Both the position numbers and the translations under genes were made by a program. From contig JASFYJ010000001.1 of NCBI GenBank assembly GCA_030055525.1, positions 214,616-278,615 of the forward strand: a DNA stretch of 64,000 nucleotides, in the 5' to 3' direction. The notes below the pieces were generated by a model. That model searched no databases. It was given only the letters and a program-made list of their open reading frames with translations, and was not told where the DNA came from. Positions 1-64,000 of the stretch are shown here, piece after piece; position 1 is the stretch's first letter; every line of letters begins with the position of its first letter. Source of the stretch: Archaeoglobales archaeon (GTDB lineage: Archaea; Halobacteriota; Archaeoglobi; Archaeoglobales; Archaeoglobaceae).

Positions 1-1001
1 ACATAGGAGATCTTTTCGAAAAGGATGAAGTAGAGTTAGAATACTTTTCAGGAAAAAAGATAGCTGTAGATGCTTTTAATACTCTTTACCAGTTCCTTTC
101 GACGATAAGACAACCAGATGGAACACCCCTTAAAGATTCACAAGGTAGGATAACTTCTCACCTTTCGGGCATCCTTTATCGAGTTTCTAATATGGTAGAA
201 TTTGGAATAAGACCCATATTTGTATTTGACGGCAAACCACCGGTATTTAAAAAAGAAGAGATCGAAGAAAGGCAGAAGAGAAGGCTAGAAGCCGAAGAAA
301 AGTGGCTTGAAGCTGTAGAAAGTGGTGAGGTTTATGCTAAAAAATATGCACAGGCAGCTGCAAGAGTTGATGAGTATGTAGTTAATTCGGCAAAAGATCT
401 GCTGAAATACATGGGCATTCCTTGTGTACAGGCTCCAAGCGAAGGTGAAGCTCAGGCTGCATACATGGCTGCGAAGGGAGATGTAGACTTTACAGGAAGC
501 CAAGATTACGACTCTCTACTCTTTGGTAGTCCAAAACTTGCGAGAAATTTGGCAATAACAGGAAAAAGAAAGCTTCCTGGAAAAAATCTATACATCGACG
601 TAAAGCCAGAAGTTATAGAACTTGCTAAGAATTTGAAAAAACTAGATATAACGAGAGAACAACTTGTAGACATAGCTCTACTTGTTGGTACAGACTACAA
701 CGAAGGTGTTAAGGGTGTAGGAGTGAGCAAAGCTTACAAGTATATCAAAAGTTATGGGGATATATTCAAAACGCTTAAAGTTTTGAAGGTTGAAATCGAA
801 AATCTCGAAGAAATAAGGAAGTTCTTTCTTAACCCACCCGTCAGCGACGATTACGAGGTAAAATTTAGAGAGCCAGATTTAAATAAAATTATAGAATATC
901 TTTGTGAAGAGCATGACTTCAGCAAAGAAAGAGTTGAGAAGGCAGCTGAGAAGTTGAAAGCTCTAAAGGCGAGTCAATCTACCTTGGAGAGGTGGTTTTG
1001 A
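1..1001 (+). CDS. fen: Flap endonuclease 1 (5' end cut by window edge)
   Basis: Structure-specific nuclease that removes 5' flaps during Okazaki-fragment maturation and repair. The reading frame is open from base 3, so the gene starts just left of the window; comparison with archaeal FEN-1 suggests only about four residues are missing. Visible are the N-domain acid in IAVDAFN, FDGKPP, the paired glutamates of [10 protein letters not shown], the I-domain acids in GSQDYDS, and [12 protein letters not shown] (helix-hairpin-helix region with metal ligands). The C-terminus QSTLERWF is a PCNA-interacting PIP box. An internal ATG at 192 would lose the first catalytic acid and is not the start. The stop is directly followed by the moaB ATG, so the two are probably cotranscribed. 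Confidence 0.95.
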
Positions 1002-1514
1002 ATGGAGGAGCACAAAAAGGCTATAGAATTCAAGATAGGTGTAATTACAGTTTCTACCTCGAGATTTAAAAAGTATGGACGAGTTAGGGGTATAAAAAAT
1101 ATTCCCAACGATGACGAATCTGGGAGATTGCTTTTAGAAAACCTTCCAAATGTATGCGAATATCTTTTAGTTCCAGATTCCATTGAAGAGATCAGAAGGG
1201 CTGTTTATGAAATTCTTGATGATGTTGATGCACTTGTACTCACAGGCGGTACTGGAATCTCGCCAAAGGATGTAACAATTGAGGCGATTGAACCAATAGT
1301 GGATAAAAAAATCGATGGTTTTGGAGAAATATTCAGAACATTAAGCTACAATGAAATAGGTGTCGATGCCATACTTAGCAGAGCTTTTGCGGGAGTTATG
1401 GCACAAAAAATCGTTTTCTGCCTACCAGGATCAAAAAAAGCCGTGAAATTGGGAACAGAGATAATAAAAAAGACAATAGTGCACTTGATAAGCCATGCTA
1501 AAGGTTTAGCGTAA
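1002..1514 (+). CDS. moaB: MoaB/Mog-family molybdopterin adenylyltransferase
   Basis: 170 residues, the usual size for the single-domain MoaB/Mog family, which adenylates molybdopterin before metal insertion in molybdenum or tungsten cofactor synthesis. The diagnostic loop LTGGTGISPKDVT lies near residues 80-92, followed by the acidic helix and FCLPGSKKAVKLG near the C-terminus. The ATG abuts the fen stop codon, indicating cotranscription. The 3' end overlaps the convergent zinc-ribbon gene by 9 bases. Family assignment is firm; tungsten versus molybdenum use cannot be read from the sequence. Confidence 0.9.
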   Translation: MEEHKKAIEFKIGVITVSTSRFKKYGRVRGIKNIPNDDESGRLLLENLPNVCEYLLVPDSIEEIRRAVYEILDDVDALVLTGGTGISPKDVTIEAIEPIVDKKIDGFGEIFRTLSYNEIGVDAILSRAFAGVMAQKIVFCLPGSKKAVKLGTEIIKKTIVHLISHAKGLA

Positions 1515-1670
1515 GAAAGATATTCCCTGCTTTTTCATCAATCTTCTACTCCCACAGAAAGGACAATAGAGGTTTGGAAGATGCATCGGACCAGAATAAC
1601 TCGTTGTCCTTTTAACTTCCAAATCAAACTCTGAACCACAACGTGCGCAATAGATGTTTTCAAGCTTCAT
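1506..1670 (-). CDS. Small zinc-ribbon protein (54 aa)
   Basis: Found by translating the gap between moaB and cbf5. It is a 54-residue frame with two CxxC knuckles (C8/C11 and C36/C39), a complete zinc-ribbon signature, in a basic protein. ATG at 1670; a TATA-like element (1688-1699 read on this strand) centred about 24 bases upstream fits a leaderless start. It overlaps the end of moaB by 9 bases in convergent orientation. Function is unknown; small archaeal zinc ribbons often bind nucleic acid or ribosomes, but nothing here specifies that. Confidence 0.7.
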   Translation of the reverse strand: MKLENIYCARCGSEFDLEVKRTTSYSGPMHLPNLYCPFCGSRRLMKKQGISFLR

Positions 1671-1687
1671 AATCGCATTCCTTCTGT

Positions 1688-1720
1688 CAGATTAAAACCT
1701 TTTTGACAAAACTTTTTAGT
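1688..1720. promoter_or_regulatory. Divergent promoter pair, zinc-ribbon gene / cbf5
   Basis: The 68-base gap holds two AT-rich TATA-like elements facing opposite ways: bases 1688-1699 (minus strand, about 24 bases from the zinc-ribbon ATG) and ACTTTTTAGT at 1711-1720 (plus strand, about 23 bases from the cbf5 GTG). Spacing fits leaderless transcripts in both directions. Confidence 0.5.
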
Positions 1721-1738
1721 CTACTAACTACTTGAGAT

Positions 1739-2716
1739 GTGAAACTTGAGATCGGAAACTTCTACGTGAAAGATGAGGCTCAAACAGATGAAGCTTACGG
1801 ATGCTACCCAGCTAAAAGACCGATAGAAGAACATATAAGAAAAGGATTCGTCTGCATCGACAAGCCAATGGGGCCAAGCAGTCATGAGGTAGTTGTATGG
1901 GTTAGGAAGATCCTAGAAGTTGAAAAAACTGGACATGCGGGAACTCTCGATCCAAGAGTGACTGGAGTCCTACCCGTCTTCATAGAAAATGCAACAAAAC
2001 TCGTAAAGTTTTTGCAGGAGTCTGGAAAAGAGTATGTCTGCCTTATGCGATTACATGGGGATGTAAAAAAAAGTGAAATAGAAAGAGTAATGAAACTTTT
2101 CATTGGTAGAATTTACCAGAAACCCCCTCTTAAGTCGGCTGTAAAAAAAAGGTTGAGAATTAGAGAGATATACAAAATAGATGTGCTGGAAATCGAAGGC
2201 AGAGACGTTCTTTTTAAAGTCGAAACGGAATCAGGAACTTACATAAGAAAACTTTGCCGAGATATTGGAGAAGTACTGGGAGTAGGAGCTCATATGCAGG
2301 AGCTAAGAAGAACAAAGACTGGAAATTTAACTGAAGACCTCTGTGTGACTTTGCAGGATTTACTTGATGCCTACATCTTCTGGAAGGAGGAGAGGGAAGA
2401 GAAGTACCTCCGGGAGATAATAAAGCCGATGGAATTGGCTGTAGCTGATCTGCCAAAGATAGTGGTTAAAGATACAGCTGTAGATGCGATATGTCACGGT
2501 GCGGATTTGTCAGTGAAGGGAATTGCCTACATAGAGAAAAATGTTCAGGCAAACAAAATTGTGGCAATCTTTACACTAAAAAATGAGCTGGTAGCAATAG
2601 GGAGGGCTCTTTTTGATGCTGAAGATATGCTTAAAATGAACAAGGGAATTGCGGTGGATGTACAAAGGGTGGTGATGGAGAGAGGAATTTATCCCTCAAC
2701 CTGGAAAAAGGGATGA
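1739..2716 (+). CDS. cbf5: H/ACA RNP pseudouridine synthase Cbf5
   Basis: Catalytic subunit of archaeal H/ACA guide ribonucleoproteins, also able to make Psi55 in tRNA. The TruB-type core has CIDKPMGPSSHE (about 39-50), the catalytic motif GHAGTLDPRVTGVLP with Asp71, and SGTYIRKLCRDIGE; a PUA domain follows at about 235-310. Length (325 aa) matches archaeal Cbf5. The start is a GTG at 1739, supported by a TATA element about 23 bases upstream and by the match to family N-termini. Nop10, Gar1 and L7Ae are not adjacent here. Confidence 0.93.
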   Translation: MKLEIGNFYVKDEAQTDEAYGCYPAKRPIEEHIRKGFVCIDKPMGPSSHEVVVWVRKILEVEKTGHAGTLDPRVTGVLPVFIENATKLVKFLQESGKEYVCLMRLHGDVKKSEIERVMKLFIGRIYQKPPLKSAVKKRLRIREIYKIDVLEIEGRDVLFKVETESGTYIRKLCRDIGEVLGVGAHMQELRRTKTGNLTEDLCVTLQDLLDAYIFWKEEREEKYLREIIKPMELAVADLPKIVVKDTAVDAICHGADLSVKGIAYIEKNVQANKIVAIFTLKNELVAIGRALFDAEDMLKMNKGIAVDVQRVVMERGIYPSTWKKG

Positions 2717-2787
2717 TGAATGTTTTTAAAATAAAGCTCAGGATCCTTAATACAAAAAGGATGAAAGATTAAAACAAATCAACAGCT

Positions 2788-3564
2788 TTAAGACCTTTCT
2801 GAAGCTTTTATCTCTTTTACTTTCTTCACTATCTTTGGCAGCACTTCTCCTGCTTTGCCTATAATAACAACTTCTGCCATGCTATCAGCGTGTGTGGGTT
2901 CTGCGTTGATTATTATCAACTTAGCACCGCTTCTTTTTGCCAAAAAAGGAAGTTCTGCTGCTGGATAGACAACAAGGCTGGAACCAACTACGATAAAAAC
3001 ATCACACCTTCTTGACTCCTCCACAGCTTCCATTAAAACATCTCTTGGCAAAGCTTCGCCAAAAAGTACAACTTTTGGTTTTACATAATAGCTTTTGCAT
3101 TTTTTACATCTTGGTATTTCGTTGCGAATCAAAAACTCACCTACGTAATCCCAAGTATGCTCTTCTCCGCAATCTAAGCATTCCAATCTTTCTACACTAC
3201 CATGAAGTTCAAGAACTTTTGTGTTTCCTGCTCTTTGATGCAACATATCTATATTCTGCGTAATTACAGCTTTTACTATACCCATCTTCTCCAGTTCAGC
3301 AATCGAGTAATGAGCTGGATTTGGTTTAGCTGTAGTTTTACCTAACAAATCTTTAGAAAATTCCCAGAATGCTTTGGGATTTCTTCTAAATCCGTATATA
3401 GATGCGACCTCTTCCGGGTTGTATTTTTTCCAAAGACCGTCCTCTCCGCGAAAAGTAGGTATTCCACTCTCAGCTGAAACTCCAGCTCCGGTAAAAACAA
3501 CTGCATGCTTGGCTTTTGCTATAATACTCGCAGCTAGCTCAATTTTCTCTTCAATCAATTCCAT
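2788..3564 (-). CDS. sir2: Sir2-family NAD-dependent protein deacylase
   Basis: Sirtuin that uses NAD to remove acyl groups from lysine; archaeal targets include chromatin protein Alba. It has the NAD-binding GAGVSAESGIPTFRG (26-40), TQNIDMLHQRAG, catalytic His121 in LELHGSVE, and a zinc site from C129/C132 and C153/C156. The KCKSYYVKPKVVLFGE region is very like the second A. fulgidus sirtuin, one of the better taxonomic pointers in the window. It is the last gene of the glyS-cofD-radical SAM-phosphoesterase run; 36 bases separate it from the phosphoesterase. Confidence 0.93.
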   Translation of the reverse strand: MELIEEKIELAASIIAKAKHAVVFTGAGVSAESGIPTFRGEDGLWKKYNPEEVASIYGFRRNPKAFWEFSKDLLGKTTAKPNPAHYSIAELEKMGIVKAVITQNIDMLHQRAGNTKVLELHGSVERLECLDCGEEHTWDYVGEFLIRNEIPRCKKCKSYYVKPKVVLFGEALPRDVLMEAVEESRRCDVFIVVGSSLVVYPAAELPFLAKRSGAKLIIINAEPTHADSMAEVVIIGKAGEVLPKIVKKVKEIKASERS

Positions 3565-3600
3565 AGTTGTGAAGTGCTACATTAAAGTAAATTTTTTTCG

Positions 3601-4068
3601 CTATAGATCGAGCAAACTAACCTCACCTTCCTCAACTATTGCAAACGTTTTTCTACCAGTTAAATAACCGCAAAGTTCTCCTGGGTTTATGACTGTGCAA
3701 TTCTCTCTTTTTTCGATTTTTGCTTTGTGAGTATGTCCGCATATTACAAATATGCCAATCCTACAAAGAATATTCAAAACACTCTGATCGGTTCCGTGAT
3801 AAACGATACCCCCGGGAAACTCCACTATATCTCCAATCGACCAGCCATAGTCCTCGCAGATCTTTGTTAGCATCTTTCTTTCACCGTCGTTGTTTCCAAA
3901 TGCAACGTAAAGCTTTTTGTTCAATTTTTTAAATTCTTGGAGTGCAAATGGAGATACTATATCTCCAGCGTGCACAACAAAATCAAAGATCTCGTTTTTT
4001 AAGTATTCTAGAAGCTCTCTTATTGCAAAGATGTTGTCATGGGAATCGCTTACAACTACAAATCTCAT
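3601..4068 (-). CDS. YfcE/MJ0936-type metallophosphoesterase
   Basis: A compact (155 aa) calcineurin-like phosphodiesterase. The di-metal ligands are all visible: SDSHDN (7-12), HAGDIV, FGNNDGE and CGHTHKA. This matches the archaeal MJ0936/YfcE group of small phosphodiesterases, whose physiological substrate is generally unknown. It lies 30 bases downstream of the radical SAM gene and 36 bases upstream of sir2 on the same strand, so it is likely part of that operon. No N-terminal signal or extra domain is present. Confidence 0.88.
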   Translation of the reverse strand: MRFVVVSDSHDNIFAIRELLEYLKNEIFDFVVHAGDIVSPFALQEFKKLNKKLYVAFGNNDGERKMLTKICEDYGWSIGDIVEFPGGIVYHGTDQSVLNILCRIGIFVICGHTHKAKIEKRENCTVINPGELCGYLTGRKTFAIVEEGEVSLLDL

Positions 4069-4098
4069 AATTCTCTGTTCGATCCGGAATTATAAACT

Positions 4099-4932
4099 TT
4101 ACAGAACAAACAGTCTTTTTCTCCTAATAGCGGGATAATCTCCAAAAACGTTTCTTTTAACGAATTTTAGCTCTTGAAAATCATAATTCTCAAGAAAAGC
4201 TTTTAGATTCTTCAGAAAACATCCTGGTAGCCTAATATTTGCAATTTCAGATACACTGAAAGCAGATTTTATGAAGTCGTATATACTTTCAGCTCTATCA
4301 AAGTCTAGACGATTTAAACTTGGTAAATTTTCTCTGTAGACTGATACTGGCTGAATAAAAAGTTCATCCACTTCAGCAGCTATTTTTGCAATATCTACAA
4401 GCTCAGAATCGTTTATACCTGGCAGATATACTGTCCTGACAATAGTGTAGGCAAATCCACTAACTTTTTTCAAGTTTTCCAGTACCTTTGGAAATGCATC
4501 TACACCACAGATTTCTGCATACTTCTCCCTTTTACCTGCACTTATGCTTATCATAACTATATCTGCCCTTCCATCGAGGATTTTAAGATCGTAAGTTCCG
4601 TTTGTTTGGATATCAATTCTTACCTCTCCGAAAATCTTTCTAAGTTCATCTATTATCCTCGCTACTTCTTTTTCTCCACTTGCGAACGGCTCTCCGTATT
4701 GAGAAATGGTTATAACCTTTGGATTCATTTCTCCGTAATAACCCGGCTCTGGAACTGTCTTGCTCCTCTCCGCAACTCTTGAATAGCAAAAAATACAGTT
4801 TAAATTGCATTTTTTTGTTATTTCGTAGCTTGGATGATGTTTTGGATCTTCTATTGAGTCATCTATACCTTCACAGAATTTGCAATGCTTTGAAAATTTA
4901 ACATTTTTTATAAATTCTTCTAAATCATTCAT
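4099..4932 (-). CDS. Radical SAM protein adjacent to cofD
   Basis: 277 residues with the radical SAM cluster motif [11 protein letters not shown] (C42, C46, C49) that binds a [4Fe-4S] cluster and S-adenosylmethionine. Before it is an extra KHCKFC pair (C17, C20). Downstream features such as [13 protein letters not shown] and [10 protein letters not shown] are typical of the pyruvate formate-lyase-activase/MoaA-like branch, but no named enzyme is recognised. The ATG overlaps the cofD stop by 4 bases (ATGA), implying translational coupling with F420 synthesis; that functional link is inference only. Confidence 0.82.
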
Positions 4933-5822
4933 ATATGATCAAAGAGCTTTAAAATGTATTCCGAAAGTTTGATAGCATCTTCTTTGTTCTTCATTATCGT
5001 GTTAGTAGCAAATATCTTTTCAGAAATGAGCTTTGAATCGCTTTCATGAACAATTAAAGCATCAAGAAAGTCTTTGTAGATTTCAAAAACCCCTCTAGGG
5101 GAAACTTCGTATCCCTTAGCTTTCATGAACTTCCCTGCAGGGCCACTATAAGGCTGATTGCCGATAATTGGTGATACTGCAACAACCTTCTTCTCTTTCA
5201 AAATTTCTACAAAATTTTCAACAGTTAATATTGGCGTTATACTCGTAATTGGATTGCTCGGACCTATTAGGACTTCATCCTCTTTTCTTAATCTCCTCTT
5301 AACCTCCTCCGGTATCTTTGCTTTCTCGATGTTTTTGAAGTAGACGTCCAAAACTTCTGGTTCACCTTTATTTTTTACCCAGAATTCCTGAAAGTGCATT
5401 TCTCCTTCTTTGGTTACAATAATCGTTGCAACCTCCTCCTCGCACATAGGAAAAATTGCATTTTTTACACCGAAGGCTTTTGATAAAACCCTCGTCGCTT
5501 CACACAAACTTGCACCTTTCCGAAGCATTTCGCTTCTTAATATGTGCGTGGCCCTATCTCTATCTCCAATTCTAAGCATCTCATCGAATCCAAGCTTTTT
5601 TAAAAATTCATGGGTTACAAAAGTGTCGCCCTTTATACCCCACCACTTCTCATCATCAATGATCTCAGCTATCGCATATATTACTGAATCTATGTCTGGA
5701 CAGATCTTGTTTCCGGCTACCCAAACATCTTCAGCAGTATTTACAACAACCCAAAAATCTGTAACTTCTTTTAACCCTCTTAGAAGTTTAGGTGTTCCTG
5801 TTCCTCCAGAGAGTACCAACAT
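4929..5822 (-). CDS. cofD: 2-phospho-L-lactate transferase CofD
   Basis: Joins the activated lactyl phosphate moiety to the Fo chromophore in coenzyme F420 synthesis. The N-terminal [16 protein letters not shown] loop, a [10 protein letters not shown] segment, GDRDRATHI and the late [10 protein letters not shown] segment are characteristic of the family, and 297 aa is the expected length. Only 2 bases separate it from the glyS stop, and it overlaps the radical SAM gene by 4 bases. F420 is the hydride carrier for methanopterin-linked C1 oxidation and for the luciferase-fold oxidoreductase at 19332. Confidence 0.93.
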
Positions 5823-5824
5823 AG

Positions 5825-7525
5825 TTATCTGAACGGAATTCCAAACTCTTCTATGCTTTTACCTGACGATAAAAGCTCCTTTAAAGCTGAAATCAGCTGC
5901 GAAATTTGAATTCTAACCTGCTTAGTTGTATCTCTATCTCTTATTGTTACAGTGTCATCTTCAAAGGTCTGGTGATCTACAGTAATGCAGAAAGGTGTAC
6001 CTATTTCGTCATATCTTCTGTATCTCCTACCTATACTTCCAGAATCATCGTATTCAGTGTAAAACCCAGCAGATTGAAGTAGTTCAAGTATTTCAAGAGC
6101 CTTTGTTGTGAAAGGTTCTTTTGATAGCAAAGGTAACACAGCCACTTCTACCGGAGCTACAACTCTCTTCAATCTAAGGACCTTTCTCTCTTCTCCATCC
6201 ACTGTATCTTTATCAAAAGAATGCTCTAAAACCGAATATGTGATTCTATCAAGACCAAAGGATGGTTCAATCACATGAGGGACTATCTTTTCACCACTAA
6301 CTTCCTCCTCCACTTCCTGAATTTCAAAAAACTCTTTTGATATTCTTAATACTTCACCATCAACTTTAACTTCAATGAATTCAGGATCTTTTTCGATTTC
6401 AATTTCAGAAAGCTTTTTAGATATTTCTTTAGCTTTTTCTCTAAAAGCGGGCCCAATTTTGTTCATCTTCGGAATTGCTTTTCTTTTTTTAACTTTAATT
6501 GGATTCTCGTAAGGTATAAAAACTCGCAGATCTTCGCCACTATGTTTTATGTGCTTGTTCAAATCGTAATCTGTTCTATCGGCGATTCCCACAATTTCTG
6601 TCCAGCCAATACTTAAAAGTACTTCGGCATCCCAGCAATCTGTAGCATAGTGGGCTCTTTCATCATCCTTGTGCTGTCTAAACCGTAGTTTTTCATCCTT
6701 TATCCCTATCTCAAGCAAAAATCTTCTGGTCTTCCCAATAAAATACGCTAGTAGCTCATGGGCTATTATACCCTTTTCAACAGCTTCTTTTAACGTAATG
6801 CGATGTTCTACATCAAATTTATCTAGAAGTCTTACTACATCGAAGGCGTACTTTTTGAAATTTTCATGTCTTTTCTCTCCCGGATGCACGAAATACTCAA
6901 GCTCTGCCTGATTGAACTCCCTAAGCCTTATCATTCCTTGTCTAGGACTTATTTCATTTCTAAACGCTCTTCCAATCTGCGCAACCCCGAAAGGAAGTTT
7001 ATCTCTGAAGTAGCTTAAAAGTCTCCTAAAATCTATAAAAATACCCTGGGCCGTTTCTGGGCGTAAATATCCTTTTCTACCTTTTCCTGGCCCTATACTT
7101 GTACTAAACATCAGACTTATAGGAGCAGGGTCTTTGAAATCCCCGCCGCATTCACATTTTACATTGTAGTATTCCAAAGCTTCCTTTATCGCATTCAAAC
7201 TTCCCTCCACTTCTATTCCGAGCTTTTCTTTTATGTAATGATCTGCCCTGAAAATCCGATTGCAGTTTTTGCACTCAATTGCTATGTCGTTGAAACTTGT
7301 GGCATGGCCAGAAGCTATAAAGACCTCTTCAACGCCTATAAGTGGTGTATCTATTTCTACAGCTCTTTCTTCAACAACAAACCTTCTCCTCCATATGTTC
7401 TCGATCTTCCTTCTTAGGTTGTTTCCAAGAGGAGCATAATCTATGAATCCAGCCATTCCGCCATATATCTCAAAAGATTGCCAAATAAACCCTCTTCTCG
7501 TAAGCATCTCCATTAACTCACTCAT
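5825..7525 (-). CDS. glyS: Glycyl-tRNA synthetase (archaeal/eukaryotic alpha2 type)
   Basis: Class II synthetase charging tRNA-Gly. Motif 1 region [13 protein letters not shown], motif 2 [19 protein letters not shown] and motif 3 near GLDRI are present, followed by an anticodon-binding domain ending in [15 protein letters not shown] CxxC zinc knuckle (CKNCNR) lies near residue 90. The open frame extends to a TTG at 7546, but ATG 7525 gives the family N-terminus ([14 protein letters not shown]) and lies about 25 bases from a TATA box, so it is preferred. First gene of a five-gene minus-strand operon. Confidence 0.93.
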
Positions 7526-7545
7526 ACGCTGCACTGCTACATGCA

Positions 7546-7553
7546 ACTTAAAA
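7546..7553 (-). promoter_or_regulatory. TATA box of the glyS operon
   Basis: Minus-strand TTTTAAGT centred about 25 bases before ATG 7525. The spacing supports a leaderless transcript and decides against the upstream TTG start at 7546, which would lie inside the box. Confidence 0.5.
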
Positions 7554-7587
7554 ATGTTACACTGAGCCCAAAATGAAACGGAAAATA

Positions 7588-7893
7588 TTAAGTTTTTATC
7601 CTCTCCGGCTTGAAGCCCTTTTTGATCAGCAGATCCCTAACACGCTGTACATGGTTGCCTTGCAGTTCAATCACTCCATTCTTAACCGTTCCCCCGCAAG
7701 CGAGTTTGGACTTCAAAAACCTTGCAAGTTCTTCCAAATTTATCTCAGCTGCATCTATGCCTTCGATCAGTGTTACCTCCTTTCCGTATCTCCTCTTCGA
7801 AACTTTTATCGTTATGTACTGCTGCTCCTTCGCTACCTCTTCGCACACACACAGATCTTTCGGCAGTCCACAAACCGGACAAATCTCCGTCAT
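7588..7893 (-). CDS. Translation initiation factor aIF1 (SUI1)
   Basis: 101-residue archaeal eIF1/SUI1, which monitors start-codon selection on the 30S subunit. The SUI1 core ([20 protein letters not shown], then [10 protein letters not shown] and [13 protein letters not shown]) is complete. An N-terminal zinc-binding stretch (C5, C8, C15, C17) is typical of archaeal homologues. An AAAGGAGGT tract lies upstream of the ATG. It is on the same strand as, and 73 bases downstream of, the argB-TIM barrel-LOR/SDH operon, so readthrough is possible. Confidence 0.93.
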
Positions 7894-7966
7894 CCTCTCT
7901 TTATACCTCCTTTTTACAGAAATTTGAAATTGAAGATTTTAATCTTTCGGTTATTTGCAATACCTA

Positions 7967-9184
7967 TCATGTGGTAAGCTGTTTAAGTTTTTGGTAAAGA
8001 AGTGGCAAAAATAAACCAACGTCCGTCACTATTCCTACCGCCTGATGCGTACCTCTATCCATCAGTTTTGTAACAGTCGCTGGATTTATATCAACGCATA
8101 CCGTCTTTACTGTAGAAGGCAGCAAGTTTCCGACTGCAATACTGTGGAGCATGGTGGATAACATCATCACCATGTCGACGTTTCTTAGAGCTTCCTTCAT
8201 TTTCCTTTTAGCTACCATTACATCCGTTATTACCTCTGGAAGTGGGCCATCGTCTCTTATTGAACCTGCCAAGATGAAAGGTATACCCTTTTTAACACAC
8301 TCGTACATTATCCCCTCTCTTACTATTCCATTCTCCACAGCCGCCTTTATTCCACCTGCAGCTATTATCTTGCTTATCGTGTAGAGGTGATGCCTGTTTC
8401 CTCCAGGTACCGGTCTGCCAGTTTCGATGTCCATGCCAAGTGAAGTTCTAAAGAGGGCTATTTCAATGTCGTGAACTGCGAGCGCGTTACCAGATAGAAG
8501 GACATCAACAAACCCATCTCGAATCATGCTAGCTAAAGCATCTCTTGCAGCTGTATGATTTACAGCAGGCCCAGCCACCACCGCTATCTTTCCGCTTCTT
8601 TTCTTTATTTCCAAGATGTCCATCGCTATATCCTCTATTATTTTTTCTGTAGGTCTTTCAGAAGATACTTTTCCACCCATAAATTCGAAGTATGTGGATT
8701 TTCTTGGCCTTTCGGGCGGTACAACCCTTACACCCTTTTCTCCAACAACAACCAAGTCTCCCTTTTTAACTTCATCGATCGGCACGCATAGAGCTCTTCC
8801 GTTCCTTATAACAATTACCCTGTCCATTGAGATGTCTTCCACAGCAAGCCATTCATCCCTGTATCTTACAAATGTCGGATGGTTTGTGGTAACGTAGAAT
8901 TTTTCTGGTAGAACTTTATCTGCTGGAGCTTCTGACAATTCAACATCTTCGACATCCGGCATCCTTGCGCCCAACTTATGAAGTTCCTTAAGTATTCTTT
9001 CAAGATGGGCTTCATCCTTCCCCATCACGAGGAGACGAGCATAGCTTGGATCGTGCTTTCTTCTGCCGATTCTAAACTCAAGTACTTCAAATTCACCATC
9101 AAGATCGAGGATCTTGTCGAGGACCTTCGGTAATATCATCGAATCTATCAAATGGCCTTCGAATTCAACTTCAACTGCTTTCAT
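7967..9184 (-). CDS. LOR/SDH-type protein; archaeal ornithine cyclodeaminase candidate
   Basis: A member of the archaeal TIGR00300 family, related to the domain fused to bifunctional lysine-ketoglutarate reductase/saccharopine dehydrogenase proteins; members of this group have been reported to convert ornithine to proline. Visible are the N-terminal domain with GRRKHDPSYARLLV, a middle KIAVVAGPAVNHTAARDAL segment, and the nucleotide-binding C-terminal half with GGNRHHLYTISKIIAAGG and VDINPATVTKLMDRG. ATG 9184 overlaps the preceding stop as TGATG and has GGGGTG at suitable distance; a TTG at 9187 is the alternative. Downstream of argB in one operon, which supports an ornithine or proline role. 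Substrate is inferred. Confidence 0.75.
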   Translation of the reverse strand: MKAVEVEFEGHLIDSMILPKVLDKILDLDGEFEVLEFRIGRRKHDPSYARLLVMGKDEAHLERILKELHKLGARMPDVEDVELSEAPADKVLPEKFYVTTNHPTFVRYRDEWLAVEDISMDRVIVIRNGRALCVPIDEVKKGDLVVVGEKGVRVVPPERPRKSTYFEFMGGKVSSERPTEKIIEDIAMDILEIKKRSGKIAVVAGPAVNHTAARDALASMIRDGFVDVLLSGNALAVHDIEIALFRTSLGMDIETGRPVPGGNRHHLYTISKIIAAGGIKAAVENGIVREGIMYECVKKGIPFILAGSIRDDGPLPEVITDVMVAKRKMKEALRNVDMVMMLSTMLHSIAVGNLLPSTVKTVCVDINPATVTKLMDRGTHQAVGIVTDVGLFLPLLYQKLKQLTT

Positions 9185-9945
9185 CAAATCACCCCTATCT
9201 TCTTTAAATAATTCAGTGATTCTAAGATGGCCTTCTCTTCTCTAGTTTCAATGGTAAGATAGCCATCGTAGTCATTTAAAAATTTTTTAATATCCACTTT
9301 TCCTTTTCCAAGAGCAAGATGTTCATCCTTTTCGCCGTTGTTGTCGTGGATGTGCATGTTTACAACCCTTTCAAAGTTTTCTATGAAGAAGGGGTTCTCC
9401 TGAACGTTGTAGTGCCCTATGTCGAGTGTTAATTTTAGTTCGGTTTCTGAGATTATCTTCTGAAGAGCTCTCCTTAGCCCCCCATCTACAAGAATCGTGT
9501 TCTCAAGTGCTAGAGGCACGTTCGAATTTTTTACAAAATTGTAAAGTTCTTCTAAGAGTACTTTTTCATTGTGCTGCTCAAAAAGCTCTTTATCAAAAAC
9601 GAACCTGCCGTTGGTTATAAATCCAGGGTTCCATCCGATGTGGAATGTAACTAGTTCGGCACCACTTTTTTCTGCGAGTGAGCACACTTCTGCAAGTTCT
9701 TTGTAGCTTGCATTTCGCATATTTTTGCTAGTAGATATAAAATTCGTGCTATTTGCCGGAGCATGGATGAGAAGATCTACATCGTAACTCCATTTCAGTT
9801 CTATGAGTTCTGCATAACTTAAGCTTTCTATGGAATAGTAAGGATGGTCCATTAGAATTTCCAAATGGTCGAATCCGTTGTTTGCAGCGAATTCAAAAGC
9901 TTCTTTAGGTTTTTGTTTTATATCTGGCTGAGTTCCGATTTTCAT
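9184..9945 (-). CDS. TIM-barrel protein, sugar-phosphate isomerase/AP-endonuclease fold
   Basis: 253 residues with the xylose isomerase-like TIM-barrel fold: MKIGTQPDIKQ at strand 1, HAPANS, VTFHIGWNPG, LALENTILVDGG, LTLDIGHYN, NMHIHDNNGEKDEHLALGKG and YLTIETR. The His, Glu and Asp metal ligands expected of the fold are in place. It overlaps argB by 4 bases (ATGA) and abuts the LOR/SDH gene as TGATG, so the three are translationally coupled. No enzyme of arginine or proline metabolism with this fold is known to me, so its role in the operon is open. Confidence 0.8.
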   Translation of the reverse strand: MKIGTQPDIKQKPKEAFEFAANNGFDHLEILMDHPYYSIESLSYAELIELKWSYDVDLLIHAPANSTNFISTSKNMRNASYKELAEVCSLAEKSGAELVTFHIGWNPGFITNGRFVFDKELFEQHNEKVLLEELYNFVKNSNVPLALENTILVDGGLRRALQKIISETELKLTLDIGHYNVQENPFFIENFERVVNMHIHDNNGEKDEHLALGKGKVDIKKFLNDYDGYLTIETREEKAILESLNYLKKIGVI

Positions 9946-10814
9946 AATTCTATCATCGTTCCTATACCTTCTCTTGTGAACAACTCCAGCAATATCGCAT
10001 GCTTGCGCGAGCCATCTATTATGTGTGCTTTTTCGACTCCACCTTTAAGTGCTCTAATAACTGCCTCCACCTTTGGTCTCATTCCCTCCTTGATTGTCCC
10101 TTCAGCGATCAATTTTTCGAGTTCGTTTAATTTTATATATTTTATTAAACTTTCTGGATTTTTTGGATCTCTCAAAATTCCAGGAACGTCTGTTAGCATT
10201 ATAAGTTTTTTAGCTTTAATAGCTGCTGCTATGTCTCCTGCAACTGTATCGGCGTTTAAATTGTAAACCTTTCCATTTAAATCTGAAGCTACTGGAGAAA
10301 CAACTGGTATATACTCGTTTTCAAGCAAAATATCTAAAATCTGAGGATTAACTAACTCCGTCTCACCCACATAACCCAAATCTACGATCACTTCCTCTTC
10401 GCCTTTCCTCATCTTCATTTGCTTCTTTTTAGCTATCAAAAGCAATCCGTCCTTACCACTAAGTCCTACAGCTTTTCCACCGTTTCTTATAAAAGTCGTA
10501 ACTATCTCTGAGTTTGTTTTCCCATCAAGTACCATTTCGACGACTTCCAAAGTTGCCTCATCCGTCACCCTCAGTCCCTCTACGAACTTCGGTTTTATTC
10601 CAAGTTTTTCCATTTTTTCAGTTATCTCTGGTCCACCTCCATGCACAACGACTGTTTTTATCCCAACGTAGTTTAGCAGCAGTATATCCTTTATCGTGTC
10701 TTCAAGCATCTCTTTGTCTACCATCGCATGTCCGCCGATCTTTATAACCATCTTCGTTCCATGAAACTCCTTTATGTATGGTAGCGCTTCTACGAGTAGT
10801 TCAACGTTTTCCAT
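9942..10814 (-). CDS. argB: N-acetylglutamate kinase
   Basis: Second step of the acetylated ornithine/arginine pathway: phosphorylates N-acetylglutamate. Contains MVIKIGGHAMVD (phosphate-binding lysine), VVHGGGPEIT, the substrate loop EGLRVTDEATLEVVEMVL, NLNADTVAGDIA and the C-terminal GTMIEL. The open frame extends to 10865, but ATG 10814 matches family N-termini (MENVELLVEALPYI) and sits at leaderless distance from a TATA box. 290 aa, as in Archaeoglobus. Heads the operon with the TIM-barrel and LOR/SDH genes. Confidence 0.94.
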   Translation of the reverse strand: MENVELLVEALPYIKEFHGTKMVIKIGGHAMVDKEMLEDTIKDILLLNYVGIKTVVVHGGGPEITEKMEKLGIKPKFVEGLRVTDEATLEVVEMVLDGKTNSEIVTTFIRNGGKAVGLSGKDGLLLIAKKKQMKMRKGEEEVIVDLGYVGETELVNPQILDILLENEYIPVVSPVASDLNGKVYNLNADTVAGDIAAAIKAKKLIMLTDVPGILRDPKNPESLIKYIKLNELEKLIAEGTIKEGMRPKVEAVIRALKGGVEKAHIIDGSRKHAILLELFTREGIGTMIEL

Positions 10815-10833
10815 GCTCTTAGTCAGAACACAG

Positions 10834-10844
10834 TAATTAAATTT
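10834..10844 (-). promoter_or_regulatory. TATA box of argB operon
   Basis: Minus-strand AAATTTAATTA centred about 25 bases from ATG 10814, supporting that start and a leaderless transcript. It lies in the short gap shared with the divergent dsrC gene. Confidence 0.5.
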
Positions 10845-10905
10845 TAGTAGTGATGTGAATACCAAACCGCAAGTTATTTATGAATCGCAAAATGAAAATC
10901 CTGAA

Positions 10906-10912
10906 GGGGGTG
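10906..10912 (+). promoter_or_regulatory. Ribosome binding site fixing the dsrC start
   Basis: GGGGGTG ends three bases before ATG 10915 and differs by one base from the archaeal consensus GGAGGTG. It argues for the 116-aa product over the longer open frame beginning at 10855. A TTATTTA element at 10873-10879 could be the TATA box. Confidence 0.6.
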
Positions 10913-10914
10913 AA

Positions 10915-11265
10915 ATGTTGCCAGAAATTGAGGTGAAGGGCAAAAAACTCAGGTTAGATGATGATGGATTTTTACAGGATTGGAAAGAATGGAACGAAGA
11001 AGTTGCAATCGCTCTCGCAAAAGATACAAGGTTCAGCGTGCAGCCGATTGAGCTAACGGAAGAGCATTGGAAAATAGTAAGATATCTAAGGGAATACTAT
11101 CTGAAGTACGGTGTAGCACCACCTGTAAGGATGCTTGTGAAATTCTGCAAAAAAGAGATAAATCCCGAATGTAACCTTCAATATATCTACAGACTATTTC
11201 CCCAAGGACCAGCAAAAGATGCTTGCAGAATAGCTGGCTTACCTAAGCCGACTGGTTGTGTTTGA
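10915..11265 (+). CDS. dsrC: Sulfur carrier DsrC
   Basis: Small (116 aa) partner of dissimilatory sulfite reductase DsrAB; it carries the sulfur as a trisulfide on two C-terminal cysteines and is reduced at the membrane by DsrMK-type complexes. The functional arm is intact: KDACRIAGLPKPTGCV, with C104 and C115 eleven residues apart and Cys as penultimate residue. N-terminal LDDDGFLQDWKEWNEEVA and VRYLREYYLKYGVAP are signature stretches. It stands alone, divergent from argB, with no dsrAB or dsrMK nearby. Strong marker of sulfite/sulfate respiration in this organism. Confidence 0.95.
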   Translation: MLPEIEVKGKKLRLDDDGFLQDWKEWNEEVAIALAKDTRFSVQPIELTEEHWKIVRYLREYYLKYGVAPPVRMLVKFCKKEINPECNLQYIYRLFPQGPAKDACRIAGLPKPTGCV

Positions 11266-11295
11266 GTTGTTTTCAGATTAATTAAATTTCAAAAA

Positions 11296-11305
11296 GTTTA
11301 AATTA
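11296..11305 (+). promoter_or_regulatory. TATA box of the 86-aa acidic protein gene
   Basis: GTTTAAATTA centred about 27 bases before ATG 11328; leaderless spacing. Confidence 0.5.
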
Positions 11306-11327
11306 CTTTGCGTACATTACCCTTTCT

Positions 11328-11588
11328 ATGGACGAATTTGACGAATATATGGTTTGCGATGACGAGGTTGAAGTAGAAGGCGAAGACGAGCTCAAACTTG
11401 CTGAAGTTTACAAGCTAGCTGAAAAATTAATTAAAGCACTTGAAGAAATAAAAAGTTTTGAGCTAAGAGAGGCTGCAGCTCTCATGTTGATAAAAGAGCT
11501 TGTTAGCGAAGATAAAGTCCTCCTAGGTTTAGCCACAAAAATGCTTCAAGACATCTGCTATGGGTTTGAAGATAAGTACGTAAGCTAA
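11328..11588 (+). CDS. Small acidic protein of unknown function
   Basis: 86 residues, strongly acidic in the first 25 (clusters of D and E), then mainly predicted helix (LAEVYKLAEKLIKALEEIKS and AAALMLIKELVSEDKVLLG). Two cysteines (C10, C78). No signal peptide or membrane segment and no family recognised. Its own TATA box and clean codon structure support a real gene. It is monocistronic, between dsrC and the convergent flippase-like gene, so context gives no function. Confidence 0.65.
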   Translation: MDEFDEYMVCDDEVEVEGEDELKLAEVYKLAEKLIKALEEIKSFELREAAALMLIKELVSEDKVLLGLATKMLQDICYGFEDKYVS

Positions 11589-11599
11589 ACCCTATACTA

Positions 11600-12589
11600 T
11601 TATTTCTTCTTTAGATTTTTTAATAAAATTGAGTAGTTGAAAACCAACAGTCCGAAGACCAAATTCATGTGATACGTTATAATTCTCCAAATAGCAACAG
11701 TTATACCCAGCAGTCCGCTGTGTATGAAAGCGGAATAAAGGTAAGCCATGCTTGTTTCTGCTATCCCGCTACTTCCAGGTGTTAAGGGGAGGAGAGAAAC
11801 GATCGTAATTATAAGTTGGGCTGTATAAGAGTAGAGGAAATATGGATCACTACTAAAAGCAAGAAGCAGGATAGATGGAATTGAAAACTCGATGCTCCAG
11901 ATTACAGCTGTCAAAAAAATAAGAAAAGAAAGATCTTTTTTTCTTCTCGTGATCCTAGGTACAGCGCTTCTGAATCTACACATGTTTTCTTGGAACTTAA
12001 AGCTCCAGTATTCTGCTCTTTTACTAACCCTTCCCAAAAAATTTTCAATAAATTTGGCTGCCTTGCTTATACTGTTTTCATCCTTGAGAATTAGATACAA
12101 AATACCCAAAAAAACCAGTATTGCAACCACAAAAACCAGTGTTATCTGCATTCCAAGCTTTAAACTGAAGCCAGTAAAGATCGCAAAAACCGGTAAAGCA
12201 AAAGAAAAGAATATCGCATCTAGCATCCTTTCCGCTAGAACAACAAAGGCAGCTTCACCAGTGTTAACACCGAAATCGTTCAACATCTTAGCTCTAACAG
12301 GTTCACCTCCAGCAGAAGATGGCGTTATAGCCGCTGCAAACATACCGGAAATTGTAATTCTCAGCGAATCCTTAAAACTTACAAAGTATCCAAGATTTTT
12401 TACAATAAATTTTATTCTTAAGGCCCAGAAAATCCAGAAGAAGAACTGTGCTATCACAGCTAATATTACGTACAATGGGTTGGCATTTTTTATAGCACTC
12501 CAAGTTATCTCGCTCTTCGTGGTTTCGAAGATAATTAGCATGCATACTACACTTATTATTACTCCCACTATGGCAGCTTTGTAATTCAT
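11600..12589 (-). CDS. Flippase-like integral membrane protein (UPF0104 family)
   Basis: 329 residues with about eight hydrophobic segments, beginning YKAAIVGVIISVVCMLIIF. The family signature region ITISGMFAAAITPSSAGGEPVRAKML and LLPLTPGSSGIAETSM mark the lysylphosphatidylglycerol synthetase membrane-domain/UPF0104 superfamily, thought to handle lipid-linked substrates across membranes. In archaea members are proposed in lipid or glycan flipping; the substrate is unknown. Starts 1 base after the XRE-CBS stop, so it is probably the last gene of that operon. Confidence 0.8.
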   Translation of the reverse strand: MNYKAAIVGVIISVVCMLIIFETTKSEITWSAIKNANPLYVILAVIAQFFFWIFWALRIKFIVKNLGYFVSFKDSLRITISGMFAAAITPSSAGGEPVRAKMLNDFGVNTGEAAFVVLAERMLDAIFFSFALPVFAIFTGFSLKLGMQITLVFVVAILVFLGILYLILKDENSISKAAKFIENFLGRVSKRAEYWSFKFQENMCRFRSAVPRITRRKKDLSFLIFLTAVIWSIEFSIPSILLLAFSSDPYFLYSYTAQLIITIVSLLPLTPGSSGIAETSMAYLYSAFIHSGLLGITVAIWRIITYHMNLVFGLLVFNYSILLKNLKKK

Positions 12590-12590
12590 A

Positions 12591-13145
12591 CTATCTCTTC
12601 TCTCCTTCGGTGAACTTCCTCATAACATCGTGCTTTGTTACAATGCCGATGATCTCTCCATTTCTGGCAACAAGTACAGCAGGAAATTCGAGCAGTAATT
12701 TCATTATTGTAGATATTCCTGATTTCTCATCTACTACTGGAAAGGGTGTCTCCATCACGTTTCTGATCTTTGCCTCAGTGTCCCCTTCCTCGAAAATGAA
12801 CTTCATTAATCTATTCTCTGTTACGCTCCCCACAAGTTTTCCATTCTCCAAGACCGGAAGTTGTGAAATTCCGTGCTCAAGCATGAGATTTACAGCGTTC
12901 TTTATGCTTTCTTCAGGTGAAACAGATATAACAGGGGATTTCATTATGCTTGTAACTTTCATAGATCCTTCGATGTCTTCTAGGACCTTTAGTATTCTTT
13001 TTACTAGAGATAACTTCGGATCGAATTTTCCCGATTCGAGTTTTGCTATTAGCGGTTGACTTACACCTACGAGTTCTGCAAGTTTTTTTTGACTTATTCC
13101 AAGCTTTTTCCTCTTCTTTTTTATTTCCTCCACCTCTGGGAACAT
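12591..13145 (-). CDS. XRE-type HTH plus CBS-pair transcriptional regulator
   Basis: 184 residues. An N-terminal lambda-repressor/XRE helix-turn-helix (RKKLGISQKKLAELVGVSQPLIAKLESG, about 13-40) is followed by two CBS motifs (about 65-115 and 125-178; SIMKSPVISVSPEE and NVMETPFPVVDEKS). CBS pairs usually bind adenine nucleotides, so DNA binding is probably energy- or ligand-responsive. The promoter contains repeated AACGTT palindromes next to its TATA box, a good autoregulation candidate. The flippase-like gene follows immediately. Confidence 0.88.
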   Translation of the reverse strand: MFPEVEEIKKKRKKLGISQKKLAELVGVSQPLIAKLESGKFDPKLSLVKRILKVLEDIEGSMKVTSIMKSPVISVSPEESIKNAVNLMLEHGISQLPVLENGKLVGSVTENRLMKFIFEEGDTEAKIRNVMETPFPVVDEKSGISTIMKLLLEFPAVLVARNGEIIGIVTKHDVMRKFTEGEKR

Positions 13146-13151
13146 CCTAAA

Positions 13152-13179
13152 GAACGTTTTTTTTGAACGTTATAAATTT
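13152..13179 (-). promoter_or_regulatory. XRE-CBS promoter with repeated AACGTT operator
   Basis: Minus-strand TATA box (TTATAAATTT, 13170-13179) lies about 29 bases before the ATG and overlaps the TFS stop codon. Between the box and the start are two GAACGTT copies (13152-13158 and 13165-13171), each containing the palindrome AACGTT, 13 bases apart. Placement over the transcription start suits a repressor site. Confidence 0.5.
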
Positions 13180-13489
13180 AGCTGTATTCTCTCCAAGTTT
13201 TTCCACACTTCGTACAGCGATAAAAACGAACCTCAGGCTCATCTGCAGCTCTTAACTGTCTAATCCACCAATATGCCTCGTTATTTCCACATGCAGGGCA
13301 TACTGCTTTAGTAGTTGGCAATGTTTGTACATTAATGTCCTCTATTACTGGAACGTCTTCGTTCTTTTTCTTTGATTTAATTACTAAGGTCTCCTTACTG
13401 TCGCTTTCTTTCTCGTAACCACACTTTCTGCAAATGGCTTTTCCGCCAACGTAGAACATTATACTTTTACATTTTGGACAGAACTCCAC
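13178..13489 (-). CDS. Transcription factor S (TFS)
   Basis: Archaeal RNA polymerase cleavage factor, related to TFIIS/RPB9, that rescues backtracked polymerase. The N-terminal zinc ribbon (FCPKCKS, CRKCGY) and C-terminal zinc ribbon (CPACGNNEAYWW, YRCTKCGKTW) are complete, and the acidic loop QLRAADEPEVRFYRC with the catalytic Asp-Glu pair is intact. 103 aa is standard. It overlaps the Nudix gene by 23 bases and precedes the XRE-CBS gene. Confidence 0.94.
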   Translation of the reverse strand: MEFCPKCKSIMFYVGGKAICRKCGYEKESDSKETLVIKSKKKNEDVPVIEDINVQTLPTTKAVCPACGNNEAYWWIRQLRAADEPEVRFYRCTKCGKTWREYS

Positions 13490-13895
13490 GCAGGATCACC
13501 TCTGCATCTTTTAACATTTTTTCATGATCGAACGCCAACTTTGGAAGAGAATCAAGGTTGAAGAGGGCCACCTCCTTTGCATCACTCCCGGCCTTGAGTT
13601 CTCCTCCTCTTGGAAGAACTACAAAGCAAATGGATACAAAGTGTCCTCTTGGATCTCTTTTTGGATCTGAATAAACCCCTACAAGTTTGTAAATTTCTCC
13701 CTTCAATCCAGTTTCCTCTTCAACCTCTCTAAGCACCGCATCTTCTACCCTTTCTCCATACTCCACGATTCCTCCAGGTAGGGCGTAGTAACCTTTGTAC
13801 GGATCATTCAATCTTCTAATCAATACTATCTTTCCCTCGTAAGGAATTATCGCATCCACAGTTAAAGTTATGCACCTCATAGTTTCAAAGCTCAT
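13467..13895 (-). CDS. Nudix hydrolase
   Basis: 142-residue single-domain Nudix pyrophosphatase with the box GGIVEYGERVEDAVLREVEEETG (split here across residues of about 41-63). It resembles the ADP-ribose/nucleotide-housecleaning branch (ALPGGIVEYGE, then VGVYSDPKRDPRGH), but the substrate cannot be fixed. Start codon overlaps the PHP stop as TAATG, and its end overlaps TFS, so it is embedded in a tight operon. Confidence 0.88.
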   Translation of the reverse strand: MSFETMRCITLTVDAIIPYEGKIVLIRRLNDPYKGYYALPGGIVEYGERVEDAVLREVEEETGLKGEIYKLVGVYSDPKRDPRGHFVSICFVVLPRGGELKAGSDAKEVALFNLDSLPKLAFDHEKMLKDAEVILRGVLSKM

Positions 13896-14512
13896 TAGAC
13901 AAACAATCTACTACGCTTCATATACCTTTTTGCTTTTTTAAGACTCCAACTTACCTCACCCACCCTCGATATCTCATGTGCATCACTGCCGATTGAATAG
14001 TAAAGACCAGCTTCATCGCACATCATCAGAAAATCAACATCTGGACATTTATGCAATGAATTTATCTCCACAGCCACTTCAGCGTTCTTCATAGCATCTA
14101 CCAGCTTTCTGTCCAACTCTTCAATTCTACTCTCAAACCCAAAAATTGGTGAAAAAACGTGAGCAACTACGTGAACTTCGTATGTTTCTACGCATTTTAT
14201 AATTCTCTCATAATATTTTAAACCATCCAAATTGCTGTGTATAGAAGCTATTACGATGTCAAAATCGAAGTCTGGCAAGTATATCTTACCATCCTCTTCT
14301 ATGTCACACTCTATACCGCTGTATATCTTGACTCCAAAAGCTGAAGAGGCATCATCTATCTCCTCTTGCCTCCTTTTCGCCTTTCTTTCGTTAAAACTGT
14401 TGTGGTCAACTATAGCGATCTTTTTCAAATTCTTTCTCTTAGCGATCCTCGCAATCTCTGCAATACTACCTTTCCCATCTGAGTAGTTTGAATGGATGTG
14501 TAGATCTATCAT
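13895..14512 (-). CDS. PHP-domain phosphoesterase
   Basis: 205 residues of the PHP (polymerase/histidinol phosphatase) metal-dependent fold: DLHIHSNYSDGKGS at the N-terminus, VDHNSF, GIECDIEEDG, IASIHSN, VVAHVFSP and SIGSDAHE provide the His/Asp/Glu metal ligands. It could be an RNase P p30-like, histidinol-phosphatase-like or other phosphoesterase; nothing decides. Overlaps the TrmB-type gene by 4 bases. Confidence 0.85.
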   Translation of the reverse strand: MIDLHIHSNYSDGKGSIAEIARIAKRKNLKKIAIVDHNSFNERKAKRRQEEIDDASSAFGVKIYSGIECDIEEDGKIYLPDFDFDIVIASIHSNLDGLKYYERIIKCVETYEVHVVAHVFSPIFGFESRIEELDRKLVDAMKNAEVAVEINSLHKCPDVDFLMMCDEAGLYYSIGSDAHEISRVGEVSWSLKKAKRYMKRSRLFV

Positions 14513-15210
14513 AATTTTAACTTCACAAAGTTTATCATGGGTTCCACTAGGAACTTCGTATATTCAAGGATGCCCCTACCCTCGCTTAAAATTCCAACTT
14601 GCATGTTTTTCCCAACGAAAATGGCGTAGACGATTCTGTCATCCACCAAAAAAACTCCGTGTGAGGCGCCAGTTTCTAAAGTCCATTTCAATATTTCTTC
14701 ATTCTTTTTGAAGTCATAGCATTCAGTGAATTTATAACTGCTTGCGTTTGATGAGATCAGCAAAACTCTGCATTTTGCCATGGCCAAGATTTTTCCCATC
14801 TCTTCTGATGTATAAGATAAAACAGCCAAAATTTCGTTCTTCGCCTCTGAAACTATCTCCTTTAGTTTCTCAATCATCAACTCGTTTCTATAAATTTTAA
14901 TTACATCAACCTCGGTTGTGAACCTTGGCAACTCTTTTTTGATGTACTCTAAATTCTCGTTAACTCTTCTGGACAACACAGAAATTATCTCGTCACTGCT
15001 TAGAGATTTGAATTTTGTAGGTTTTCCAAAAGCTTCAACCAAACCTTTGCTAATTAAGGAGTTCATGACGTCGTAAACTGAAGTCCTCGGAATACCGCTT
15101 ACTTCTGCTATCTCCTTAGCGCTCAGCACGCCTTTTGAGATCAAGGCTATTAAAGCTCTCGCTTCATAATTACTAAGCCCAAAGTTCTTCAAAGCATCAA
15201 CCAAGTCCAT
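14509..15210 (-). CDS. TrmB-family transcriptional regulator
   Basis: 233 residues. The N-terminal winged helix (ALKNFGLSNYEARALIALISKG, SAKEIAEVSGIPRTSVYDVMNSLISKGLVE) is characteristic of TrmB, followed by a coiled stretch and an effector-like C-terminal domain. TrmB proteins commonly control sugar or transport genes next to them. Here it diverges from a surface protein/RND exporter pair with a shared TATA box and an inverted repeat between. It also heads the PHP-Nudix-TFS operon. The effector is unknown. Confidence 0.87.
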   Translation of the reverse strand: MDLVDALKNFGLSNYEARALIALISKGVLSAKEIAEVSGIPRTSVYDVMNSLISKGLVEAFGKPTKFKSLSSDEIISVLSRRVNENLEYIKKELPRFTTEVDVIKIYRNELMIEKLKEIVSEAKNEILAVLSYTSEEMGKILAMAKCRVLLISSNASSYKFTECYDFKKNEEILKWTLETGASHGVFLVDDRIVYAIFVGKNMQVGILSEGRGILEYTKFLVEPMINFVKLKL

Positions 15211-15232
15211 CGATTTCTCGAAGATCGCAAGG

Positions 15233-15241
15233 TATATATAT
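15233..15241. promoter_or_regulatory. Shared symmetric TATA box (trmB / exporter)
   Basis: TATATATAT is self-complementary. Read leftwards its centre is about 27 bases from the TrmB ATG (leaderless); read rightwards transcription would begin near 15263, giving a leader of about ten bases with AGGTGG before the exporter-partner ATG. One box could serve both genes. Confidence 0.5.
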
Positions 15242-15254
15242 CTTAGTAGTTTCT

Positions 15255-15269
15255 ACCACGACAGGTGGT
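15255..15269. promoter_or_regulatory. Inverted repeat, candidate TrmB operator
   Basis: ACCAC-gacag-GTGGT: perfect 5-base arms with a 5-base spacer, lying on the predicted transcription start of the exporter operon. The right arm doubles as the Shine-Dalgarno-like AGGTGG, so part of the symmetry could be coincidental. Confidence 0.4.
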
Positions 15270-15272
15270 TCG

Positions 15273-17081
15273 ATGAAAAACGCCCTTGCAATCCTGCTAA
15301 TATTGATTGCGCTAATAGTGGTTCCCGCTGGAGCGCTGGAGTACGAAGATAAGCCAAACTTGGCAATATCAAGCATAACTGTGTTCAAAAAAACAATCCA
15401 ACAAACACTTCCTACAGATAGAGTTGAGAGAGGAGAAAACCTTGTTAGCATAAGTGTTTACAACAATGCACAGATGAAAAACTTGAAGTACGAAAACGAG
15501 CAGGAAGCGATGTTCTTTTCCGATGAAAGTGCAATATTTACTGCCTATAAGATAAAAATCGAGCTTATTGGCGATGAAGATATCGAAGTATTGACACCCG
15601 CATTTGAGATACCAGCGATGAAACCTATGCAAAGGGAAACACTTACCTTCATTGTAAAAGTAAAGGAAAATGCAAAAAGCGGGGAACATGAACTAAAACT
15701 GAAATCAACTTTCTATAGAATAGATTCTGTGGATATGACACCTTTCGGCGAAATGTTGGTTCCAAAGTCCTTCAGCATTACAGAAAGCTACTTGGTTACA
15801 CAAATTGCTAACAAGACTATTTCAAATACAACTAGTTACGAATACAAACTCAAGCTTCAGGAGTATGAGATAACCTTTATCGAAGTAGAAAACGAGATAC
15901 CCGTAAAGCTTCGTGTTGAAGATAGGGTGAAGCTTGAAGTAGTTGAAGTCACGCAAAGCGAAATACTGAGTTTAGGAAAGGGAGAAATAAGGATGAAAAT
16001 CAGAAATGCTGGAGACTACAATGCTGAAAAAGCTTATCTTGTCTTAAAAATGCCTGCTGGATTTGAAGTTTCTGGAAAAATCGAACAGAGTACTTCAACC
16101 ATACCAATGCAGATGTACGCAATGTACGGCTTGACATCAACGATTTCTCAAAGTAGTACATCATCCTCCGAAACTACTGTCTACATTGGAGATCTACCCG
16201 CTGGCGGCTATGCTGAAACGACAGTTAGATTCAAGGTAAAAACTGGAGAAGCTGGAAACTATACTTTAAGAGTAAAGCTATACTACTTAGATGAGTTTGG
16301 AAACGTTAAAGAATCGAACGAAGTTCCAATAGGAGTTAAAGTTGGTGAAAAGCCAAAGATCAAAATTGAGGGTATTGAAAGTGGTGTCTACGTTAACTCA
16401 GCCGGCAAGGTTGTTTTGAAATTCACATCGTCAACAAATCTTAAAGACGTTAGCGTAAAACTCAGTACGAGCGATCCACTTTCTGTTTTAAGTTCTGAAA
16501 ACTATATCGGAGATTTAGAAGCGGGGAAAAGCTACACCGCAGTTTTTACTGTAAAAGCAAGTAGCTGGGCTGAAGCAGTAGTTTACCCAGCGGAAGTTGT
16601 ACTAAAGTTCAAATCTGTCGATGAGTACTTCGAACTCGATCCTCTAAAGGTTGGAATAGCTGTTAATCCAAAGATAGAGCTTTTAGTTGAAGATGTAGCT
16701 GAGATAAACGCCGGAGATGAGAAGATAGTGACTTTTACAATAAAAAATGCTGGAAATTTAACTCTTAGAGATGCAACGGCGAGAATAACGATAGTAGATC
16801 CATTCAGCTCAACAGATGATTCAGCCTATATAGGGGACTTAGCTCCAGGTGCTTCAGTTGAGGCTAAGTTCAAATTAAGTGTTGATAGAGAGGCTACACC
16901 AAAACTCTATGCCTTGAACCTGGAAGTTAAGTACAAGGACGCACAAGGTAATTGGGCCTACAGTGAACCCGTCAAGGCACTTATAAATGTCAAACCCGCA
17001 CAATTCCCATATCACCTTCTTGCTCTGATTGGAATAGCTGTGATCGTAGTTATAGTAGTTTACATGAAGCGTAGAAAGTGA
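15273..17081 (+). CDS. Exported S-layer-type (COG1361-like) protein, exporter partner
   Basis: 602 residues: an N-terminal signal peptide (NALAILLILIALIVVPAGA), a long extracellular beta-rich region with repeated CARDB/NEW1-like modules (IRNAGDYNAEKAYLVLKMP at about 245; FTIKNAGNLTLRDATARI at about 490), and a C-terminal anchor (LLALIGIAVIVVIVVY) followed by KRRK. It is therefore anchored at the cell surface facing outward. Only 7 bases separate it from the RND exporter gene, so it is probably its periplasmic-side partner. Internal repeats suggest tandem Ig-like modules. Confidence 0.82.
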   Translation: MKNALAILLILIALIVVPAGALEYEDKPNLAISSITVFKKTIQQTLPTDRVERGENLVSISVYNNAQMKNLKYENEQEAMFFSDESAIFTAYKIKIELIGDEDIEVLTPAFEIPAMKPMQRETLTFIVKVKENAKSGEHELKLKSTFYRIDSVDMTPFGEMLVPKSFSITESYLVTQIANKTISNTTSYEYKLKLQEYEITFIEVENEIPVKLRVEDRVKLEVVEVTQSEILSLGKGEIRMKIRNAGDYNAEKAYLVLKMPAGFEVSGKIEQSTSTIPMQMYAMYGLTSTISQSSTSSSETTVYIGDLPAGGYAETTVRFKVKTGEAGNYTLRVKLYYLDEFGNVKESNEVPIGVKVGEKPKIKIEGIESGVYVNSAGKVVLKFTSSTNLKDVSVKLSTSDPLSVLSSENYIGDLEAGKSYTAVFTVKASSWAEAVVYPAEVVLKFKSVDEYFELDPLKVGIAVNPKIELLVEDVAEINAGDEKIVTFTIKNAGNLTLRDATARITIVDPFSSTDDSAYIGDLAPGASVEAKFKLSVDREATPKLYALNLEVKYKDAQGNWAYSEPVKALINVKPAQFPYHLLALIGIAVIVVIVVYMKRRK

Positions 17082-17088
17082 AGGAAGT

Positions 17089-19335
17089 ATGGAAGAGTAC
17101 CTAGGAAGGTTGGCGAAGTTCGTAGCAGAGAGGCCAGGATTGGTAGTATCTGTCGTAGCCTTAATACTAATTTTTTCAGCTATCTCCGCTCAAAACGTTT
17201 CAATGAGCACAGGTACTGGTTCGATGTTTCCAAAGGATAACCCAATATACCTGCAATACAAGATGTATGAGAGAAACTTTGGTGTTGGTGCACAAAGTTT
17301 ATTCATCTTAATAAAAGGGGATAGAGTAATAAGCAAAGAAGTTTACGATTACATGCTTCAACTACAGAACAGAATAGAGCAGATCGAAGGTGTCGGTGCT
17401 ACAACCTCGCCAGCATCAATTATTGTTGCATTTAATGGTTTTTTACCAGATAGTGATGTTGAGTTAGAAAAGCTAACTGAAACATATGCATCAAATTTAG
17501 CACCCAAACAAACTTTGGCACTCATAATGATTCCACTTAAAACTTCAGATGTTGACATGCAAAAATCGATAGCAAAGCAGATAGAAAAAATCATTGAGTC
17601 GACCTCGTTACCACCAGGTGTAGCCCTTGAACTTACGGGCTCCGCAGCTCTAAGCGTTCAGCTAGAAAGAGAGATAATGAAAAGCCTTGGAGTTACAATG
17701 ACTGTATCGATTCTATCCATGGTCCTGATACTCTACATAACATTCAGCGGAGCTGTCAGAAGAAAGGTTACAGCATTTGCACCGCTTATAATTTCAGTGA
17801 TGTCTGTACAAATACTCTATGGCTTGATGCCTCTAATGGGTATTCCCCTATCTGAGCACACAAATGGAGCCTTACCGATGCTTATAGGCCTTGCAATAGA
17901 GTACGGAGCACAACTTCAGAATAGATACGAGGAAGAAAGAAGAAAAGGCAACAAACCAAACGAGGCTGCAGTTATAGCGACTACAAGAACCGGATTGGCA
18001 ATAATTATGGCCCTACTAACTACGATAGTTGGATTCATGTCCATGTTGGCTCCGGGCATTCCAGCTATGTCAGATTTTGGTATAATCGCATCTTTTGGTC
18101 TGATACTAGCTTACATACTCACTATAACTTTCCTACCTGCAGCACTAAAGTTGCTGGACGAAAAAAATCTTTTAGAAAATAACAACTCTGCAAAAGCGAA
18201 AAATAAGAAAGTTAAAGAGTTAGGTTATTTGGAAAAGTCTCTGGAAAGTATTGCAACTTTTACAGCAAAAAGACCGCTTGGAATCCTTGTTGGTACAACT
18301 GTAATTGTCATTCTTGGCCTTTACGCTTCACAGTTTGTTGAACTTGAAACAAACTACAACAAGTACATACCTCAAGATCTACCATCGATAGTGAGATTCA
18401 AGGAACTTGAAAGAACCGTCGGTGGGCAGGCGGTTTATACGCTCGTGTTGAATATAGATGAGTTAAATTCCGAAACTCTTGAGAAGATAAAAGAACTTTC
18501 AGATTATATAGTCTCTAGAGAAGAGCTCGTTTATGACTACAACTCCCTGACTAAGCTCGTAGATGATGTTGCAAAAAATTACGACTTAAAAGTTTCAGAT
18601 CGATTGATTAACAAGGTTATTGAAGCTGCTGGAGAGAAGCAGCTTGCGATGTACATATCGGGAAATCAACTTGCAGTTCATTTCTACTCCGATGCCGATA
18701 CGCATTCAGAATACATAAAGCTTTATGATTCCTTGAAAAAAGATGTACGCTTTTACGGATTCTACGATTACTACATAACTGGCTCACCAGTGCTTTTTGG
18801 CGAGATGGGTAGAATAATGATAGATGGACAGACAAAGATGACCTACGTAGCATACTTCCTGATTTTAGTTCTCCTTCTCTGCATTTACAGATCGATAAGA
18901 AAGGCTATCGTTCCGCTGATCGCAATAACTTCAGTTATAGGAGTAATGAACCTTATAATGTTCGTTTTTGGAGTTAAGCAGACCATGATGTCTATAGCTT
19001 TAAACAGCATAACTTTAGGTCTTGGAATCGACTTCTCGATCCACATTTTAGAGAGATATTTTGAAGAGAGAAGAAATCTCGACCCTATAGCTTCAGTAAG
19101 AAGAACTATCGAAAGAACTGGAAAAGCAATAACCACTTCAGCTTTAACAATGGCAGGAGGTTTTGGGTCACTAATGTTCTCATCTTTTCCGATATTGAGG
19201 GACTTTGGATTCATAGCTCTTGTTTCGATCTTATTCAGCCTAATTGCAGCACTTACAGTAGTTCCAGCATTCCTCATAGTTACTGAGAGAGTTTCCAATA
19301 AAAATATATTTAGGATCAACAACTCAAAATCATGA
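17089..19335 (+). CDS. RND-superfamily (MMPL/HAE3-type) exporter
   Basis: 748 residues with the duplicated RND layout: one N-terminal helix, a large extracytoplasmic loop, five clustered helices (MTVSILSMVLILYITFSG onward), then the same again (helix near 400, second loop, helices from 595). GLAIEYGAQLQNRYEEE and GLGIDFSIHILERYFEE are the equivalent helix-4 motifs carrying acidic residues of the proton relay. Archaeal members of this group are linked to hydrophobic compound export, but the substrate is unknown. Cotranscribed with the surface protein and probably controlled by the divergent TrmB gene. Confidence 0.88.
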   Translation: MEEYLGRLAKFVAERPGLVVSVVALILIFSAISAQNVSMSTGTGSMFPKDNPIYLQYKMYERNFGVGAQSLFILIKGDRVISKEVYDYMLQLQNRIEQIEGVGATTSPASIIVAFNGFLPDSDVELEKLTETYASNLAPKQTLALIMIPLKTSDVDMQKSIAKQIEKIIESTSLPPGVALELTGSAALSVQLEREIMKSLGVTMTVSILSMVLILYITFSGAVRRKVTAFAPLIISVMSVQILYGLMPLMGIPLSEHTNGALPMLIGLAIEYGAQLQNRYEEERRKGNKPNEAAVIATTRTGLAIIMALLTTIVGFMSMLAPGIPAMSDFGIIASFGLILAYILTITFLPAALKLLDEKNLLENNNSAKAKNKKVKELGYLEKSLESIATFTAKRPLGILVGTTVIVILGLYASQFVELETNYNKYIPQDLPSIVRFKELERTVGGQAVYTLVLNIDELNSETLEKIKELSDYIVSREELVYDYNSLTKLVDDVAKNYDLKVSDRLINKVIEAAGEKQLAMYISGNQLAVHFYSDADTHSEYIKLYDSLKKDVRFYGFYDYYITGSPVLFGEMGRIMIDGQTKMTYVAYFLILVLLLCIYRSIRKAIVPLIAITSVIGVMNLIMFVFGVKQTMMSIALNSITLGLGIDFSIHILERYFEERRNLDPIASVRRTIERTGKAITTSALTMAGGFGSLMFSSFPILRDFGFIALVSILFSLIAALTVVPAFLIVTERVSNKNIFRINNSKS
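19303..19313 (+). promoter_or_regulatory. TATA box of F420-type oxidoreductase gene
   Basis: AAATATATTTA inside the 3' end of the exporter gene, centred about 24 bases before ATG 19332. The oxidoreductase is thus probably transcribed independently despite overlapping the exporter stop. Confidence 0.45.
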
Positions 19336-20363
19336 AGTTCGGAATGCTAATATCTCCACCTCTGCAAAGTATTGAGAGAGCCTTAAAAATTGCTGAAATG
19401 AGCGAAGAGGCGGGTTTTGACTCTCTGGTGGTTCCGGATCATACACTGATGGTTCCCCCAGGATATACGCCAAGCGCGATGGTACTACTATCTCTTTTAG
19501 CCTCAAAAACACAGAAGGTATCAATAGGCACCGGAGTTACAGATGTCGTGAGGTACCATCCATCTATACTAGCCCAATTTTTCGCAACACTTGAAAATAT
19601 CGCGCCTAGCAGAATATTTCTCGGCTTGGGTGCAGGAGAAGCGATGAACATAAAACCCTTTGGGATAAATTGGGAAAAACCTCTTTCCACGTTAAGAGAG
19701 GGAATAGAAGTTATAAAAAAGCTTTGGAGTGGCGAAAGATTCAGTTATGATGGAAAAGTGTTTAGGATGAGGGATGCCTTTCTTCAGGTGAAACCTACAA
19801 GTAAGATGCCGATATATCTTGGCGCCAACGGAAAGAAAAGTCGAGAACTTTGTGGAGAGCTTTGCGATGGCTGGATGCCTATAGCTGAGACTCCAAAGAC
19901 TTACAAAGAAAATCTAGAGGATGTAAAGCGTGGAGCTGAAAGAGCTGGAAGATCTATAGATGAGATAGATACCGCACTCCAGATATACACTGCAATCGAT
20001 GAAGACAGAGATAAAGCTATCCAGAGAGCACGTCAATTTGCTGGCGTTATATTTTCAGCTATTGAAAAAGCAGAACAGGCAGGTTACAATGTGGATATAC
20101 CGAAAGATATTTCAAAAAAGTTCTATTTTGATCAGTTACTTGTTAGGGATGATATGCTGATTCAATTTCTTCATATGTCTTCTTACGCGACAGATGAAAT
20201 GATAGAAGACTTCTTCATAGCCGGAAACCCCCAAGATTGTGAACAGAAAATTGAAGAGTTCAGAAAAGTTGGAGTGAAGCATCTGATGATTATAAATGTT
20301 GGGCCAGATCCAAAGTTTGTTTTGAAAGTTTTCAAAGAGAAGGTAATACCAAGTTTTCGATGA
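19332..20363 (+). CDS. LLM-class F420-dependent oxidoreductase (Mer-like paralogue)
   Basis: 343-residue luciferase-fold protein of the F420-binding branch. It has FGMLISPPLQSIERALKIAE, VVPDHTL, SIGTGVTDVVRYHPS, LGLGAGEAMNIKPFGI and IYLGANGKKSRELCGELCDGW. The family includes methylenetetrahydromethanopterin reductase (Mer), F420-dependent alcohol dehydrogenase and glucose-6-phosphate dehydrogenase. True Mer is shorter and differs in the GPGDK/IGPG region, so Mer is not claimed. It overlaps the exporter stop by 4 bases but has its own TATA box. Substrate unknown. Confidence 0.82.
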   Translation: MKFGMLISPPLQSIERALKIAEMSEEAGFDSLVVPDHTLMVPPGYTPSAMVLLSLLASKTQKVSIGTGVTDVVRYHPSILAQFFATLENIAPSRIFLGLGAGEAMNIKPFGINWEKPLSTLREGIEVIKKLWSGERFSYDGKVFRMRDAFLQVKPTSKMPIYLGANGKKSRELCGELCDGWMPIAETPKTYKENLEDVKRGAERAGRSIDEIDTALQIYTAIDEDRDKAIQRARQFAGVIFSAIEKAEQAGYNVDIPKDISKKFYFDQLLVRDDMLIQFLHMSSYATDEMIEDFFIAGNPQDCEQKIEEFRKVGVKHLMIINVGPDPKFVLKVFKEKVIPSFR

Positions 20364-20430
20364 GGCTGCAGAAGGAAGATCGACATCAGTATGTTGAAAG
20401 ACACTAAGCACCCCCTTAATCAGTCGAAAC

Positions 20431-20440
20431 TATTTTTAAG
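20431..20440 (+). promoter_or_regulatory. TATA box of ilvE
   Basis: TATTTTTAAG centred about 27 bases upstream of ATG 20463. This decides the start against the longer frame beginning at 20391, which would include the promoter. Confidence 0.55.
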
Positions 20441-20462
20441 CTTAAACCTATGCTTCAATACG

Positions 20463-21341
20463 ATGTCTGAACTGGTTGTGTACATAAACGGAGAGTTCGT
20501 TCCAGAGAGCCAAGCAAAAATTAGTGTCTTTGATCACGGTTTTCTCTACGGAGACGGAGTTTTTGAGGGGATAAGAGCTTACAACGGCAAAATTTTCAAA
20601 TTATGGGAGCATTTGGATAGACTTTATGACTCTGCAAAGGCAATAGACCTCAAAATACCTTTTTCTAAAGAAGAATTTGCAAAACTTATAATTGAAACTT
20701 TAAGGAGAAACAAGCTTAGAGATGCCTACATTAGACCAATAGTTAGCAGAGGCTTTGGGGATCTTGGACTAGATCCAAGAAAATGCAGCAAGCCAACAGT
20801 GATAATTATAACTAGACCTTGGGACAAGCTTTATGGAGATCTTTACGATAGGGGTCTTAAAGCTGTTACTGTTGCTGTAAGGAGAAATTCAATCGATTCT
20901 CTGCCACCAAACATTAAATCTCTAAATTATCTGAACAACGTGCTCGCAAAGATTGAGGCGAACGCTAAAGGTGGAGATGAGGCAATCTTTTTAGATAAAA
21001 ATGGCTACATCTCTGAAGGGAGTGGCGACAACGTCTTTATAGTAAAGCGGGGCGTAATATTAACCCCTCCAACGCTTAACAATCTGAGAGGTATAACAAG
21101 AGAAGTCGTGATTGAACTGATCCAGAAACTTGGAATTCCATTCAAGGAAGTTAACCTCAGCCTTTACGATCTATACACTGCAGATGAAGTTTTTGTAACT
21201 GGTACAGCAGCTGAGATTGCACCGATTGTATGGATAGATGGCAGACACATAGGCGATGGAAAACCAGGAGAGATAACCAAGAGATTGATGGTGGAATTTC
21301 AGAAGTTAACAGAAACGGAAGGGGTGCCAATCTACGAGTGA
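20463..21341 (+). CDS. ilvE: Branched-chain amino acid aminotransferase
   Basis: Class IV PLP aminotransferase, last step of Val/Leu/Ile synthesis. 292 aa from ATG 20463, giving the family N-terminus [17 protein letters not shown]. Visible are [20 protein letters not shown], the PLP lysine in [24 protein letters not shown] and [13 protein letters not shown]. Upstream residues of the longer frame are promoter sequence. The ACT-protein and homoserine dehydrogenase genes follow on the same strand, suggesting an amino-acid biosynthesis operon. Confidence 0.93.
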
Positions 21342-21354
21342 GAAAATAGTCACA

Positions 21355-21840
21355 TTGATAGTTGAGCTGGAAGATAAACCTGGGCAACTTTTAAAAACTC
21401 TTGAGCCAATTTCAAGGCTTGGAGGTAATATAGTAGGTATAATCCACCAGAGAGGGAAGAAAACTCCACTAAACCGAATACCCGTAGAAATAACGATCAA
21501 GATAGATGCAAAAAAGATTTTAGAACTGAAACAGAAGTTTGAAAGCGAAGGAATAATCTTAAGAAGTATAGACGAAATCAGCTTGATCTACTCAACCACA
21601 ATTCTGCTCATAGGGCACGTGATACACACAGACATGAGCGACACTGTGATGAAGATCGATTCAAACGATGCAGAGTGCGTCGAAATTATAATGAGCATGC
21701 CAAAACAAAACAATCCATCAACGGCCTTGCTGACGATAGCTGCTAGAAGTGAAGAAGCTTTAAGAGAGGCTGTTGAGAGGCTTAAAAAAGTCTGTAATTT
21801 GAAGGGAATAGAAGTCATCGAGCCAGTAGAGGAATTATGA
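21355..21840 (+). CDS. ACT-domain regulatory protein paired with homoserine dehydrogenase
   Basis: 161 residues. The N-terminal ACT domain (VELEDKPGQLLKTLEPISRLGGNI) normally binds amino acids; the second half is ACT-like as well (LLTIAARSEEALREAVERL). It overlaps hom by 4 bases. This gene pair recurs in archaea, where the ACT protein is presumed to confer feedback control on homoserine dehydrogenase. The first usable codon is TTG 21355, 13 bases after the ilvE stop; no ATG or GTG fits, so the start is less certain. Confidence 0.82.
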   Translation: MIVELEDKPGQLLKTLEPISRLGGNIVGIIHQRGKKTPLNRIPVEITIKIDAKKILELKQKFESEGIILRSIDEISLIYSTTILLIGHVIHTDMSDTVMKIDSNDAECVEIIMSMPKQNNPSTALLTIAARSEEALREAVERLKKVCNLKGIEVIEPVEEL

Positions 21841-22817
21841 TTAGGATAGGTATCGTTGGATTTGGAGTAGTTGGACAAGGATTCGTAGAGTTGCTTATTT
21901 CGAAAAAAAATGAGGTTTCAAAGATGATAGGAGATTTCAAAGTAGAGTTCATCGCGGACTCAAAGAGCTCAATTTCGGGAGATTTCGAACTTGATGAAGC
22001 TTTAAAGCTCAAAAAGATGACAGGAAGATTGAAAGATGACAAAAAACCGCAAGAATTAGTTGAAGATGCAGAATACGATGTTCTGATTGAGTGCTCGGTT
22101 ACAAAACTCGAAGGTGGGGATGCGTTAAGATACATAAAAACTGCTTTAAAAAAAGGTAGCCATGTTGTTACTTCAAACAAAGGACCACTTGTTGCTGAAT
22201 TTGAAGAACTCATGAAAATTGCAGAGAAAAATGACGTGAAGCTGATGTATGAAGCAACAGTCGGAGCAGCGATCCCGGTTATAAGAGTTGCAAAGGGCTA
22301 TTTAAAAACCTTCACAATAAAGAGTGTTTACGGCATATTGAATGGGACATGCAATTACATACTATCTAGGATGGAAGAAGAAGGATTGGACTTCAATCAG
22401 GTACTAAGTGAAGCTGTAGAGCTTGGAATCGCCGAAACTGATGCAAGCTACGATATAGAAGGTATAGACGCTGCCATAAAGCTTGTCATCTTAGCGAACA
22501 CAGTTGGTATAAGGGCAAAATTCGACGAAGTTTACAGGAAGGGAATAAGTTATATAACTCCTGAAGCTTTCAGGATAGCGAACGAGAAGGATTACACTAT
22601 AAGGCTCGTCGCCGAAGCAAGTAAAGATAAGCTTTCAGTAGCTCCAAGGCTAGTCAAAAAATCCCATCCACTTTCTATCAAAGGTACGATGAACGTTGTA
22701 GTCTTTAAAACTGAAGAGGCTGGAGAGTTATATTTAGCTGGCAGAGGAGCTGGTAAGTATGAAACAGCCTCGGCAATGATATCTGATATGGTGCATATAT
22801 ATGCTCCATCTAGCTAA
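21837..22817 (+). CDS. hom: Homoserine dehydrogenase
   Basis: NAD(P)-dependent reduction of aspartate semialdehyde to homoserine, leading to Thr and Met. Rossmann motif GIVGFGVVGQGFVE at the N-terminus, SNKGPLVAEF, GILNGTCNYILSRM and the catalytic-domain stretch DIEGIDAAIKL are all present. At 326 aa it lacks the C-terminal ACT domain of longer enzymes; the separate ACT protein upstream probably supplies regulation. Its last 17 bases overlap the prepilin peptidase gene. Confidence 0.93.
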   Translation: MIRIGIVGFGVVGQGFVELLISKKNEVSKMIGDFKVEFIADSKSSISGDFELDEALKLKKMTGRLKDDKKPQELVEDAEYDVLIECSVTKLEGGDALRYIKTALKKGSHVVTSNKGPLVAEFEELMKIAEKNDVKLMYEATVGAAIPVIRVAKGYLKTFTIKSVYGILNGTCNYILSRMEEEGLDFNQVLSEAVELGIAETDASYDIEGIDAAIKLVILANTVGIRAKFDEVYRKGISYITPEAFRIANEKDYTIRLVAEASKDKLSVAPRLVKKSHPLSIKGTMNVVVFKTEEAGELYLAGRGAGKYETASAMISDMVHIYAPSS

Positions 22818-23520
22818 GTTTGCGATCGTTTTATCTTTTCTACTATATGCATGCTGGCTTGATATTAAAAGCAGAACAGTTCCAAACAAGGTTTGGAAGT
22901 TCATGCTGATCTTTGCAGCACCAATCACCTTTATTGAGATGGCGAGTTATGTTACAAGTTTTCCATATTTATTGATTACGGTTTCTTTTGCAATTCTAAC
23001 GATCGCACTAGCTTACGTTCTTTATGCATTAGGAGCTTACGGTGGAGCTGATGCTAAAGCCATAATGTGCTTAGCCATTCTATTTCCAGTTTATCCAAAA
23101 TTTTCGATTTTTCCAATACTAGATTCGATCAGCTTCAATTTCGGATTTGCATCTCTAGCAAACTCCGTTTTAGCTGCACCGATTTTGATGGCATTCATGT
23201 TTTTCAGAAATTTGACTAAAGAAGGTATCTCAGAGATGAAAAAAAGCCCTTTATATTTCTTCGTTGGCTATAGAGTTGACGTTGACAGCATACCTAGATT
23301 CCACAACCTTCTTGAGGTGGTAGACGAAGGCAAAATTAAGAGATTAAAAAGAGGTATTGAAGCTAACGATGAGCTTATTAACGCCATAAAGAATTCAAAA
23401 ATTCAAAAAATCTGGGTGACACCAGCATTGCCATTTATAGTGTTCATAACAGCTGGCTACGTTCTTGCATTTTTTGTAGGAGATGTTTTATTTTATATCG
23501 TGTCCATTTTGCTTCACTGA
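22801..23520 (+). CDS. A24-family prepilin peptidase
   Basis: 239-residue integral membrane aspartyl protease that removes class III signal peptides from archaeal pilins or archaellins. The two catalytic aspartates are visible: LDIKSRTVPNKVW (about residue 21) and GAYGGADAKA (about 83), each beside membrane helices. A long cytoplasmic insert follows (about 140-210) before the last helix. The pilin-like protein at 61844 is a possible substrate in the same genome. Its ATG lies within the last codons of hom. Confidence 0.85.
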   Translation: MLHLAKFAIVLSFLLYACWLDIKSRTVPNKVWKFMLIFAAPITFIEMASYVTSFPYLLITVSFAILTIALAYVLYALGAYGGADAKAIMCLAILFPVYPKFSIFPILDSISFNFGFASLANSVLAAPILMAFMFFRNLTKEGISEMKKSPLYFFVGYRVDVDSIPRFHNLLEVVDEGKIKRLKRGIEANDELINAIKNSKIQKIWVTPALPFIVFITAGYVLAFFVGDVLFYIVSILLH

Positions 23521-23522
23521 AA

Positions 23523-23567
23523 GTTTTATATATCGTTCAGAAAATGAAGCTGAAAAACAACAGGAGG
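23523..23567 (+). promoter_or_regulatory. tuf promoter and ribosome binding site
   Basis: GTTTTATATAT (23523-23533) is a TATA box placing transcription near 23555. AGGAGG (23562-23567) is a strong ribosome binding site ten bases before ATG 23578. Unlike most genes here, tuf has a real leader, as expected for a highly translated gene. Confidence 0.6.
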
Positions 23568-23577
23568 TTGATGAAGT

Positions 23578-24849
23578 ATGCCTAAGGAGAAGGAGCACAT
23601 CAATGTGGCTTTCATTGGACATATAGATGCGGGAAAGAGTACGACCGTTGGTAGATTGCTCTATGAAACCGGAGAAATTCCAGAGCACGTTATTGAAAAA
23701 TTAAGGAAAGAAGCTGAAGAAAAGGGTAAAGCCACCTTCGAGTTTGCATGGGTGATGGATCATTTAAAGGAGGAAAGAGAAAGAGGTATTACGATAGATG
23801 TGTCTCACAGAAAGTTCCAGACGCAGAAATACTACATTACTATCGTTGACTGCCCAGGACACAGGGACTTCATTAAGAACATGATTACAGGAGCTTCGCA
23901 AGCAGATGCTGCTGTTCTTGTAGTAGATGCAGTGGAAAAAGTGCAGGCACAGACGAGAGAGCATGTTTTCCTCGCAAGAACTCTTGGCATAAACCAGCTG
24001 ATCGTTTTGATAAACAAAATGGATAGGGTAAACTACGACAAAAAAGAGTACGAAGCTGCAAAAGATCAGGTAGCAAAGTTGTTAAGAATGGTAGGATACA
24101 AAGTTGAGGAGATCCCATTCATTCCAGCATCTTCATACTACGGTGAAAACATAGCGAAGAAGAGTACAAAGATGCCATGGTACAACGGTCCAACGCTTCT
24201 TGAAGCGTTCGATCTGCTTAAACCACCTCAGAAGCTCGTTGACAAGCCTTTAAGAATCCCGATCCAGGATGTTTACTCGATAAGTGGTGTTGGAACAGTT
24301 CCGGTTGGTAGAGTTGAGAGCGGTGTTTTAAAAGTAGGAGACAAGGTAGTATTCGAACCTGCAGGTGTTAGCGGTGAAGTTAAGAGTATCGAGATGCACC
24401 ATGAACCGATAAACGAAGCTTATCCAGGAGATAACATCGGATTCAACGTGAGAGGTGTTGCAAAGAAAGATCTAAGGAGAGGAGATGTAGCTGGGCACCC
24501 AGATAACCCGCCTACGGTTGCGAAAGATTTCACAGCCCAGATAGTTGTGCTACAGCACCCAACTGCAATCACTGTCGGCTACACTCCAGTTGTACATGCA
24601 CATACAGCACAGGTTGCATGCAAGTTCGTTGAGCTCATAAAGAAGATCGATCCAAGAACTGGTCAGACAAAAGAGGAGCATCCACAGTTCCTGAAGACTG
24701 GAGATGCAGCTGTTGTAAAACTCGAACCGCTAAAGCCGCTTTCGATTGAAAAAGTAAAAGACATTCCACCGCTTGGTAGGTTTGCTATAAGAGACATGGG
24801 AATGACTGTAGGGGCTGGAATGGTCCTCGAAATTACACCCAAGAAATAA
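23578..24849 (+). CDS. tuf: Translation elongation factor EF-1alpha
   Basis: GTPase that delivers aminoacyl-tRNA to the ribosome. G1 GHIDAGKST (P-loop), effector region with [10 protein letters not shown]3 [13 protein letters not shown]4 NKMD and G5 are complete, followed by domains 2 ([18 protein letters not shown]) and 3 ([14 protein letters not shown]). 423 aa is the archaeal length. rpsJ follows after 22 bases with a small hairpin between, the conserved archaeal tuf-rpsJ arrangement. Confidence 0.97.
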
Positions 24850-24864
24850 CCAAATTTTTTTGGT
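24849..24864 (+). terminator. Hairpin with T-rich loop between tuf and rpsJ
   Basis: ACCAAA-TTTT-TTTGGT: perfect 6-base arms starting at the last base of the tuf stop. It could trim tuf/rpsJ transcript ratios as a weak terminator or processing site. The short AT-rich stem makes this tentative. Confidence 0.35.
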
Positions 24865-24871
24865 GTCTTGT

Positions 24872-25192
24872 ATGGCTATAAAAGGACCAAAGGCGAGGAT
24901 CAGACTTTCTGGTTTGAGTCCTGTAGATTTGGACAAGATATGTAATCAGATAAAAGAGATTGCAACCAAGACAGGGGTAGAAATTTGTGGTCCTGTGCCT
25001 TTACCCACAAGAAGACTCGTAGTTCCAACCCGCAAGTCTCCAGACGGGGAGGGGACGAATACATGGGATCACTGGGAAATGAGGGTTCATAGAAGGCTGA
25101 TTGATATAGCAGCTGATGAGAGAGCATTGAGACAGATAATGAGAATACAGGTGCCGAAAGACGTAAACATCGAGATTGTTCTAGAAAGCTGA
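24872..25192 (+). CDS. rpsJ: Ribosomal protein S10
   Basis: Small-subunit protein of the 30S head. [52 protein letters not shown] and [13 protein letters not shown] match archaeal S10 (uS10). ATG 24872 gives 106 aa, close to the usual 102; the frame could begin 12 bases earlier at 24860, inside the inverted repeat, which is less likely. Cotranscribed with tuf. Confidence 0.95.
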
Positions 25193-25200
25193 TTTTCTGC

Positions 25201-26115
25201 ATGATATTTAAGATTGTATTCCTCGGCACTTCAGGTACTGTGCCGAGTTTAGATAGAAACACTTCATCTATTTTTGTACAAGTTGGAAAGGAAAGGATGC
25301 TTTTTGATTGCGGAGAAGGGACGCAAAGGCAGATAATGATTGCAAAACTAGGATTCAGAAACATAAACAACATCTTCATAACCCATCTCCACACTGATCA
25401 CTTCGCAGGCATCTTTGGCTTGATCGAAACGATGTCTTTGAACGACAGAAAAAACGACCTTAACATTTATTCTCCCAATTCCGAAATTATAAAGACGATC
25501 TTCGACCTTTTTGGCTACGATGGGCTAAGCTACAGAATAAACGTGAAGGAAGTGAAAGATGGTGTAGAGATCAAATTTGAAAATTTCAAAGTTCTTGCAT
25601 TTAAAACTGAACACCTAGTACCAAGCGTCGGTTATGCGATAATAGAGAACGAGAGAAGAGGGAAGTTCAACAGGGAGATGGCGGAAAAAGTATTCGGTAT
25701 ACCCCCTGGGCCACTTTATTCAAAGATTGCAAGAGGAGAGAGCATAATCTGGAACGGCAAAGTCATAACTCCAGAGATGATTCTAGGAGAACCTAAAAAG
25801 GGGAGAAAAGTAGTTTATACAGGAGATACGAGACCTACAAAACGTACAGTAGAAGTTTCTAAAGATGCAGACATCCTAATTCACGACGCATCCTTTACCG
25901 AGGATTTGAGAGATTGGGCCGTTGAAAGTGGTCATTCTACGGCAAAAGAGGCGGCAATTGTTGCAAAAGAGGCGAACGTCAAAAAACTAATACTTACCCA
26001 CATAAGTGCAAGATACTCAAAAGATTCATCCTTCTTGATTGAGGAGGCGAAAAAAATCTTTGAGAACGTTGAAGTTGCAAAGGATTTCATGGATATTGAA
26101 GTACCACTAAACTAA
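25201..26115 (+). CDS. rnz: Ribonuclease Z
   Basis: Metallo-beta-lactamase-fold endonuclease that removes 3' trailers from tRNA precursors. The zinc motif [13 protein letters not shown], the leading [39 protein letters not shown], and the late THISARYS histidine motif are all tRNase Z hallmarks. 304 aa, the short form. Follows rpsJ by 8 bases and overlaps the convergent top6A by 9 bases. Confidence 0.93.
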
Positions 26116-27189
26116 CCCCAATTCACTGAGTTTTTCTGGTAAATAAGTGTCAGTTACATAATCAAGTCCGTATTTCGCTAAAGCCTGCTGTTCTGATTTT
26201 TTGTTTATTTCGAGTTGTAAATTGACCTCCTTCCTCCAGAAATCACTGTTGAATCTAGGATCGGTCAGAATTGATCTCAAAGCTTTTATATCTTCGTCTG
26301 TAAGTTTGTCAGCCGGCAACTCGTATTTTAGAATGTCCGATGGCAATATTCCTATGAACCTTGCAGAAGGGGTTGCAAGGTATTCAGAAAGATGGGCTGA
26401 TTTTATACTACCGTAAGCAACGCTTGCAAAAATTCTGTAACTCCAGGGATCGCCATCAGTGAAGACGACTACAGGTAAATTTAGTTCCATGTTCATCCTT
26501 CTCAGCAACCTTCTTGTACTTCTAGCAGGCTGGCCTTTCAAATGGACGATTATTGCATCAAACTTCTCATCAAAACCGTTTTCAACAAGTCTGTCTCTCA
26601 TACCTCCCGTTTCTACAGCGATTACGAATTTCGCATCACATTCAACAAATTCTATCTTGTCAACATCTACGGGTATCTGGTATCCTCCCTCACCTACATC
26701 ATCCTGGCAATGTATCTCTTTCGTGCCTCTCCTCGTCTCTTCCCTTATCTTTATTGGCCCTATTATTGTCGCACCATCCTCCTCCGGACGGATGTGGAAA
26801 TGTTCCCTTTGAAAAGATGTTAAGATTTCAAGATCCTCTATGAGTCTATCGCTTTCATCCTGCTCATCAAACTTCGCTAGCCCCCAGCCTTCAGAGATGT
26901 AATAAAGCTCTCTAAGAGTTGAAGATTTATTTTGATTTAACTGTTCCTTCAAAAATCCAATTACATAAAGCATCCTCAAAATCATGTTCGCCCCCTTAAC
27001 ACTCTTTGCAGATCTTACAGAAGTCCTATCCCCGTAAACCCAAACTTCGCTCTCCTCTTTGAACTCTATGTTTTTTTTAGTCCTTGTTGCCACATCAAGT
27101 TCTGGAACTTGGCCATTTGAAAGCTGATCGTAAATTCTTTCGACTATTCGAATCAGTTCAGCCAAACATTTTCTTTCGATTTCTCTCAT
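26107..27189 (-). CDS. top6A: DNA topoisomerase VI subunit A
   Basis: Catalytic subunit of the type IIB topoisomerase, Spo11-related. The catalytic tyrosine lies in [13 protein letters not shown]; the Toprim domain follows with VAVETGGM and [13 protein letters not shown] (metal-binding acids). 360 aa is standard. Subunit B is not adjacent, unlike many archaea where the two are neighbours; A. fulgidus also keeps them apart. A TATA-like element (minus-strand AAATTTAATTTTC, 27208-27220) about 25 bases upstream suggests independent transcription. Confidence 0.95.
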
Positions 27190-27212
27190 CGAAAAAAGTA
27201 GCCTGCTGAAAA

Positions 27213-27941
27213 TTAAATTTTTCTCAGTTCACCAAGTAAAGGTATTTCCTTGATTTTTCGCTCATCCAATAGATCCCAAATTATTCCACAAGGTCTCTCG
27301 CTACGTTTGGTTTTTATTATCTCCTCCGAGGTGACTATGTAATCTATCGGTACATCGTAGGGAGATTGAGGTAAGCGATCGTTTAAAATCTGAAGTCTAT
27401 GCACAGTTGTAGCTATAGAAATATCTTTTTCAACTAATCCTATCTCAAAAAAGATTGCAAACTCCAGTTCTCCGTATCCTTCTCCCTTCCCCAACCTTTC
27501 GCCGTGTACATTTACACAAACACTACCCTCTACTATTAGATCAACCCTTTCGATTTTACTAAGATCTTCAAGCGTTTTCAATTTCTCTCCAAACTCAAGT
27601 GCTCCTTTTATCGTAGAGATTCTGCTGTAAAGATTTTTAGGAATCTTTTTTGGATCTAATAGTATGAAACCCTCCTTTATTCGAGGAGTTGGCATGATGA
27701 CGATCTTCTGGTCTTTCAAAGCGTTGAATCTTACAGCTCTCTGAGGACTATCGGGATTAATTTTTACTATCTCTGCATTCTTCCAATCTTTAAGCTTCCT
27801 CAGATTTTCTGCTGCCTTTTCTGCATTAAGGAAGTTTGGAATTCTACCATGTGGCGGTAAAGGCATTCTAGCTACTTTTTTCTCAAGCATAATGTTCCAT
27901 ATTCTTTGTCTTATCTCATCCTTTGCGTTCTTGACGTTCAT
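27213..27941 (-). CDS. 5-formyltetrahydrofolate cyclo-ligase-like protein (COG0212)
   Basis: 242 residues of the 5-FCL family. The nucleotide/folate motif region with [16 protein letters not shown] and TTVHRLQIL are visible, with the basic N-terminus [16 protein letters not shown]. Bacterial and eukaryotic members convert 5-formyl-THF to methenyl-THF. This lineage uses methanopterin, so the archaeal substrate is uncertain. It lies 11 bases downstream of mptE, a methanopterin gene, consistent with pterin C1 metabolism. Confidence 0.8.
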
Positions 27942-27952
27942 CTCAGCGTATT

Positions 27953-28546
27953 TCAGATTATCCCCTCCATCTCTAATATCTTCCTAGCCCATCTTAATTT
28001 TTTAAGCTTTTTACCTTCAGCTCTGTCAAAATCGAATCCATAGAGAATAATTTTTCTCGCTCCAAATCTTTTAGCAATCAGCGCAGCCCTATCACCATCT
28101 GTAAATCCGAAGAAGTTGTAAATTTTATCAAAAGGTAACGTCTGAGTTGTTGCTACGAAGCTTTGAAGTTTTGGAACGACAGATCTTATTCTTTCCATAT
28201 TATCCCCATGAGCATGGAGTACAAGTATGCATCCCTCTTCGCTTAGCTTCACCAGTATCTCATCATCCTCCTCCAGATCAGTAACGTGTACATTCGGAAC
28301 AAAATTTAGCTTTAAAATAGATTTTCCCGCAGATATTACGAAGTCCTCACGAATTTCTTCTCCCTCATACACCCCTCCAACTACGGCAACATCTCTACCT
28401 CTTATAACTTCTAAAACTGAACTATCAAGTAATTTATCTCTCGCAAGCTCGTGTATAAGCTTCGCTGCTCTTTCATCATCCTCTTTGCTGAATCCAAAAT
28501 CCTTAACTATTTCTTCATAAATTTTTAACCAATCGCTCAGCTCCAT
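27953..28546 (-). CDS. mptE: 6-hydroxymethyl-7,8-dihydropterin pyrophosphokinase, archaeal type
   Basis: Archaeal DUF115/MptE enzyme, which pyrophosphorylates hydroxymethyl-dihydropterin for methanopterin (and folate-like) synthesis. Recognisable are VAVVGGVYEGEE, VTDLEEDDE, LHAHGDNMERI, GFTDGDRAALIAKRFGARKIILYGFDFD and KLKKLRWARKIL. 197 aa, a little shorter than some relatives (about 230). It overlaps the end of ileS by 10 bases and precedes the COG0212 gene, forming a small pterin cluster. Confidence 0.88.
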   Translation of the reverse strand: MELSDWLKIYEEIVKDFGFSKEDDERAAKLIHELARDKLLDSSVLEVIRGRDVAVVGGVYEGEEIREDFVISAGKSILKLNFVPNVHVTDLEEDDEILVKLSEEGCILVLHAHGDNMERIRSVVPKLQSFVATTQTLPFDKIYNFFGFTDGDRAALIAKRFGARKIILYGFDFDRAEGKKLKKLRWARKILEMEGII

Positions 28547-31500
28547 CTCTCTATGCCTATCTTAAACTTCATACCCTCAACATCCCAGTCTTTGATGTAA
28601 CCTTTCAACTCCCCAAACACGAGTTCCTTACTCCTCGTTTCCCTCATTATGTATTCTCTCCATCCCTCTACAAGCTCAGGATCAACATCTAAATAGCTTC
28701 TTATATAATCTTCCACGTTCAGGTTCATCTCCTTACGCATCTCCTGGATTCTGCGCACAATTTCTCTAGCATAAGCCTCCCTTATTAGATCTTTGTCGAG
28801 TTCGGTGTAGAGGTAAACAACTCCACCTTCAAAGCTTTCATACACAAAACCTGCAGGTATCTCGTATTCTACAATTAATGCATCTCTGCCAAGCTCAATT
28901 CCTTCAAAAACTATCTTTTCAGGCAATTCTCTCAGGTTTTCCACAAATTTTGCAAATTCTGAGACTTTGTTCTTCAGTATAGGGCCGACAACTTTGAAAT
29001 TCGGTTTTATAACAACCTTCTTTTCGAAGTTTTTAACAACCTTAATTTCTTTTACGTTGCACTGGTTAAGTAGTATATTTTTCAGAGATTCCACAGCTTC
29101 TGCAATTTTTTCTTTTTGAGTTTCGACTATAAGCTCTCTTAGGGGCCATCTAAGCTTTCTTTTAGCTTTATTCCTAGCAGCACTCGTAGCTTCAAATATC
29201 TGTCTAATGATCTTCATTTTTATTTCAAGTTCATCGTCTATATACTCTTCTTCCGCCTTTGGATAATCCTCCAAAAAGATAGACTCTTCCGTCTTTCTGA
29301 AACTCTTGAAAAAGTTCTGGTAGAACCACTCAGATATGAAGGGTGCAAATGGAGCGATAATTCTTATTGATTTGTCGATCACTTTGAACATCGTTTCGTA
29401 AGCAGCCAATTTAGATGGTGACTCCTTCTCTTCCCAAACCCTCGATCTTATCAGCTGAATGTACCACCTGCTGAAGTCCCCTAGGAAGAATTCCAAGAAG
29501 TTCCTTACTACTCTATGAAGCTGACAATTTTCCATTTCATTGTTAGCACTCTTAACGAACCTTTCAAGCCTCGAAAGGATCCACCTGTCTTCAACGCTCA
29601 ATTCATGCTTTATACCCTCATACTTGAAGTTGTCCAAGCTCATGTATGTGTAGGCAAACCTAACAGCATTCCAAATTACATTCATCATTCTGTTTATATT
29701 TCTCGCCTCATCCCAGCTAAACCTCAAATCCTCCCAAGGTGCTGAGCTTAGCACATAAAGCCTAAAACAATCAACTCCAATTTGTTCGATAACTTCTTCT
29801 GGCTCGATAACATTTCCAAGGCTTTTACTCATCTTCCTTCCTAGCTCATCTAAAGTAAAGCCGTGCATTAGTACGGTTTTATATGGAGCTCTATCAAAGC
29901 AAATTATCGAAGTTCCAAGCTGCGAATAGAACCAGCCTCTAGTCTGATCATGTCCCTCCGTTATAAAATCCGCTGGCCAGAGTTTCTCAAAAAGTTCTTT
30001 TTTGGCTGGATAACCTATGCTTGCCCAGCTTGCAACACCACTATCAAACCAGACATCGAAAACGTCAGGAACTCTTTTCATTACTCCGCCACATTTGCAT
30101 TCGAAAGTAATTTCATCGATCCTAGGTTTATGTAGATCGATATCTTCCTTCCATTCGATTTCATCTATGCTTCCAACGATCCTCATTTCTCCACATTTTT
30201 CACAGATCCAGACTGGAATCGGTATACCCCAGTATCTTTGCCTACTTATGCACCAATCCTTAGCGTTGCTTATCCAATCCTTAAAACGTGCACTTCCAGC
30301 CCATTCAGGAATCCAAACAACTTTATTTATCTCCTCAAGCATTTTTTCCTTTATCTTTGTTATAGCAATGAACCACTGCTCAGTAGATCTGTAGATTATG
30401 GGACTTTTACATCTCCAGCAGTGACCGTAGCGGTGGATTATCTTGCCTTCATACAAAATTAAGTTCTTCTCATACAGTTTATCTATCACAACATCGTTTG
30501 CCTCGAAAACTCTCAAACCTGCAAATATCCCTGCATCTTCATTGTAAACTCCTCTCTCATCCACTGGGTTGAATATCGGTAGATTTTTACTTATAGCAAG
30601 CTCATAGTCTTCCAAACCATGCCCAGGAGCTATGTGAACGCATCCTGTATTTTCAGCTGTAACGAAACTTGCTGTATAAACTTTATGAGTCCAAATTTTT
30701 TGCTTAGGCACCTCGTTTGCGAAAATATGCTCATACTCAAGCCCTTCAAGTTCTTTGCCGTTGTAGGTTTCAATTATTTCCCAATGCTTGTAATCGCCCT
30801 TTGAAAGCACGTCTTCAGCTAAATCTTTTGCCAAAATTAAAAATTCTTCTTTCGAATTTTTGATTGCTCTGAATTTTGCATATTCAAAAGCTGGATTCAC
30901 GGCTACAGCGATGTTTGCTGGTAAGGTCCATGGAGTTGTAGTCCAGATGACTATGTAAGTGTTCGGCTCATTTTTGATGGGGAACTTTACATAGATGGAT
31001 GGATCCTCCTTTTCAGCATACTCAACCTCAGCATCAGCTAGGGCAGTTTCACATCTTGGACACCAATTTACGACCATCAACTTTCTTTCAAGCAAACCCT
31101 TTTCATGTGCTTTTTTGATCGCAAACCATGCGGCATTGATGTATTCAGCTTTTATAGTCATGTATGGGTTTTCCCAATCCATCCATACTCCTAAGCTTTT
31201 GAACTGTTCAGTCATGGCATCTTTGTTCTTCAAAGCGTACTCCATACATTTCTGAACGAACTTCTCAACACCAAACTTTTCGATGTCCCTCTTGTTTTTG
31301 AAGCCAAATTCTTGTTCTACCTTGACCTCTATCGGAAGTCCATGCATATCCCAACCGGGTGTGTCGGTAATATCGTATCCGTTCATTCTTTTATATCTTA
31401 AAATTGTATCCTTTATTATTTTATTCCAAGCTGTTCCGAGGTGGATTCTTCCTGTTGTGTACGGCGGCCCATCTACAAAGTAAAATTTTCTACCACTTCT

Positions 31501-31590
31501 TGATTTCACCTTTTCATATATTTTCTTTTCTTTCCAGAATTTCGAAACTTCAGCCTCAACTTTCTGTGGTGAGTATGATGGAGGGATCAT
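28537..31590 (-). CDS. ileS: Isoleucyl-tRNA synthetase
   Basis: Class I synthetase. GRIHLGTAWNK (HIGH) and GRKMSKSLGN (KMSKS) define the catalytic domain, with the CP1 editing domain between (WTTTPWTLPANIA), a CxxC zinc pair in ICEKCGE, and a long C-terminal anticodon region. The open frame reaches TTG 31599, but ATG 31590 is preferred: a TATA box sits about 26 bases upstream and the product then begins MIPPSYSPQKVE as in relatives. 1017 aa. Confidence 0.95.
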   Translation of the reverse strand: MIPPSYSPQKVEAEVSKFWKEKKIYEKVKSRSGRKFYFVDGPPYTTGRIHLGTAWNKIIKDTILRYKRMNGYDITDTPGWDMHGLPIEVKVEQEFGFKNKRDIEKFGVEKFVQKCMEYALKNKDAMTEQFKSLGVWMDWENPYMTIKAEYINAAWFAIKKAHEKGLLERKLMVVNWCPRCETALADAEVEYAEKEDPSIYVKFPIKNEPNTYIVIWTTTPWTLPANIAVAVNPAFEYAKFRAIKNSKEEFLILAKDLAEDVLSKGDYKHWEIIETYNGKELEGLEYEHIFANEVPKQKIWTHKVYTASFVTAENTGCVHIAPGHGLEDYELAISKNLPIFNPVDERGVYNEDAGIFAGLRVFEANDVVIDKLYEKNLILYEGKIIHRYGHCWRCKSPIIYRSTEQWFIAITKIKEKMLEEINKVVWIPEWAGSARFKDWISNAKDWCISRQRYWGIPIPVWICEKCGEMRIVGSIDEIEWKEDIDLHKPRIDEITFECKCGGVMKRVPDVFDVWFDSGVASWASIGYPAKKELFEKLWPADFITEGHDQTRGWFYSQLGTSIICFDRAPYKTVLMHGFTLDELGRKMSKSLGNVIEPEEVIEQIGVDCFRLYVLSSAPWEDLRFSWDEARNINRMMNVIWNAVRFAYTYMSLDNFKYEGIKHELSVEDRWILSRLERFVKSANNEMENCQLHRVVRNFLEFFLGDFSRWYIQLIRSRVWEEKESPSKLAAYETMFKVIDKSIRIIAPFAPFISEWFYQNFFKSFRKTEESIFLEDYPKAEEEYIDDELEIKMKIIRQIFEATSAARNKAKRKLRWPLRELIVETQKEKIAEAVESLKNILLNQCNVKEIKVVKNFEKKVVIKPNFKVVGPILKNKVSEFAKFVENLRELPEKIVFEGIELGRDALIVEYEIPAGFVYESFEGGVVYLYTELDKDLIREAYAREIVRRIQEMRKEMNLNVEDYIRSYLDVDPELVEGWREYIMRETRSKELVFGELKGYIKDWDVEGMKFKIGIERWS

Positions 31591-31610
31591 GGAAGGCAAA
31601 TGTAACGAAG

Positions 31611-31621
31611 ATTAAAAAATT
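31611..31621 (-). promoter_or_regulatory. TATA box of ileS-mptE operon
   Basis: Minus-strand AATTTTTTAAT centred about 26 bases before ATG 31590; leaderless spacing that fixes the ileS start. Confidence 0.55.
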
Positions 31622-31704
31622 TAGCTGAGCATAAGCTGTTGTAGCAAAATTATGCTTATTCAGAAAATTAAGTTGATTAGGAAAAATAAGAAGCTGACGA
31701 AAAA

Positions 31705-31713
31705 CTTAAAAAC
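31705..31713 (+). promoter_or_regulatory. TATA box of the duplicated Cys-domain gene
   Basis: CTTAAAAAC, about 25 bases before ATG 31733; leaderless spacing. Confidence 0.45.
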
Positions 31714-31732
31714 ATAATTAAGTATTGAACTT

Positions 31733-32392
31733 ATGGTGTCGCGATTAAAAGTTGTGGATCAACTTTGCGGTAAGCTTGTTGAAAGTACAGTTGAAGCCAG
31801 AAAGGAAGGTGGACTCTATAAAGTAAAAGTGAATTCCCCTTGCCCCTATGTACAGCTTTTTGCAAAGAAAGTAGAAGAGATGAAGTGGGATATGAAACAG
31901 ATCTACGATCTAAGCATCTACAACATGTGGCTGACTGCTAAGAGCTTCGGTATTAAACCGTTCTGCCCAATTCCAACTGCCGTGATGAATGCGATATGGC
32001 TTGAAGCAGGACTTATTGCTGAATCTGTCGCTTTAACTACGAAGACGAGCTTCAACCTCAAGAAAGATGATGCAACTACTATCGAGCTAGACATTCCAAT
32101 ATGCGGCTATTTGGCAAAGATCGATGCTGAATCAACTCCCGCTAAAAAAGTAAAGATAAGTGTCGAAATCCCGTGTCCTGATGTTAAGAAGTTCTTGAAA
32201 GATATAAATACAAAAACTTTCAGAGATCTTGATGATTGCGATGAAATATACAGACTTTCGAAGATAACAGATGAAAAAACGTGCTTCGTTCCAGTTGCAG
32301 TATGTATAGCTTATGCAATACAATCTAAAAAATTAGAAGTTATAGATAAAGATAGACCCGTTGTCGAAATTACCATGGCAAAAAATAGCTGA
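31733..32392 (+). CDS. Tandem-duplicated Cys-domain protein (DUF6951-like), upstream of mta genes
   Basis: 219 residues made of two copies of one domain. Repeat 1 (about 8-98): QLCGKLVES, SPCPYVQLFAKKV, LSIYNMWLTAKSFGIKPFCPIPTAVMNAIWLEAGL. Repeat 2 (about 123-212): PICGYLAKID, IPCPDVKKFLKDI, DEIYRLSKITDEKTCFVPVAVCIAYAI. Each has the same order CG...CP...C-P-A helix, so three cysteines per copy recur. I recall similar single-domain proteins (DUF6951) in methanogens, from memory only. No signal peptide or membrane segment. It precedes mtaB by 190 bases on the same strand with its own TATA box. Function unknown; cofactor or metal binding through the cysteines is a guess. Confidence 0.75.
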   Translation: MVSRLKVVDQLCGKLVESTVEARKEGGLYKVKVNSPCPYVQLFAKKVEEMKWDMKQIYDLSIYNMWLTAKSFGIKPFCPIPTAVMNAIWLEAGLIAESVALTTKTSFNLKKDDATTIELDIPICGYLAKIDAESTPAKKVKISVEIPCPDVKKFLKDINTKTFRDLDDCDEIYRLSKITDEKTCFVPVAVCIAYAIQSKKLEVIDKDRPVVEITMAKNS

Positions 32393-32413
32393 AAGGTAAA
32401 TAGATATTCACAT

Positions 32414-32448
32414 AAATAAAAGATGTGCTAGTTATATATCTTTTATTT
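32414..32448. repeat. 11-base inverted repeat downstream of Cys-domain gene, upstream of mtaB
   Basis: AAATAAAAGAT (32414-32424) and its exact complement ATCTTTTATTT (32438-32448) flank a 13-base spacer. It begins 21 bases after the preceding stop and lies about 100 bases before the mtaB TATA box. Either a terminator-like hairpin or an upstream operator; AT-rich arms limit hairpin strength. Confidence 0.5.
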
Positions 32449-32476
32449 TGGTATCAAAATTCGCATTTTTTACCAA
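32448..32476. repeat. Second dyad in the mtaB upstream region
   Basis: TTGGTA (32448-32453) and TACCAA (32471-32476), 17 bases apart, directly adjoining the 11-base dyad. A candidate regulatory site; 6-base arms can arise by chance. Confidence 0.3.
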
Positions 32477-32523
32477 TATAAAATCCAGTCTTTTTGACGT
32501 CTAATCAATTATTTTTTATGAAA

Positions 32524-32575
32524 AACTTTAAATTCTACAGGTGTAACTACATATCGCAGTAAAAATTTGGAGGTG
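32524..32575 (+). promoter_or_regulatory. mtaB promoter and ribosome binding site
   Basis: AACTTTAAATT (32524-32534) is a TATA box predicting transcription near 32555. GGAGGTG (32569-32575) is a consensus ribosome binding site seven bases before ATG 32583. A leader of about 28 bases and an optimal binding site suggest strong expression, as seen for methyltransferase operons. Confidence 0.6.
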
Positions 32576-32582
32576 TTGTGAA

Positions 32583-33974
32583 ATGGGAATAAAAAGATTT
32601 ACGTCTATGGCGTATAAAAGCGCGGATGACATTGTGTTTGGAAAGGCTTTGTACCCCGTCTACGAGCGCTTTGGCGTGCCAATTGGCGCTGGTTTTGTGG
32701 TGCCAGAGATAAAAGTTGCCCCAAGGCCTGGGAGCGAAAAAGATCTTGAAACTTTTGTCAAACACCACAAGGAATTCACCGAAGAGATACTGAAGATATG
32801 TGCAACACTTGGATTCCCGTATATAATGATTGAGCAGGAGCACGTGTTCCAGCAAACTTACAATCCGAAGTATGCCTATGAAACTGCACATGCACAGGTA
32901 GAGCTTGCTGAGAAATACTACGAAGAGTATGGAATTGGTGTAACAATTAGGCATACAATCGGAGACATTAGAAAGGCAGAAGCTGAGGGTGGATTAAGAG
33001 AGAGCGATTTGACAAAGAGGATGTTTGAATCGTTTGAACAGGCAGCATCAGCTGGTGTTGGTGATGTAGCGATTGAAACGTTAGGTGGTAAAGAAATTGT
33101 AGACTATGCAGTTGCAAGAGGCGACATAAAGGGTATACTATTTGGTATCGGTGTTTGTGGTAGTGAAGATATGGCTTGGGTATGGCCACAGATAGTAAAG
33201 ATCGCAACCAAATACGGCACAATTCCAGCTGGTGATACGAACTGCAGCGGTGCAAACACCGTGATGTTCTTAGCTGGAGGTTTGATGGATAGAGAAGTTG
33301 CCCACACAATTGCAGCGCTTGCAAGAGCTATTGCTGGTGCAAGAAGCCTCGTAGCTGTAGAAGCCGGAGCCAAAGGGCCACTAAAGGATTGCGGCTACGA
33401 GAACCCGATAATTAAAGCGATAACTGGAGTCCCGATATGTATTGAATGCACAAGCATATGTGCGTGCGCGCATATAGATGTTATGGGTAACCTGAACAGA
33501 GCGGTTGGAGATGTCTATTCTAACGAATCGGTAGAATATCATCAGGAGTTCGGCGGTAGCACTGCTGAAGTCTGGACCGCTGTAACAGGCAACGCTGCAG
33601 CTCTCTCAAATACTGCTCTACAGGCTAAACAGGAGAAGGTTTTGAGAGATCTGCTAACCTACTCTGATATGTACAGAGATCCGCAGGGATTAATATTGGC
33701 CTACCCGAACGCATACAGGATCGGCAAAGTAATCACGCAGTATGGAAAAGACCCATACCTGAGAGCAAAGTACGCTGCAATCGAGGCTGGAAACATAATA
33801 CTCGAAGCAGCTGAGGCGAAGAAGATAAAACTCTCCCGCTGGGAGCTTGATACACTCAACAAAGCCATGGAGACACTCAAGGCATTACCAGATGATGCCG
33901 ATAAGTTCTTAGAAGACTGCTTGAAAGAATACAAGAACGTGCCATACTTCAATCCGAAGAATTACGGATGGTAA
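32583..33974 (+). CDS. mtaB: Methanol:corrinoid methyltransferase MtaB
   Basis: Zinc enzyme that activates methanol and transfers its methyl group to the Co(I) corrinoid of MtaC. 463 aa, near-identical in length to Methanosarcina MtaB. Counting from the start, Glu165 (AIETLGG), Cys221 (DTNCSGAN) and Cys270 (LKDCGYENP) fall exactly where the known zinc ligands Glu164, Cys220 and Cys269 of M. barkeri MtaB lie. Conserved stretches IMIEQEHVFQQTYNP and IRHTIGDIRKAE also fit. First gene of the mtaB-mtaA-mtaC run; strong promoter upstream. A non-methanol substrate is unlikely given full ligand conservation. Confidence 0.95.
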   Translation: MGIKRFTSMAYKSADDIVFGKALYPVYERFGVPIGAGFVVPEIKVAPRPGSEKDLETFVKHHKEFTEEILKICATLGFPYIMIEQEHVFQQTYNPKYAYETAHAQVELAEKYYEEYGIGVTIRHTIGDIRKAEAEGGLRESDLTKRMFESFEQAASAGVGDVAIETLGGKEIVDYAVARGDIKGILFGIGVCGSEDMAWVWPQIVKIATKYGTIPAGDTNCSGANTVMFLAGGLMDREVAHTIAALARAIAGARSLVAVEAGAKGPLKDCGYENPIIKAITGVPICIECTSICACAHIDVMGNLNRAVGDVYSNESVEYHQEFGGSTAEVWTAVTGNAAALSNTALQAKQEKVLRDLLTYSDMYRDPQGLILAYPNAYRIGKVITQYGKDPYLRAKYAAIEAGNIILEAAEAKKIKLSRWELDTLNKAMETLKALPDDADKFLEDCLKEYKNVPYFNPKNYGW

Positions 33975-34007
33975 CTTAATTTTAAAATTTTTTATATGAG
34001 GTGAAGA

Positions 34008-35114
34008 ATGATGAGCCCGAAGAGAAGGGTAATAACAGCATTGACGGGCGGAACCCCAGATAGGGTTCCTGCATCTTGCGTTACCCAGCTTGGCATAGTT
34101 GATGCTATGGCTGCGGTAAATGCCTACTTCCCCAACGCCCACAAAGATGCCGAAAAAATGGCAAAGCTCGGTTCAGCTTTGTGGGAGCTTGCAAAGCTTG
34201 AGGCTGCAAGAGTCCCATTCTGCTTAACTGTAATAGCCGAAGCTCTTGGATGCAAGATAGACTTTGCAACCCAAGAAAGGACACCTTCCGTTAAAGAACA
34301 TCTCGCTAAACCAGAAAAAGTTGAGATCCCAGACAACTTCTTGGAAAGAGGAAGGATACCAGTCGTAAGAGATGCTATAAAGATCCTAAGAAGCACTGTT
34401 GGAGATACGCTGCCGATCATTGTAGGAATGGAGGGACCATTCACATTGGCAGGCCATCTAGCTGGGACTGAGCAGCTCGTTTCATGGTGCTTAACGAATC
34501 CCGAGAAGGTGAACGCCATAATGGAAGTAACTGCAGAAGCTGTGACGATGTACGCAAAGTACATGCTAAAAGCCGGGGCAGATATTGTGACGATCGCTGA
34601 TCCAACAGCTTCACCAAATCTGATAGATCCATCGATGTTCAAGACACTTGTAAAACCAAAACTTGCCGAAGTTGCTGGGAATGTTGGAGGAATAATGGTT
34701 CTGCACATCTGCGGAGATGTTACAAAGATACTCGCAGACATGGCTGAGTGCGGCTTTAACGGCTTAAGCATTGAAGAAGCTGTTGATGTCGCCAAGGCGA
34801 GGAGAATTGTAGGCGATGATGTGGCTTTAGTCGGAAACGTATCAGCTAGTAAGACTTTGCCGTTTGGAACAGCAGATGCTGTAAAGGCTGAAGCGCTCAA
34901 AGCTTTACAGAGCGGTGTAGATGTACTAGCTCCAGGATGCGGTTTGCCACCGATTACTCCAATTCAAAATGTAGTAGCAATGGTGCAAGCTGCAGAGGTA
35001 TGGAATCAGCCGAGGAAGAAGATTGCTGTGGCCGGTGCTCTGACACCGGAAATGGCTAAAGAGATAGGGTATGGTATTGGTGAAGCTTTGGCTAAGATGA
35101 TTTATGAAAGGTAA
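34008..35114 (+). CDS. mtaA: Methylcobamide methyltransferase MtaA/MtbA-type
   Basis: Uroporphyrinogen decarboxylase-fold zinc enzyme that takes the methyl group from methylated corrinoid protein and gives it to a thiol, coenzyme M in methanogens. 368 aa. Zinc ligands are visible as His233 and Cys235 (VLHICGD) and Cys311 (APGCGLPPITP), matching the H-x-C...C pattern of MtaA/MtbA and excluding HemE. RRVITALTGGTPDRVP is the family N-terminus. GAGGTG lies upstream of the tandem ATG ATG. The preference for coenzyme M over another acceptor cannot be read from sequence. In Methanosarcina mtaA is usually unlinked to mtaCB; here it sits between mtaB and mtaC. Confidence 0.9.
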   Translation: MMSPKRRVITALTGGTPDRVPASCVTQLGIVDAMAAVNAYFPNAHKDAEKMAKLGSALWELAKLEAARVPFCLTVIAEALGCKIDFATQERTPSVKEHLAKPEKVEIPDNFLERGRIPVVRDAIKILRSTVGDTLPIIVGMEGPFTLAGHLAGTEQLVSWCLTNPEKVNAIMEVTAEAVTMYAKYMLKAGADIVTIADPTASPNLIDPSMFKTLVKPKLAEVAGNVGGIMVLHICGDVTKILADMAECGFNGLSIEEAVDVAKARRIVGDDVALVGNVSASKTLPFGTADAVKAEALKALQSGVDVLAPGCGLPPITPIQNVVAMVQAAEVWNQPRKKIAVAGALTPEMAKEIGYGIGEALAKMIYER

Positions 35115-35136
35115 TTCGGTTTTGGAGGTGAGATAG

Positions 35137-35988
35137 ATGGATGGTCGTGAAATTGGTTGGGCGATGGTTGAGGGAATTTTGGCTGGAATGAGGCCCTCCG
35201 TAAAGGAGGAAGTGATAGACTTCGACAAAATATTTGTTAGATACAACGTGATTGAAGAGGAGAAGAAGCTAGGCTTGAAGCCGGAAGAGCTTGTTAAGGA
35301 TATAATGCCGAAAGATGAGCCCTGGAAGACGATTGCGTATGCAGTATTCAAGGGCGATGCCGCTACGGCTCTCGAAGAGACAAAGAAGGCTCTTGAAAAG
35401 TATCCACCAAAGGAAATCGTAGATAAGGGCTTAGCCCCAGGCATGCAGGCTGTATCAAAGCTTTACGATGATGGGATATACTACTTGCCACAGGTGATGC
35501 TTTCAGCCGATGCCATGAGCGCTGCAGTACAATACATTGAGCAGAAGGTTGGAGCCGGCAAAATAGAGAAGAAAGGCAAAGTAGTAATGCATGTTGCAGA
35601 AGGAGACATTCACGATCTCGGCAAGAACCTTGCAAAAGTGTTCTTAGTTGCAGATGGTTGGGAAGTGATCGATCTTGGCAGAGATGTACCGGTTGATGAG
35701 GTAGTTAAAGCAGTTGAAAAATACAAGCCGGTGATGGTAACTGGAACTGCTTTGATGACAACTACGATGACCGCTTTCCCGAAGATTGCAAAGAAACTGC
35801 TAGATAAGGGAATAAAGATCCCATTCATATGCGGTGGTGGAGCCGTTAACGAAGACTTCGTTAACACGTTCCCGCTTGGAGTTATAGCAAAGAAGGCGCA
35901 TCAGGCACCAAAGTTTGCCGAAGCTGCAAAGAAAGGCATCTCTTGGGAAGAACTTCGTGCCAAATGGCACGAAATCGCTCCAGCCTAA
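35137..35988 (+). CDS. mtaC: Methanol-specific corrinoid protein MtaC
   Basis: Carries the cobalamin-type cofactor that shuttles the methyl group between MtaB and MtaA. An N-terminal helical cap domain (about 25-130) precedes the B12-binding Rossmann domain. The lower axial ligand is His159 in GDIHDLGKN (D-x-H-x-x-G). TGTALMTTTM and FICGGGAVNEDFV are typical of MtaC rather than methylamine corrinoid proteins. 283 aa, about 25 longer than the M. barkeri protein, with the extra residues at the N-terminus. GGAGGTG lies before the ATG. T-rich sequence just after the stop may partly terminate transcription. Confidence 0.94.
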   Translation: MDGREIGWAMVEGILAGMRPSVKEEVIDFDKIFVRYNVIEEEKKLGLKPEELVKDIMPKDEPWKTIAYAVFKGDAATALEETKKALEKYPPKEIVDKGLAPGMQAVSKLYDDGIYYLPQVMLSADAMSAAVQYIEQKVGAGKIEKKGKVVMHVAEGDIHDLGKNLAKVFLVADGWEVIDLGRDVPVDEVVKAVEKYKPVMVTGTALMTTTMTAFPKIAKKLLDKGIKIPFICGGGAVNEDFVNTFPLGVIAKKAHQAPKFAEAAKKGISWEELRAKWHEIAPA

Positions 35989-36027
35989 ATTTAATTTTTT
36001 TATTTTTCTATTTAGTCAGGTGAGGAT

Positions 36028-36588
36028 ATGTCTTACGTGATATATGCAGCCGTAGGATTGTTGGGACTCGCCGTTGGCTTATCAATCTTGATTTTCACAA
36101 GTTTTGGTATTTTAAAACCAAAGGAAGGTTCCAACCTTGATCGTGGTCAAGCACCTTGGTATCTTTGGGTCTCTGGTATTGCGATGCTAATTGCAAGCGC
36201 ATACTTTGCAATGCATAACGATTTTCTTGATGCTGCAACCTTTGGAGGTTATGGTGTATTTTGGACAGCTATAGGAACGCTGTTTTACTGGGGAGGAGAT
36301 AGTAGAACCCTTGGACCTATTGCCATAGGTTATGCCGTCTGGTCTCTAGCTTTGATGTTCGCATATGCAACGGTAAGTGCAACTTTGTTCATCGTGCTAC
36401 TCTTGCTTGTTCTGATATTCTTGTCACTGATTCCAGCCGCTTGGGATAAAGTGAATGCAAAGGTCCTTGGGACGCTTGAGCTTCTCTGCCTAATATTCAC
36501 ACTTATAGCTGTAGTTGGGCTTATATTTGCAGCAGTTCCAGAGCTTGAAGGATATGCGGGAATATTTATATGGCCCCCGTTAATTTAA
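36028..36588 (+). CDS. Small multi-pass membrane protein in mta cluster
   Basis: 186 residues with about six hydrophobic helices: near 3-27, 44-63, 70-90, 95-113, 115-138 and 150-175. The FGGYGVFWTAIGTLFYWGG segment loosely recalls GPR1/FUN34/YaaH acetate transporters, but the NPAPLGL motif of that family is missing, so no family is assigned. AGGTGAGG lies before the ATG. Placed 39 bases after mtaC and 26 before the CobW gene, it is a candidate channel or transporter for methanol or another small solute. That role is inference. Confidence 0.7.
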   Translation: MSYVIYAAVGLLGLAVGLSILIFTSFGILKPKEGSNLDRGQAPWYLWVSGIAMLIASAYFAMHNDFLDAATFGGYGVFWTAIGTLFYWGGDSRTLGPIAIGYAVWSLALMFAYATVSATLFIVLLLLVLIFLSLIPAAWDKVNAKVLGTLELLCLIFTLIAVVGLIFAAVPELEGYAGIFIWPPLI

Positions 36589-36614
36589 AAACTTATTATT
36601 TTTTAGGTGTTTGA

Positions 36615-37646
36615 ATGTCTAAAGCCCTAATTCTAAGCGGATTTTTGGGGAGTGGGAAAACAAGTCTTATTTTAAGACTCGGAAAATATTTTGCTGAAGA
36701 TTTGAAAAAGAAAGTTGTTATAATCGTAAATGAGATAGGTGAGATAGGCGTTGATGGTGATTTTCTCAAAAAGTCTGGAATGGATTCCTATGAGATAACT
36801 GAAGGATGTATATGCTGCACGGTTAGAAGAGATTTGGAGTCTACGCTATCTTACGTCCTCTCATCCATAGCTCCCGATTACGTTTTGATCGAACCGACTG
36901 GAATAGCTTTCCCCTCTGTTATAAAAAAGATCGCAAGAAAAAACGATCTAGATGCTTTGGTAATTGGAGTTGCAGATGCTACGAGGTTTGTAAAGCTTTA
37001 TAGCGAATCTAGAGAGTTTATAGAGAGACAGGTCAGAGAGGCGGAGATAATATCGATAAACAAAATTGACTGCATAAAATCACAAGCTGAACTGAAAGTT
37101 CTGACAGAGATCTTGAAACAATTGTCTCCGAAAGCTAAGATCGTTTTTACCTCCGCCAAAACAGGGGAAGGTATAAAAGAACTCGCAAAGCTTCTAAGTT
37201 CAACTTCAGGTTTTGAAGTGTTGGCTGAAGAATTTATTGACTCGACGGTGGAATCTAAAGCTTCTTGGTATTCGGCCAAGATATCAGTAAGGTTCAAAAA
37301 GCCTACTTCCGGAGTTGAAGTAAAGAGTTTTGGAATCGAGCTTATGGAGAGCCTAAAGAATAGAGCTGGTAATATTCAGCACTACAAGATTCTCATATCC
37401 AACAGCGGGGCATTGAAATTCGGTTTGACCAGGAAAGAGGATGCTGTAAGTGTAGACGGTAGCTTGGCAGGCTGGATAGTTAACGCAACCATTAACGTTC
37501 TACTTATAGATAAAGACTTGAGTTCTGAAAAGATAGGAAAAATATTTGAAGATGAGCTTACACAAAAATCGAAAAAGTTTGGATTTGATTACGAGATCGT
37601 TGAGCATGAAGGTGAACACCATAAGGTTGAACACAAGGAGGGCTGA
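36615..37646 (+). CDS. CobW/G3E-family GTPase with His-rich C-terminus
   Basis: 343-residue G3E P-loop GTPase related to CobW, HypB, UreG and zinc chaperones. Walker A GFLGSGKTS (8-16), the metal-binding GCICCTVR (C-x-C-C, about 63-70), EPTGIAFPS and SINKIDC are all present. The C-terminus EHEGEHHKVEHKEG is rich in His and Glu, a likely metal reservoir. Located between mtaC and ramA, it may deliver zinc to MtaA/MtaB or assist the cobalt cofactor; that is inference. Six bases separate its stop from the ramA ATG. Confidence 0.85.
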   Translation: MSKALILSGFLGSGKTSLILRLGKYFAEDLKKKVVIIVNEIGEIGVDGDFLKKSGMDSYEITEGCICCTVRRDLESTLSYVLSSIAPDYVLIEPTGIAFPSVIKKIARKNDLDALVIGVADATRFVKLYSESREFIERQVREAEIISINKIDCIKSQAELKVLTEILKQLSPKAKIVFTSAKTGEGIKELAKLLSSTSGFEVLAEEFIDSTVESKASWYSAKISVRFKKPTSGVEVKSFGIELMESLKNRAGNIQHYKILISNSGALKFGLTRKEDAVSVDGSLAGWIVNATINVLLIDKDLSSEKIGKIFEDELTQKSKKFGFDYEIVEHEGEHHKVEHKEG

Positions 37647-37651
37647 TATTG

Positions 37652-39283
37652 ATGAGAATTGGAGTTGCAGCAGATTTGGGGACAAGCGGATTTAGAGCTC
37701 AGGCAATTGATTTAGAAACTGGTGAAGTCATCTCAACTGCAATAACCCTTCGCCATCCACTTCCAGGAATAAATGTAATGGATCACCTTACTTTTGCAAT
37801 AGAATACAGTTTGGACTTTGCTCACTCTATAGTCATCGATGCCGTAGATAAGCTGCTGAAGAAATTAAGGATCGATTTGAGAAAAGTGGAAAGGATGGCA
37901 GTAAGTGGAAACCCTACACAGCTATCTATATTTCAAGGGATAGAGATCAGAGACCTCGCCTATGCTGGTGAGAGGGCTTTAGAGTTAAGGGGTGTGAAAC
38001 CTCCAAAAAGAGATGCTACGATAATAAAAACGGGAGATGTCGGTTTGAAGAATCTTTCAACGGAGGTTGATCTCTATATCCCTCCATGCATAAAACATGA
38101 ACTTGGAGCAGATGCGATAGCAATGATGGTAAAGTCAGGATTTCTCAAAGAAGAGCTAGCATTAGTAGCAGACTATGGAACAAATGCTGAAATTGCTTTA
38201 AAAGTTGGAGATGATATACTTACAGGCAGTTGTGCTGCAGGACCAGCTATAGAAGGGCAGCATATCGAAAAGGGTATGTTAGCCTCGCCAGGTGCGATTT
38301 CAGATATCTCATTCGAGATTTCCGGTTGGAGAAACTACGTACTCAGCGAGGAAATGTATGCAAAACCTGGAGATGTGGTAGATATTGCCAATGGAAAAAT
38401 TTTGGAAAAGGGTTCAATGCACAAGAAGGCTAAGGGTATTACTGGAACAGGAGTGATAGCTGGTATCGCAGTTGGTTTAAGCAAAGGATTGATCAAACCA
38501 CCAAAGATAGTTACTCATGATAGAAAACTACATTTCCAAGATGAGATCTATCTGACAGAAAAAGATGTTGAAGAAGCAGGAAAAGCGCTTGGAGCTTTTA
38601 GAGCGGGATTTCTAACCCTTGCAGAAGAGGCAGGGATAGATTTTACAGAAATAAAGACGATGTACATGGCTGGAGCTTCAGGATTCTATGTGGATCCTCT
38701 AAAGGCTAGGATAGTTGGCGAAATTCCTCCTTCATCAGAAAAAATCTATCAAGTTGGAAACACATCTCTAGCACTTGCAGCTGATTTGATCCGGAATCCA
38801 GATTATTTGGATGAGTTGCAGAGCTTTGCAAGTGAACTTAGAGCTCAGCACGTTATGTTTGCAACATCAGAGGTTTTTCAGAATGCTTACACCTTAGAAC
38901 TTGCATACTGGACGGAAGGAATGAGTCTTGATAACTACAACAAGTTCTTGCAGGCCTATGGAATTAATCAGAAAATCACAGCCCAAGCAAAGGCTCCTGA
39001 GGTTGTGAAGGTTGTTCCACGCGATATCGCTGAACTGGGTAAGTTAGGTTTAGAAGTGGTCCCAGACATAGGAACGCTTATCGAAGTCGAGGCCGAAGGC
39101 TGTAAGGAATGCAAGAAATGTGCCAGGAGTTGTCCGGAAAATGCTATTATCTCCGTGAAGGATGGAAAAATTCAGATAAGTTCAAGCTTATGCTTAGGAA
39201 CGGCTTGCAGGAGATGCGTTGCAGCATGTCCAGAGAAGGTTCTGGACTTTAACAAAGCTAGAGTTTTGGGTGTAAGGGTATGA
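37652..39283 (+). CDS. ramA: RamA-type corrinoid protein reductive activase
   Basis: ATP-dependent iron-sulfur protein that reduces inactive Co(II) corrinoid proteins back to Co(I). 543 aa. An ASKHA-like ATPase part has GVAADLGTSGFRAQAIDLETG, VADYGTNAEIALKVG and MYMAGASGFYVDP; a C-terminal diferredoxin domain has CKECKKCARSCPE and CLGTACRRCVAACPE (eight cysteines, two [4Fe-4S] clusters). Methanosarcina RamA has the same order and size. ATG 37652 is used; TTG 37649 would add one residue. AGGAGG lies 10 bases before it. A dedicated activase in the same cluster makes the Mta system self-sufficient. Confidence 0.92.
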   Translation: MRIGVAADLGTSGFRAQAIDLETGEVISTAITLRHPLPGINVMDHLTFAIEYSLDFAHSIVIDAVDKLLKKLRIDLRKVERMAVSGNPTQLSIFQGIEIRDLAYAGERALELRGVKPPKRDATIIKTGDVGLKNLSTEVDLYIPPCIKHELGADAIAMMVKSGFLKEELALVADYGTNAEIALKVGDDILTGSCAAGPAIEGQHIEKGMLASPGAISDISFEISGWRNYVLSEEMYAKPGDVVDIANGKILEKGSMHKKAKGITGTGVIAGIAVGLSKGLIKPPKIVTHDRKLHFQDEIYLTEKDVEEAGKALGAFRAGFLTLAEEAGIDFTEIKTMYMAGASGFYVDPLKARIVGEIPPSSEKIYQVGNTSLALAADLIRNPDYLDELQSFASELRAQHVMFATSEVFQNAYTLELAYWTEGMSLDNYNKFLQAYGINQKITAQAKAPEVVKVVPRDIAELGKLGLEVVPDIGTLIEVEAEGCKECKKCARSCPENAIISVKDGKIQISSSLCLGTACRRCVAACPEKVLDFNKARVLGVRV

Positions 39284-39846
39284 AAACGAAAATGGAAGAA
39301 ATAATGGAATTTTTAAAATCTCTGAAAGGCGTTGAAGACGTTAAGCTGCTTACGGAGTCTGAAAAAAGAGAGTTGATGAGGATTGAAGAGCAAGCTGAGA
39401 GATCTTCACTTATGGGCCTAATGCCAGGAATTAATCAGGGTGTGAGAGAGGCTATTTCAAGGACTTTTACAGTTGCAGCAATAACCAACGATGAATTTGA
39501 GTGGCCAATAAGGGGGACTGTTAAGTTCGTTTATAGAGGGGAAGTAATAGGAGAGGAAATAAGAGATGAAAACGAGCTCAGAAGGCTTAAAAATGAAGGT
39601 AACAGGATAATTGGGGATATCTTCGTTCTGTACTCTGACAAGATAAGAGAACTCGGAATTGTAAATTTACGAGATGCTACTCTTGTAATAGCTCCACTGG
39701 AGCTTTCTTGGATAAAAAATGTGCCCCATGCGAAAAGGGTCGTTGTCGGAAGTCCATCAACTCCATCTGATCTTTATATAAAAAAGATTATGAAAAAAGA
39801 TGTCGCCGACAGAGGTTCGGTTGTTGTAGGATTTGAAATAGATTGA
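39280..39846 (+). CDS. Unknown protein translationally coupled to ramA
   Basis: 188 residues, overlapping ramA by 4 bases (ATGA). Predicted soluble. N-terminal helical part with LLTESEKRELMRIEEQAE, then a beta-rich part (WPIRGTVKFVYRGEVIGEE), and a C-terminal VVVGSPSTPSDLYIKK...GSVVVGFEID. No cysteine, metal motif, signal or membrane segment. I do not recognise a family. Tight coupling suggests a role in corrinoid activation, perhaps as a RamA or MtaC partner. Confidence 0.72.
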   Translation: MKTKMEEIMEFLKSLKGVEDVKLLTESEKRELMRIEEQAERSSLMGLMPGINQGVREAISRTFTVAAITNDEFEWPIRGTVKFVYRGEVIGEEIRDENELRRLKNEGNRIIGDIFVLYSDKIRELGIVNLRDATLVIAPLELSWIKNVPHAKRVVVGSPSTPSDLYIKKIMKKDVADRGSVVVGFEID

Positions 39847-39855
39847 TTTTTTAAG
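39847..39855 (+). promoter_or_regulatory. TATA box of the small membrane protein-YbjQ operon
   Basis: TTTTTTAAG, just after the preceding stop, centred about 26 bases before ATG 39877. It marks the likely end of the mta transcription unit and a new one. Confidence 0.5.
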
Positions 39856-39876
39856 CCTTCATGTAATTTTTAACCT

Positions 39877-40041
39877 ATGCGTTCACAGACTAAATGGGGT
39901 CTGACTTTTGTTATTTTAGGCATCTTGATTTCACCACTAGCTTTTCCGTTTTTGCTGATATACTCTATTCCGCTAATATTAATAGGTACAGCACTAATTA
40001 TATTCAGAGGGAGAGAGGAGAAGATAGAAGAGGTGAAATGA
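39877..40041 (+). CDS. Two-helix small membrane protein (54 aa)
   Basis: Found by translating the gap after the ramA-coupled gene. It has two hydrophobic helices (WGLTFVILGILISPLAFPF and LLIYSIPLILIGTALIIF) and a charged C-terminal tail (RGREEKIEEVK). TATA box at leaderless distance; its stop is 1 base before the YbjQ-family ATG, and GAGGTG for that gene lies inside it. Function unknown. Confidence 0.68.
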   Translation: MRSQTKWGLTFVILGILISPLAFPFLLIYSIPLILIGTALIIFRGREEKIEEVK

Positions 40042-40042
40042 A

Positions 40043-40375
40043 ATGGAGGAGATTATAGTTACCACAACAGACTATGTACCTGGTTACGAGGTTGAAAAAG
40101 TTTTAGGTGTCATCTTTGGGAACACGGTAAGGGCGAAGCATATAGGTAAGGATATCTCAGCCTTGTTCAAGAACATCGTTGGTGGAGAGATACAGGAATA
40201 TACAGAAATGCTGTCAGAAGCGAGAACAGAAGCTTTAAATAGACTGATCAAAGAAGCAAAGAAAATTGGAGCAGATGCAGTTATAAATGTCAGATTTACA
40301 ACTTCTCAAACAATGGCTGGAGCTGCAGAACTTTTAGCTTATGGAACTGCTGTAAAGCTTAGAAAAAAACAATGA
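40043..40375 (+). CDS. YbjQ/UPF0145 family protein
   Basis: 110 residues of the YbjQ (DUF74, heavy-metal-binding annotated) family: TTTDYVPGYEVEKVLGVIFGNTVRAK at the start, YTEMLSEARTEALNRLIKEAKKIGADAVINVRF and the C-terminal LAYGTAVKLRKKQ. These small pentameric proteins are widespread; the metal-binding annotation is weakly supported and the function is unknown. Cotranscribed with the small membrane protein before it. Confidence 0.88.
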   Translation: MEEIIVTTTDYVPGYEVEKVLGVIFGNTVRAKHIGKDISALFKNIVGGEIQEYTEMLSEARTEALNRLIKEAKKIGADAVINVRFTTSQTMAGAAELLAYGTAVKLRKKQ

Positions 40376-40379
40376 ATAA

Positions 40380-42231
<1,852 letters not shown>

Positions 42232-42241
42232 AGAGTAATCA

Positions 42242-43546
42242 ATGCGTATAGTAATAGCCGGTGCAGGAGAAGTCGGATACAGTTTAGCAACATCACTCGC
42301 TGGAAAGCATGAAATAATATTAATTGAAAAAGATGATGATAAGCTCAAAGAAGCGTCCAACCTAGATGTGTACACGATAAAGGGCAACGCTGCCAATCCA
42401 AAAATTCTAAAGGCTGCCGAAGTCGAGAAAGCGGACCTTTTTTTGGGAGTCACCGGCAATGATGAGGTAAATTTAGTAGCCGGAATCGTTGCAAAAAAGC
42501 TTGGAGCCAATAAGGTTGTTGTTAGAGTTGAAAATCCGGAGTATGTCGAAGAACCAATCGTAAAAAATCATCCGCTTGGTTACGATGTAGTTATCTGTCC
42601 TCAACTCGCTTTGGCTCAGGAAATTGTAAAGCTTGCTGGAATGCGAGGTGCATTAGAAGTTCATTCTCTCAGCAACGGAAAAGTTGAAATGGTGGAGGTT
42701 CTGGTGAAAGAAGATTCGATAGTAAACAACAAGGAGATCAAATCTCTGAACCTTCCACCCAACGTAGTAATTGCAACGATATATAGAGATGGCGAGATAA
42801 TAATTCCGAGCGGTGATACCGTACTTAAAAGTGGTGACAGGGTAGCTATCGTTGGAAGATCAGGAACTCTTAAAGAATTAACTGGACTTTTTGACTTTTC
42901 TGAAACCAAGAAGGTCACCATATTTGGTGCTGGGGCAATAGGTATGCATGTGGCTAAGATGCTGAGTAGCTTAGTAAAGATAAAGTTGATTGAATCCAAT
43001 CCGGAAAAATGTAAGTACCTCGCTGAGTCCATAGAAAACGTAAAGGTTGTATGTGGAGATGCGACAGATCTAAATCTACTGAGGGAAGAAAAGATTGGTG
43101 AATCAGATATCGTAATTGCTACAACCGAAAGCGATGAGAAAAATCTTTTGATATCTCTACTCTCCAAGAGCATGGGAGCAAAAAAGAGTATTGCGAAAGT
43201 AGAAAAAGGAAGTTACGTCAAGCTTTTCGAGGCTGCAGGGGTTGATATCGCCCTAAATCCAAGAACCATAACTTACAGAGAGGTCTTGAAGCTGATAGAA
43301 GGTATAACTTCCGAAGTTAAGGAGCTCGGAAATATAAATGTGGTTGAAGTGGTAGTCAAAAACCCGAAGGTAGCTAAGAAAAAGTTAAAAGAGATAGATA
43401 TACCAAAAAACGTGTTGATTGGAGCGATACTACGTAACGATGACTGTCTGATACCAAGGGGCGATACAGAGATCCAGCTTAACGATGTACTGCTGATATT
43501 TACCAACTGGGAGAACATCGAAAAAGTAGAAGAGATCTTTTCATGA
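42242..43546 (+). CDS. trkA: Trk potassium channel regulatory subunit TrkA
   Basis: Cytoplasmic NAD/ATP-sensing gating ring of the Trk K+ uptake system. 434 aa with two TrkA-N/TrkA-C (RCK) units: IAGAGEVGYSLATSL at residue 3 and IFGAGAIGMHVAKML at about 226, each with the downstream DATDLNLL-type acidic ribose-binding residue and a C-terminal subdomain. It overlaps trkH by 4 bases, an intact trkAH operon. Confidence 0.93.
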   Translation: MRIVIAGAGEVGYSLATSLAGKHEIILIEKDDDKLKEASNLDVYTIKGNAANPKILKAAEVEKADLFLGVTGNDEVNLVAGIVAKKLGANKVVVRVENPEYVEEPIVKNHPLGYDVVICPQLALAQEIVKLAGMRGALEVHSLSNGKVEMVEVLVKEDSIVNNKEIKSLNLPPNVVIATIYRDGEIIIPSGDTVLKSGDRVAIVGRSGTLKELTGLFDFSETKKVTIFGAGAIGMHVAKMLSSLVKIKLIESNPEKCKYLAESIENVKVVCGDATDLNLLREEKIGESDIVIATTESDEKNLLISLLSKSMGAKKSIAKVEKGSYVKLFEAAGVDIALNPRTITYREVLKLIEGITSEVKELGNINVVEVVVKNPKVAKKKLKEIDIPKNVLIGAILRNDDCLIPRGDTEIQLNDVLLIFTNWENIEKVEEIFS

Positions 43547-45018
43547 AAGTCGTCTTTTCTTTTCTCGGACGTTTGATTGCTCTTTTTTCAGTTACCTTGC
43601 TTGTGCCTTGCTTTGCAGCTTATCTTCTTGAAGAGGATCTTACTCCTTATATCTACACTATGTTTATAAGCATGTTCTTAGGTATCTTCTTCTATATTAG
43701 CTCGAGAGGCGAAAAAAGCCACAGATTTATGAAGAGTTTTCCGTATCTCTACGATTTCAGTGATTTTGACACGATAAAACCGAAGGAAGCTTTTACGTTT
43801 GTATCGATCTCTTGGCTTTTTATAGCATTCATCTCTTCGATTCCCTACATTTTTAATGGGATAAATCCACTAGATGCATTCTTCGAAGCTATGTCTGGAT
43901 TAACAACTACCGGAGCCAGTGTTTTAATACCTGAAGAGTTGCCAAGATCTCTTCTCCTCTGGAGATCCTTTACTCAATGGCTTGGAGGTATTGGAGTTAT
44001 AGTCCTTTTCCTTATCATCTTTCCTTCCTTGACAAGAAGGACGGCGATGATTTTTAAAGCTGAGTATCCAGGTATTACACTCGATCGTCTGAAGCCAAGA
44101 GTTAGAGATACAGCCCTATCTATATTCCTCCTTTACCTATTTCTCACGATACTAGAAATTTTAATTCTTAGATTTTTAGGCCTGAACTTGTTTGATTCGA
44201 TAGTTCATACTTTCAGCAATATCTCAACCGGCGGATTCTCAACGCATTCAGAAAGTATAGCATATTTCAACAATGTTCTTGTTGAGGCTATCGTTACCAT
44301 TTTCATGATATTAGGAGGTACGAACTTCGGTTTGCTTTATTTTGCTTTTAAATCGAACATGAAAATTTTTAGAAATTCAGAGTTTCGTTTTTACATTTTT
44401 CTGCTTTTCTCGGCATCTCTTATTTTGACAATAATCAACCTTCGGAATTTTGATTTTTTTGATTCTTTGCGGTACTCAATTTTTCAGGCTGTATCCATTA
44501 TGACGGGAACCGGGTTTACAACGTACGATTTTGACAGATGGAGTGATTCTGCGAAGTTCATCCTTTTAGTACTTATGTTCATAGGTGGCTGCAGTGGCTC
44601 TACTACTGGTGGAATAAAAGTTGTAAGAATACTTCTCCTGATTAAATATTCGATATGGAGAATTTTAAGAGCAGCTGAACCTAGAACGTTACGTATTGTC
44701 AAGTACGACGATCTTGCTGTTTCAGAAGATGTTTTGGAAGATGTTGCAGCCTTTTTTATCCTATACATCTTCCTCTTCCTAATTTCAGCGTTCATCATTA
44801 CAATTTCTGGATACGATCTTCTAACCTCATTATCTGCCAGCGCAGCAACTCTTTCAAACGTAGGACCTGGAATGGGTTTAGTTGGTGCATCTGAAACCTA
44901 CGCTGACTTGGCTGTACACTTAAAGCTGCTTTTGTGCTTGAACATGTGGATTGGCAGACTAGAAATTTTTGCTGTGTTGATACTTTTTACACCGTTCTAC
45001 TGGAAAGAAAGTTGGTAA
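43543..45018 (+). CDS. trkH: Trk potassium uptake channel TrkH
   Basis: 491-residue K+-translocating membrane subunit with the four M1-P-M2 repeats: filter regions MSGLTTTGASVL, FSNISTGGFSTH, VSIMTGTGFTTYD and AATLSNVGPGMG, each with the conserved glycine. GGCSGSTTGGIK lies before the last repeat. Coupled to trkA. Its last 32 bases overlap the convergent hisS. Confidence 0.93.
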   Translation: MKVVFSFLGRLIALFSVTLLVPCFAAYLLEEDLTPYIYTMFISMFLGIFFYISSRGEKSHRFMKSFPYLYDFSDFDTIKPKEAFTFVSISWLFIAFISSIPYIFNGINPLDAFFEAMSGLTTTGASVLIPEELPRSLLLWRSFTQWLGGIGVIVLFLIIFPSLTRRTAMIFKAEYPGITLDRLKPRVRDTALSIFLLYLFLTILEILILRFLGLNLFDSIVHTFSNISTGGFSTHSESIAYFNNVLVEAIVTIFMILGGTNFGLLYFAFKSNMKIFRNSEFRFYIFLLFSASLILTIINLRNFDFFDSLRYSIFQAVSIMTGTGFTTYDFDRWSDSAKFILLVLMFIGGCSGSTTGGIKVVRILLLIKYSIWRILRAAEPRTLRIVKYDDLAVSEDVLEDVAAFFILYIFLFLISAFIITISGYDLLTSLSASAATLSNVGPGMGLVGASETYADLAVHLKLLLCLNMWIGRLEIFAVLILFTPFYWKESW

Positions 45019-46219
45019 GTTCTTTAATTGGAACGTCTATCTGCTGACCACTCTTCAGATCTTTAACAGAAACTTTTCCTTCTTCAAGTTCGTTCTTCCC
45101 AACCAACACTGCAAATTCGGCTTTGATGTCATTTGCGTAGCTAAGTTGTTTCTTTAGATTTCTTTCCATTACATCTATCACAGCTACAAAACCGCTATTG
45201 CGAAGCATTTTTGCAATTTTAAGCGCATCTAAATAAGTATCTTCAAATGCAACAACAAAAACGGTTCTTATCTTCTCTCCATCTACGTTACAAACCTCAT
45301 AAACCCTGTCAAATCCTATTGCAAAGCCTGTAGCTGGAGTTTTTTGCCCACCAAAGAGGGAAGCAAGTTCGTAGCTACCTCCACCACATATCTGCTTTTG
45401 AGCCCCCAAGTTTGGAGCATAACATTCGAAAACCACGCCAGTATAATAATCCAAGCCCCTTACAATTCCCAGATCGAACTCGTATTCTACTTTTGCAGCA
45501 TCCAGAATTTCTGCAATTCTTTTTAACCTTTCTATCTCTTTCTCAGCAAAATTTACTTTTTCTAGAATGGATGCGTCTCCCTTTAGCTCAATAAGTCTAA
45601 AAACCCTATCTTTGACTTTTTCATCAACTTTGCAGTCATTCATAAACTTTTCAAGTTCATCGATCTGGTTTTTATCTATCAAGCGCATAATTCTGTCTGA
45701 ATTTTCGATGCCTTTTAAAACATCTCTCATTATACCTACATGCCCTATCTCAAGCTTGAATTCTACCTTCAAAGCCTTTAACATTTCATATGCAAGCATT
45801 ATGACTTCTGCATCTGCCAAATGAGAATCAGAACCTATTAGTTCAACTCCAAACTGCCAAAATTCTCTGTATCTACCTTTTTGAGGTCGTTCATATCTGA
45901 AGCAATTTGCGAAGTAGTAAAATCTAAGAGGTTTTGGCATAACCTCGCAAGAATTTACGTACAACCTCATGACTGGTGCTGTCAATTCAGGTCTTAAAGC
46001 CAACTCTCTCCCGCTCTTATCTTTAAAGACGTACATTTCTTCCACAATACTCTCTCCAGACTTCAATGTGAAAAGTTCAACGTGTTCAAATGTCGGTGTC
46101 GCTATTTCACCATATCCATAGCTTTCGGCAATTCTCCGAAGTATTTTCTCCATTTCTCTCCTTTTTTTCATCTCCTCTGGCAAAAAATCTCTCGTCCCTC
46201 TCGGCCTCTCGAGCTTCAC
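44987..46219 (-). CDS. hisS: Histidyl-tRNA synthetase
   Basis: Class II synthetase: motif 1 around EMYVFKDKSGRELALRPELTAPVMR, motif 2 FANCFRYERPQKGRYREFWQFGVELIG, the histidine-specific GLDYYTGVVFE, motif 3 GFAIGFDR, then an anticodon-binding domain ending PIKELTNFL. 410 aa. Starts with GTG 46219, at leaderless distance from a TATA box. Confidence 0.95.
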   Translation of the reverse strand: MKLERPRGTRDFLPEEMKKRREMEKILRRIAESYGYGEIATPTFEHVELFTLKSGESIVEEMYVFKDKSGRELALRPELTAPVMRLYVNSCEVMPKPLRFYYFANCFRYERPQKGRYREFWQFGVELIGSDSHLADAEVIMLAYEMLKALKVEFKLEIGHVGIMRDVLKGIENSDRIMRLIDKNQIDELEKFMNDCKVDEKVKDRVFRLIELKGDASILEKVNFAEKEIERLKRIAEILDAAKVEYEFDLGIVRGLDYYTGVVFECYAPNLGAQKQICGGGSYELASLFGGQKTPATGFAIGFDRVYEVCNVDGEKIRTVFVVAFEDTYLDALKIAKMLRNSGFVAVIDVMERNLKKQLSYANDIKAEFAVLVGKNELEEGKVSVKDLKSGQQIDVPIKELTNFLSSRTV

Positions 46220-46238
46220 AACAAAAGTTCGAGATGTG

Positions 46239-46249
46239 CTTTAAAATTG
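46239..46249 (-). promoter_or_regulatory. TATA box of hisS
   Basis: Minus-strand CAATTTTAAAG centred about 25 bases from GTG 46219, supporting that non-ATG start. Confidence 0.5.
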
Positions 46250-46486
46250 TTGCCATCGTAGATATAATTTTTGAACTTAACCGAGAGCATCTGAGAAAAA
46301 TTTTATCTCTTTTAAGTTTTAAAGTTCAGAGATCGTAATTCTATCTGAATTTTTCAAAATTTCGACCATAGTTCACTTCTGAGAAGAGAAAGCTAAAAAT
46401 ATACTGTAAGAACTTTCGATGGAAGAATTAAAGCGAACTTCAAGTAATTTTTATAAAATTTTTGATAGCATTAATATGGAGGATAA

Positions 46487-46496
46487 ATTTTTTAAA
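46487..46496 (+). promoter_or_regulatory. TATA box of CoA-disulfide reductase gene
   Basis: ATTTTTTAAA centred about 26 bases before ATG 46518. It excludes the longer frame from 46419, which would run through the promoter. The remaining divergent gap back to hisS (46250-46486) is AT-rich; I see no gene in it. Confidence 0.55.
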
Positions 46497-46517
46497 GTAG
46501 CCTCTATAATTTTTGTC

Positions 46518-48173
46518 ATGGAAATAGTCATCGTTGGTGGTGGAGCCACAGGTATGAAAGCGGCTTCGAGGGCGAGAAGAAGGGATCCTGAGGCAAAGAT
46601 AACCGTTATTGAATCCAGCAAGTGGTTATCTTTCAGCAGATGTGGTCTACCATACTATATAGAACAGAAAGTGGGAAATTTGGATGATCTCAGAAAAACA
46701 CCTTACGGAGTTGTAAGAGATGCAGAATTCTTCAAAAAAATGAAAAAAATAGAAGTTTTAGAGGAAACAAAGGCCTTGGAAATCAATCGATCTAAAAAAG
46801 TTCTAAAGATCTTGAGAAGAGGTTCTGAAGATGAACTAAATTACGATTTTTTGGTTTTAGCTACAGGTGCTATACCCTCAAAACCTCCAATCCCAGGGAT
46901 CGATTCAGAAAAAGTTTTGGGGCTTTATTCTCCAGAAGATGCTGATAAAATACTCAGATTATACAGAAATGGTGCAAAAAGAGCTGTAGTTATTGGGGCA
47001 GGATTTATAGGAATTGAAGCCTGTGAAGCCCTGAAAAGCTTGGGTTTGGATGTTACGCTCATAGAGGCGCTAGATAGAGTAGCTCCCACAATGTTAGATT
47101 CAGATATGGCAAGGTTGCTAGCTTCTCATCTTAAAGAAAAAGGTGTCAAGATCTTAACATCCACAAAAGTTGAGAAGATTTCCGGTGAAAACGAGTTAAT
47201 TGTGCATGCAAAAGATAAAATTAGTGCTGATTTCGTAGTGGTTGCTACCGGTGTTAAACCGAACGTTGAAATCGCAGAGAAAGCTGGAATTGAGATAGGA
47301 AGCAAAGGTGGAATAGTTGTCAACGAGAGATTGCAAACAAATGATCCTTCTATCTACGCCGGTGGAGACTGCATCGAGACTACGAATTTAATAACAAACG
47401 AGAAAGTTGTTGCTCCCTTCGGTGATGCGGCGAACAAGCAGGGTAGAGTGATAGGAGACAATATAACTGGAGGGAATTCGATATACAAAGGAGTAATAGG
47501 TACTGCAATATTCAAAGCCTTCGACTTCAGTGTTGCAGTTACGGGGCTTAATGAGGAAACTGCCAAGAGGTACTTCAACACTTCATCTATACTCGTATCA
47601 AGCTACGACAGAACTCACTACTATCCAGGAATGGGCGTTGTCAGAATGAAGTTGATCTTCGACTCCAACAGTAGAAGAATTCTGGGAGCACAAATTATTG
47701 GAAATGGTGTTGTTGATAAGAGGATAGAGGTCATTGCTACTGCAATTATGAACAAGATGACTGTAGACGCCCTGGAAGATCTAGATCTAGCGTACGCTCC
47801 ACCTTACTCTCCAGCACTAGATATAGTCGTAACAGCCTCACATGTTGTAAAAAACAAGTTTGAAGGGTTGCTGAACTCAATAAAGGCAGAGGAAGTTAAA
47901 AATCTGATCGAAAGTGGAGAAGACTTTGTTCTCTTGGATGTAAGAAATGAAGTTGAAGCAAAAAATATAAAAATAAATATCAAAAACACTATAAACATAC
48001 CGCTTCCAAAACTCAGAGAAAGAATTAGCGAACTTCCCAGAGATAAACTGATAATAACTGCCTGTCCTTTAGGTTTAAGGGCTTACGAAGCCTCCAGAAT
48101 ATTGATCAGCGAAGGATTCAAAAATGTAAAAGTGCTCGAAGGTGGTCTACCGTTCCTACTCACGCTAATATAG
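46518..48173 (+). CDS. CoA-disulfide reductase with C-terminal rhodanese domain
   Basis: 551 residues. FAD/NAD(P)H reductase of the CoADR/NADH oxidase/NADH-dependent sulfur reductase group: EIVIVGGGATGMKAASRARR (FAD), active-site Cys42 in SFSRCGLPYY, second Rossmann VVIGAGFIGIEACEALKSLG, and YAGGDCIET. A rhodanese-like domain (about 455-551) ends with the Cys loop ITACPLGLRAYEAS. CoADR-rhodanese fusions are linked to polysulfide and persulfide reduction, fitting a sulfur-respiring archaeon. ATG 46518 gives the proper FAD-binding N-terminus. Confidence 0.88.
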   Translation: MEIVIVGGGATGMKAASRARRRDPEAKITVIESSKWLSFSRCGLPYYIEQKVGNLDDLRKTPYGVVRDAEFFKKMKKIEVLEETKALEINRSKKVLKILRRGSEDELNYDFLVLATGAIPSKPPIPGIDSEKVLGLYSPEDADKILRLYRNGAKRAVVIGAGFIGIEACEALKSLGLDVTLIEALDRVAPTMLDSDMARLLASHLKEKGVKILTSTKVEKISGENELIVHAKDKISADFVVVATGVKPNVEIAEKAGIEIGSKGGIVVNERLQTNDPSIYAGGDCIETTNLITNEKVVAPFGDAANKQGRVIGDNITGGNSIYKGVIGTAIFKAFDFSVAVTGLNEETAKRYFNTSSILVSSYDRTHYYPGMGVVRMKLIFDSNSRRILGAQIIGNGVVDKRIEVIATAIMNKMTVDALEDLDLAYAPPYSPALDIVVTASHVVKNKFEGLLNSIKAEEVKNLIESGEDFVLLDVRNEVEAKNIKINIKNTINIPLPKLRERISELPRDKLIITACPLGLRAYEASRILISEGFKNVKVLEGGLPFLLTLI

Positions 48174-48303
48174 ATATTTTTATATATGCTTAGTGAATTC
48201 TTCTGGAGCGATCGAGCTACGAGCTTCTTCTTTTTATTTTTGCTATCTAGATATCGAAGCTAATAATAATTGTCTTGCAACTTAATGAAACCAGATGGTT
48301 AAA

Positions 48304-48313
48304 TTAATATATA
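48304..48313 (+). promoter_or_regulatory. TATA box of PRC-barrel gene
   Basis: TTAATATATA centred about 26 bases before ATG 48334; it decides against the upstream start at 48295, which lies before the box. Confidence 0.55.
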
Positions 48314-48333
48314 TTCAGCTTGGCATATCCAAC

Positions 48334-48630
48334 ATGATTGGAGAGGTTACAACCTTCTTTGGAATGAGGGTCTTCACTGAAGAAGGTAAATACGTTGGGA
48401 AAGTAGAGGATGTAATAATAGACAGCGAGTCGAGGTCGATAAAAGGCCTTGCAATAATAGATTTCAACAAAGCCTTGATAGATTCGAAGGCAAGAGGAGT
48501 AATCATCCCCTTTAGAATAGTCAAAGCGGTGGGAGATATAGTTATTGTAAAAGACGTTTTCAGTAGAAAGAAGGTTGAAATAGGCGAAACAGGTGAGACA
48601 ACAGAAAAAGAAGAAACGGAAAAGAGCTGA
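48334..48630 (+). CDS. PRC-barrel domain protein
   Basis: 98 residues: a PRC-barrel (FFGMRVFTEEGKYVGKVEDVIIDSESRSIKGLAIIDFN...VIIPFRIVKAVGDIVIVKD) with a Glu/Thr-rich tail. Archaeal single PRC proteins are short cytoplasmic adaptors; several are tied to cell division or ribosome biology, but function here is unknown. Its stop lies 1 base from the stop of the convergent hydrolase gene. Confidence 0.8.
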   Translation: MIGEVTTFFGMRVFTEEGKYVGKVEDVIIDSESRSIKGLAIIDFNKALIDSKARGVIIPFRIVKAVGDIVIVKDVFSRKKVEIGETGETTEKEETEKS

Positions 48631-48631
48631 A

Positions 48632-49567
48632 TTATCTGAGTTTGTAGTATACACTTTCTCCCTCAACTCTTTCGGCTTCTCCAATTGTTACTAGATGCTC
48701 GAGGTGAGCTATCGTTTCAGAAACTGCGAACCATTTTTGCATAAGAGGTAACTTACTCCAAGATTCAAACTTGATGTCCCAACTTACTTTCTGCGCAACT
48801 TCCCAAGCAATTTTCTTATCGTTAAGTGTCGATAAAACTTCTTCTAACCTTTTTTTATGATGTTCGATCAATTCATCGATCCTCTCTTTCAACCTTTTAC
48901 TCTCTTTTCTATGTCCAGGATAAACAATCCTAGCATCTAAACTTCTCGTCTTCTTCAAGCTTTCGATGTACGCTCCAAGAGGATCCTCAAAATGTGGCCA
49001 CCAACCTATGTTTGGTGTTACATCAAAAAGAACATGATCTCCTGAGATTAATACTCTCTCACTCCTTTCGTAAAGACATAGATGTCCAGGAGTATGACCA
49101 GGAGTTATAATGACTTCAAACTCATAACCACCGGCATTTATAGAATCTACACACCTAAATTCTTTTGGCTGTGCGAAAAACTTTATACCCGGATGTACAG
49201 AAGATACAAGCCTAGCTAGCTCTGCCGGGAATCCAGATGCAATATAAAACTTTATAGTTTTTATCCAAAATTCCAGATTCTTGAGTTTTTCCAAATATTT
49301 TACCTCTTCTTCGCTCATGTAAACGGTGTCTGCTATTCTCCCTGCAAGGCCAAGATGATCGGCATGCAAATGTGTAGCTACCACTAAAGGCTTTCCAAAA
49401 GATTCTATAGCAGTTTTAATAGTCTCAAAGCACTCCTCCTTATTCATACCGGTATCGATCAATACCGGTGGGTCATCTTTTATCAGGTAACAATTAACAG
49501 ATTTTAATGGATTCTGTGGTAGTGGGACTTGGATCCGGTAAAAGTTCTCCATTAGCTCTTCGAACAT
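48632..49567 (-). CDS. Metallo-beta-lactamase-fold hydrolase
   Basis: 311 residues. Zinc motif VVATHLHADHLGLAGRI, then ITPGHTPGHLCLYE, VLISGDHVLFD and YPGHRKESKRLKER, with a C-terminal helical/winged extension (KISAWEVAQKVSWD-type). Resembles the MBL group that includes glyoxalase II and LACTB2-like proteins. Substrate cannot be inferred. Monocistronic. Confidence 0.85.
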   Translation of the reverse strand: MFEELMENFYRIQVPLPQNPLKSVNCYLIKDDPPVLIDTGMNKEECFETIKTAIESFGKPLVVATHLHADHLGLAGRIADTVYMSEEEVKYLEKLKNLEFWIKTIKFYIASGFPAELARLVSSVHPGIKFFAQPKEFRCVDSINAGGYEFEVIITPGHTPGHLCLYERSERVLISGDHVLFDVTPNIGWWPHFEDPLGAYIESLKKTRSLDARIVYPGHRKESKRLKERIDELIEHHKKRLEEVLSTLNDKKIAWEVAQKVSWDIKFESWSKLPLMQKWFAVSETIAHLEHLVTIGEAERVEGESVYYKLR

Positions 49568-49710
49568 AAAAGTTCCTTAGTCAAAAGTGATAAGAATTTT
49601 GCCGGAAAGGAAAACTTAAGTAAAATATTTCACTCATTTGGGATTTAGAGAAGATTCATCACGACAAAAATTTTTAAATATCTAACGGTTACAAAAGATT
49701 AGAGAAGAAA

Positions 49711-50499
49711 ATGTACGTCCTAAGCATAGATTTGGAGCAATATGACTGTCCATTCATTAACAATAGCAGTGATTTTGATGTATTTTACTATATGCCCTAC
49801 TGGGATTTTAAAAATAACAAACTCATCAATTGGGGTTACATATTTTCTCCTGACAGTGAGGAATTACATAATTCGTTATCCACTCTTCCAAAGCAGAGAA
49901 ATTTCCTAAAGCTCGATCTATTAGCAAAGAGCGAGAAAGAATGTCTAATCAAAACAGAAATAAATTTTACAAATGCTATGAGTATTATCAGAAAAAATTC
50001 TGGATGCATTTGTGGTCCATTCTTGATTAAAAATGGGCATGAAATCTGGCATGTAGCTTTTGAAGACCGAGAAAAAATTAATTCTGCAATCACAGAGTTA
50101 TCTAAAGAAAATGAAATCATAAGAATTGAGGAGGTTGATCTTAGTACAGTTGAACTTCAGAAATTGCTTAGACTCGCTCCTATTTTAAGCTCTCTAATAT
50201 TAACTTTGGAAAACCTCAACTCTCGTGAAAAAGAGATTCTTATATGTAGTATTGAAAATGGATTTTTTGATGATCCTAAGAAGATAAGAATTCAAGAATT
50301 GGCAAAAAAACTAGACTTATCAAAGGGTATAATCTCCAGAAAGTTAAGAGAAATTGAAAAAAAGATATTTCAAGAAATTTGTAAGATTCTCTCGACAATT
50401 GAAGTCGACGAACAGACTAAAAAATTTTTAGATTTTAAAACTGGAGAAACAAATTTTAAGGCAAAAAGTACTAAATTAAAAAAATTTAGGAAATTTTAA
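49711..50499 (+). CDS. HTH-10 (bacterio-opsin activator-like) regulator
   Basis: 262 residues. The C-terminal helix-turn-helix (LNSREKEILICSIENGFFDDPKKIRIQELAKKL, then LSKGIISRKLREIEKKI, shown in parts; about 170-230) is of the archaeal Bat/HTH_10 type; the N-terminal 150 residues are a sensor-like domain with few identifiable motifs. Unusually AT-rich (25-30 percent G+C in lines counted by hand). AAATTTTTAAATATC (49669-49683) is the TATA box. Convergent with the symporter-CoA transferase operon, which it may control. Confidence 0.72.
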   Translation: MYVLSIDLEQYDCPFINNSSDFDVFYYMPYWDFKNNKLINWGYIFSPDSEELHNSLSTLPKQRNFLKLDLLAKSEKECLIKTEINFTNAMSIIRKNSGCICGPFLIKNGHEIWHVAFEDREKINSAITELSKENEIIRIEEVDLSTVELQKLLRLAPILSSLILTLENLNSREKEILICSIENGFFDDPKKIRIQELAKKLDLSKGIISRKLREIEKKIFQEICKILSTIEVDEQTKKFLDFKTGETNFKAKSTKLKKFRKF

Positions 50500-50517
50500 C
50501 AGTATTACTATATTTAA

Positions 50518-52029
50518 CTACTCTAGATGGCGGAAATATATCTTCATTTTTTCTGGGAGTCTGTCTCCTGCAGATCCTTTAGTAACTAGAGAGACGAAGA
50601 TCATCACAAGGAATGAAAGACAGATGTAAAATACATAGCCTGGTATTCCACCTGGAAGCTTAAGTCCAAGTAGTTTTTCGTAACCAACAGAGATACCGAA
50701 AGAGCATAAAAGAACTAAAATCTGAGCAACGAGAGCCGCTTCTTTTGTAGCTCTTCTCCATAAATATCCTATCACCACTGGTAAGGAGCATGCAACGAAA
50801 GTTCCTAAGCCCAAAACACCTAACAATGCAACCATGTAACCACCGAATAGTCCAAAGATGCAAGCTCCCAATCCAAGGATGAGTAATGCTATTCTTCCAA
50901 TTCTAACTTCATCCTTTTGGCTCAGTTCCTTTCCAAAAGCTTTAGGAATATCTCTTGTGAAAAGAGCAGATCCTATGACTAGGAAAGAACTTGCTGTAGA
51001 CATAAGAGCGGCAAGAAGACCCATTATGATAACAACAGTTACCCACATCGGAATATGTTCAGCAAAGACAAAAACTGCTTGATCAGCGATTTTCAATGGC
51101 TGAACCTGTCCGATAGCAACTAAATATAGAACTGCTATGGCTGGGAGCATATACATAAATCCAGCTATCCCATAACCCACACCACCTATGAATCCTTTAA
51201 ATCTTAGATCTTCGTAGCTCTTCAAAGCGTAGAACTTTGTATTTACATGTGGTTGACCAACGACACCAAAAGCTAAAACAAAGATCCAGCTAAAGACAAG
51301 TGGTAGCATAGCTTCAGTTGGAAAACCTACAGGATCTACGTAGTGTGGCCCTAAAGAACTTGAGCCCACCGTTGTAACAAAGTTATCAAAGCTTCCGATT
51401 ATCATAATGCATCCAATAAAAGCACCCACTATACTCAAAATCATTAAGAATCCCTGAAGTCCATCCACTAATATGCTCCCAACCATGCCTCCATAGTAAG
51501 TGTAGATTATTGTGACTAAAAGTATAAGGACACCGGCAATCCCCGCGTCCAATCCAGTTAGCCACTGTAATATTAGTCCCCCTCCAAGAACCTGTGTTCC
51601 TAAATAAGCCCATATGCAGAAAACGAGGTTTAGTGAGAGGAAGAAACGAGTCCATTTGCACTGGTATCTTTCATGTGCCAAATCTGGGAAAGTTTCAATA
51701 CGTGCAATCTCTGCCATCATCCTCATTGGCTTTCCATTTAACCAAGTCATCATTCCATAGCTAAGAACGAAGAACCAAGGCATATACCAAACGGCAGCTC
51801 CAGACTTATAGGCTAATCCTGGTCCGCCAACGTATCCGTAGGCACTCATACCTGCAGCTGCAGCTGCAAGTCCTGCTAGTAACCATCCAAACTGTTTATA
51901 TGATGCGAAGAATTCTTTTCCCCCAGCCTCAGCCCTCTTCTTTGAGTATATCCCAATTCCTAAGCATATAGCCATATATATTACTGTAACAACTGTGGTT
52001 ATCAATTTCATTTCCTCTATTCCGCCCAT
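50518..52029 (-). CDS. Sodium:solute symporter (SSS family)
   Basis: 503 residues with about 13 membrane helices. Family features: YKQFGWLLAGLAAAAAGMSAYGYVGGPG, the ARIETFPDLAHERY stretch before helix 4 and GLLAALMSTASSFLVIGSALFTRDI (sodium-site serines). SSS members carry acetate, proline, pantothenate and others. Downstream of a propionate/acetate-type CoA transferase, so a short carboxylate is the likely solute. ATG 52029 lies six bases after GAGGTG; GTG 52038 overlaps that site and is less likely. Confidence 0.88.
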   Translation of the reverse strand: MGGIEEMKLITTVVTVIYMAICLGIGIYSKKRAEAGGKEFFASYKQFGWLLAGLAAAAAGMSAYGYVGGPGLAYKSGAAVWYMPWFFVLSYGMMTWLNGKPMRMMAEIARIETFPDLAHERYQCKWTRFFLSLNLVFCIWAYLGTQVLGGGLILQWLTGLDAGIAGVLILLVTIIYTYYGGMVGSILVDGLQGFLMILSIVGAFIGCIMIIGSFDNFVTTVGSSSLGPHYVDPVGFPTEAMLPLVFSWIFVLAFGVVGQPHVNTKFYALKSYEDLRFKGFIGGVGYGIAGFMYMLPAIAVLYLVAIGQVQPLKIADQAVFVFAEHIPMWVTVVIIMGLLAALMSTASSFLVIGSALFTRDIPKAFGKELSQKDEVRIGRIALLILGLGACIFGLFGGYMVALLGVLGLGTFVACSLPVVIGYLWRRATKEAALVAQILVLLCSFGISVGYEKLLGLKLPGGIPGYVFYICLSFLVMIFVSLVTKGSAGDRLPEKMKIYFRHLE

Positions 52030-52045
52030 TTCATTCACCTCTTAC

Positions 52046-52507
52046 CTATTCTAATCCCTCTTTTTCTCTAAACTGCTTGGCTTCGGCAACAAAATTCTCC
52101 CAACTCTTTTTATCTACCACGTATCTACTAAACCAAAGCAGATACGGTAAGAACACAATGAATACAGGTCCGATCCATCCCCAAAATAGCCAGAGTATTG
52201 TGACACTTGGATGAAAACCAAGCCATAAGACTTCTGGCACTTTTCCATAAAATGCTTTGAAATAGTAATACCACAAGTAGAAAGTTATTCCATAGTAGAC
52301 AATAAAGGTGGCATAAGGATAAATCAAAAATCTTTTATCAACTCTGGAACCAGCACCGATTAAGAGAAAGTTAGCAAACAAAATAATCCAAGCTGGAATC
52401 GAAGCATAGTAGTTTTTTGTCATCAATGCTAATAAAATCCATAGAACCATTAAACCCTCAACAAACCAAATAATGTCCTTTAATTTTCCTTTAATCAATT
52501 CTCTCAC
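52046..52507 (-). CDS. Four-helix membrane protein, possible symporter subunit
   Basis: 153 residues with about four hydrophobic helices (IIWFVEGLMVLWILLAL; WIILFANFLLIGAGS; FIVYYGITFYLWYYYF; ILWLFWGWIGPVFIVFLPYLLWF) and a charged C-terminus. It overlaps the CoA transferase by 17 bases and ends 16 bases before the symporter start. Small membrane proteins accompany many SSS acetate-type permeases (DUF485, DUF4212), but this one does not match those motifs. Start is GTG 52507 or, with better binding-site spacing after GGAGGTG, TTG 52498. Confidence 0.72.
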   Translation of the reverse strand: MRELIKGKLKDIIWFVEGLMVLWILLALMTKNYYASIPAWIILFANFLLIGAGSRVDKRFLIYPYATFIVYYGITFYLWYYYFKAFYGKVPEVLWLGFHPSVTILWLFWGWIGPVFIVFLPYLLWFSRYVVDKKSWENFVAEAKQFREKEGLE

Positions 52508-54080
52508 CTCCTTCCGATATGAAGAACTTTCTTAAACCCATAACTCCATCTAAAAAAATTTTCGAGTCCATTTTTTTGAGTTCTCTAATTTTCGGCTCAA
52601 AATCTATCTGAGAAAGCACATCTTTGTCTAAATCAACCCCCGGAGCAATTTCAAGTAATTCCAACCCATTTTTCGTTAACTTAAATACTGCTCTCTCCGT
52701 AACGTAAAGCACTTCTTGTCCACGCTTAATAGCATATTTTCCGCTGAAAGTAACTTGTTCTACCTCTTTTACAAACTTCTTCTTTTCTCCTTCCTTTAAA
52801 ATTCTTAAGATTCCATTTTCAATCTTAATCTCTGCTCCCGTGTTTAATGTCCCGCAAAAGACGACTTTTTTAGCATTTTGAGAGATATTTATAAATCCAC
52901 CCGGACCTGTTAATCTGCCACCGAACTTGCTAACGTTCACATTTCCTTCTTCATCCACCTCGGCCATTCCTAAAAATGCAATATCAAGTCCACCACCGTC
53001 GTAGAAGTCAAACTGATATGGCTGATCTACGATCGCAGAAGGATTTAAAGATGCACCAAAACTCAACCCGCCAGCAGGGATACCTCCAACTGGTCCAGCC
53101 TCTACAGTTAACAAGAAGAAGTCAAATATTTTCTCCTCAGCTGCAACTGCTGCGACGGCTTCAGGAACACCTATGCCTATGTTAACTATATCTCCTCTTT
53201 TAAGTTCAAATAACCCTCTTCTCCCTATTACTTTACGTTCATTCAATGGTAATTTTGGAAATTCCGAAATTGGAACTTTGATTTCACCACTTAAACCAGG
53301 ATTGTACTTTTCCGCAAAAGTTTGCCAGTGGTAGTCTTCATTAGGAGATTTAACAATATAGTCGACAAGATGTCCTGGAACTTTAACATCTTTTGGTTTT
53401 AAAGTACCTCTTTCAGCAAGTCGCTCCACTTGAGCAATTACGATTCCACCATTGTTTCTGACCAAGGTTGCTATACTGAATATCTCTAGTGTGCCTACTT
53501 CTTTTTCCATGGTTATGTTTCCATCTAAGTCTGCAGTCGTTCCACGAATCAATGCAACATTTGCTTTTTTCAGAGGCTTTGACTTATAAAAAAGGTACTC
53601 TTCCCCCTCTATCTCTAAAAGCTCAACAAATCTTTGTTTTGATATGCTATTTAAAGCCCCACATTGTCTTCGAGGATCTACAAACGTGCCTAATCCTACA
53701 TGAGTTATAATCCCTGGCTTATTACCTGATGCTGCCCTTATCAAATGCGACATCACTCCTTGTGGAATTGCATATGCCTCCACTTTCTCCGTTAACACCA
53801 AATTTGCTATTTTAGGCGCTAAACCAAAATGACTGCCCATGACAAAGCTTAAAAACCCTTCATGCCCAAAGTGGTTTAATCCGCGTTCCTTTCCATCTCC
53901 TTGTCCTGCAACGAAGAAAACCGAGAGATTTCTCGGAGTTCCAGTCTCGAAAAATCTTTTTTCGAGGAATACTGCTAAAGCTTCTGGAAAACCGTTTCCA
54001 ACGAAGCCTGACGTAATTATTCCATCTCCATTATTTACCAAATCCGAAGCTTGCTCCGGGGTTATCACTTCAGGCTTCAC
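52491..54080 (-). CDS. Acyl-CoA:carboxylate CoA-transferase (propionate CoA-transferase type)
   Basis: 529 residues, a fused two-domain family I CoA-transferase. N-domain: DGIITSGFVGNGFPEALA and GLGTFVDPRRQCGALN; C-domain: GIGVPEAVAAVAAEE, the catalytic glutamate in TVEAGPVGGIPAGG, GFINISQNAKKVVFCG. Relatives (Pct, YdiF) activate acetate, propionate or lactate using acyl-CoA. First gene of a three-gene operon with a small membrane protein and a sodium symporter: import plus activation of a carboxylate. GTG 54080 is preferred to TTG 54086 because a TATA box lies 27 bases from it. Confidence 0.88.
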   Translation of the reverse strand: MKPEVITPEQASDLVNNGDGIITSGFVGNGFPEALAVFLEKRFFETGTPRNLSVFFVAGQGDGKERGLNHFGHEGFLSFVMGSHFGLAPKIANLVLTEKVEAYAIPQGVMSHLIRAASGNKPGIITHVGLGTFVDPRRQCGALNSISKQRFVELLEIEGEEYLFYKSKPLKKANVALIRGTTADLDGNITMEKEVGTLEIFSIATLVRNNGGIVIAQVERLAERGTLKPKDVKVPGHLVDYIVKSPNEDYHWQTFAEKYNPGLSGEIKVPISEFPKLPLNERKVIGRRGLFELKRGDIVNIGIGVPEAVAAVAAEEKIFDFFLLTVEAGPVGGIPAGGLSFGASLNPSAIVDQPYQFDFYDGGGLDIAFLGMAEVDEEGNVNVSKFGGRLTGPGGFINISQNAKKVVFCGTLNTGAEIKIENGILRILKEGEKKKFVKEVEQVTFSGKYAIKRGQEVLYVTERAVFKLTKNGLELLEIAPGVDLDKDVLSQIDFEPKIRELKKMDSKIFLDGVMGLRKFFISEGGERID

Positions 54081-54103
54081 AGGCAAAAAGTAGTGGATTG
54101 TTA

Positions 54104-54111
54104 TCTAAAAA
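54104..54111 (-). promoter_or_regulatory. TATA box of CoA transferase operon
   Basis: Minus-strand TTTTTAGA centred about 27 bases from GTG 54080, consistent with a leaderless start there. Confidence 0.45.
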
Positions 54112-54148
54112 GGTTGGACAACTAGTTTCAAATTATAATAAACAATTA

Positions 54149-55165
54149 CTAAAAATACTCAAGAATTCTATAGTAAGTATTCCTTCTCGCAACTCTCCTG
54201 CCGACTGACTTAACAGCATTCACGATCTCCTCAAAGCTCGCTGGTCTGAAATCCTTTCCAGTAGCTCTTATTACGCTCTCCTCAAACATCGTTCCGCCAA
54301 AGTCGTTTGCTCCAAAAAACAAAGCAAGCTTTGCAACCTCAAAGCCTTGGCTTAGCCAAGAAGCCTGAATGTTCCTGAAGTTGTCAAGAACGATCCTTGA
54401 GATCGCAAGAATACGAAGATACCTCGAAGCTCCGACTTTGCCCAAATACTCAAGCTCCGTTTTGCCGGGATGAAAAGTCCATGGAATAAAAGCTGTGAAA
54501 CCATTAGTTTCGCTTTGAAGCTCCTTTATTTTAAGCAGATGCTCCAGAATGTCATCATCGCTCTCGACATGTCCAAAAACCATAGTCGCTGTAGTTGGTA
54601 TTCCAAGTTTATGGGCGCTTCGCATTACTTCAAGCCACTCCTCACTACTACACTTCTTTGGGCTGAGCTCTCTCCTGACACTGTCGACAAGAATCTCCGC
54701 TCCACCGCCTGGCAGAGAATCCAAACCCGCTTTTTTGAGCCTTTTAAGAACTTCTTCGTAGCTTAAACCTTCCAAGTTCGAAAGGAAAACGATCTCTGGT
54801 GGCGAAAGACTGTGAAGGTGGATCTGTGGAAAAGCTCGCTTAAGCTTAGAAAAAAGCTCTTCAAACCATCTAAGCCTTAAATCTGGATTTAAACCGCCTT
54901 GAAGCATTATCTGCGTTGCTCCAAGCTCCACAACTTTTTTGACTTTGCTTATGATCTCTTCATGGCTTAAAGTGAACTCCTCGTTTGCCTTCTTTGCATA
55001 GAAGGCACAGAATTTGCACTTAGAAGAGCAAACGTTTGTGTAGTTGACCGTTGCATCCGCAACAAAGGTCACGAGATCTCCGCATTTCTCAAGCGTTTGC
55101 TTATTCGCAATCCTCCCAAGTTCTGGAAGAGAAAGGCTAAATAGCTCAGAGTAGTCCATGCTCAT
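54149..55165 (-). CDS. mqnC: Cyclic dehypoxanthinyl futalosine synthase MqnC
   Basis: Radical SAM enzyme cyclising dehypoxanthinyl futalosine in the futalosine route to menaquinone. NYTNVCSSKCKFCAFY holds the C-x3-C-x2-C cluster; IMLQGGLNPDL, SLPGGGAEILVDSVRRELSP and TATMVFGHVES are typical of MqnC/MqnE. The open frame extends to 55219, but that would overlap mqnA by 74 bases; ATG 55165 (MSMDYSELF) leaves a 20-base overlap and is preferred. Last gene of mqnD-E-A-C. Confidence 0.9.
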   Translation of the reverse strand: MSMDYSELFSLSLPELGRIANKQTLEKCGDLVTFVADATVNYTNVCSSKCKFCAFYAKKANEEFTLSHEEIISKVKKVVELGATQIMLQGGLNPDLRLRWFEELFSKLKRAFPQIHLHSLSPPEIVFLSNLEGLSYEEVLKRLKKAGLDSLPGGGAEILVDSVRRELSPKKCSSEEWLEVMRSAHKLGIPTTATMVFGHVESDDDILEHLLKIKELQSETNGFTAFIPWTFHPGKTELEYLGKVGASRYLRILAISRIVLDNFRNIQASWLSQGFEVAKLALFFGANDFGGTMFEESVIRATGKDFRPASFEEIVNAVKSVGRRVARRNTYYRILEYF

Positions 55166-55868
55166 GGCAAAGTTCACCGAATAGCTCCAAAGATCTTCTT
55201 TCCTTACCGCCAAGCTCATGAATGAGAGTTTCGAAGTATTTTCTCAGGAATTCTTCAGGCAATCTGAACTTCTCGCTCGCAACGCTAACAACTTCGTCGA
55301 TGTGCTCTCTGCCCCACTCTAAAGAATCAAGTATTTCTTCGTCAATTCCATCAACTCGCGAAACAGAAACTCCGAAGACCGCGGGCAATCCGGTTAGCTC
55401 TTTCCATTCCTCGCCAAGATCCATAAGCACTCTATAGCTCATTCGAGCCTTTATAGCTTCATCGCCAATAACGAGTGCATGATCAAAATTCCTGAGCATT
55501 TCATCCACTTTTCCGTTTACAGCAACAAGTCTGTTTATCAAACCTTTTTCAGCCTTTATGATCTTCATCATGTTTGCAGAAGTCATTGAATTTTCGGTTA
55601 TCGCAATCGGCGAGTCATCAAGCCTTTTTCTCTTTGAAACCACTATAACGCTGTAAACTTCTCCATCTGAAGCAACGCAGAACTTTCCCGCATTATAGCC
55701 TTTTTTCAGAACTTCAAACGCGGGAAGAGGAGCGTAAACGATTGCTCCATTCTCAAAAAGCTCTGCAAGCCTTCTTGGTGTTCCCTCAACGATCTCGAAC
55801 TTCCCTTCCTTTTCAAGCCTATAGTATGGAAGGAAGTTATTCACAAATCCGAACTTCCCGATCCTCAT
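55146..55868 (-). CDS. mqnA: Chorismate dehydratase MqnA
   Basis: First committed step of the futalosine pathway: chorismate to 3-enolpyruvylbenzoate. 240 residues in a periplasmic-binding-protein-like fold: GKFGFVNNFLPYYRLEKE, VEGTPRRLAELF, YAPLPAFEVLKKG, SDGEVYSVIVVSKRK, ITENSMTSANMMKII and GEEWKELTGLPAVFGV. Overlaps mqnE (32 bases) and mqnC (20 bases). Its presence supports menaquinone-based respiration, as known for Archaeoglobus. Confidence 0.9.
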   Translation of the reverse strand: MRIGKFGFVNNFLPYYRLEKEGKFEIVEGTPRRLAELFENGAIVYAPLPAFEVLKKGYNAGKFCVASDGEVYSVIVVSKRKRLDDSPIAITENSMTSANMMKIIKAEKGLINRLVAVNGKVDEMLRNFDHALVIGDEAIKARMSYRVLMDLGEEWKELTGLPAVFGVSVSRVDGIDEEILDSLEWGREHIDEVVSVASEKFRLPEEFLRKYFETLIHELGGKERRSLELFGELCHEHGLL

Positions 55869-56862
55869 AAACCCTCAAAATATTAAAGAAGGCATCTCTC
55901 TCAGCTGGAATTTTGTTCGCATTTCTTATCAGCCTTATTAGATCTTCAGCGGGAAGCCCAACAGGGGTTTTAGCTCCAGCGGAGTGGGCAATTCTTTCAT
56001 ATCCAACTGTTCCGTCGAGATCGTTTGCTCCGTAGCTTAAAGCGATCTCAGCAAGCTCCAAGCCAAGCATTACCCAGTAAGCCTTTATTGCTCTGAAATT
56101 TGAAAGCACAAGCCTTGAGACCGCTATCGTTTTTAATATGTCCACTGGAGATGGTTTAAAGCTGTATTCTGTTTCTTCAGGATGGAAGGGAAGCGGAATA
56201 AAAGCCAAGAAACCACCAGTTTTTTCCTGAAGCTTTCTCAGCTTATACAGATGGATCGCTCTATGCCTTTTGCTCTCAACATGTCCAAAGAGCATTGTAG
56301 CGTTGCTCTTGATTCCATTCTCGTGGGCTATTCGCATAACCCTCAACCATTCCTCGCTATTGCATTTTCTTGGGCATATTTCTTTGCGAACGCTGTCAAC
56401 AAGGATCTCCGCACCACCGCCAGCAAGGATTTTGAGCCCAGCGGACTTCAATCTGCTTAAAAATTCTCTAACGCTCATTTTTTCCTTCTTCGCATAGTAA
56501 TGCACTTCTGCAGCTGTCAATGCTTTTATCGTTGCTGAGCACTGCGAAGAGATCCTTCTGAAGATCTCTTCAAAATACTCGATTCCAAGCTCTGGATTGT
56601 GAGAGCCAACGATGTGCAATTCTGTTGCTCCCGCCTTTACAGCCTTCAAAGCCTCGCTAACCACTTCATCAACGCTCAGCGTGAACTGTTTTTTGCGGTG
56701 GTAGGCACAAATTTTGCATTTAGTTTCGCAGACGTTGCTGTAATTTATGTGAGCGTTAATTGAGAATGTCACGATTTTTTCCGCTTTAATTAGGCATCCA
56801 AGCTCGTGCAAGTCTTTGGCAAAGAGTTCTTCGATCTCTCTAATCGACATCTCTAAGCACAT
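55837..56862 (-). CDS. mqnE: Aminofutalosine synthase MqnE
   Basis: Radical SAM enzyme joining 3-enolpyruvylbenzoate to the adenosyl moiety to form aminofutalosine. 341 residues with NYSNVCETKCKICAYH (three cluster cysteines), HIVGSHNPELGIEYFE, LAGGGAEILVDSVRKEICP and NATMLFGHVES. Distinguished from MqnC by HIVGSHNP and by CAYH after the cluster. Overlaps mqnD by 23 bases; ATG 56850 is an alternative start. Confidence 0.9.
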   Translation of the reverse strand: MCLEMSIREIEELFAKDLHELGCLIKAEKIVTFSINAHINYSNVCETKCKICAYHRKKQFTLSVDEVVSEALKAVKAGATELHIVGSHNPELGIEYFEEIFRRISSQCSATIKALTAAEVHYYAKKEKMSVREFLSRLKSAGLKILAGGGAEILVDSVRKEICPRKCNSEEWLRVMRIAHENGIKSNATMLFGHVESKRHRAIHLYKLRKLQEKTGGFLAFIPLPFHPEETEYSFKPSPVDILKTIAVSRLVLSNFRAIKAYWVMLGLELAEIALSYGANDLDGTVGYERIAHSAGAKTPVGLPAEDLIRLIRNANKIPAERDAFFNILRVYEDREVRICE

Positions 56863-57652
56863 CCAAGCGAGGTTTTTTAACTATTCCTTTCTCTTCCGCC
56901 ATATCAAAAAGCACTTCTATTGCTTTAAACACTTTTTCAGGCATCTCAAGAGTGTATTCGTTTACATACATCGTTACGAATTTCCTGAGCTTCTCTCTGT
57001 CTATTCCCCTCGCATATCGCTCAGCGTAGCTCAAAGCTTCGTCAACATTTTCCAACGCATATCTCACACTTTCCTTCATCGCCACCAGAAAAGCCTTTTG
57101 TAATTCCAAGCTAAGATCTCTTCTTATTGCATTTACTCCGAGAGGCAGTGGGAGCTTTGTCTGCGAGCGCCACCAATCATAGAGATCGAGAACTTTCTTT
57201 AGTCCATGCTCCTCATAGCTGAGCTGAGCTTCATGTATCAAAAGCCCTGCATCAACTCTGCCACTTTTTACCGCATTTAGAATTTCATCAAATCTCATCT
57301 CTACAGTTTTGGCATCAACTGCAAGCTTCAGCAGTAGTGAAGCGGTAGTCAGCTTACCTGGAATTGCGATCTTTGCTTTCTTTAAATCCAAATCCCTCTT
57401 TGCCACCACAATCGGCCCATAACCATCTCCAACGCTCGCTCCTGCGGAGAGAAGGCGGTATTTCTCTGCAACGAATGCGTAAGCGTGCACAGATAATGCG
57501 GTGACTTCGTATTCTCCAAGCAACGCTTTTCTGTTAAGGTTTTCAATGTCCTCAACAACATTTTCAACTTTAAAGCTAAGAGGAAGCTTGCCATTGAGCA
57601 TTGCATAGAACATGAAGGCATCATCCGCATCTGGCGTATGGGCAACTTGCAT
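56840..57652 (-). CDS. mqnD: 1,4-dihydroxy-6-naphthoate synthase MqnD
   Basis: Converts cyclic dehypoxanthinyl futalosine to 1,4-dihydroxy-6-naphthoate. 270 residues: HTPDADDAFMFYAMLNGKL at the N-terminus, EVTALSVHAYAFVAEKYRLL, SAGASVGDGYGPIVVAKRD, GKLTTASLLLKL, GLLIHEAQLSYEEHGL. First gene of the overlapping operon mqnD-mqnE-mqnA-mqnC. mqnB or an aminofutalosine deaminase is not in the window, so the middle step is encoded elsewhere or by another nucleosidase. Confidence 0.9.
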   Translation of the reverse strand: MQVAHTPDADDAFMFYAMLNGKLPLSFKVENVVEDIENLNRKALLGEYEVTALSVHAYAFVAEKYRLLSAGASVGDGYGPIVVAKRDLDLKKAKIAIPGKLTTASLLLKLAVDAKTVEMRFDEILNAVKSGRVDAGLLIHEAQLSYEEHGLKKVLDLYDWWRSQTKLPLPLGVNAIRRDLSLELQKAFLVAMKESVRYALENVDEALSYAERYARGIDREKLRKFVTMYVNEYTLEMPEKVFKAIEVLFDMAEEKGIVKKPRLDVLRDVD

Positions 57653-57714
57653 GCGGTAACTTTTCAGGGCATCATAAAGATCTTTTTCTTAAAATCCACG
57701 AAAATTTTTTAAAT

Positions 57715-58039
57715 TCGAAACCTCTTAAAAGTAAACTCTGTGTACAGAAGAGAACAGGACGACAGATAAAGAAGCTAAAGGAACTTGGTTTCAATTTCAG
57801 AAGAGTTGGACTGATTTTAATCGCTACAGATAACATCAAGAAACACCTGATTCCGGAGTTGAAGAGAAATATGTCATCTAGTAAATGAAGCTGAAGTTGA
57901 AGATGTTTTGAAGCTGAACCCTTGCTTTGACAGTGTTAGGCATGTAATGGGAGCGGGAAAAGGCTGTGAAAAATGTAATGCAGACATAATGGTTTTTATA
58001 CAGAGATCCCTTAATTATCTTAATGGTTGTAAAAAGTGA
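57715..58039 (+). pseudogene. Remnant of GlpA-like FAD oxidoreductase with BFD domain
   Basis: Two coding fragments in different frames. Fragment 1 (57718-57888) reads KPLKSKLCVQKRTGRQ, IKKLKELGFNFRRVGLILIA, TDNIKKHLIPELKRN, the pattern of the middle FAD domain of glycerol-3-phosphate or 2-hydroxyglutarate dehydrogenase-like proteins. Fragment 2 (57869-58039, other frame) reads ICHLVNEAEVEDVLKLN then MGAGKGCEKCNADIMVFI, a BFD-like [2Fe-2S] C-terminus with the GCxxC motif kept and one early Cys replaced. The FAD N-terminus and the section between are missing. Decayed gene, directly upstream of its likely FAD partner. Confidence 0.65.
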
Positions 58040-58045
58040 TCTCAG

Positions 58046-58768
58046 ATGGTATCGGTGGACTACGTAGTGGTGGGAGCAGGATATTCTGGTCTAATGTGCG
58101 GTAAAAGGTTGATCGAGAAGGGTTTTAACATACTTGTATTCGAAATGCGAGAGGTGGGTGGTGAGTTAAGCACATTCGCAAAGCTTAGCGATTTCAGAGC
58201 TAGATATGAGAAGTACATAGAAAAGGTCGAACAGCTAAGTCAGGAAGTTCCAGTGGAGAAGGGGACCGTTATAAAATCCAAGCCGGTCATTGTAAGCTCA
58301 GAGACGGGACTAAAGAGATTAGAATCCAAAAAAGTGATAATATGCACCGGAGCTACAGATGTAGCGCCTGCAAGGCTCAACGTTTTGGGAAAAAAGATCG
58401 GGGGAATATATACTTTAGAAAACGCTCTAAGATTGATGGCGGGAAATATGAGACTAGGAAAAAAGATACTCTTTGTAACAAAGGAAGATAAAATAGTGAG
58501 TGTAGCAGAAGAACAGTTCTATAGGCTGAACTACGAAGTTGAGCTAGTGAAACTTGAAGGAGATATAAACGTAATAGGAAAAGATCATGTCGAAGCTGTT
58601 GAAGTTGCGGGAGAAAAGTACAGCTGCGATGCCTTGGTTATATACGGAGGAAGGGAACCTTTCAACCCCTTAAAGCTTCGAGGTACGCCAGTTGGTAATG
58701 TAATATCCTGCACATACGATTACTCAAAGGTTGAAGAAAACGTTAAAAATTTCGTTTCAAAATTGTAA
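58046..58768 (+). CDS. Compact FAD-binding oxidoreductase (HcnB/GlpB-like partner), possibly degraded
   Basis: 240 residues. VDYVVVGAGYSGLMCGKRLIEKG is a full FAD dinucleotide-binding motif, VIICTGATDVAPARL and the final NPLKLRGTPVGNVISC stretch match pyridine nucleotide-disulfide oxidoreductases. Related partner subunits are about 400 residues; the second Rossmann region is shortened (KKILFVTKEDKIVSVAEEQF). The upstream FAD/BFD gene is a remnant, so this may be a survivor of a lost complex or decaying itself. Confidence 0.65.
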   Translation: MVSVDYVVVGAGYSGLMCGKRLIEKGFNILVFEMREVGGELSTFAKLSDFRARYEKYIEKVEQLSQEVPVEKGTVIKSKPVIVSSETGLKRLESKKVIICTGATDVAPARLNVLGKKIGGIYTLENALRLMAGNMRLGKKILFVTKEDKIVSVAEEQFYRLNYEVELVKLEGDINVIGKDHVEAVEVAGEKYSCDALVIYGGREPFNPLKLRGTPVGNVISCTYDYSKVEENVKNFVSKL

Positions 58769-58776
58769 AAGCAAAC

Positions 58777-58786
58777 GTTTTTAACA
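58777..58786 (+). promoter_or_regulatory. TATA box of iorA
   Basis: GTTTTTAACA centred about 25 bases before ATG 58806; leaderless spacing. Confidence 0.5.
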
Positions 58787-58805
58787 CAGATCTTCTTGCG
58801 TTTTT

Positions 58806-60656
58806 ATGCTAAAGGATGTAATAAAAGATAGCGCTGGCGAAAAAGTATTTTTACTTGGCAACGAAGCCATAGCGAGAGGAGCTATTGAAGCAGGAATAGA
58901 TGTTTTCGCTGCCTATCCTGGAACTCCGAGTAGTGAAGTTGCGGATACGTTGAGTGAAGCCTGCAAACTGCTTAAAGGTAAAATGGATTTTTACATGGAA
59001 TACTCTGCCAACGAAAAGGTGGCTTTTGAGGTGGCCGTTGGAGCTTCACTTGCAGGAAAGCGCGGAATGGCTGCAATGAAACATGTCGGCGTAAACGTTG
59101 CTGCAGACACCCTTTTCAGCTTTGCATATGTCGGAGCTAGAGGTGGCTTTGTTCTTTTAACAGCCGACGATCCATTTATGCATAGCAGCCAGAACGAGCA
59201 AGATAACAGATGGTACGGTATGGCCGCAAAATTGCCAGTGATAGAACCTTCAAGTGTTCAAGAGGCGAAAGATTTCACAAAAATCGCCTTTGAGATCTCA
59301 GAAAAATTTGGGATCCCTATAATTCTCAGAAGCTATACTCGATTGAGTCATGCAAGTGGAATTGTAAAACTCGGAGAAATTCCAGAAAAAAGGTTGGAAA
59401 AAGTTGAATGGGAACGACACCCTGAAAAAGATGTCGTACTTCCGGCGATTGCGAGAAAACTGAAACCAATATTACTTGAAAAACTTGAAAAAGTTCGAAA
59501 GTATTTCGAAGAAAGTAGTATGAATTGGATTGAAGATGGAGAAGGTGATATAGGCGTTCTAACCTGTGGTTTAAGTTATGCTTATGCAAAAGAGGCGATG
59601 GAAAGATTGAAAGTTAAATTACCCCTCTTGAAGATCTCAACACCTCACCCATTCCCAAAAAAGATTGTTGAAGACTTCATATCTAACCTAGACGGTGTTA
59701 TTGTTGTTGAGGAGGTGGATCCATTCTTAGAGATGCAGCTAAGAAATTACGATGTCGAAATATACGGTAAGATGAACGGTTACATGCCCATGAACTATGA
59801 ATACAACGTCAACGTAGTTGAAGCTGGAATAGCAAAAGTTATGGGGATAAAACCGAGTTTTGAGCAGAAGGATGTAAGTTACCTTGTTTCTAAAGCTCCT
59901 CCACGCCCTCCAGTCCTATGCGCCGGATGCCCACATACTGCAAGCTTCTATGCGATCAGACAGGTTGTTAACGAAGTTGGTAACACAGTTTTGCCGAGCG
60001 ATATTGGATGCTACACATTGGGCATAAACAAGCCCTTTGAAGGAGTTGATATAACGATATGCATGGGAGCCAGCGTTGGCGTATCCAATGGGTTAGCTCA
60101 TGTTGTAAGAAACCCTATAATTGCAACCATAGGTGACTCAACGTTCATACACGCTGGGATACCTGCACTTATAAATGCAGTTTACAACAATGCAAAGTTT
60201 GTTTTGGTTATCTTAGACAACCAAACTACCGGAATGACTGGGCACCAGCCACATCCTGGGACGGGAGTTAAAGGATGTGGAGAAGTTGGAAAGGCTGTCA
60301 AAATTGAAGAAATCGTAAAAGGTTGCGGAGTTGAGTTTATCGAAGTTGTACAACCTTACAATGTAAATAGAATGATTGAAGTATTAAAGAAGGCAATAAA
60401 ACACAACGGTGTAGCGGTAATAATCGCTCGCCAGCCTTGTGCAATTCTTTGGGCAAGGGAACGCAGGAAAAAGGGGACTCTTGTTACCTTCAGGGTAACA
60501 GAAAATTGTAGCCTATGTTTGAAATGCTTAAAATCCTTCAACTGTCCCGCAATAGTTTACGATGGGGAAAAAGTAGAGATAGATGAAGCCACGTGCGTAG
60601 GCTGCGGAGTGTGTGCAAAAGTATGTCCGGAGAGGGCGATAAGAGTAAGATCTTAA
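58806..60656 (+). CDS. iorA: Indolepyruvate:ferredoxin oxidoreductase alpha subunit
   Basis: 616 residues. TPP-dependent oxidation of aryl pyruvates from aromatic amino acids to aryl-acetyl-CoA, reducing ferredoxin. N-terminal pyrimidine-binding half (AAYPGTPSSEVADTLSEA, MEYSANEKVAFEVAVGASLAG), C-terminal TPP half (PVLCAGCPHTASFYAI, GDSTFIHAGIPALINAVYNN) and two [4Fe-4S] motifs at the end (CSLCLKCLKSFNCP, CVGCGVCAKVCP). The beta subunit gene iorB is not adjacent. Start ATG 58806 fits the TATA box. Confidence 0.93.
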   Translation: MLKDVIKDSAGEKVFLLGNEAIARGAIEAGIDVFAAYPGTPSSEVADTLSEACKLLKGKMDFYMEYSANEKVAFEVAVGASLAGKRGMAAMKHVGVNVAADTLFSFAYVGARGGFVLLTADDPFMHSSQNEQDNRWYGMAAKLPVIEPSSVQEAKDFTKIAFEISEKFGIPIILRSYTRLSHASGIVKLGEIPEKRLEKVEWERHPEKDVVLPAIARKLKPILLEKLEKVRKYFEESSMNWIEDGEGDIGVLTCGLSYAYAKEAMERLKVKLPLLKISTPHPFPKKIVEDFISNLDGVIVVEEVDPFLEMQLRNYDVEIYGKMNGYMPMNYEYNVNVVEAGIAKVMGIKPSFEQKDVSYLVSKAPPRPPVLCAGCPHTASFYAIRQVVNEVGNTVLPSDIGCYTLGINKPFEGVDITICMGASVGVSNGLAHVVRNPIIATIGDSTFIHAGIPALINAVYNNAKFVLVILDNQTTGMTGHQPHPGTGVKGCGEVGKAVKIEEIVKGCGVEFIEVVQPYNVNRMIEVLKKAIKHNGVAVIIARQPCAILWARERRKKGTLVTFRVTENCSLCLKCLKSFNCPAIVYDGEKVEIDEATCVGCGVCAKVCPERAIRVRS

Positions 60657-61174
60657 TCCCAGACAGAGCCCTGATATTTGGCCGTTTTCAACCTTTTCAT
60701 TTGGGCCACGTAAAAGTGGTGGAGTGGGCTCTGCAGAAGTTCGATGAGTTAGTTCTTCTAATAGGAATGGCCGATGAAAGCCACACATTTCAGAACCCAT
60801 TTACAGCGGGAGAAAGAATATGGATGATAAGGGAGGGACTCAAGGAGTTCAACGTTGATTTGGGGAGAATAATAACAGCCACAGTACCAACCATGCGAGT
60901 TTACGTAGGACATGCTCTTTATATAATAAATCTCGTTCCACATATAAAGGCAATTATAACAAGAAACCCTGTTATTGCGAAAGTTTTTATGGATGCCGGA
61001 CTTGAGGTTATACAACCACCACTTTTCAGCAGAGAAATTTACAGAGGTAGCTATATCAGACAGATGATGCTTGAAGATCTAGAATGGGAAAAATTTGTTC
61101 CTAAATCTGTTGCAAAGATCGTAAAGTTTTTAAACGGCGAGGAAAGGATAAAAATCGCCTGCTCAAAGGATTAA
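60623..61174 (+). CDS. nadM: Nicotinamide-nucleotide adenylyltransferase, archaeal type
   Basis: Makes NAD from NMN and ATP. GRFQPFHLGHVKVVEWAL carries the HxGH nucleotidyl-transferase motif, ESHTFQNPFTAGERIWMI and YRGSYIRQMM are the other conserved sites. The only in-frame start before the GRFQPF strand is ATG 60623, giving 183 aa with a 20-residue N-terminal extension beyond the usual start and a 34-base overlap with iorA; no ATG, GTG or TTG lies closer. Confidence 0.9.
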   Translation: MSGEGDKSKILIPDRALIFGRFQPFHLGHVKVVEWALQKFDELVLLIGMADESHTFQNPFTAGERIWMIREGLKEFNVDLGRIITATVPTMRVYVGHALYIINLVPHIKAIITRNPVIAKVFMDAGLEVIQPPLFSREIYRGSYIRQMMLEDLEWEKFVPKSVAKIVKFLNGEERIKIACSKD

Positions 61175-61254
61175 AGCTAAAATCTTTTTGTTCTCTCATC
61201 CCCTTACTTTCCTAGCAAAAAATTAATTAACACAGAGGGCAAATAAAAATAGCT

Positions 61255-61327
61255 GCCGCCGTGGCTCAGCTGGAAGAGCGGGTGACTCGTAATCACCAGG
61301 TCGCGGGTTCAAACCCCGCCGGCGGCT
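61255..61327 (+). tRNA. tRNA-Thr (anticodon CGT)
   Basis: Full cloverleaf, 73 bases without encoded CCA: acceptor GCCGCCG/CGGCGGC, D-arm GCTC/GAGC, anticodon stem GGTGA/TCACC with loop CTCGTAA (anticodon CGT), T-arm GCGGG-TTCAAAC-CCCGC. No intron and no long variable arm. Confidence 0.96.
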
Positions 61328-61365
61328 TACTTTGTTCAAAATCCAAACTTCCAGCCATTTTTATT

Positions 61366-61482
61366 TTATAAATGGTTCTTAAATATCTCTCTTGATTGGT
61401 TGAGCAAATTTCTCATTATTTTAAGGGTCTCAACGATGGATTCTATTCTGGATTTAATCTCCGCAAGCTCTTTTATGATCAA
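61366..61482 (-). pseudogene. Short helical open frame, possible gene fragment
   Basis: 38-codon frame from TTG 61482, with a stop just upstream. It reads ELAEIKSRIESIVETLKIM then NLLNQSREIF, a heptad-like amphipathic helix as in the tail of small antitoxin-type or membrane-associated proteins. Too short to assign and without a clear ribosome binding site; it may be chance or the end of a decayed gene. Confidence 0.3.
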
Positions 61483-61547
61483 TTCTCCGCTTAATTAGTT
61501 ATTCTTACATCGAACTTCCTCGATTGGCTGATATTTAGCTTAAAAGT

Positions 61548-61780
61548 TCAGTCAACTTTTGGAGCAAATTCAATGCGCAGATATGGTCTCGTCGCAGTAT
61601 TTGAGTTCTCTTTGGAGTTGAAAGTAATTCTTGTAGCCTGATTTTCGTTGCTCGACTTTATGCACCATCCATAATTTGCGGTTTCGGCGAATAGCTGAAC
61701 GTCTGTCCAAGCTAGTTGTTGGAGTTATGCTATGGGTTGGATCGTTCTCAAATGTTTGCTAAAAATGGTGTTTATTCTAT
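61548..61780 (-). pseudogene. DNRLRE-like surface-protein domain remnant
   Basis: Minus-strand frame 61715-61548 encodes 55 residues: AWTDVQLFAETANYGWCI, KSSNENQATRITFNSKENS, TATRPYLRIEFAPKVD, then a stop. The spacing of W-DVQ, NYGW, a Ser-containing strand and RPYLRIEF is that of the C-terminal part of DNRLRE/TGF-propeptide-like secreted domains. An in-frame stop cuts it off upstream; another frame just before gives ENDPTHSITPTTSL, also fitting the domain, so a frameshift is likely. No intact N-terminus or signal peptide is left. Confidence 0.55.
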
Positions 61781-61843
61781 CTGGAATGGAGATATTGTGA
61801 AAAGTCTTGATTTATGTCTGAATTTGCTATAAAAAATAATATT

Positions 61844-63502
61844 TTATTGTTTCACAAAAAGAATTTCGATATAGTTGGTGCTTAGATTCCATGGCGCTCG
61901 ACCAGTAGGACAGGGATTTCCTGGCTCTTTAGAAATACAACGAATAGACACCAAGATTTGTTGATTAACAAAGTCGTTTGCATTTAGCTGAACCTCCAAT
62001 TCACCACCACCAAGTCCCTGTTCCCTCGGATTCTCAAGATTGTTGTTAAGGTATATCAACGCATATGCATCCCTTCTCCCATCTTTTTCGCTACAAGTGC
62101 CATTCCATATAAGTATGGGAGAAACACTCGAATTAATGGTATATGGCAATTTGAAAGTAAAGTTTTGCCATGCACAATTTTGTGTAGAGTTTGCCCAAAT
62201 AGATTGGCCGTCAATCCATCCTACAAAAGAGTTGTTGTAACTGCTGCACACAGGCGAACAAGATATACCCGACAGAGTTGCCCCCCTCACTTTTGAGAGA
62301 CTACCTACAGGCGGGCATGTAGGACATGGTGTGGGAGTGGGACAGGGAGGACACTCTCCATTAGCTGGACACTCTTCGCAGAAAGGGACGGATGCGTTAA
62401 CCTCCACTGTGAAATATTGTGGTTCTACCCCATTTGCTGTAAAAGATACTGTACATGTAACTGTTTCATTTGGATCGTTGGGGGTTACGTTCGCGTTAAA
62501 GTAATACCAAACCTCACCTCGTTCGTTTGTAACAGTCTGATATGGGTTGAAATTACAAATTCCGTTGCTTGGAGACACAGAAACTGTTACATCATAGTTT
62601 TTGACAGGATTTCCAAACCTATCTACAAGCTTAGCACCAAGCATTACCGTGGAATACTGATAAACACTAAATTGAGTATCTGTAAGTGGAATGAATTTGT
62701 CTGGAGTTACTCCAAAATCTTGAGACGTTTCGCCACCAACAACTGCATAGACCTCAAACACGTTGATCGAAAGTATAATACTCTTAAGATTCGCAACTTC
62801 GACAACGTTACCACTTCTGCTGACCTTTACTTCTGGATTGTCCTTGTAAACTTCTTTGAGCGTAGAATTCCACCATTCCGCAGTTTTTTCATCAAAACAT
62901 TCAAAAATGATGTTTCCACTGAACAAATTTCTTCCACCAACAGAGACCGGAATCAAAATCAAGTTTGCTGTCTCAGTTGTTGCAAAACTGTTGAACTTCG
63001 CTTTCAAAATGTAAAGCGAAATGGAATTTTTACTGAATGAGTTCTGATCAGATTCCTTCAAAACAACGGAATCTTCAAGCCTTAAAACCGCTGAATGCTC
63101 ATAAATTAGCTTTGAGCGAGAAGAATAAAAATAATTTGGTTCAAAAATAATCGCGGAGGTTTCATCCTCCACTAAAGTACTCCCGTCGATATTTAAAATT
63201 CTAATCCCCAAATCTTTAACTGATATCGTTGTTGATGCCTTCGATGGAGATACAAGAACGTAATAATTGGGATAATCAACTCCAGCCTTTAAAACTATCT
63301 TTGCCTGATTTCCTGTTGATGAGGATAAAGATATAGCTTCGCCGAGGCTTGCAACATCGTACTTCAGATCGCTGAAATGTTTGGCCTCTACAGCTCTATT
63401 CCATTGAGGAACAGCATTTGCTTGGAGTATACCAATCAGTCCCATCACTATAGACATCAGCAGGATGAATCCGATAAGCGGTGAAACAGCCCGGCTATCC
63501 AT
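61844..63502 (-). CDS. Large pilin-like secreted protein with Ig-like and Cys/Pro linker regions
   Basis: 552 residues. N-terminus SRAVSPLIGFILLMSIVMGL is the archaeal type IV pilin/DUF1628 signature (short charged leader, then hydrophobic helix), so it is a candidate substrate of a prepilin peptidase. A beta-rich region follows, then a Big_1-type Ig-like domain at about 285-385 (KLVDRFGNPVKNYDVTVSVS), a Cys/Pro-rich linker at about 390-420 (CEECPANGECPPCP, TPCPTCPP), and a beta-rich C-terminal domain with six cysteines and several N-x-S/T sites. Much larger than a structural pilin; perhaps a minor pilin-type adhesin. Its TATA box (63524-63533) is at leaderless distance. Confidence 0.75.
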   Translation of the reverse strand: MDSRAVSPLIGFILLMSIVMGLIGILQANAVPQWNRAVEAKHFSDLKYDVASLGEAISLSSSTGNQAKIVLKAGVDYPNYYVLVSPSKASTTISVKDLGIRILNIDGSTLVEDETSAIIFEPNYFYSSRSKLIYEHSAVLRLEDSVVLKESDQNSFSKNSISLYILKAKFNSFATTETANLILIPVSVGGRNLFSGNIIFECFDEKTAEWWNSTLKEVYKDNPEVKVSRSGNVVEVANLKSIILSINVFEVYAVVGGETSQDFGVTPDKFIPLTDTQFSVYQYSTVMLGAKLVDRFGNPVKNYDVTVSVSPSNGICNFNPYQTVTNERGEVWYYFNANVTPNDPNETVTCTVSFTANGVEPQYFTVEVNASVPFCEECPANGECPPCPTPTPCPTCPPVGSLSKVRGATLSGISCSPVCSSYNNSFVGWIDGQSIWANSTQNCAWQNFTFKLPYTINSSVSPILIWNGTCSEKDGRRDAYALIYLNNNLENPREQGLGGGELEVQLNANDFVNQQILVSIRCISKEPGNPCPTGRAPWNLSTNYIEILFVKQ

Positions 63503-63523
63503 CGGAGTAAATATTTTTGGAAG

Positions 63524-63533
63524 ATTTTAAAAT
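63524..63533 (-). promoter_or_regulatory. TATA box of pilin-like gene
   Basis: Minus-strand TTTTAAAATC centred about 27 bases before ATG 63502. Confidence 0.5.
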
Positions 63534-63656
63534 TTTTGCTTTTAAGAAATGGTCAGAGGTTCTCAAAAAATTTTACAAAAAAATTGAATGTCGGTTCATT
63601 TAACCCTTTTAACTTTCCCAACCTAACACACTTTTACTACTTCTGAGAGAATCCGA

Positions 63657-63672
63657 AAATTGTCAACAATTT
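63657..63672. repeat. Near-palindrome upstream region of right-end genes
   Basis: AAATTGT-CA-ACAATTT: perfect 7-base arms with a 2-base spacer in the intergenic stretch 63503-63717, which has no recognisable gene. Candidate dimeric-regulator site; no adjacent promoter is clear. Confidence 0.35.
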
Positions 63673-63717
63673 AAGTGGACTTTTGAGGGCAATATGGTTT
63701 CCACTTCCTTCCGTTAG

Positions 63718-63813
63718 ATGGGATTGGATTTTTTAAATTTTGAGGAGATGATCTGGTTTGTTTCACCTGAAAAGGTGAGGGAGACGATAAAAAACTGGTT
63801 CGAAAGATGTTAG
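63718..63813 (+). other. Short open frame (31 aa), possible gene fragment
   Basis: ATG 63718 to TAG: MGLDFLNFEEMIWFVSP, EKVRETIKNWFERC. Good amphipathic pattern, but no ribosome binding site, and its last bases overlap the convergent partial gene. Could be a micro-protein or a decayed fragment. Confidence 0.25.
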
Positions 63814-64000
63814 GAGATCGGTAAAATTTGCTGTCTCAGGAGATCTAAATCATTCTGCTTTGGATAGACTACCGATACTATAAGCCAGCTCCCATGTATG
63901 TTATGCGTTCCAAGAATAAAATAAAGATGTCCTTTTTTCGGAATTTCATTGTAAAATTCGTTTTTAACTTTAATCGGGGCAGATTTGGGGTCTTTTTCTC
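63810..64000 (-). CDS. C-terminal part of an unidentified protein (cut by right edge)
   Basis: Minus-strand frame open from the window edge to TAA at 63812, 62 codons visible. It reads KDPKSAPIKVKNEFYNEIPK, KGHLYFILGTHNIHGSWLIV, SVVYPKQNDLDLLRQQILPIS: a beta-hairpin-like segment with a hydrophobic strand pair around LGTH. Even codon structure and no internal stop support a real gene. I do not recognise the family from this fragment. Confidence 0.5.
   Translation of the reverse strand, partial: EKDPKSAPIKVKNEFYNEIPKKGHLYFILGTHNIHGSWLIVSVVYPKQNDLDLLRQQILPIS

Follow-up and report, generated by a model that had tools for sequence, protein, structure and literature searches.

A probable methanol-entry module in a methanogenic member of the Archaeoglobi and the association of its accessory genes with RamA

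The window, that is, the whole stretch of 64,000 nucleotides of Archaeoglobales DNA that we analysed, carries a block of eight open reading frames, all on the + strand, between 31.7 and 39.8 kb, which very probably constitutes the methanol-entry module of an Archaeoglobi methanogen. The organism is a thermophilic, methyl-using methanogen that has lost sulfate respiration, a kind already described, and the module itself is of the kind known from methanogenic Archaeoglobi. The new part is the association of two accessory genes, those for P188 and a DUF6951 protein, with the corrinoid activase RamA, which is apparently unreported so far. These results settle the window's genome as belonging to the methanogenic branch and sharpen a further question, namely how both lifestyles came to be found in a group known chiefly for reducing sulfate.

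Composition of the methanol block

Gene calls and family searches place mtaB, mtaA, mtaC and ramA on a single strand (+) within 7 kb (32583-39283), as a first-pass annotation made from the sequence alone had described, and the families and residues reported below bear out its view that a complete methanol:coenzyme M methyl-transfer module is present in an Archaeoglobi genome. Besides these genes, the block holds others absent from that annotation, which encode a DUF6951 protein, a hydrophobic orphan, a CobW GTPase and P188. Table 1 compiles their coordinates together with those of the sulfur- and menaquinone-related genes of the window. A search of the genome found one mtaB. The DUF6951 gene precedes mtaB in all four mtaB-carrying genomes of the genus. 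The hydrophobic orphan had no tblastn match in any examined locus and, among these loci, is confined to the window's species; its assignment as an AmiS/UreI or YaaH channel was dropped to a guess, because Pfam at E<=1 returned nothing similar and the examined loci held no relative.

Table 1. Features of the methanol block and of related genes, with positions in the 64,000-nucleotide window and the family matches that identify them.
Feature	Position	Strand	Evidence
Two-copy DUF6951-domain protein, 219 aa	31733..32392	+	Pfam DUF6951, two stretches; upstream end of block
mtaB, methanol:corrinoid methyltransferase, 463 aa	32583..33974	+	PF12176, 626 bits; NF040651, 659.7 bits, below 720 cut-off; E165, C221, C270
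mtaA, methylcobamide:CoM methyltransferase, 368 aa	34008..35114	+	NF040654 (MtaA_Meth), 426 bits, cut-off 400; H233-x-C235...C311
mtaC, methanol corrinoid protein, 283 aa	35137..35988	+	NF040669 (MtaC2_Meth), 306.6 bits, below 450 cut-off; 243 bits to 2I2X chain B; H159
Hydrophobic orphan, 186 aa, apparently 6 TM (by eye)	36028..36588	+	No Pfam/NCBIfam match
CobW/COG0523 G3E GTPase, GCICC metal motif	36615..37646	+	PF02492, 138.5 bits; CxCC conserved in alignment
RamA/RamM-type ATP-dependent corrinoid activase	37649..39283	+	TIGR04270 (Rama_corrin_act), 758.7 bits, cut-off 500; C-terminal 4Fe-4S cysteine motifs
P188, unnamed 188-aa protein	39280..39846	+	Four-base overlap with ramA end; no Pfam/NCBIfam/PDB relative
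dsrC, outside methanol block	10855..11265	+	237 bits to A. fulgidus DsrC (1SAU), full length
MqnC, menaquinone (futalosine) gene	54152..55219		Above cut-off
MqnE-like, menaquinone (futalosine) gene	55840..56862

Catalytic residues and profile scores

The metal-binding residues listed by the first-pass annotation for the three methyl-transfer proteins were all recovered by alignment to solved structures and direct indexing. The three MtaB positions in Table 1 align to E164, C220 and C269 of 2I2X, which we take to be zinc-ligand residues; against the same structure, the corrinoid histidine of MtaC lies within EGDIHDLGKN, with the DxHxxG motif kept; and the zinc motif of MtaA was placed on 4AY7. 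The Pfam match of MtaB is full-length (positions 2-460 of 460), and the protein is about 50% identical to Methanosarcinaceae MtaB over its full length.

MtaA and RamA pass their family cut-offs; MtaB and MtaC miss the NCBI equivalog cut-offs (Table 1). On the NCBI MtaB profile, the Archaeoglobi clade scores 647-660 bits against the cut-off of 720 and L006 reaches 646.5, whereas the MtaBs of Methanobrevibacter (768) and of Methanosarcina type (837) pass, and automatic annotation may therefore miss the Archaeoglobi clade. Since both MtaB and MtaC fall below these thresholds, the clade is divergent and methanol is its presumed substrate. The low scores, unlike those of other methanogen MtaBs, would also fit a clade that uses another methyl compound, such as a methoxy compound, which we consider quite unlikely given that the zinc and corrinoid ligands are all kept, that the identity to Methanosarcinaceae MtaB extends over the full length, and that the genes are linked to a CoM-type MtaA scoring above its cut-off.

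Phylogeny, gene order and genomic site

In a tree of 107 MtaB rows, Thermoplasmatota, Korarchaeota and Methanomethylicia not being among them, the MtaB of the window groups with other Archaeoglobi and with UBA8915 (G073) in a clade of five rows (support 100). This clade is placed beside Methanobacteriaceae MtaB (SH-aLRT 95); a wider group adds Methanosarcinaceae and G076 (97), and a 55-row bacterial group stands apart. The tree thus rejects a grouping with non-methanogen bacterial homologues; the first-pass annotation had named a grouping with non-methanol homologues as a result that would tell against its reading, and the tree puts the protein with methanogen MtaBs instead. The nearest MtaB outside the genus, 82% identical, is that of G073, which belongs to another family of the same phylum and carries mcrA; such identity across families suggests that mtaB may have been exchanged laterally.

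The order mtaB-mtaA-mtaC differs from the mtaC-mtaB order of Methanosarcinaceae, as the first-pass annotation had observed, but two bacterial MAGs (L014, L016) share the B-A-C order, and a single block of mta genes and ramA is the usual arrangement in the Methanobrevibacter loci and in several of the bacteria examined.

Within the Archaeoglobi, 4 of the genus's 10 genomes have MtaB and the 49 genomes outside the genus have none. All four of these genomes carry mcrA, versus one (G046) of the six genomes of the genus that lack mtaB, an association with a one-sided Fisher p of about 0.024 by our own arithmetic, some of the genomes being incomplete. G046 has a stop-broken P188 gene 167 bases from ileS, and ileS is the left neighbour of the methanol block in the window; the simplest reading of this relic is therefore that G046 lost the block at that site, so that loss at the same ileS site as in the window is probable. 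In the methanogenic branch of the Archaeoglobi, methanol use is patchy, with probably at least one loss.

Different species of the genus carry the block at different places. In G051 and G053 it adjoins apparent cobalt-transport and cobamide-synthesis genes, recognised from the starts of their sequences, and in G050, whose contig starts within P188, the kind of site is the same. A synteny search with SepCysS revealed a right flank that varies among species, and it yielded no clean empty site. This variation in site, the G+C content of mtaBAC (46-47%, versus about 39% in its surroundings) and the position of the closest outside MtaB in another family are what a recent lateral gain, or a mis-assembled fragment with no settled role, might leave behind. 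We regard such an origin as very unlikely, since at least four genomes of the genus share the block, the broken P188 beside ileS in G046 supports the exact site, the frames are intact with their ligands kept, and the G+C content of EF-1alpha in the same window is likewise raised. Contamination or mis-assembly is rejected on the first two of these grounds, and the joining of a methanogen fragment to the contig, a concern raised in the first-pass annotation, is contradicted by the recurrence of the module in several independent MAGs of the genus.

The host genome is that of a methanogen

The source genome (1.56 Mb, 98.5% complete) contains mcrA in a stretch that reads mcrBDCGA, in which McrB, McrC, McrG and McrA exceed the NCBIfam cut-offs and McrD is just under (90 vs 100 bits). 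Eight consecutive open reading frames form an mtr operon in the order E-D-C-B-A-F-G-H, with mtrE, D, A and H over their cut-offs and Mmp3 a few genes upstream. The search for sulfate-reduction genes covered the dsrA and aprA profiles, and in this genome it returned only sub-cut-off fragments, the best reaching 17.8 of 393 bits for dsrA and 28.2 of 642 bits for aprA. With mcr and mtr present and dsrA and aprA absent, we interpret the organism as a methanogen rather than a sulfate reducer. A point against our explanation is that Mer is represented in the window solely by a paralogue below its cut-off (198 of 349 bits).

The DsrC that the first-pass annotation had called functional-looking is indeed full-length, with both C-terminal cysteines intact (C-x10-C) and the end CRIAGLPKPTGCV, and the menaquinone genes that it had pointed out are in place (Table 1). 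Neither contradicts the methanogen reading, because both are reported to be retained in methanogenic Archaeoglobi without dsrAB, in PMC7380581 and in PMC10945360; DsrC is here a leftover or a sulfur-relay protein. From these two marks the first-pass annotation had drawn a choice between methanol feeding sulfate reduction and a mixed methyl-dependent metabolism, of which the methyl-dependent part agrees with the mcr and mtr genes and the sulfate part fails on the dsrA and aprA results. That sulfate or sulfite respiration is fed by methyl groups from methanol, DsrC and menaquinone then belonging to a live sulfate pathway, is extremely unlikely and largely refuted. The intact DsrC, the menaquinone genes and a related organism, Ca. 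M. dualitatem, reported to have sat, aprAB and dsrABC beside MCR (PMC7380581), would favour it, but dsrA and aprA are absent from a nearly complete genome, mcr and mtr are complete, and for methanogenic Archaeoglobi menaquinone is a proposed partner of Fqo and HdrDE (PMC10945360).

Proposed pathway and described relatives

For the methanogen reading we propose a scheme whose substrate, direction, electron donor and helper roles we infer from the gene content. RamA would use ATP and a low-potential electron to reduce the corrinoid of MtaC to Co(I); the zinc enzyme MtaB would then transfer the methyl group of methanol to this corrinoid, and MtaA, also a zinc enzyme, would pass it on to coenzyme M, from which MCR would release methane. 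Part of the methyl groups may enter the Wood-Ljungdahl branch through Mtr, and the electrons for the heterodisulfide may come from H2, from methyl oxidation through menaquinone, or from both. CobW, DUF6951 and P188 are candidate helpers in metal or corrinoid loading and reactivation.

The closest described organism in gene content, rather than in species identity or in the order and accessory genes of its mta block, is Ca. Methanomixophus hydrogenotrophicum, known from oil reservoir MAGs. As given in PMC7380581, published in 2020, this member of the Archaeoglobaceae has MCR, MTR, MtaABC and a two-cysteine DsrC without dsrAB or apr, mtaABC is transcribed in Ca. Methanomixophus, and methanogenesis from methanol was proposed. 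Ca. Methanoglobus hypatiae LCB24 is likewise a methanogenic member of the Archaeoglobaceae with a single MCR, DsrC without dsrAB, menaquinone-based electron transport, ramA and mtaA (PMC10945360). It differs from the window in being a methylamine user, and it counts against our explanation that this cultured relative makes no methane from methanol, though it lacks mtaB and mtaC (PMC10945360). With the Methanosarcina mtaCB/mtaA system (2I2X, 4AY7), the window shares the same three enzymes and the same metal ligands, but in Methanosarcina mtaC stands before mtaB and mtaA is often non-adjacent, whereas in the window mtaB-mtaA-mtaC and then cobW-ramA-P188 form one run.

Accessory genes associated with RamA

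Corrinoid activation is required by methylotrophic methanogens, and its helper proteins are poorly known. P188 is a direct neighbour of RamA in several Methanosarcinaceae, in two Archaeoglobaceae without mcr (G033 and G008, the second with a genome just 54% complete) and in the Archaeoglobi block itself. In the Methanosarcinaceae, P188 and DUF6951 recur together beside RamA. Trios of RamA, P188 and DUF6951 were found in L129, L131, L143, L188, L192, L194, L199 and L201, and DUF6951-CobW-RamA in L186 and L205. Of the 393 genomes in our sample of the phylum, 71 have P188 and 66 have MtaB; the two sets largely coincide, and this co-occurrence is confounded by descent. The P188 gene lies less than 2 kb from a DUF6951 gene in 16 genomes, versus about 0.35 pairs expected from random placement under a rough model applied to related genomes. 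This proximity suggests a RamA accessory set.

None of 33 relatives of P188 has a Pfam match, and the protein has no sequence relative in the PDB. Its AF2 model is confident (pLDDT 93.4), and a fold search with it gave no significant PDB match; nor did one with the DUF6951 model, which was built from four sequences and for which one of five models was good. A search of the available literature found no paper naming DUF6951. The link between CobW and the mta genes was considered as a novelty and rejected, the clustering of CobW with mta and ramM genes having been published in 2009 (PMC2770081). There, COG0523 subfamily 13 comprises CobW-type GTPases clustered with mtaA, mtaB, mtaC and ramM in Methanosarcina, and the available text makes no mention of Archaeoglobi, DUF6951 or P188; the likeness to our gene is one of CobW type and clustering rather than of subfamily assignment.

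P188 and DUF6951 may act in metal or corrinoid loading or in reactivation. More broadly, we tentatively suggest, as a possibility somewhat short of an even chance, that P188, DUF6951 and CobW form an unnoticed helper set for archaeal RamA-dependent corrinoid methyl transfer, which would load or reactivate the corrinoid protein, would be ancestral to the methanol module of the genus, and would travel with RamA across the Archaeoglobi and Methanosarcinaceae, with P188 also in the Methanobacteriaceae. The association of P188 and DUF6951 provides a short, testable list of proteins for corrinoid activation. In Methanobrevibacter, P188 stands at the end of an mta-ramA-mtaA cluster, on the opposite strand.

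The P188 family and its neighbours

P188, an unnamed protein family, is encoded next to ramA in Methanosarcinaceae and Archaeoglobi, and a DUF6951 gene often adjoins P188 too. The fold of P188 is predicted with confidence, and no match to that predicted fold was found in the PDB. The coordinates of the features are compiled in the table.

Features of the window and of the compared loci (L) and genomes (G)
Feature	Location	Coordinates	Remarks
P188	window; also L127-L150, L188-L201	39280-39846 (window)	adjoins ramA
Orphan hydrophobic protein	window	36028-36588	flanked by mtaC and cobW
Mer-like F420-dependent oxidoreductase	window	19332-20363	198 of 349 bits, under the Mer cut-off
mtaB-A-C-ramA-P188	L176 (G073, UBA8915)	7579-13538	56-82% identity
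P188 relic with stop	L161 (G046:C188)	6449-6990	beside ileS
Corrinoid + MtaA-like fusion locus	L162	102-3617 with 3639-5888	
Corrinoid + MtaA-like fusion locus	L163	2142-5587 with 5590-7812	

Distribution of the methanol block

The block of G073, an mcrA-bearing genome that belongs to a different family and is labelled “Halobacteria archaeon”, probably reflects lateral exchange. The P188 relic at ileS in G046, which has mcrA and lacks mtaB, is likely a remnant of a lost methanol block. Since G049, a 99% complete genome of the window organism's genus (g1), has neither mcrA nor mtaB, this genus is not uniformly methanogenic. The orphan hydrophobic protein, for which no database family was found, is missing from the blocks of sister genomes. 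What look like genes for cobalt transport and cobamide biosynthesis adjoin the same block in G051 and G053 (L165, L166).

Fusion loci in genomes with no mcrA found

Two Archaeoglobaceae genomes, in neither of which mcrA was found, encode a corrinoid and MtaA-like fusion protein of about 635 residues; the fusion gene is followed by that of a divergent thermosome-family protein, with P188 and RamA convergent to them. These loci possibly represent a methyl-transfer system in non-methanogens.
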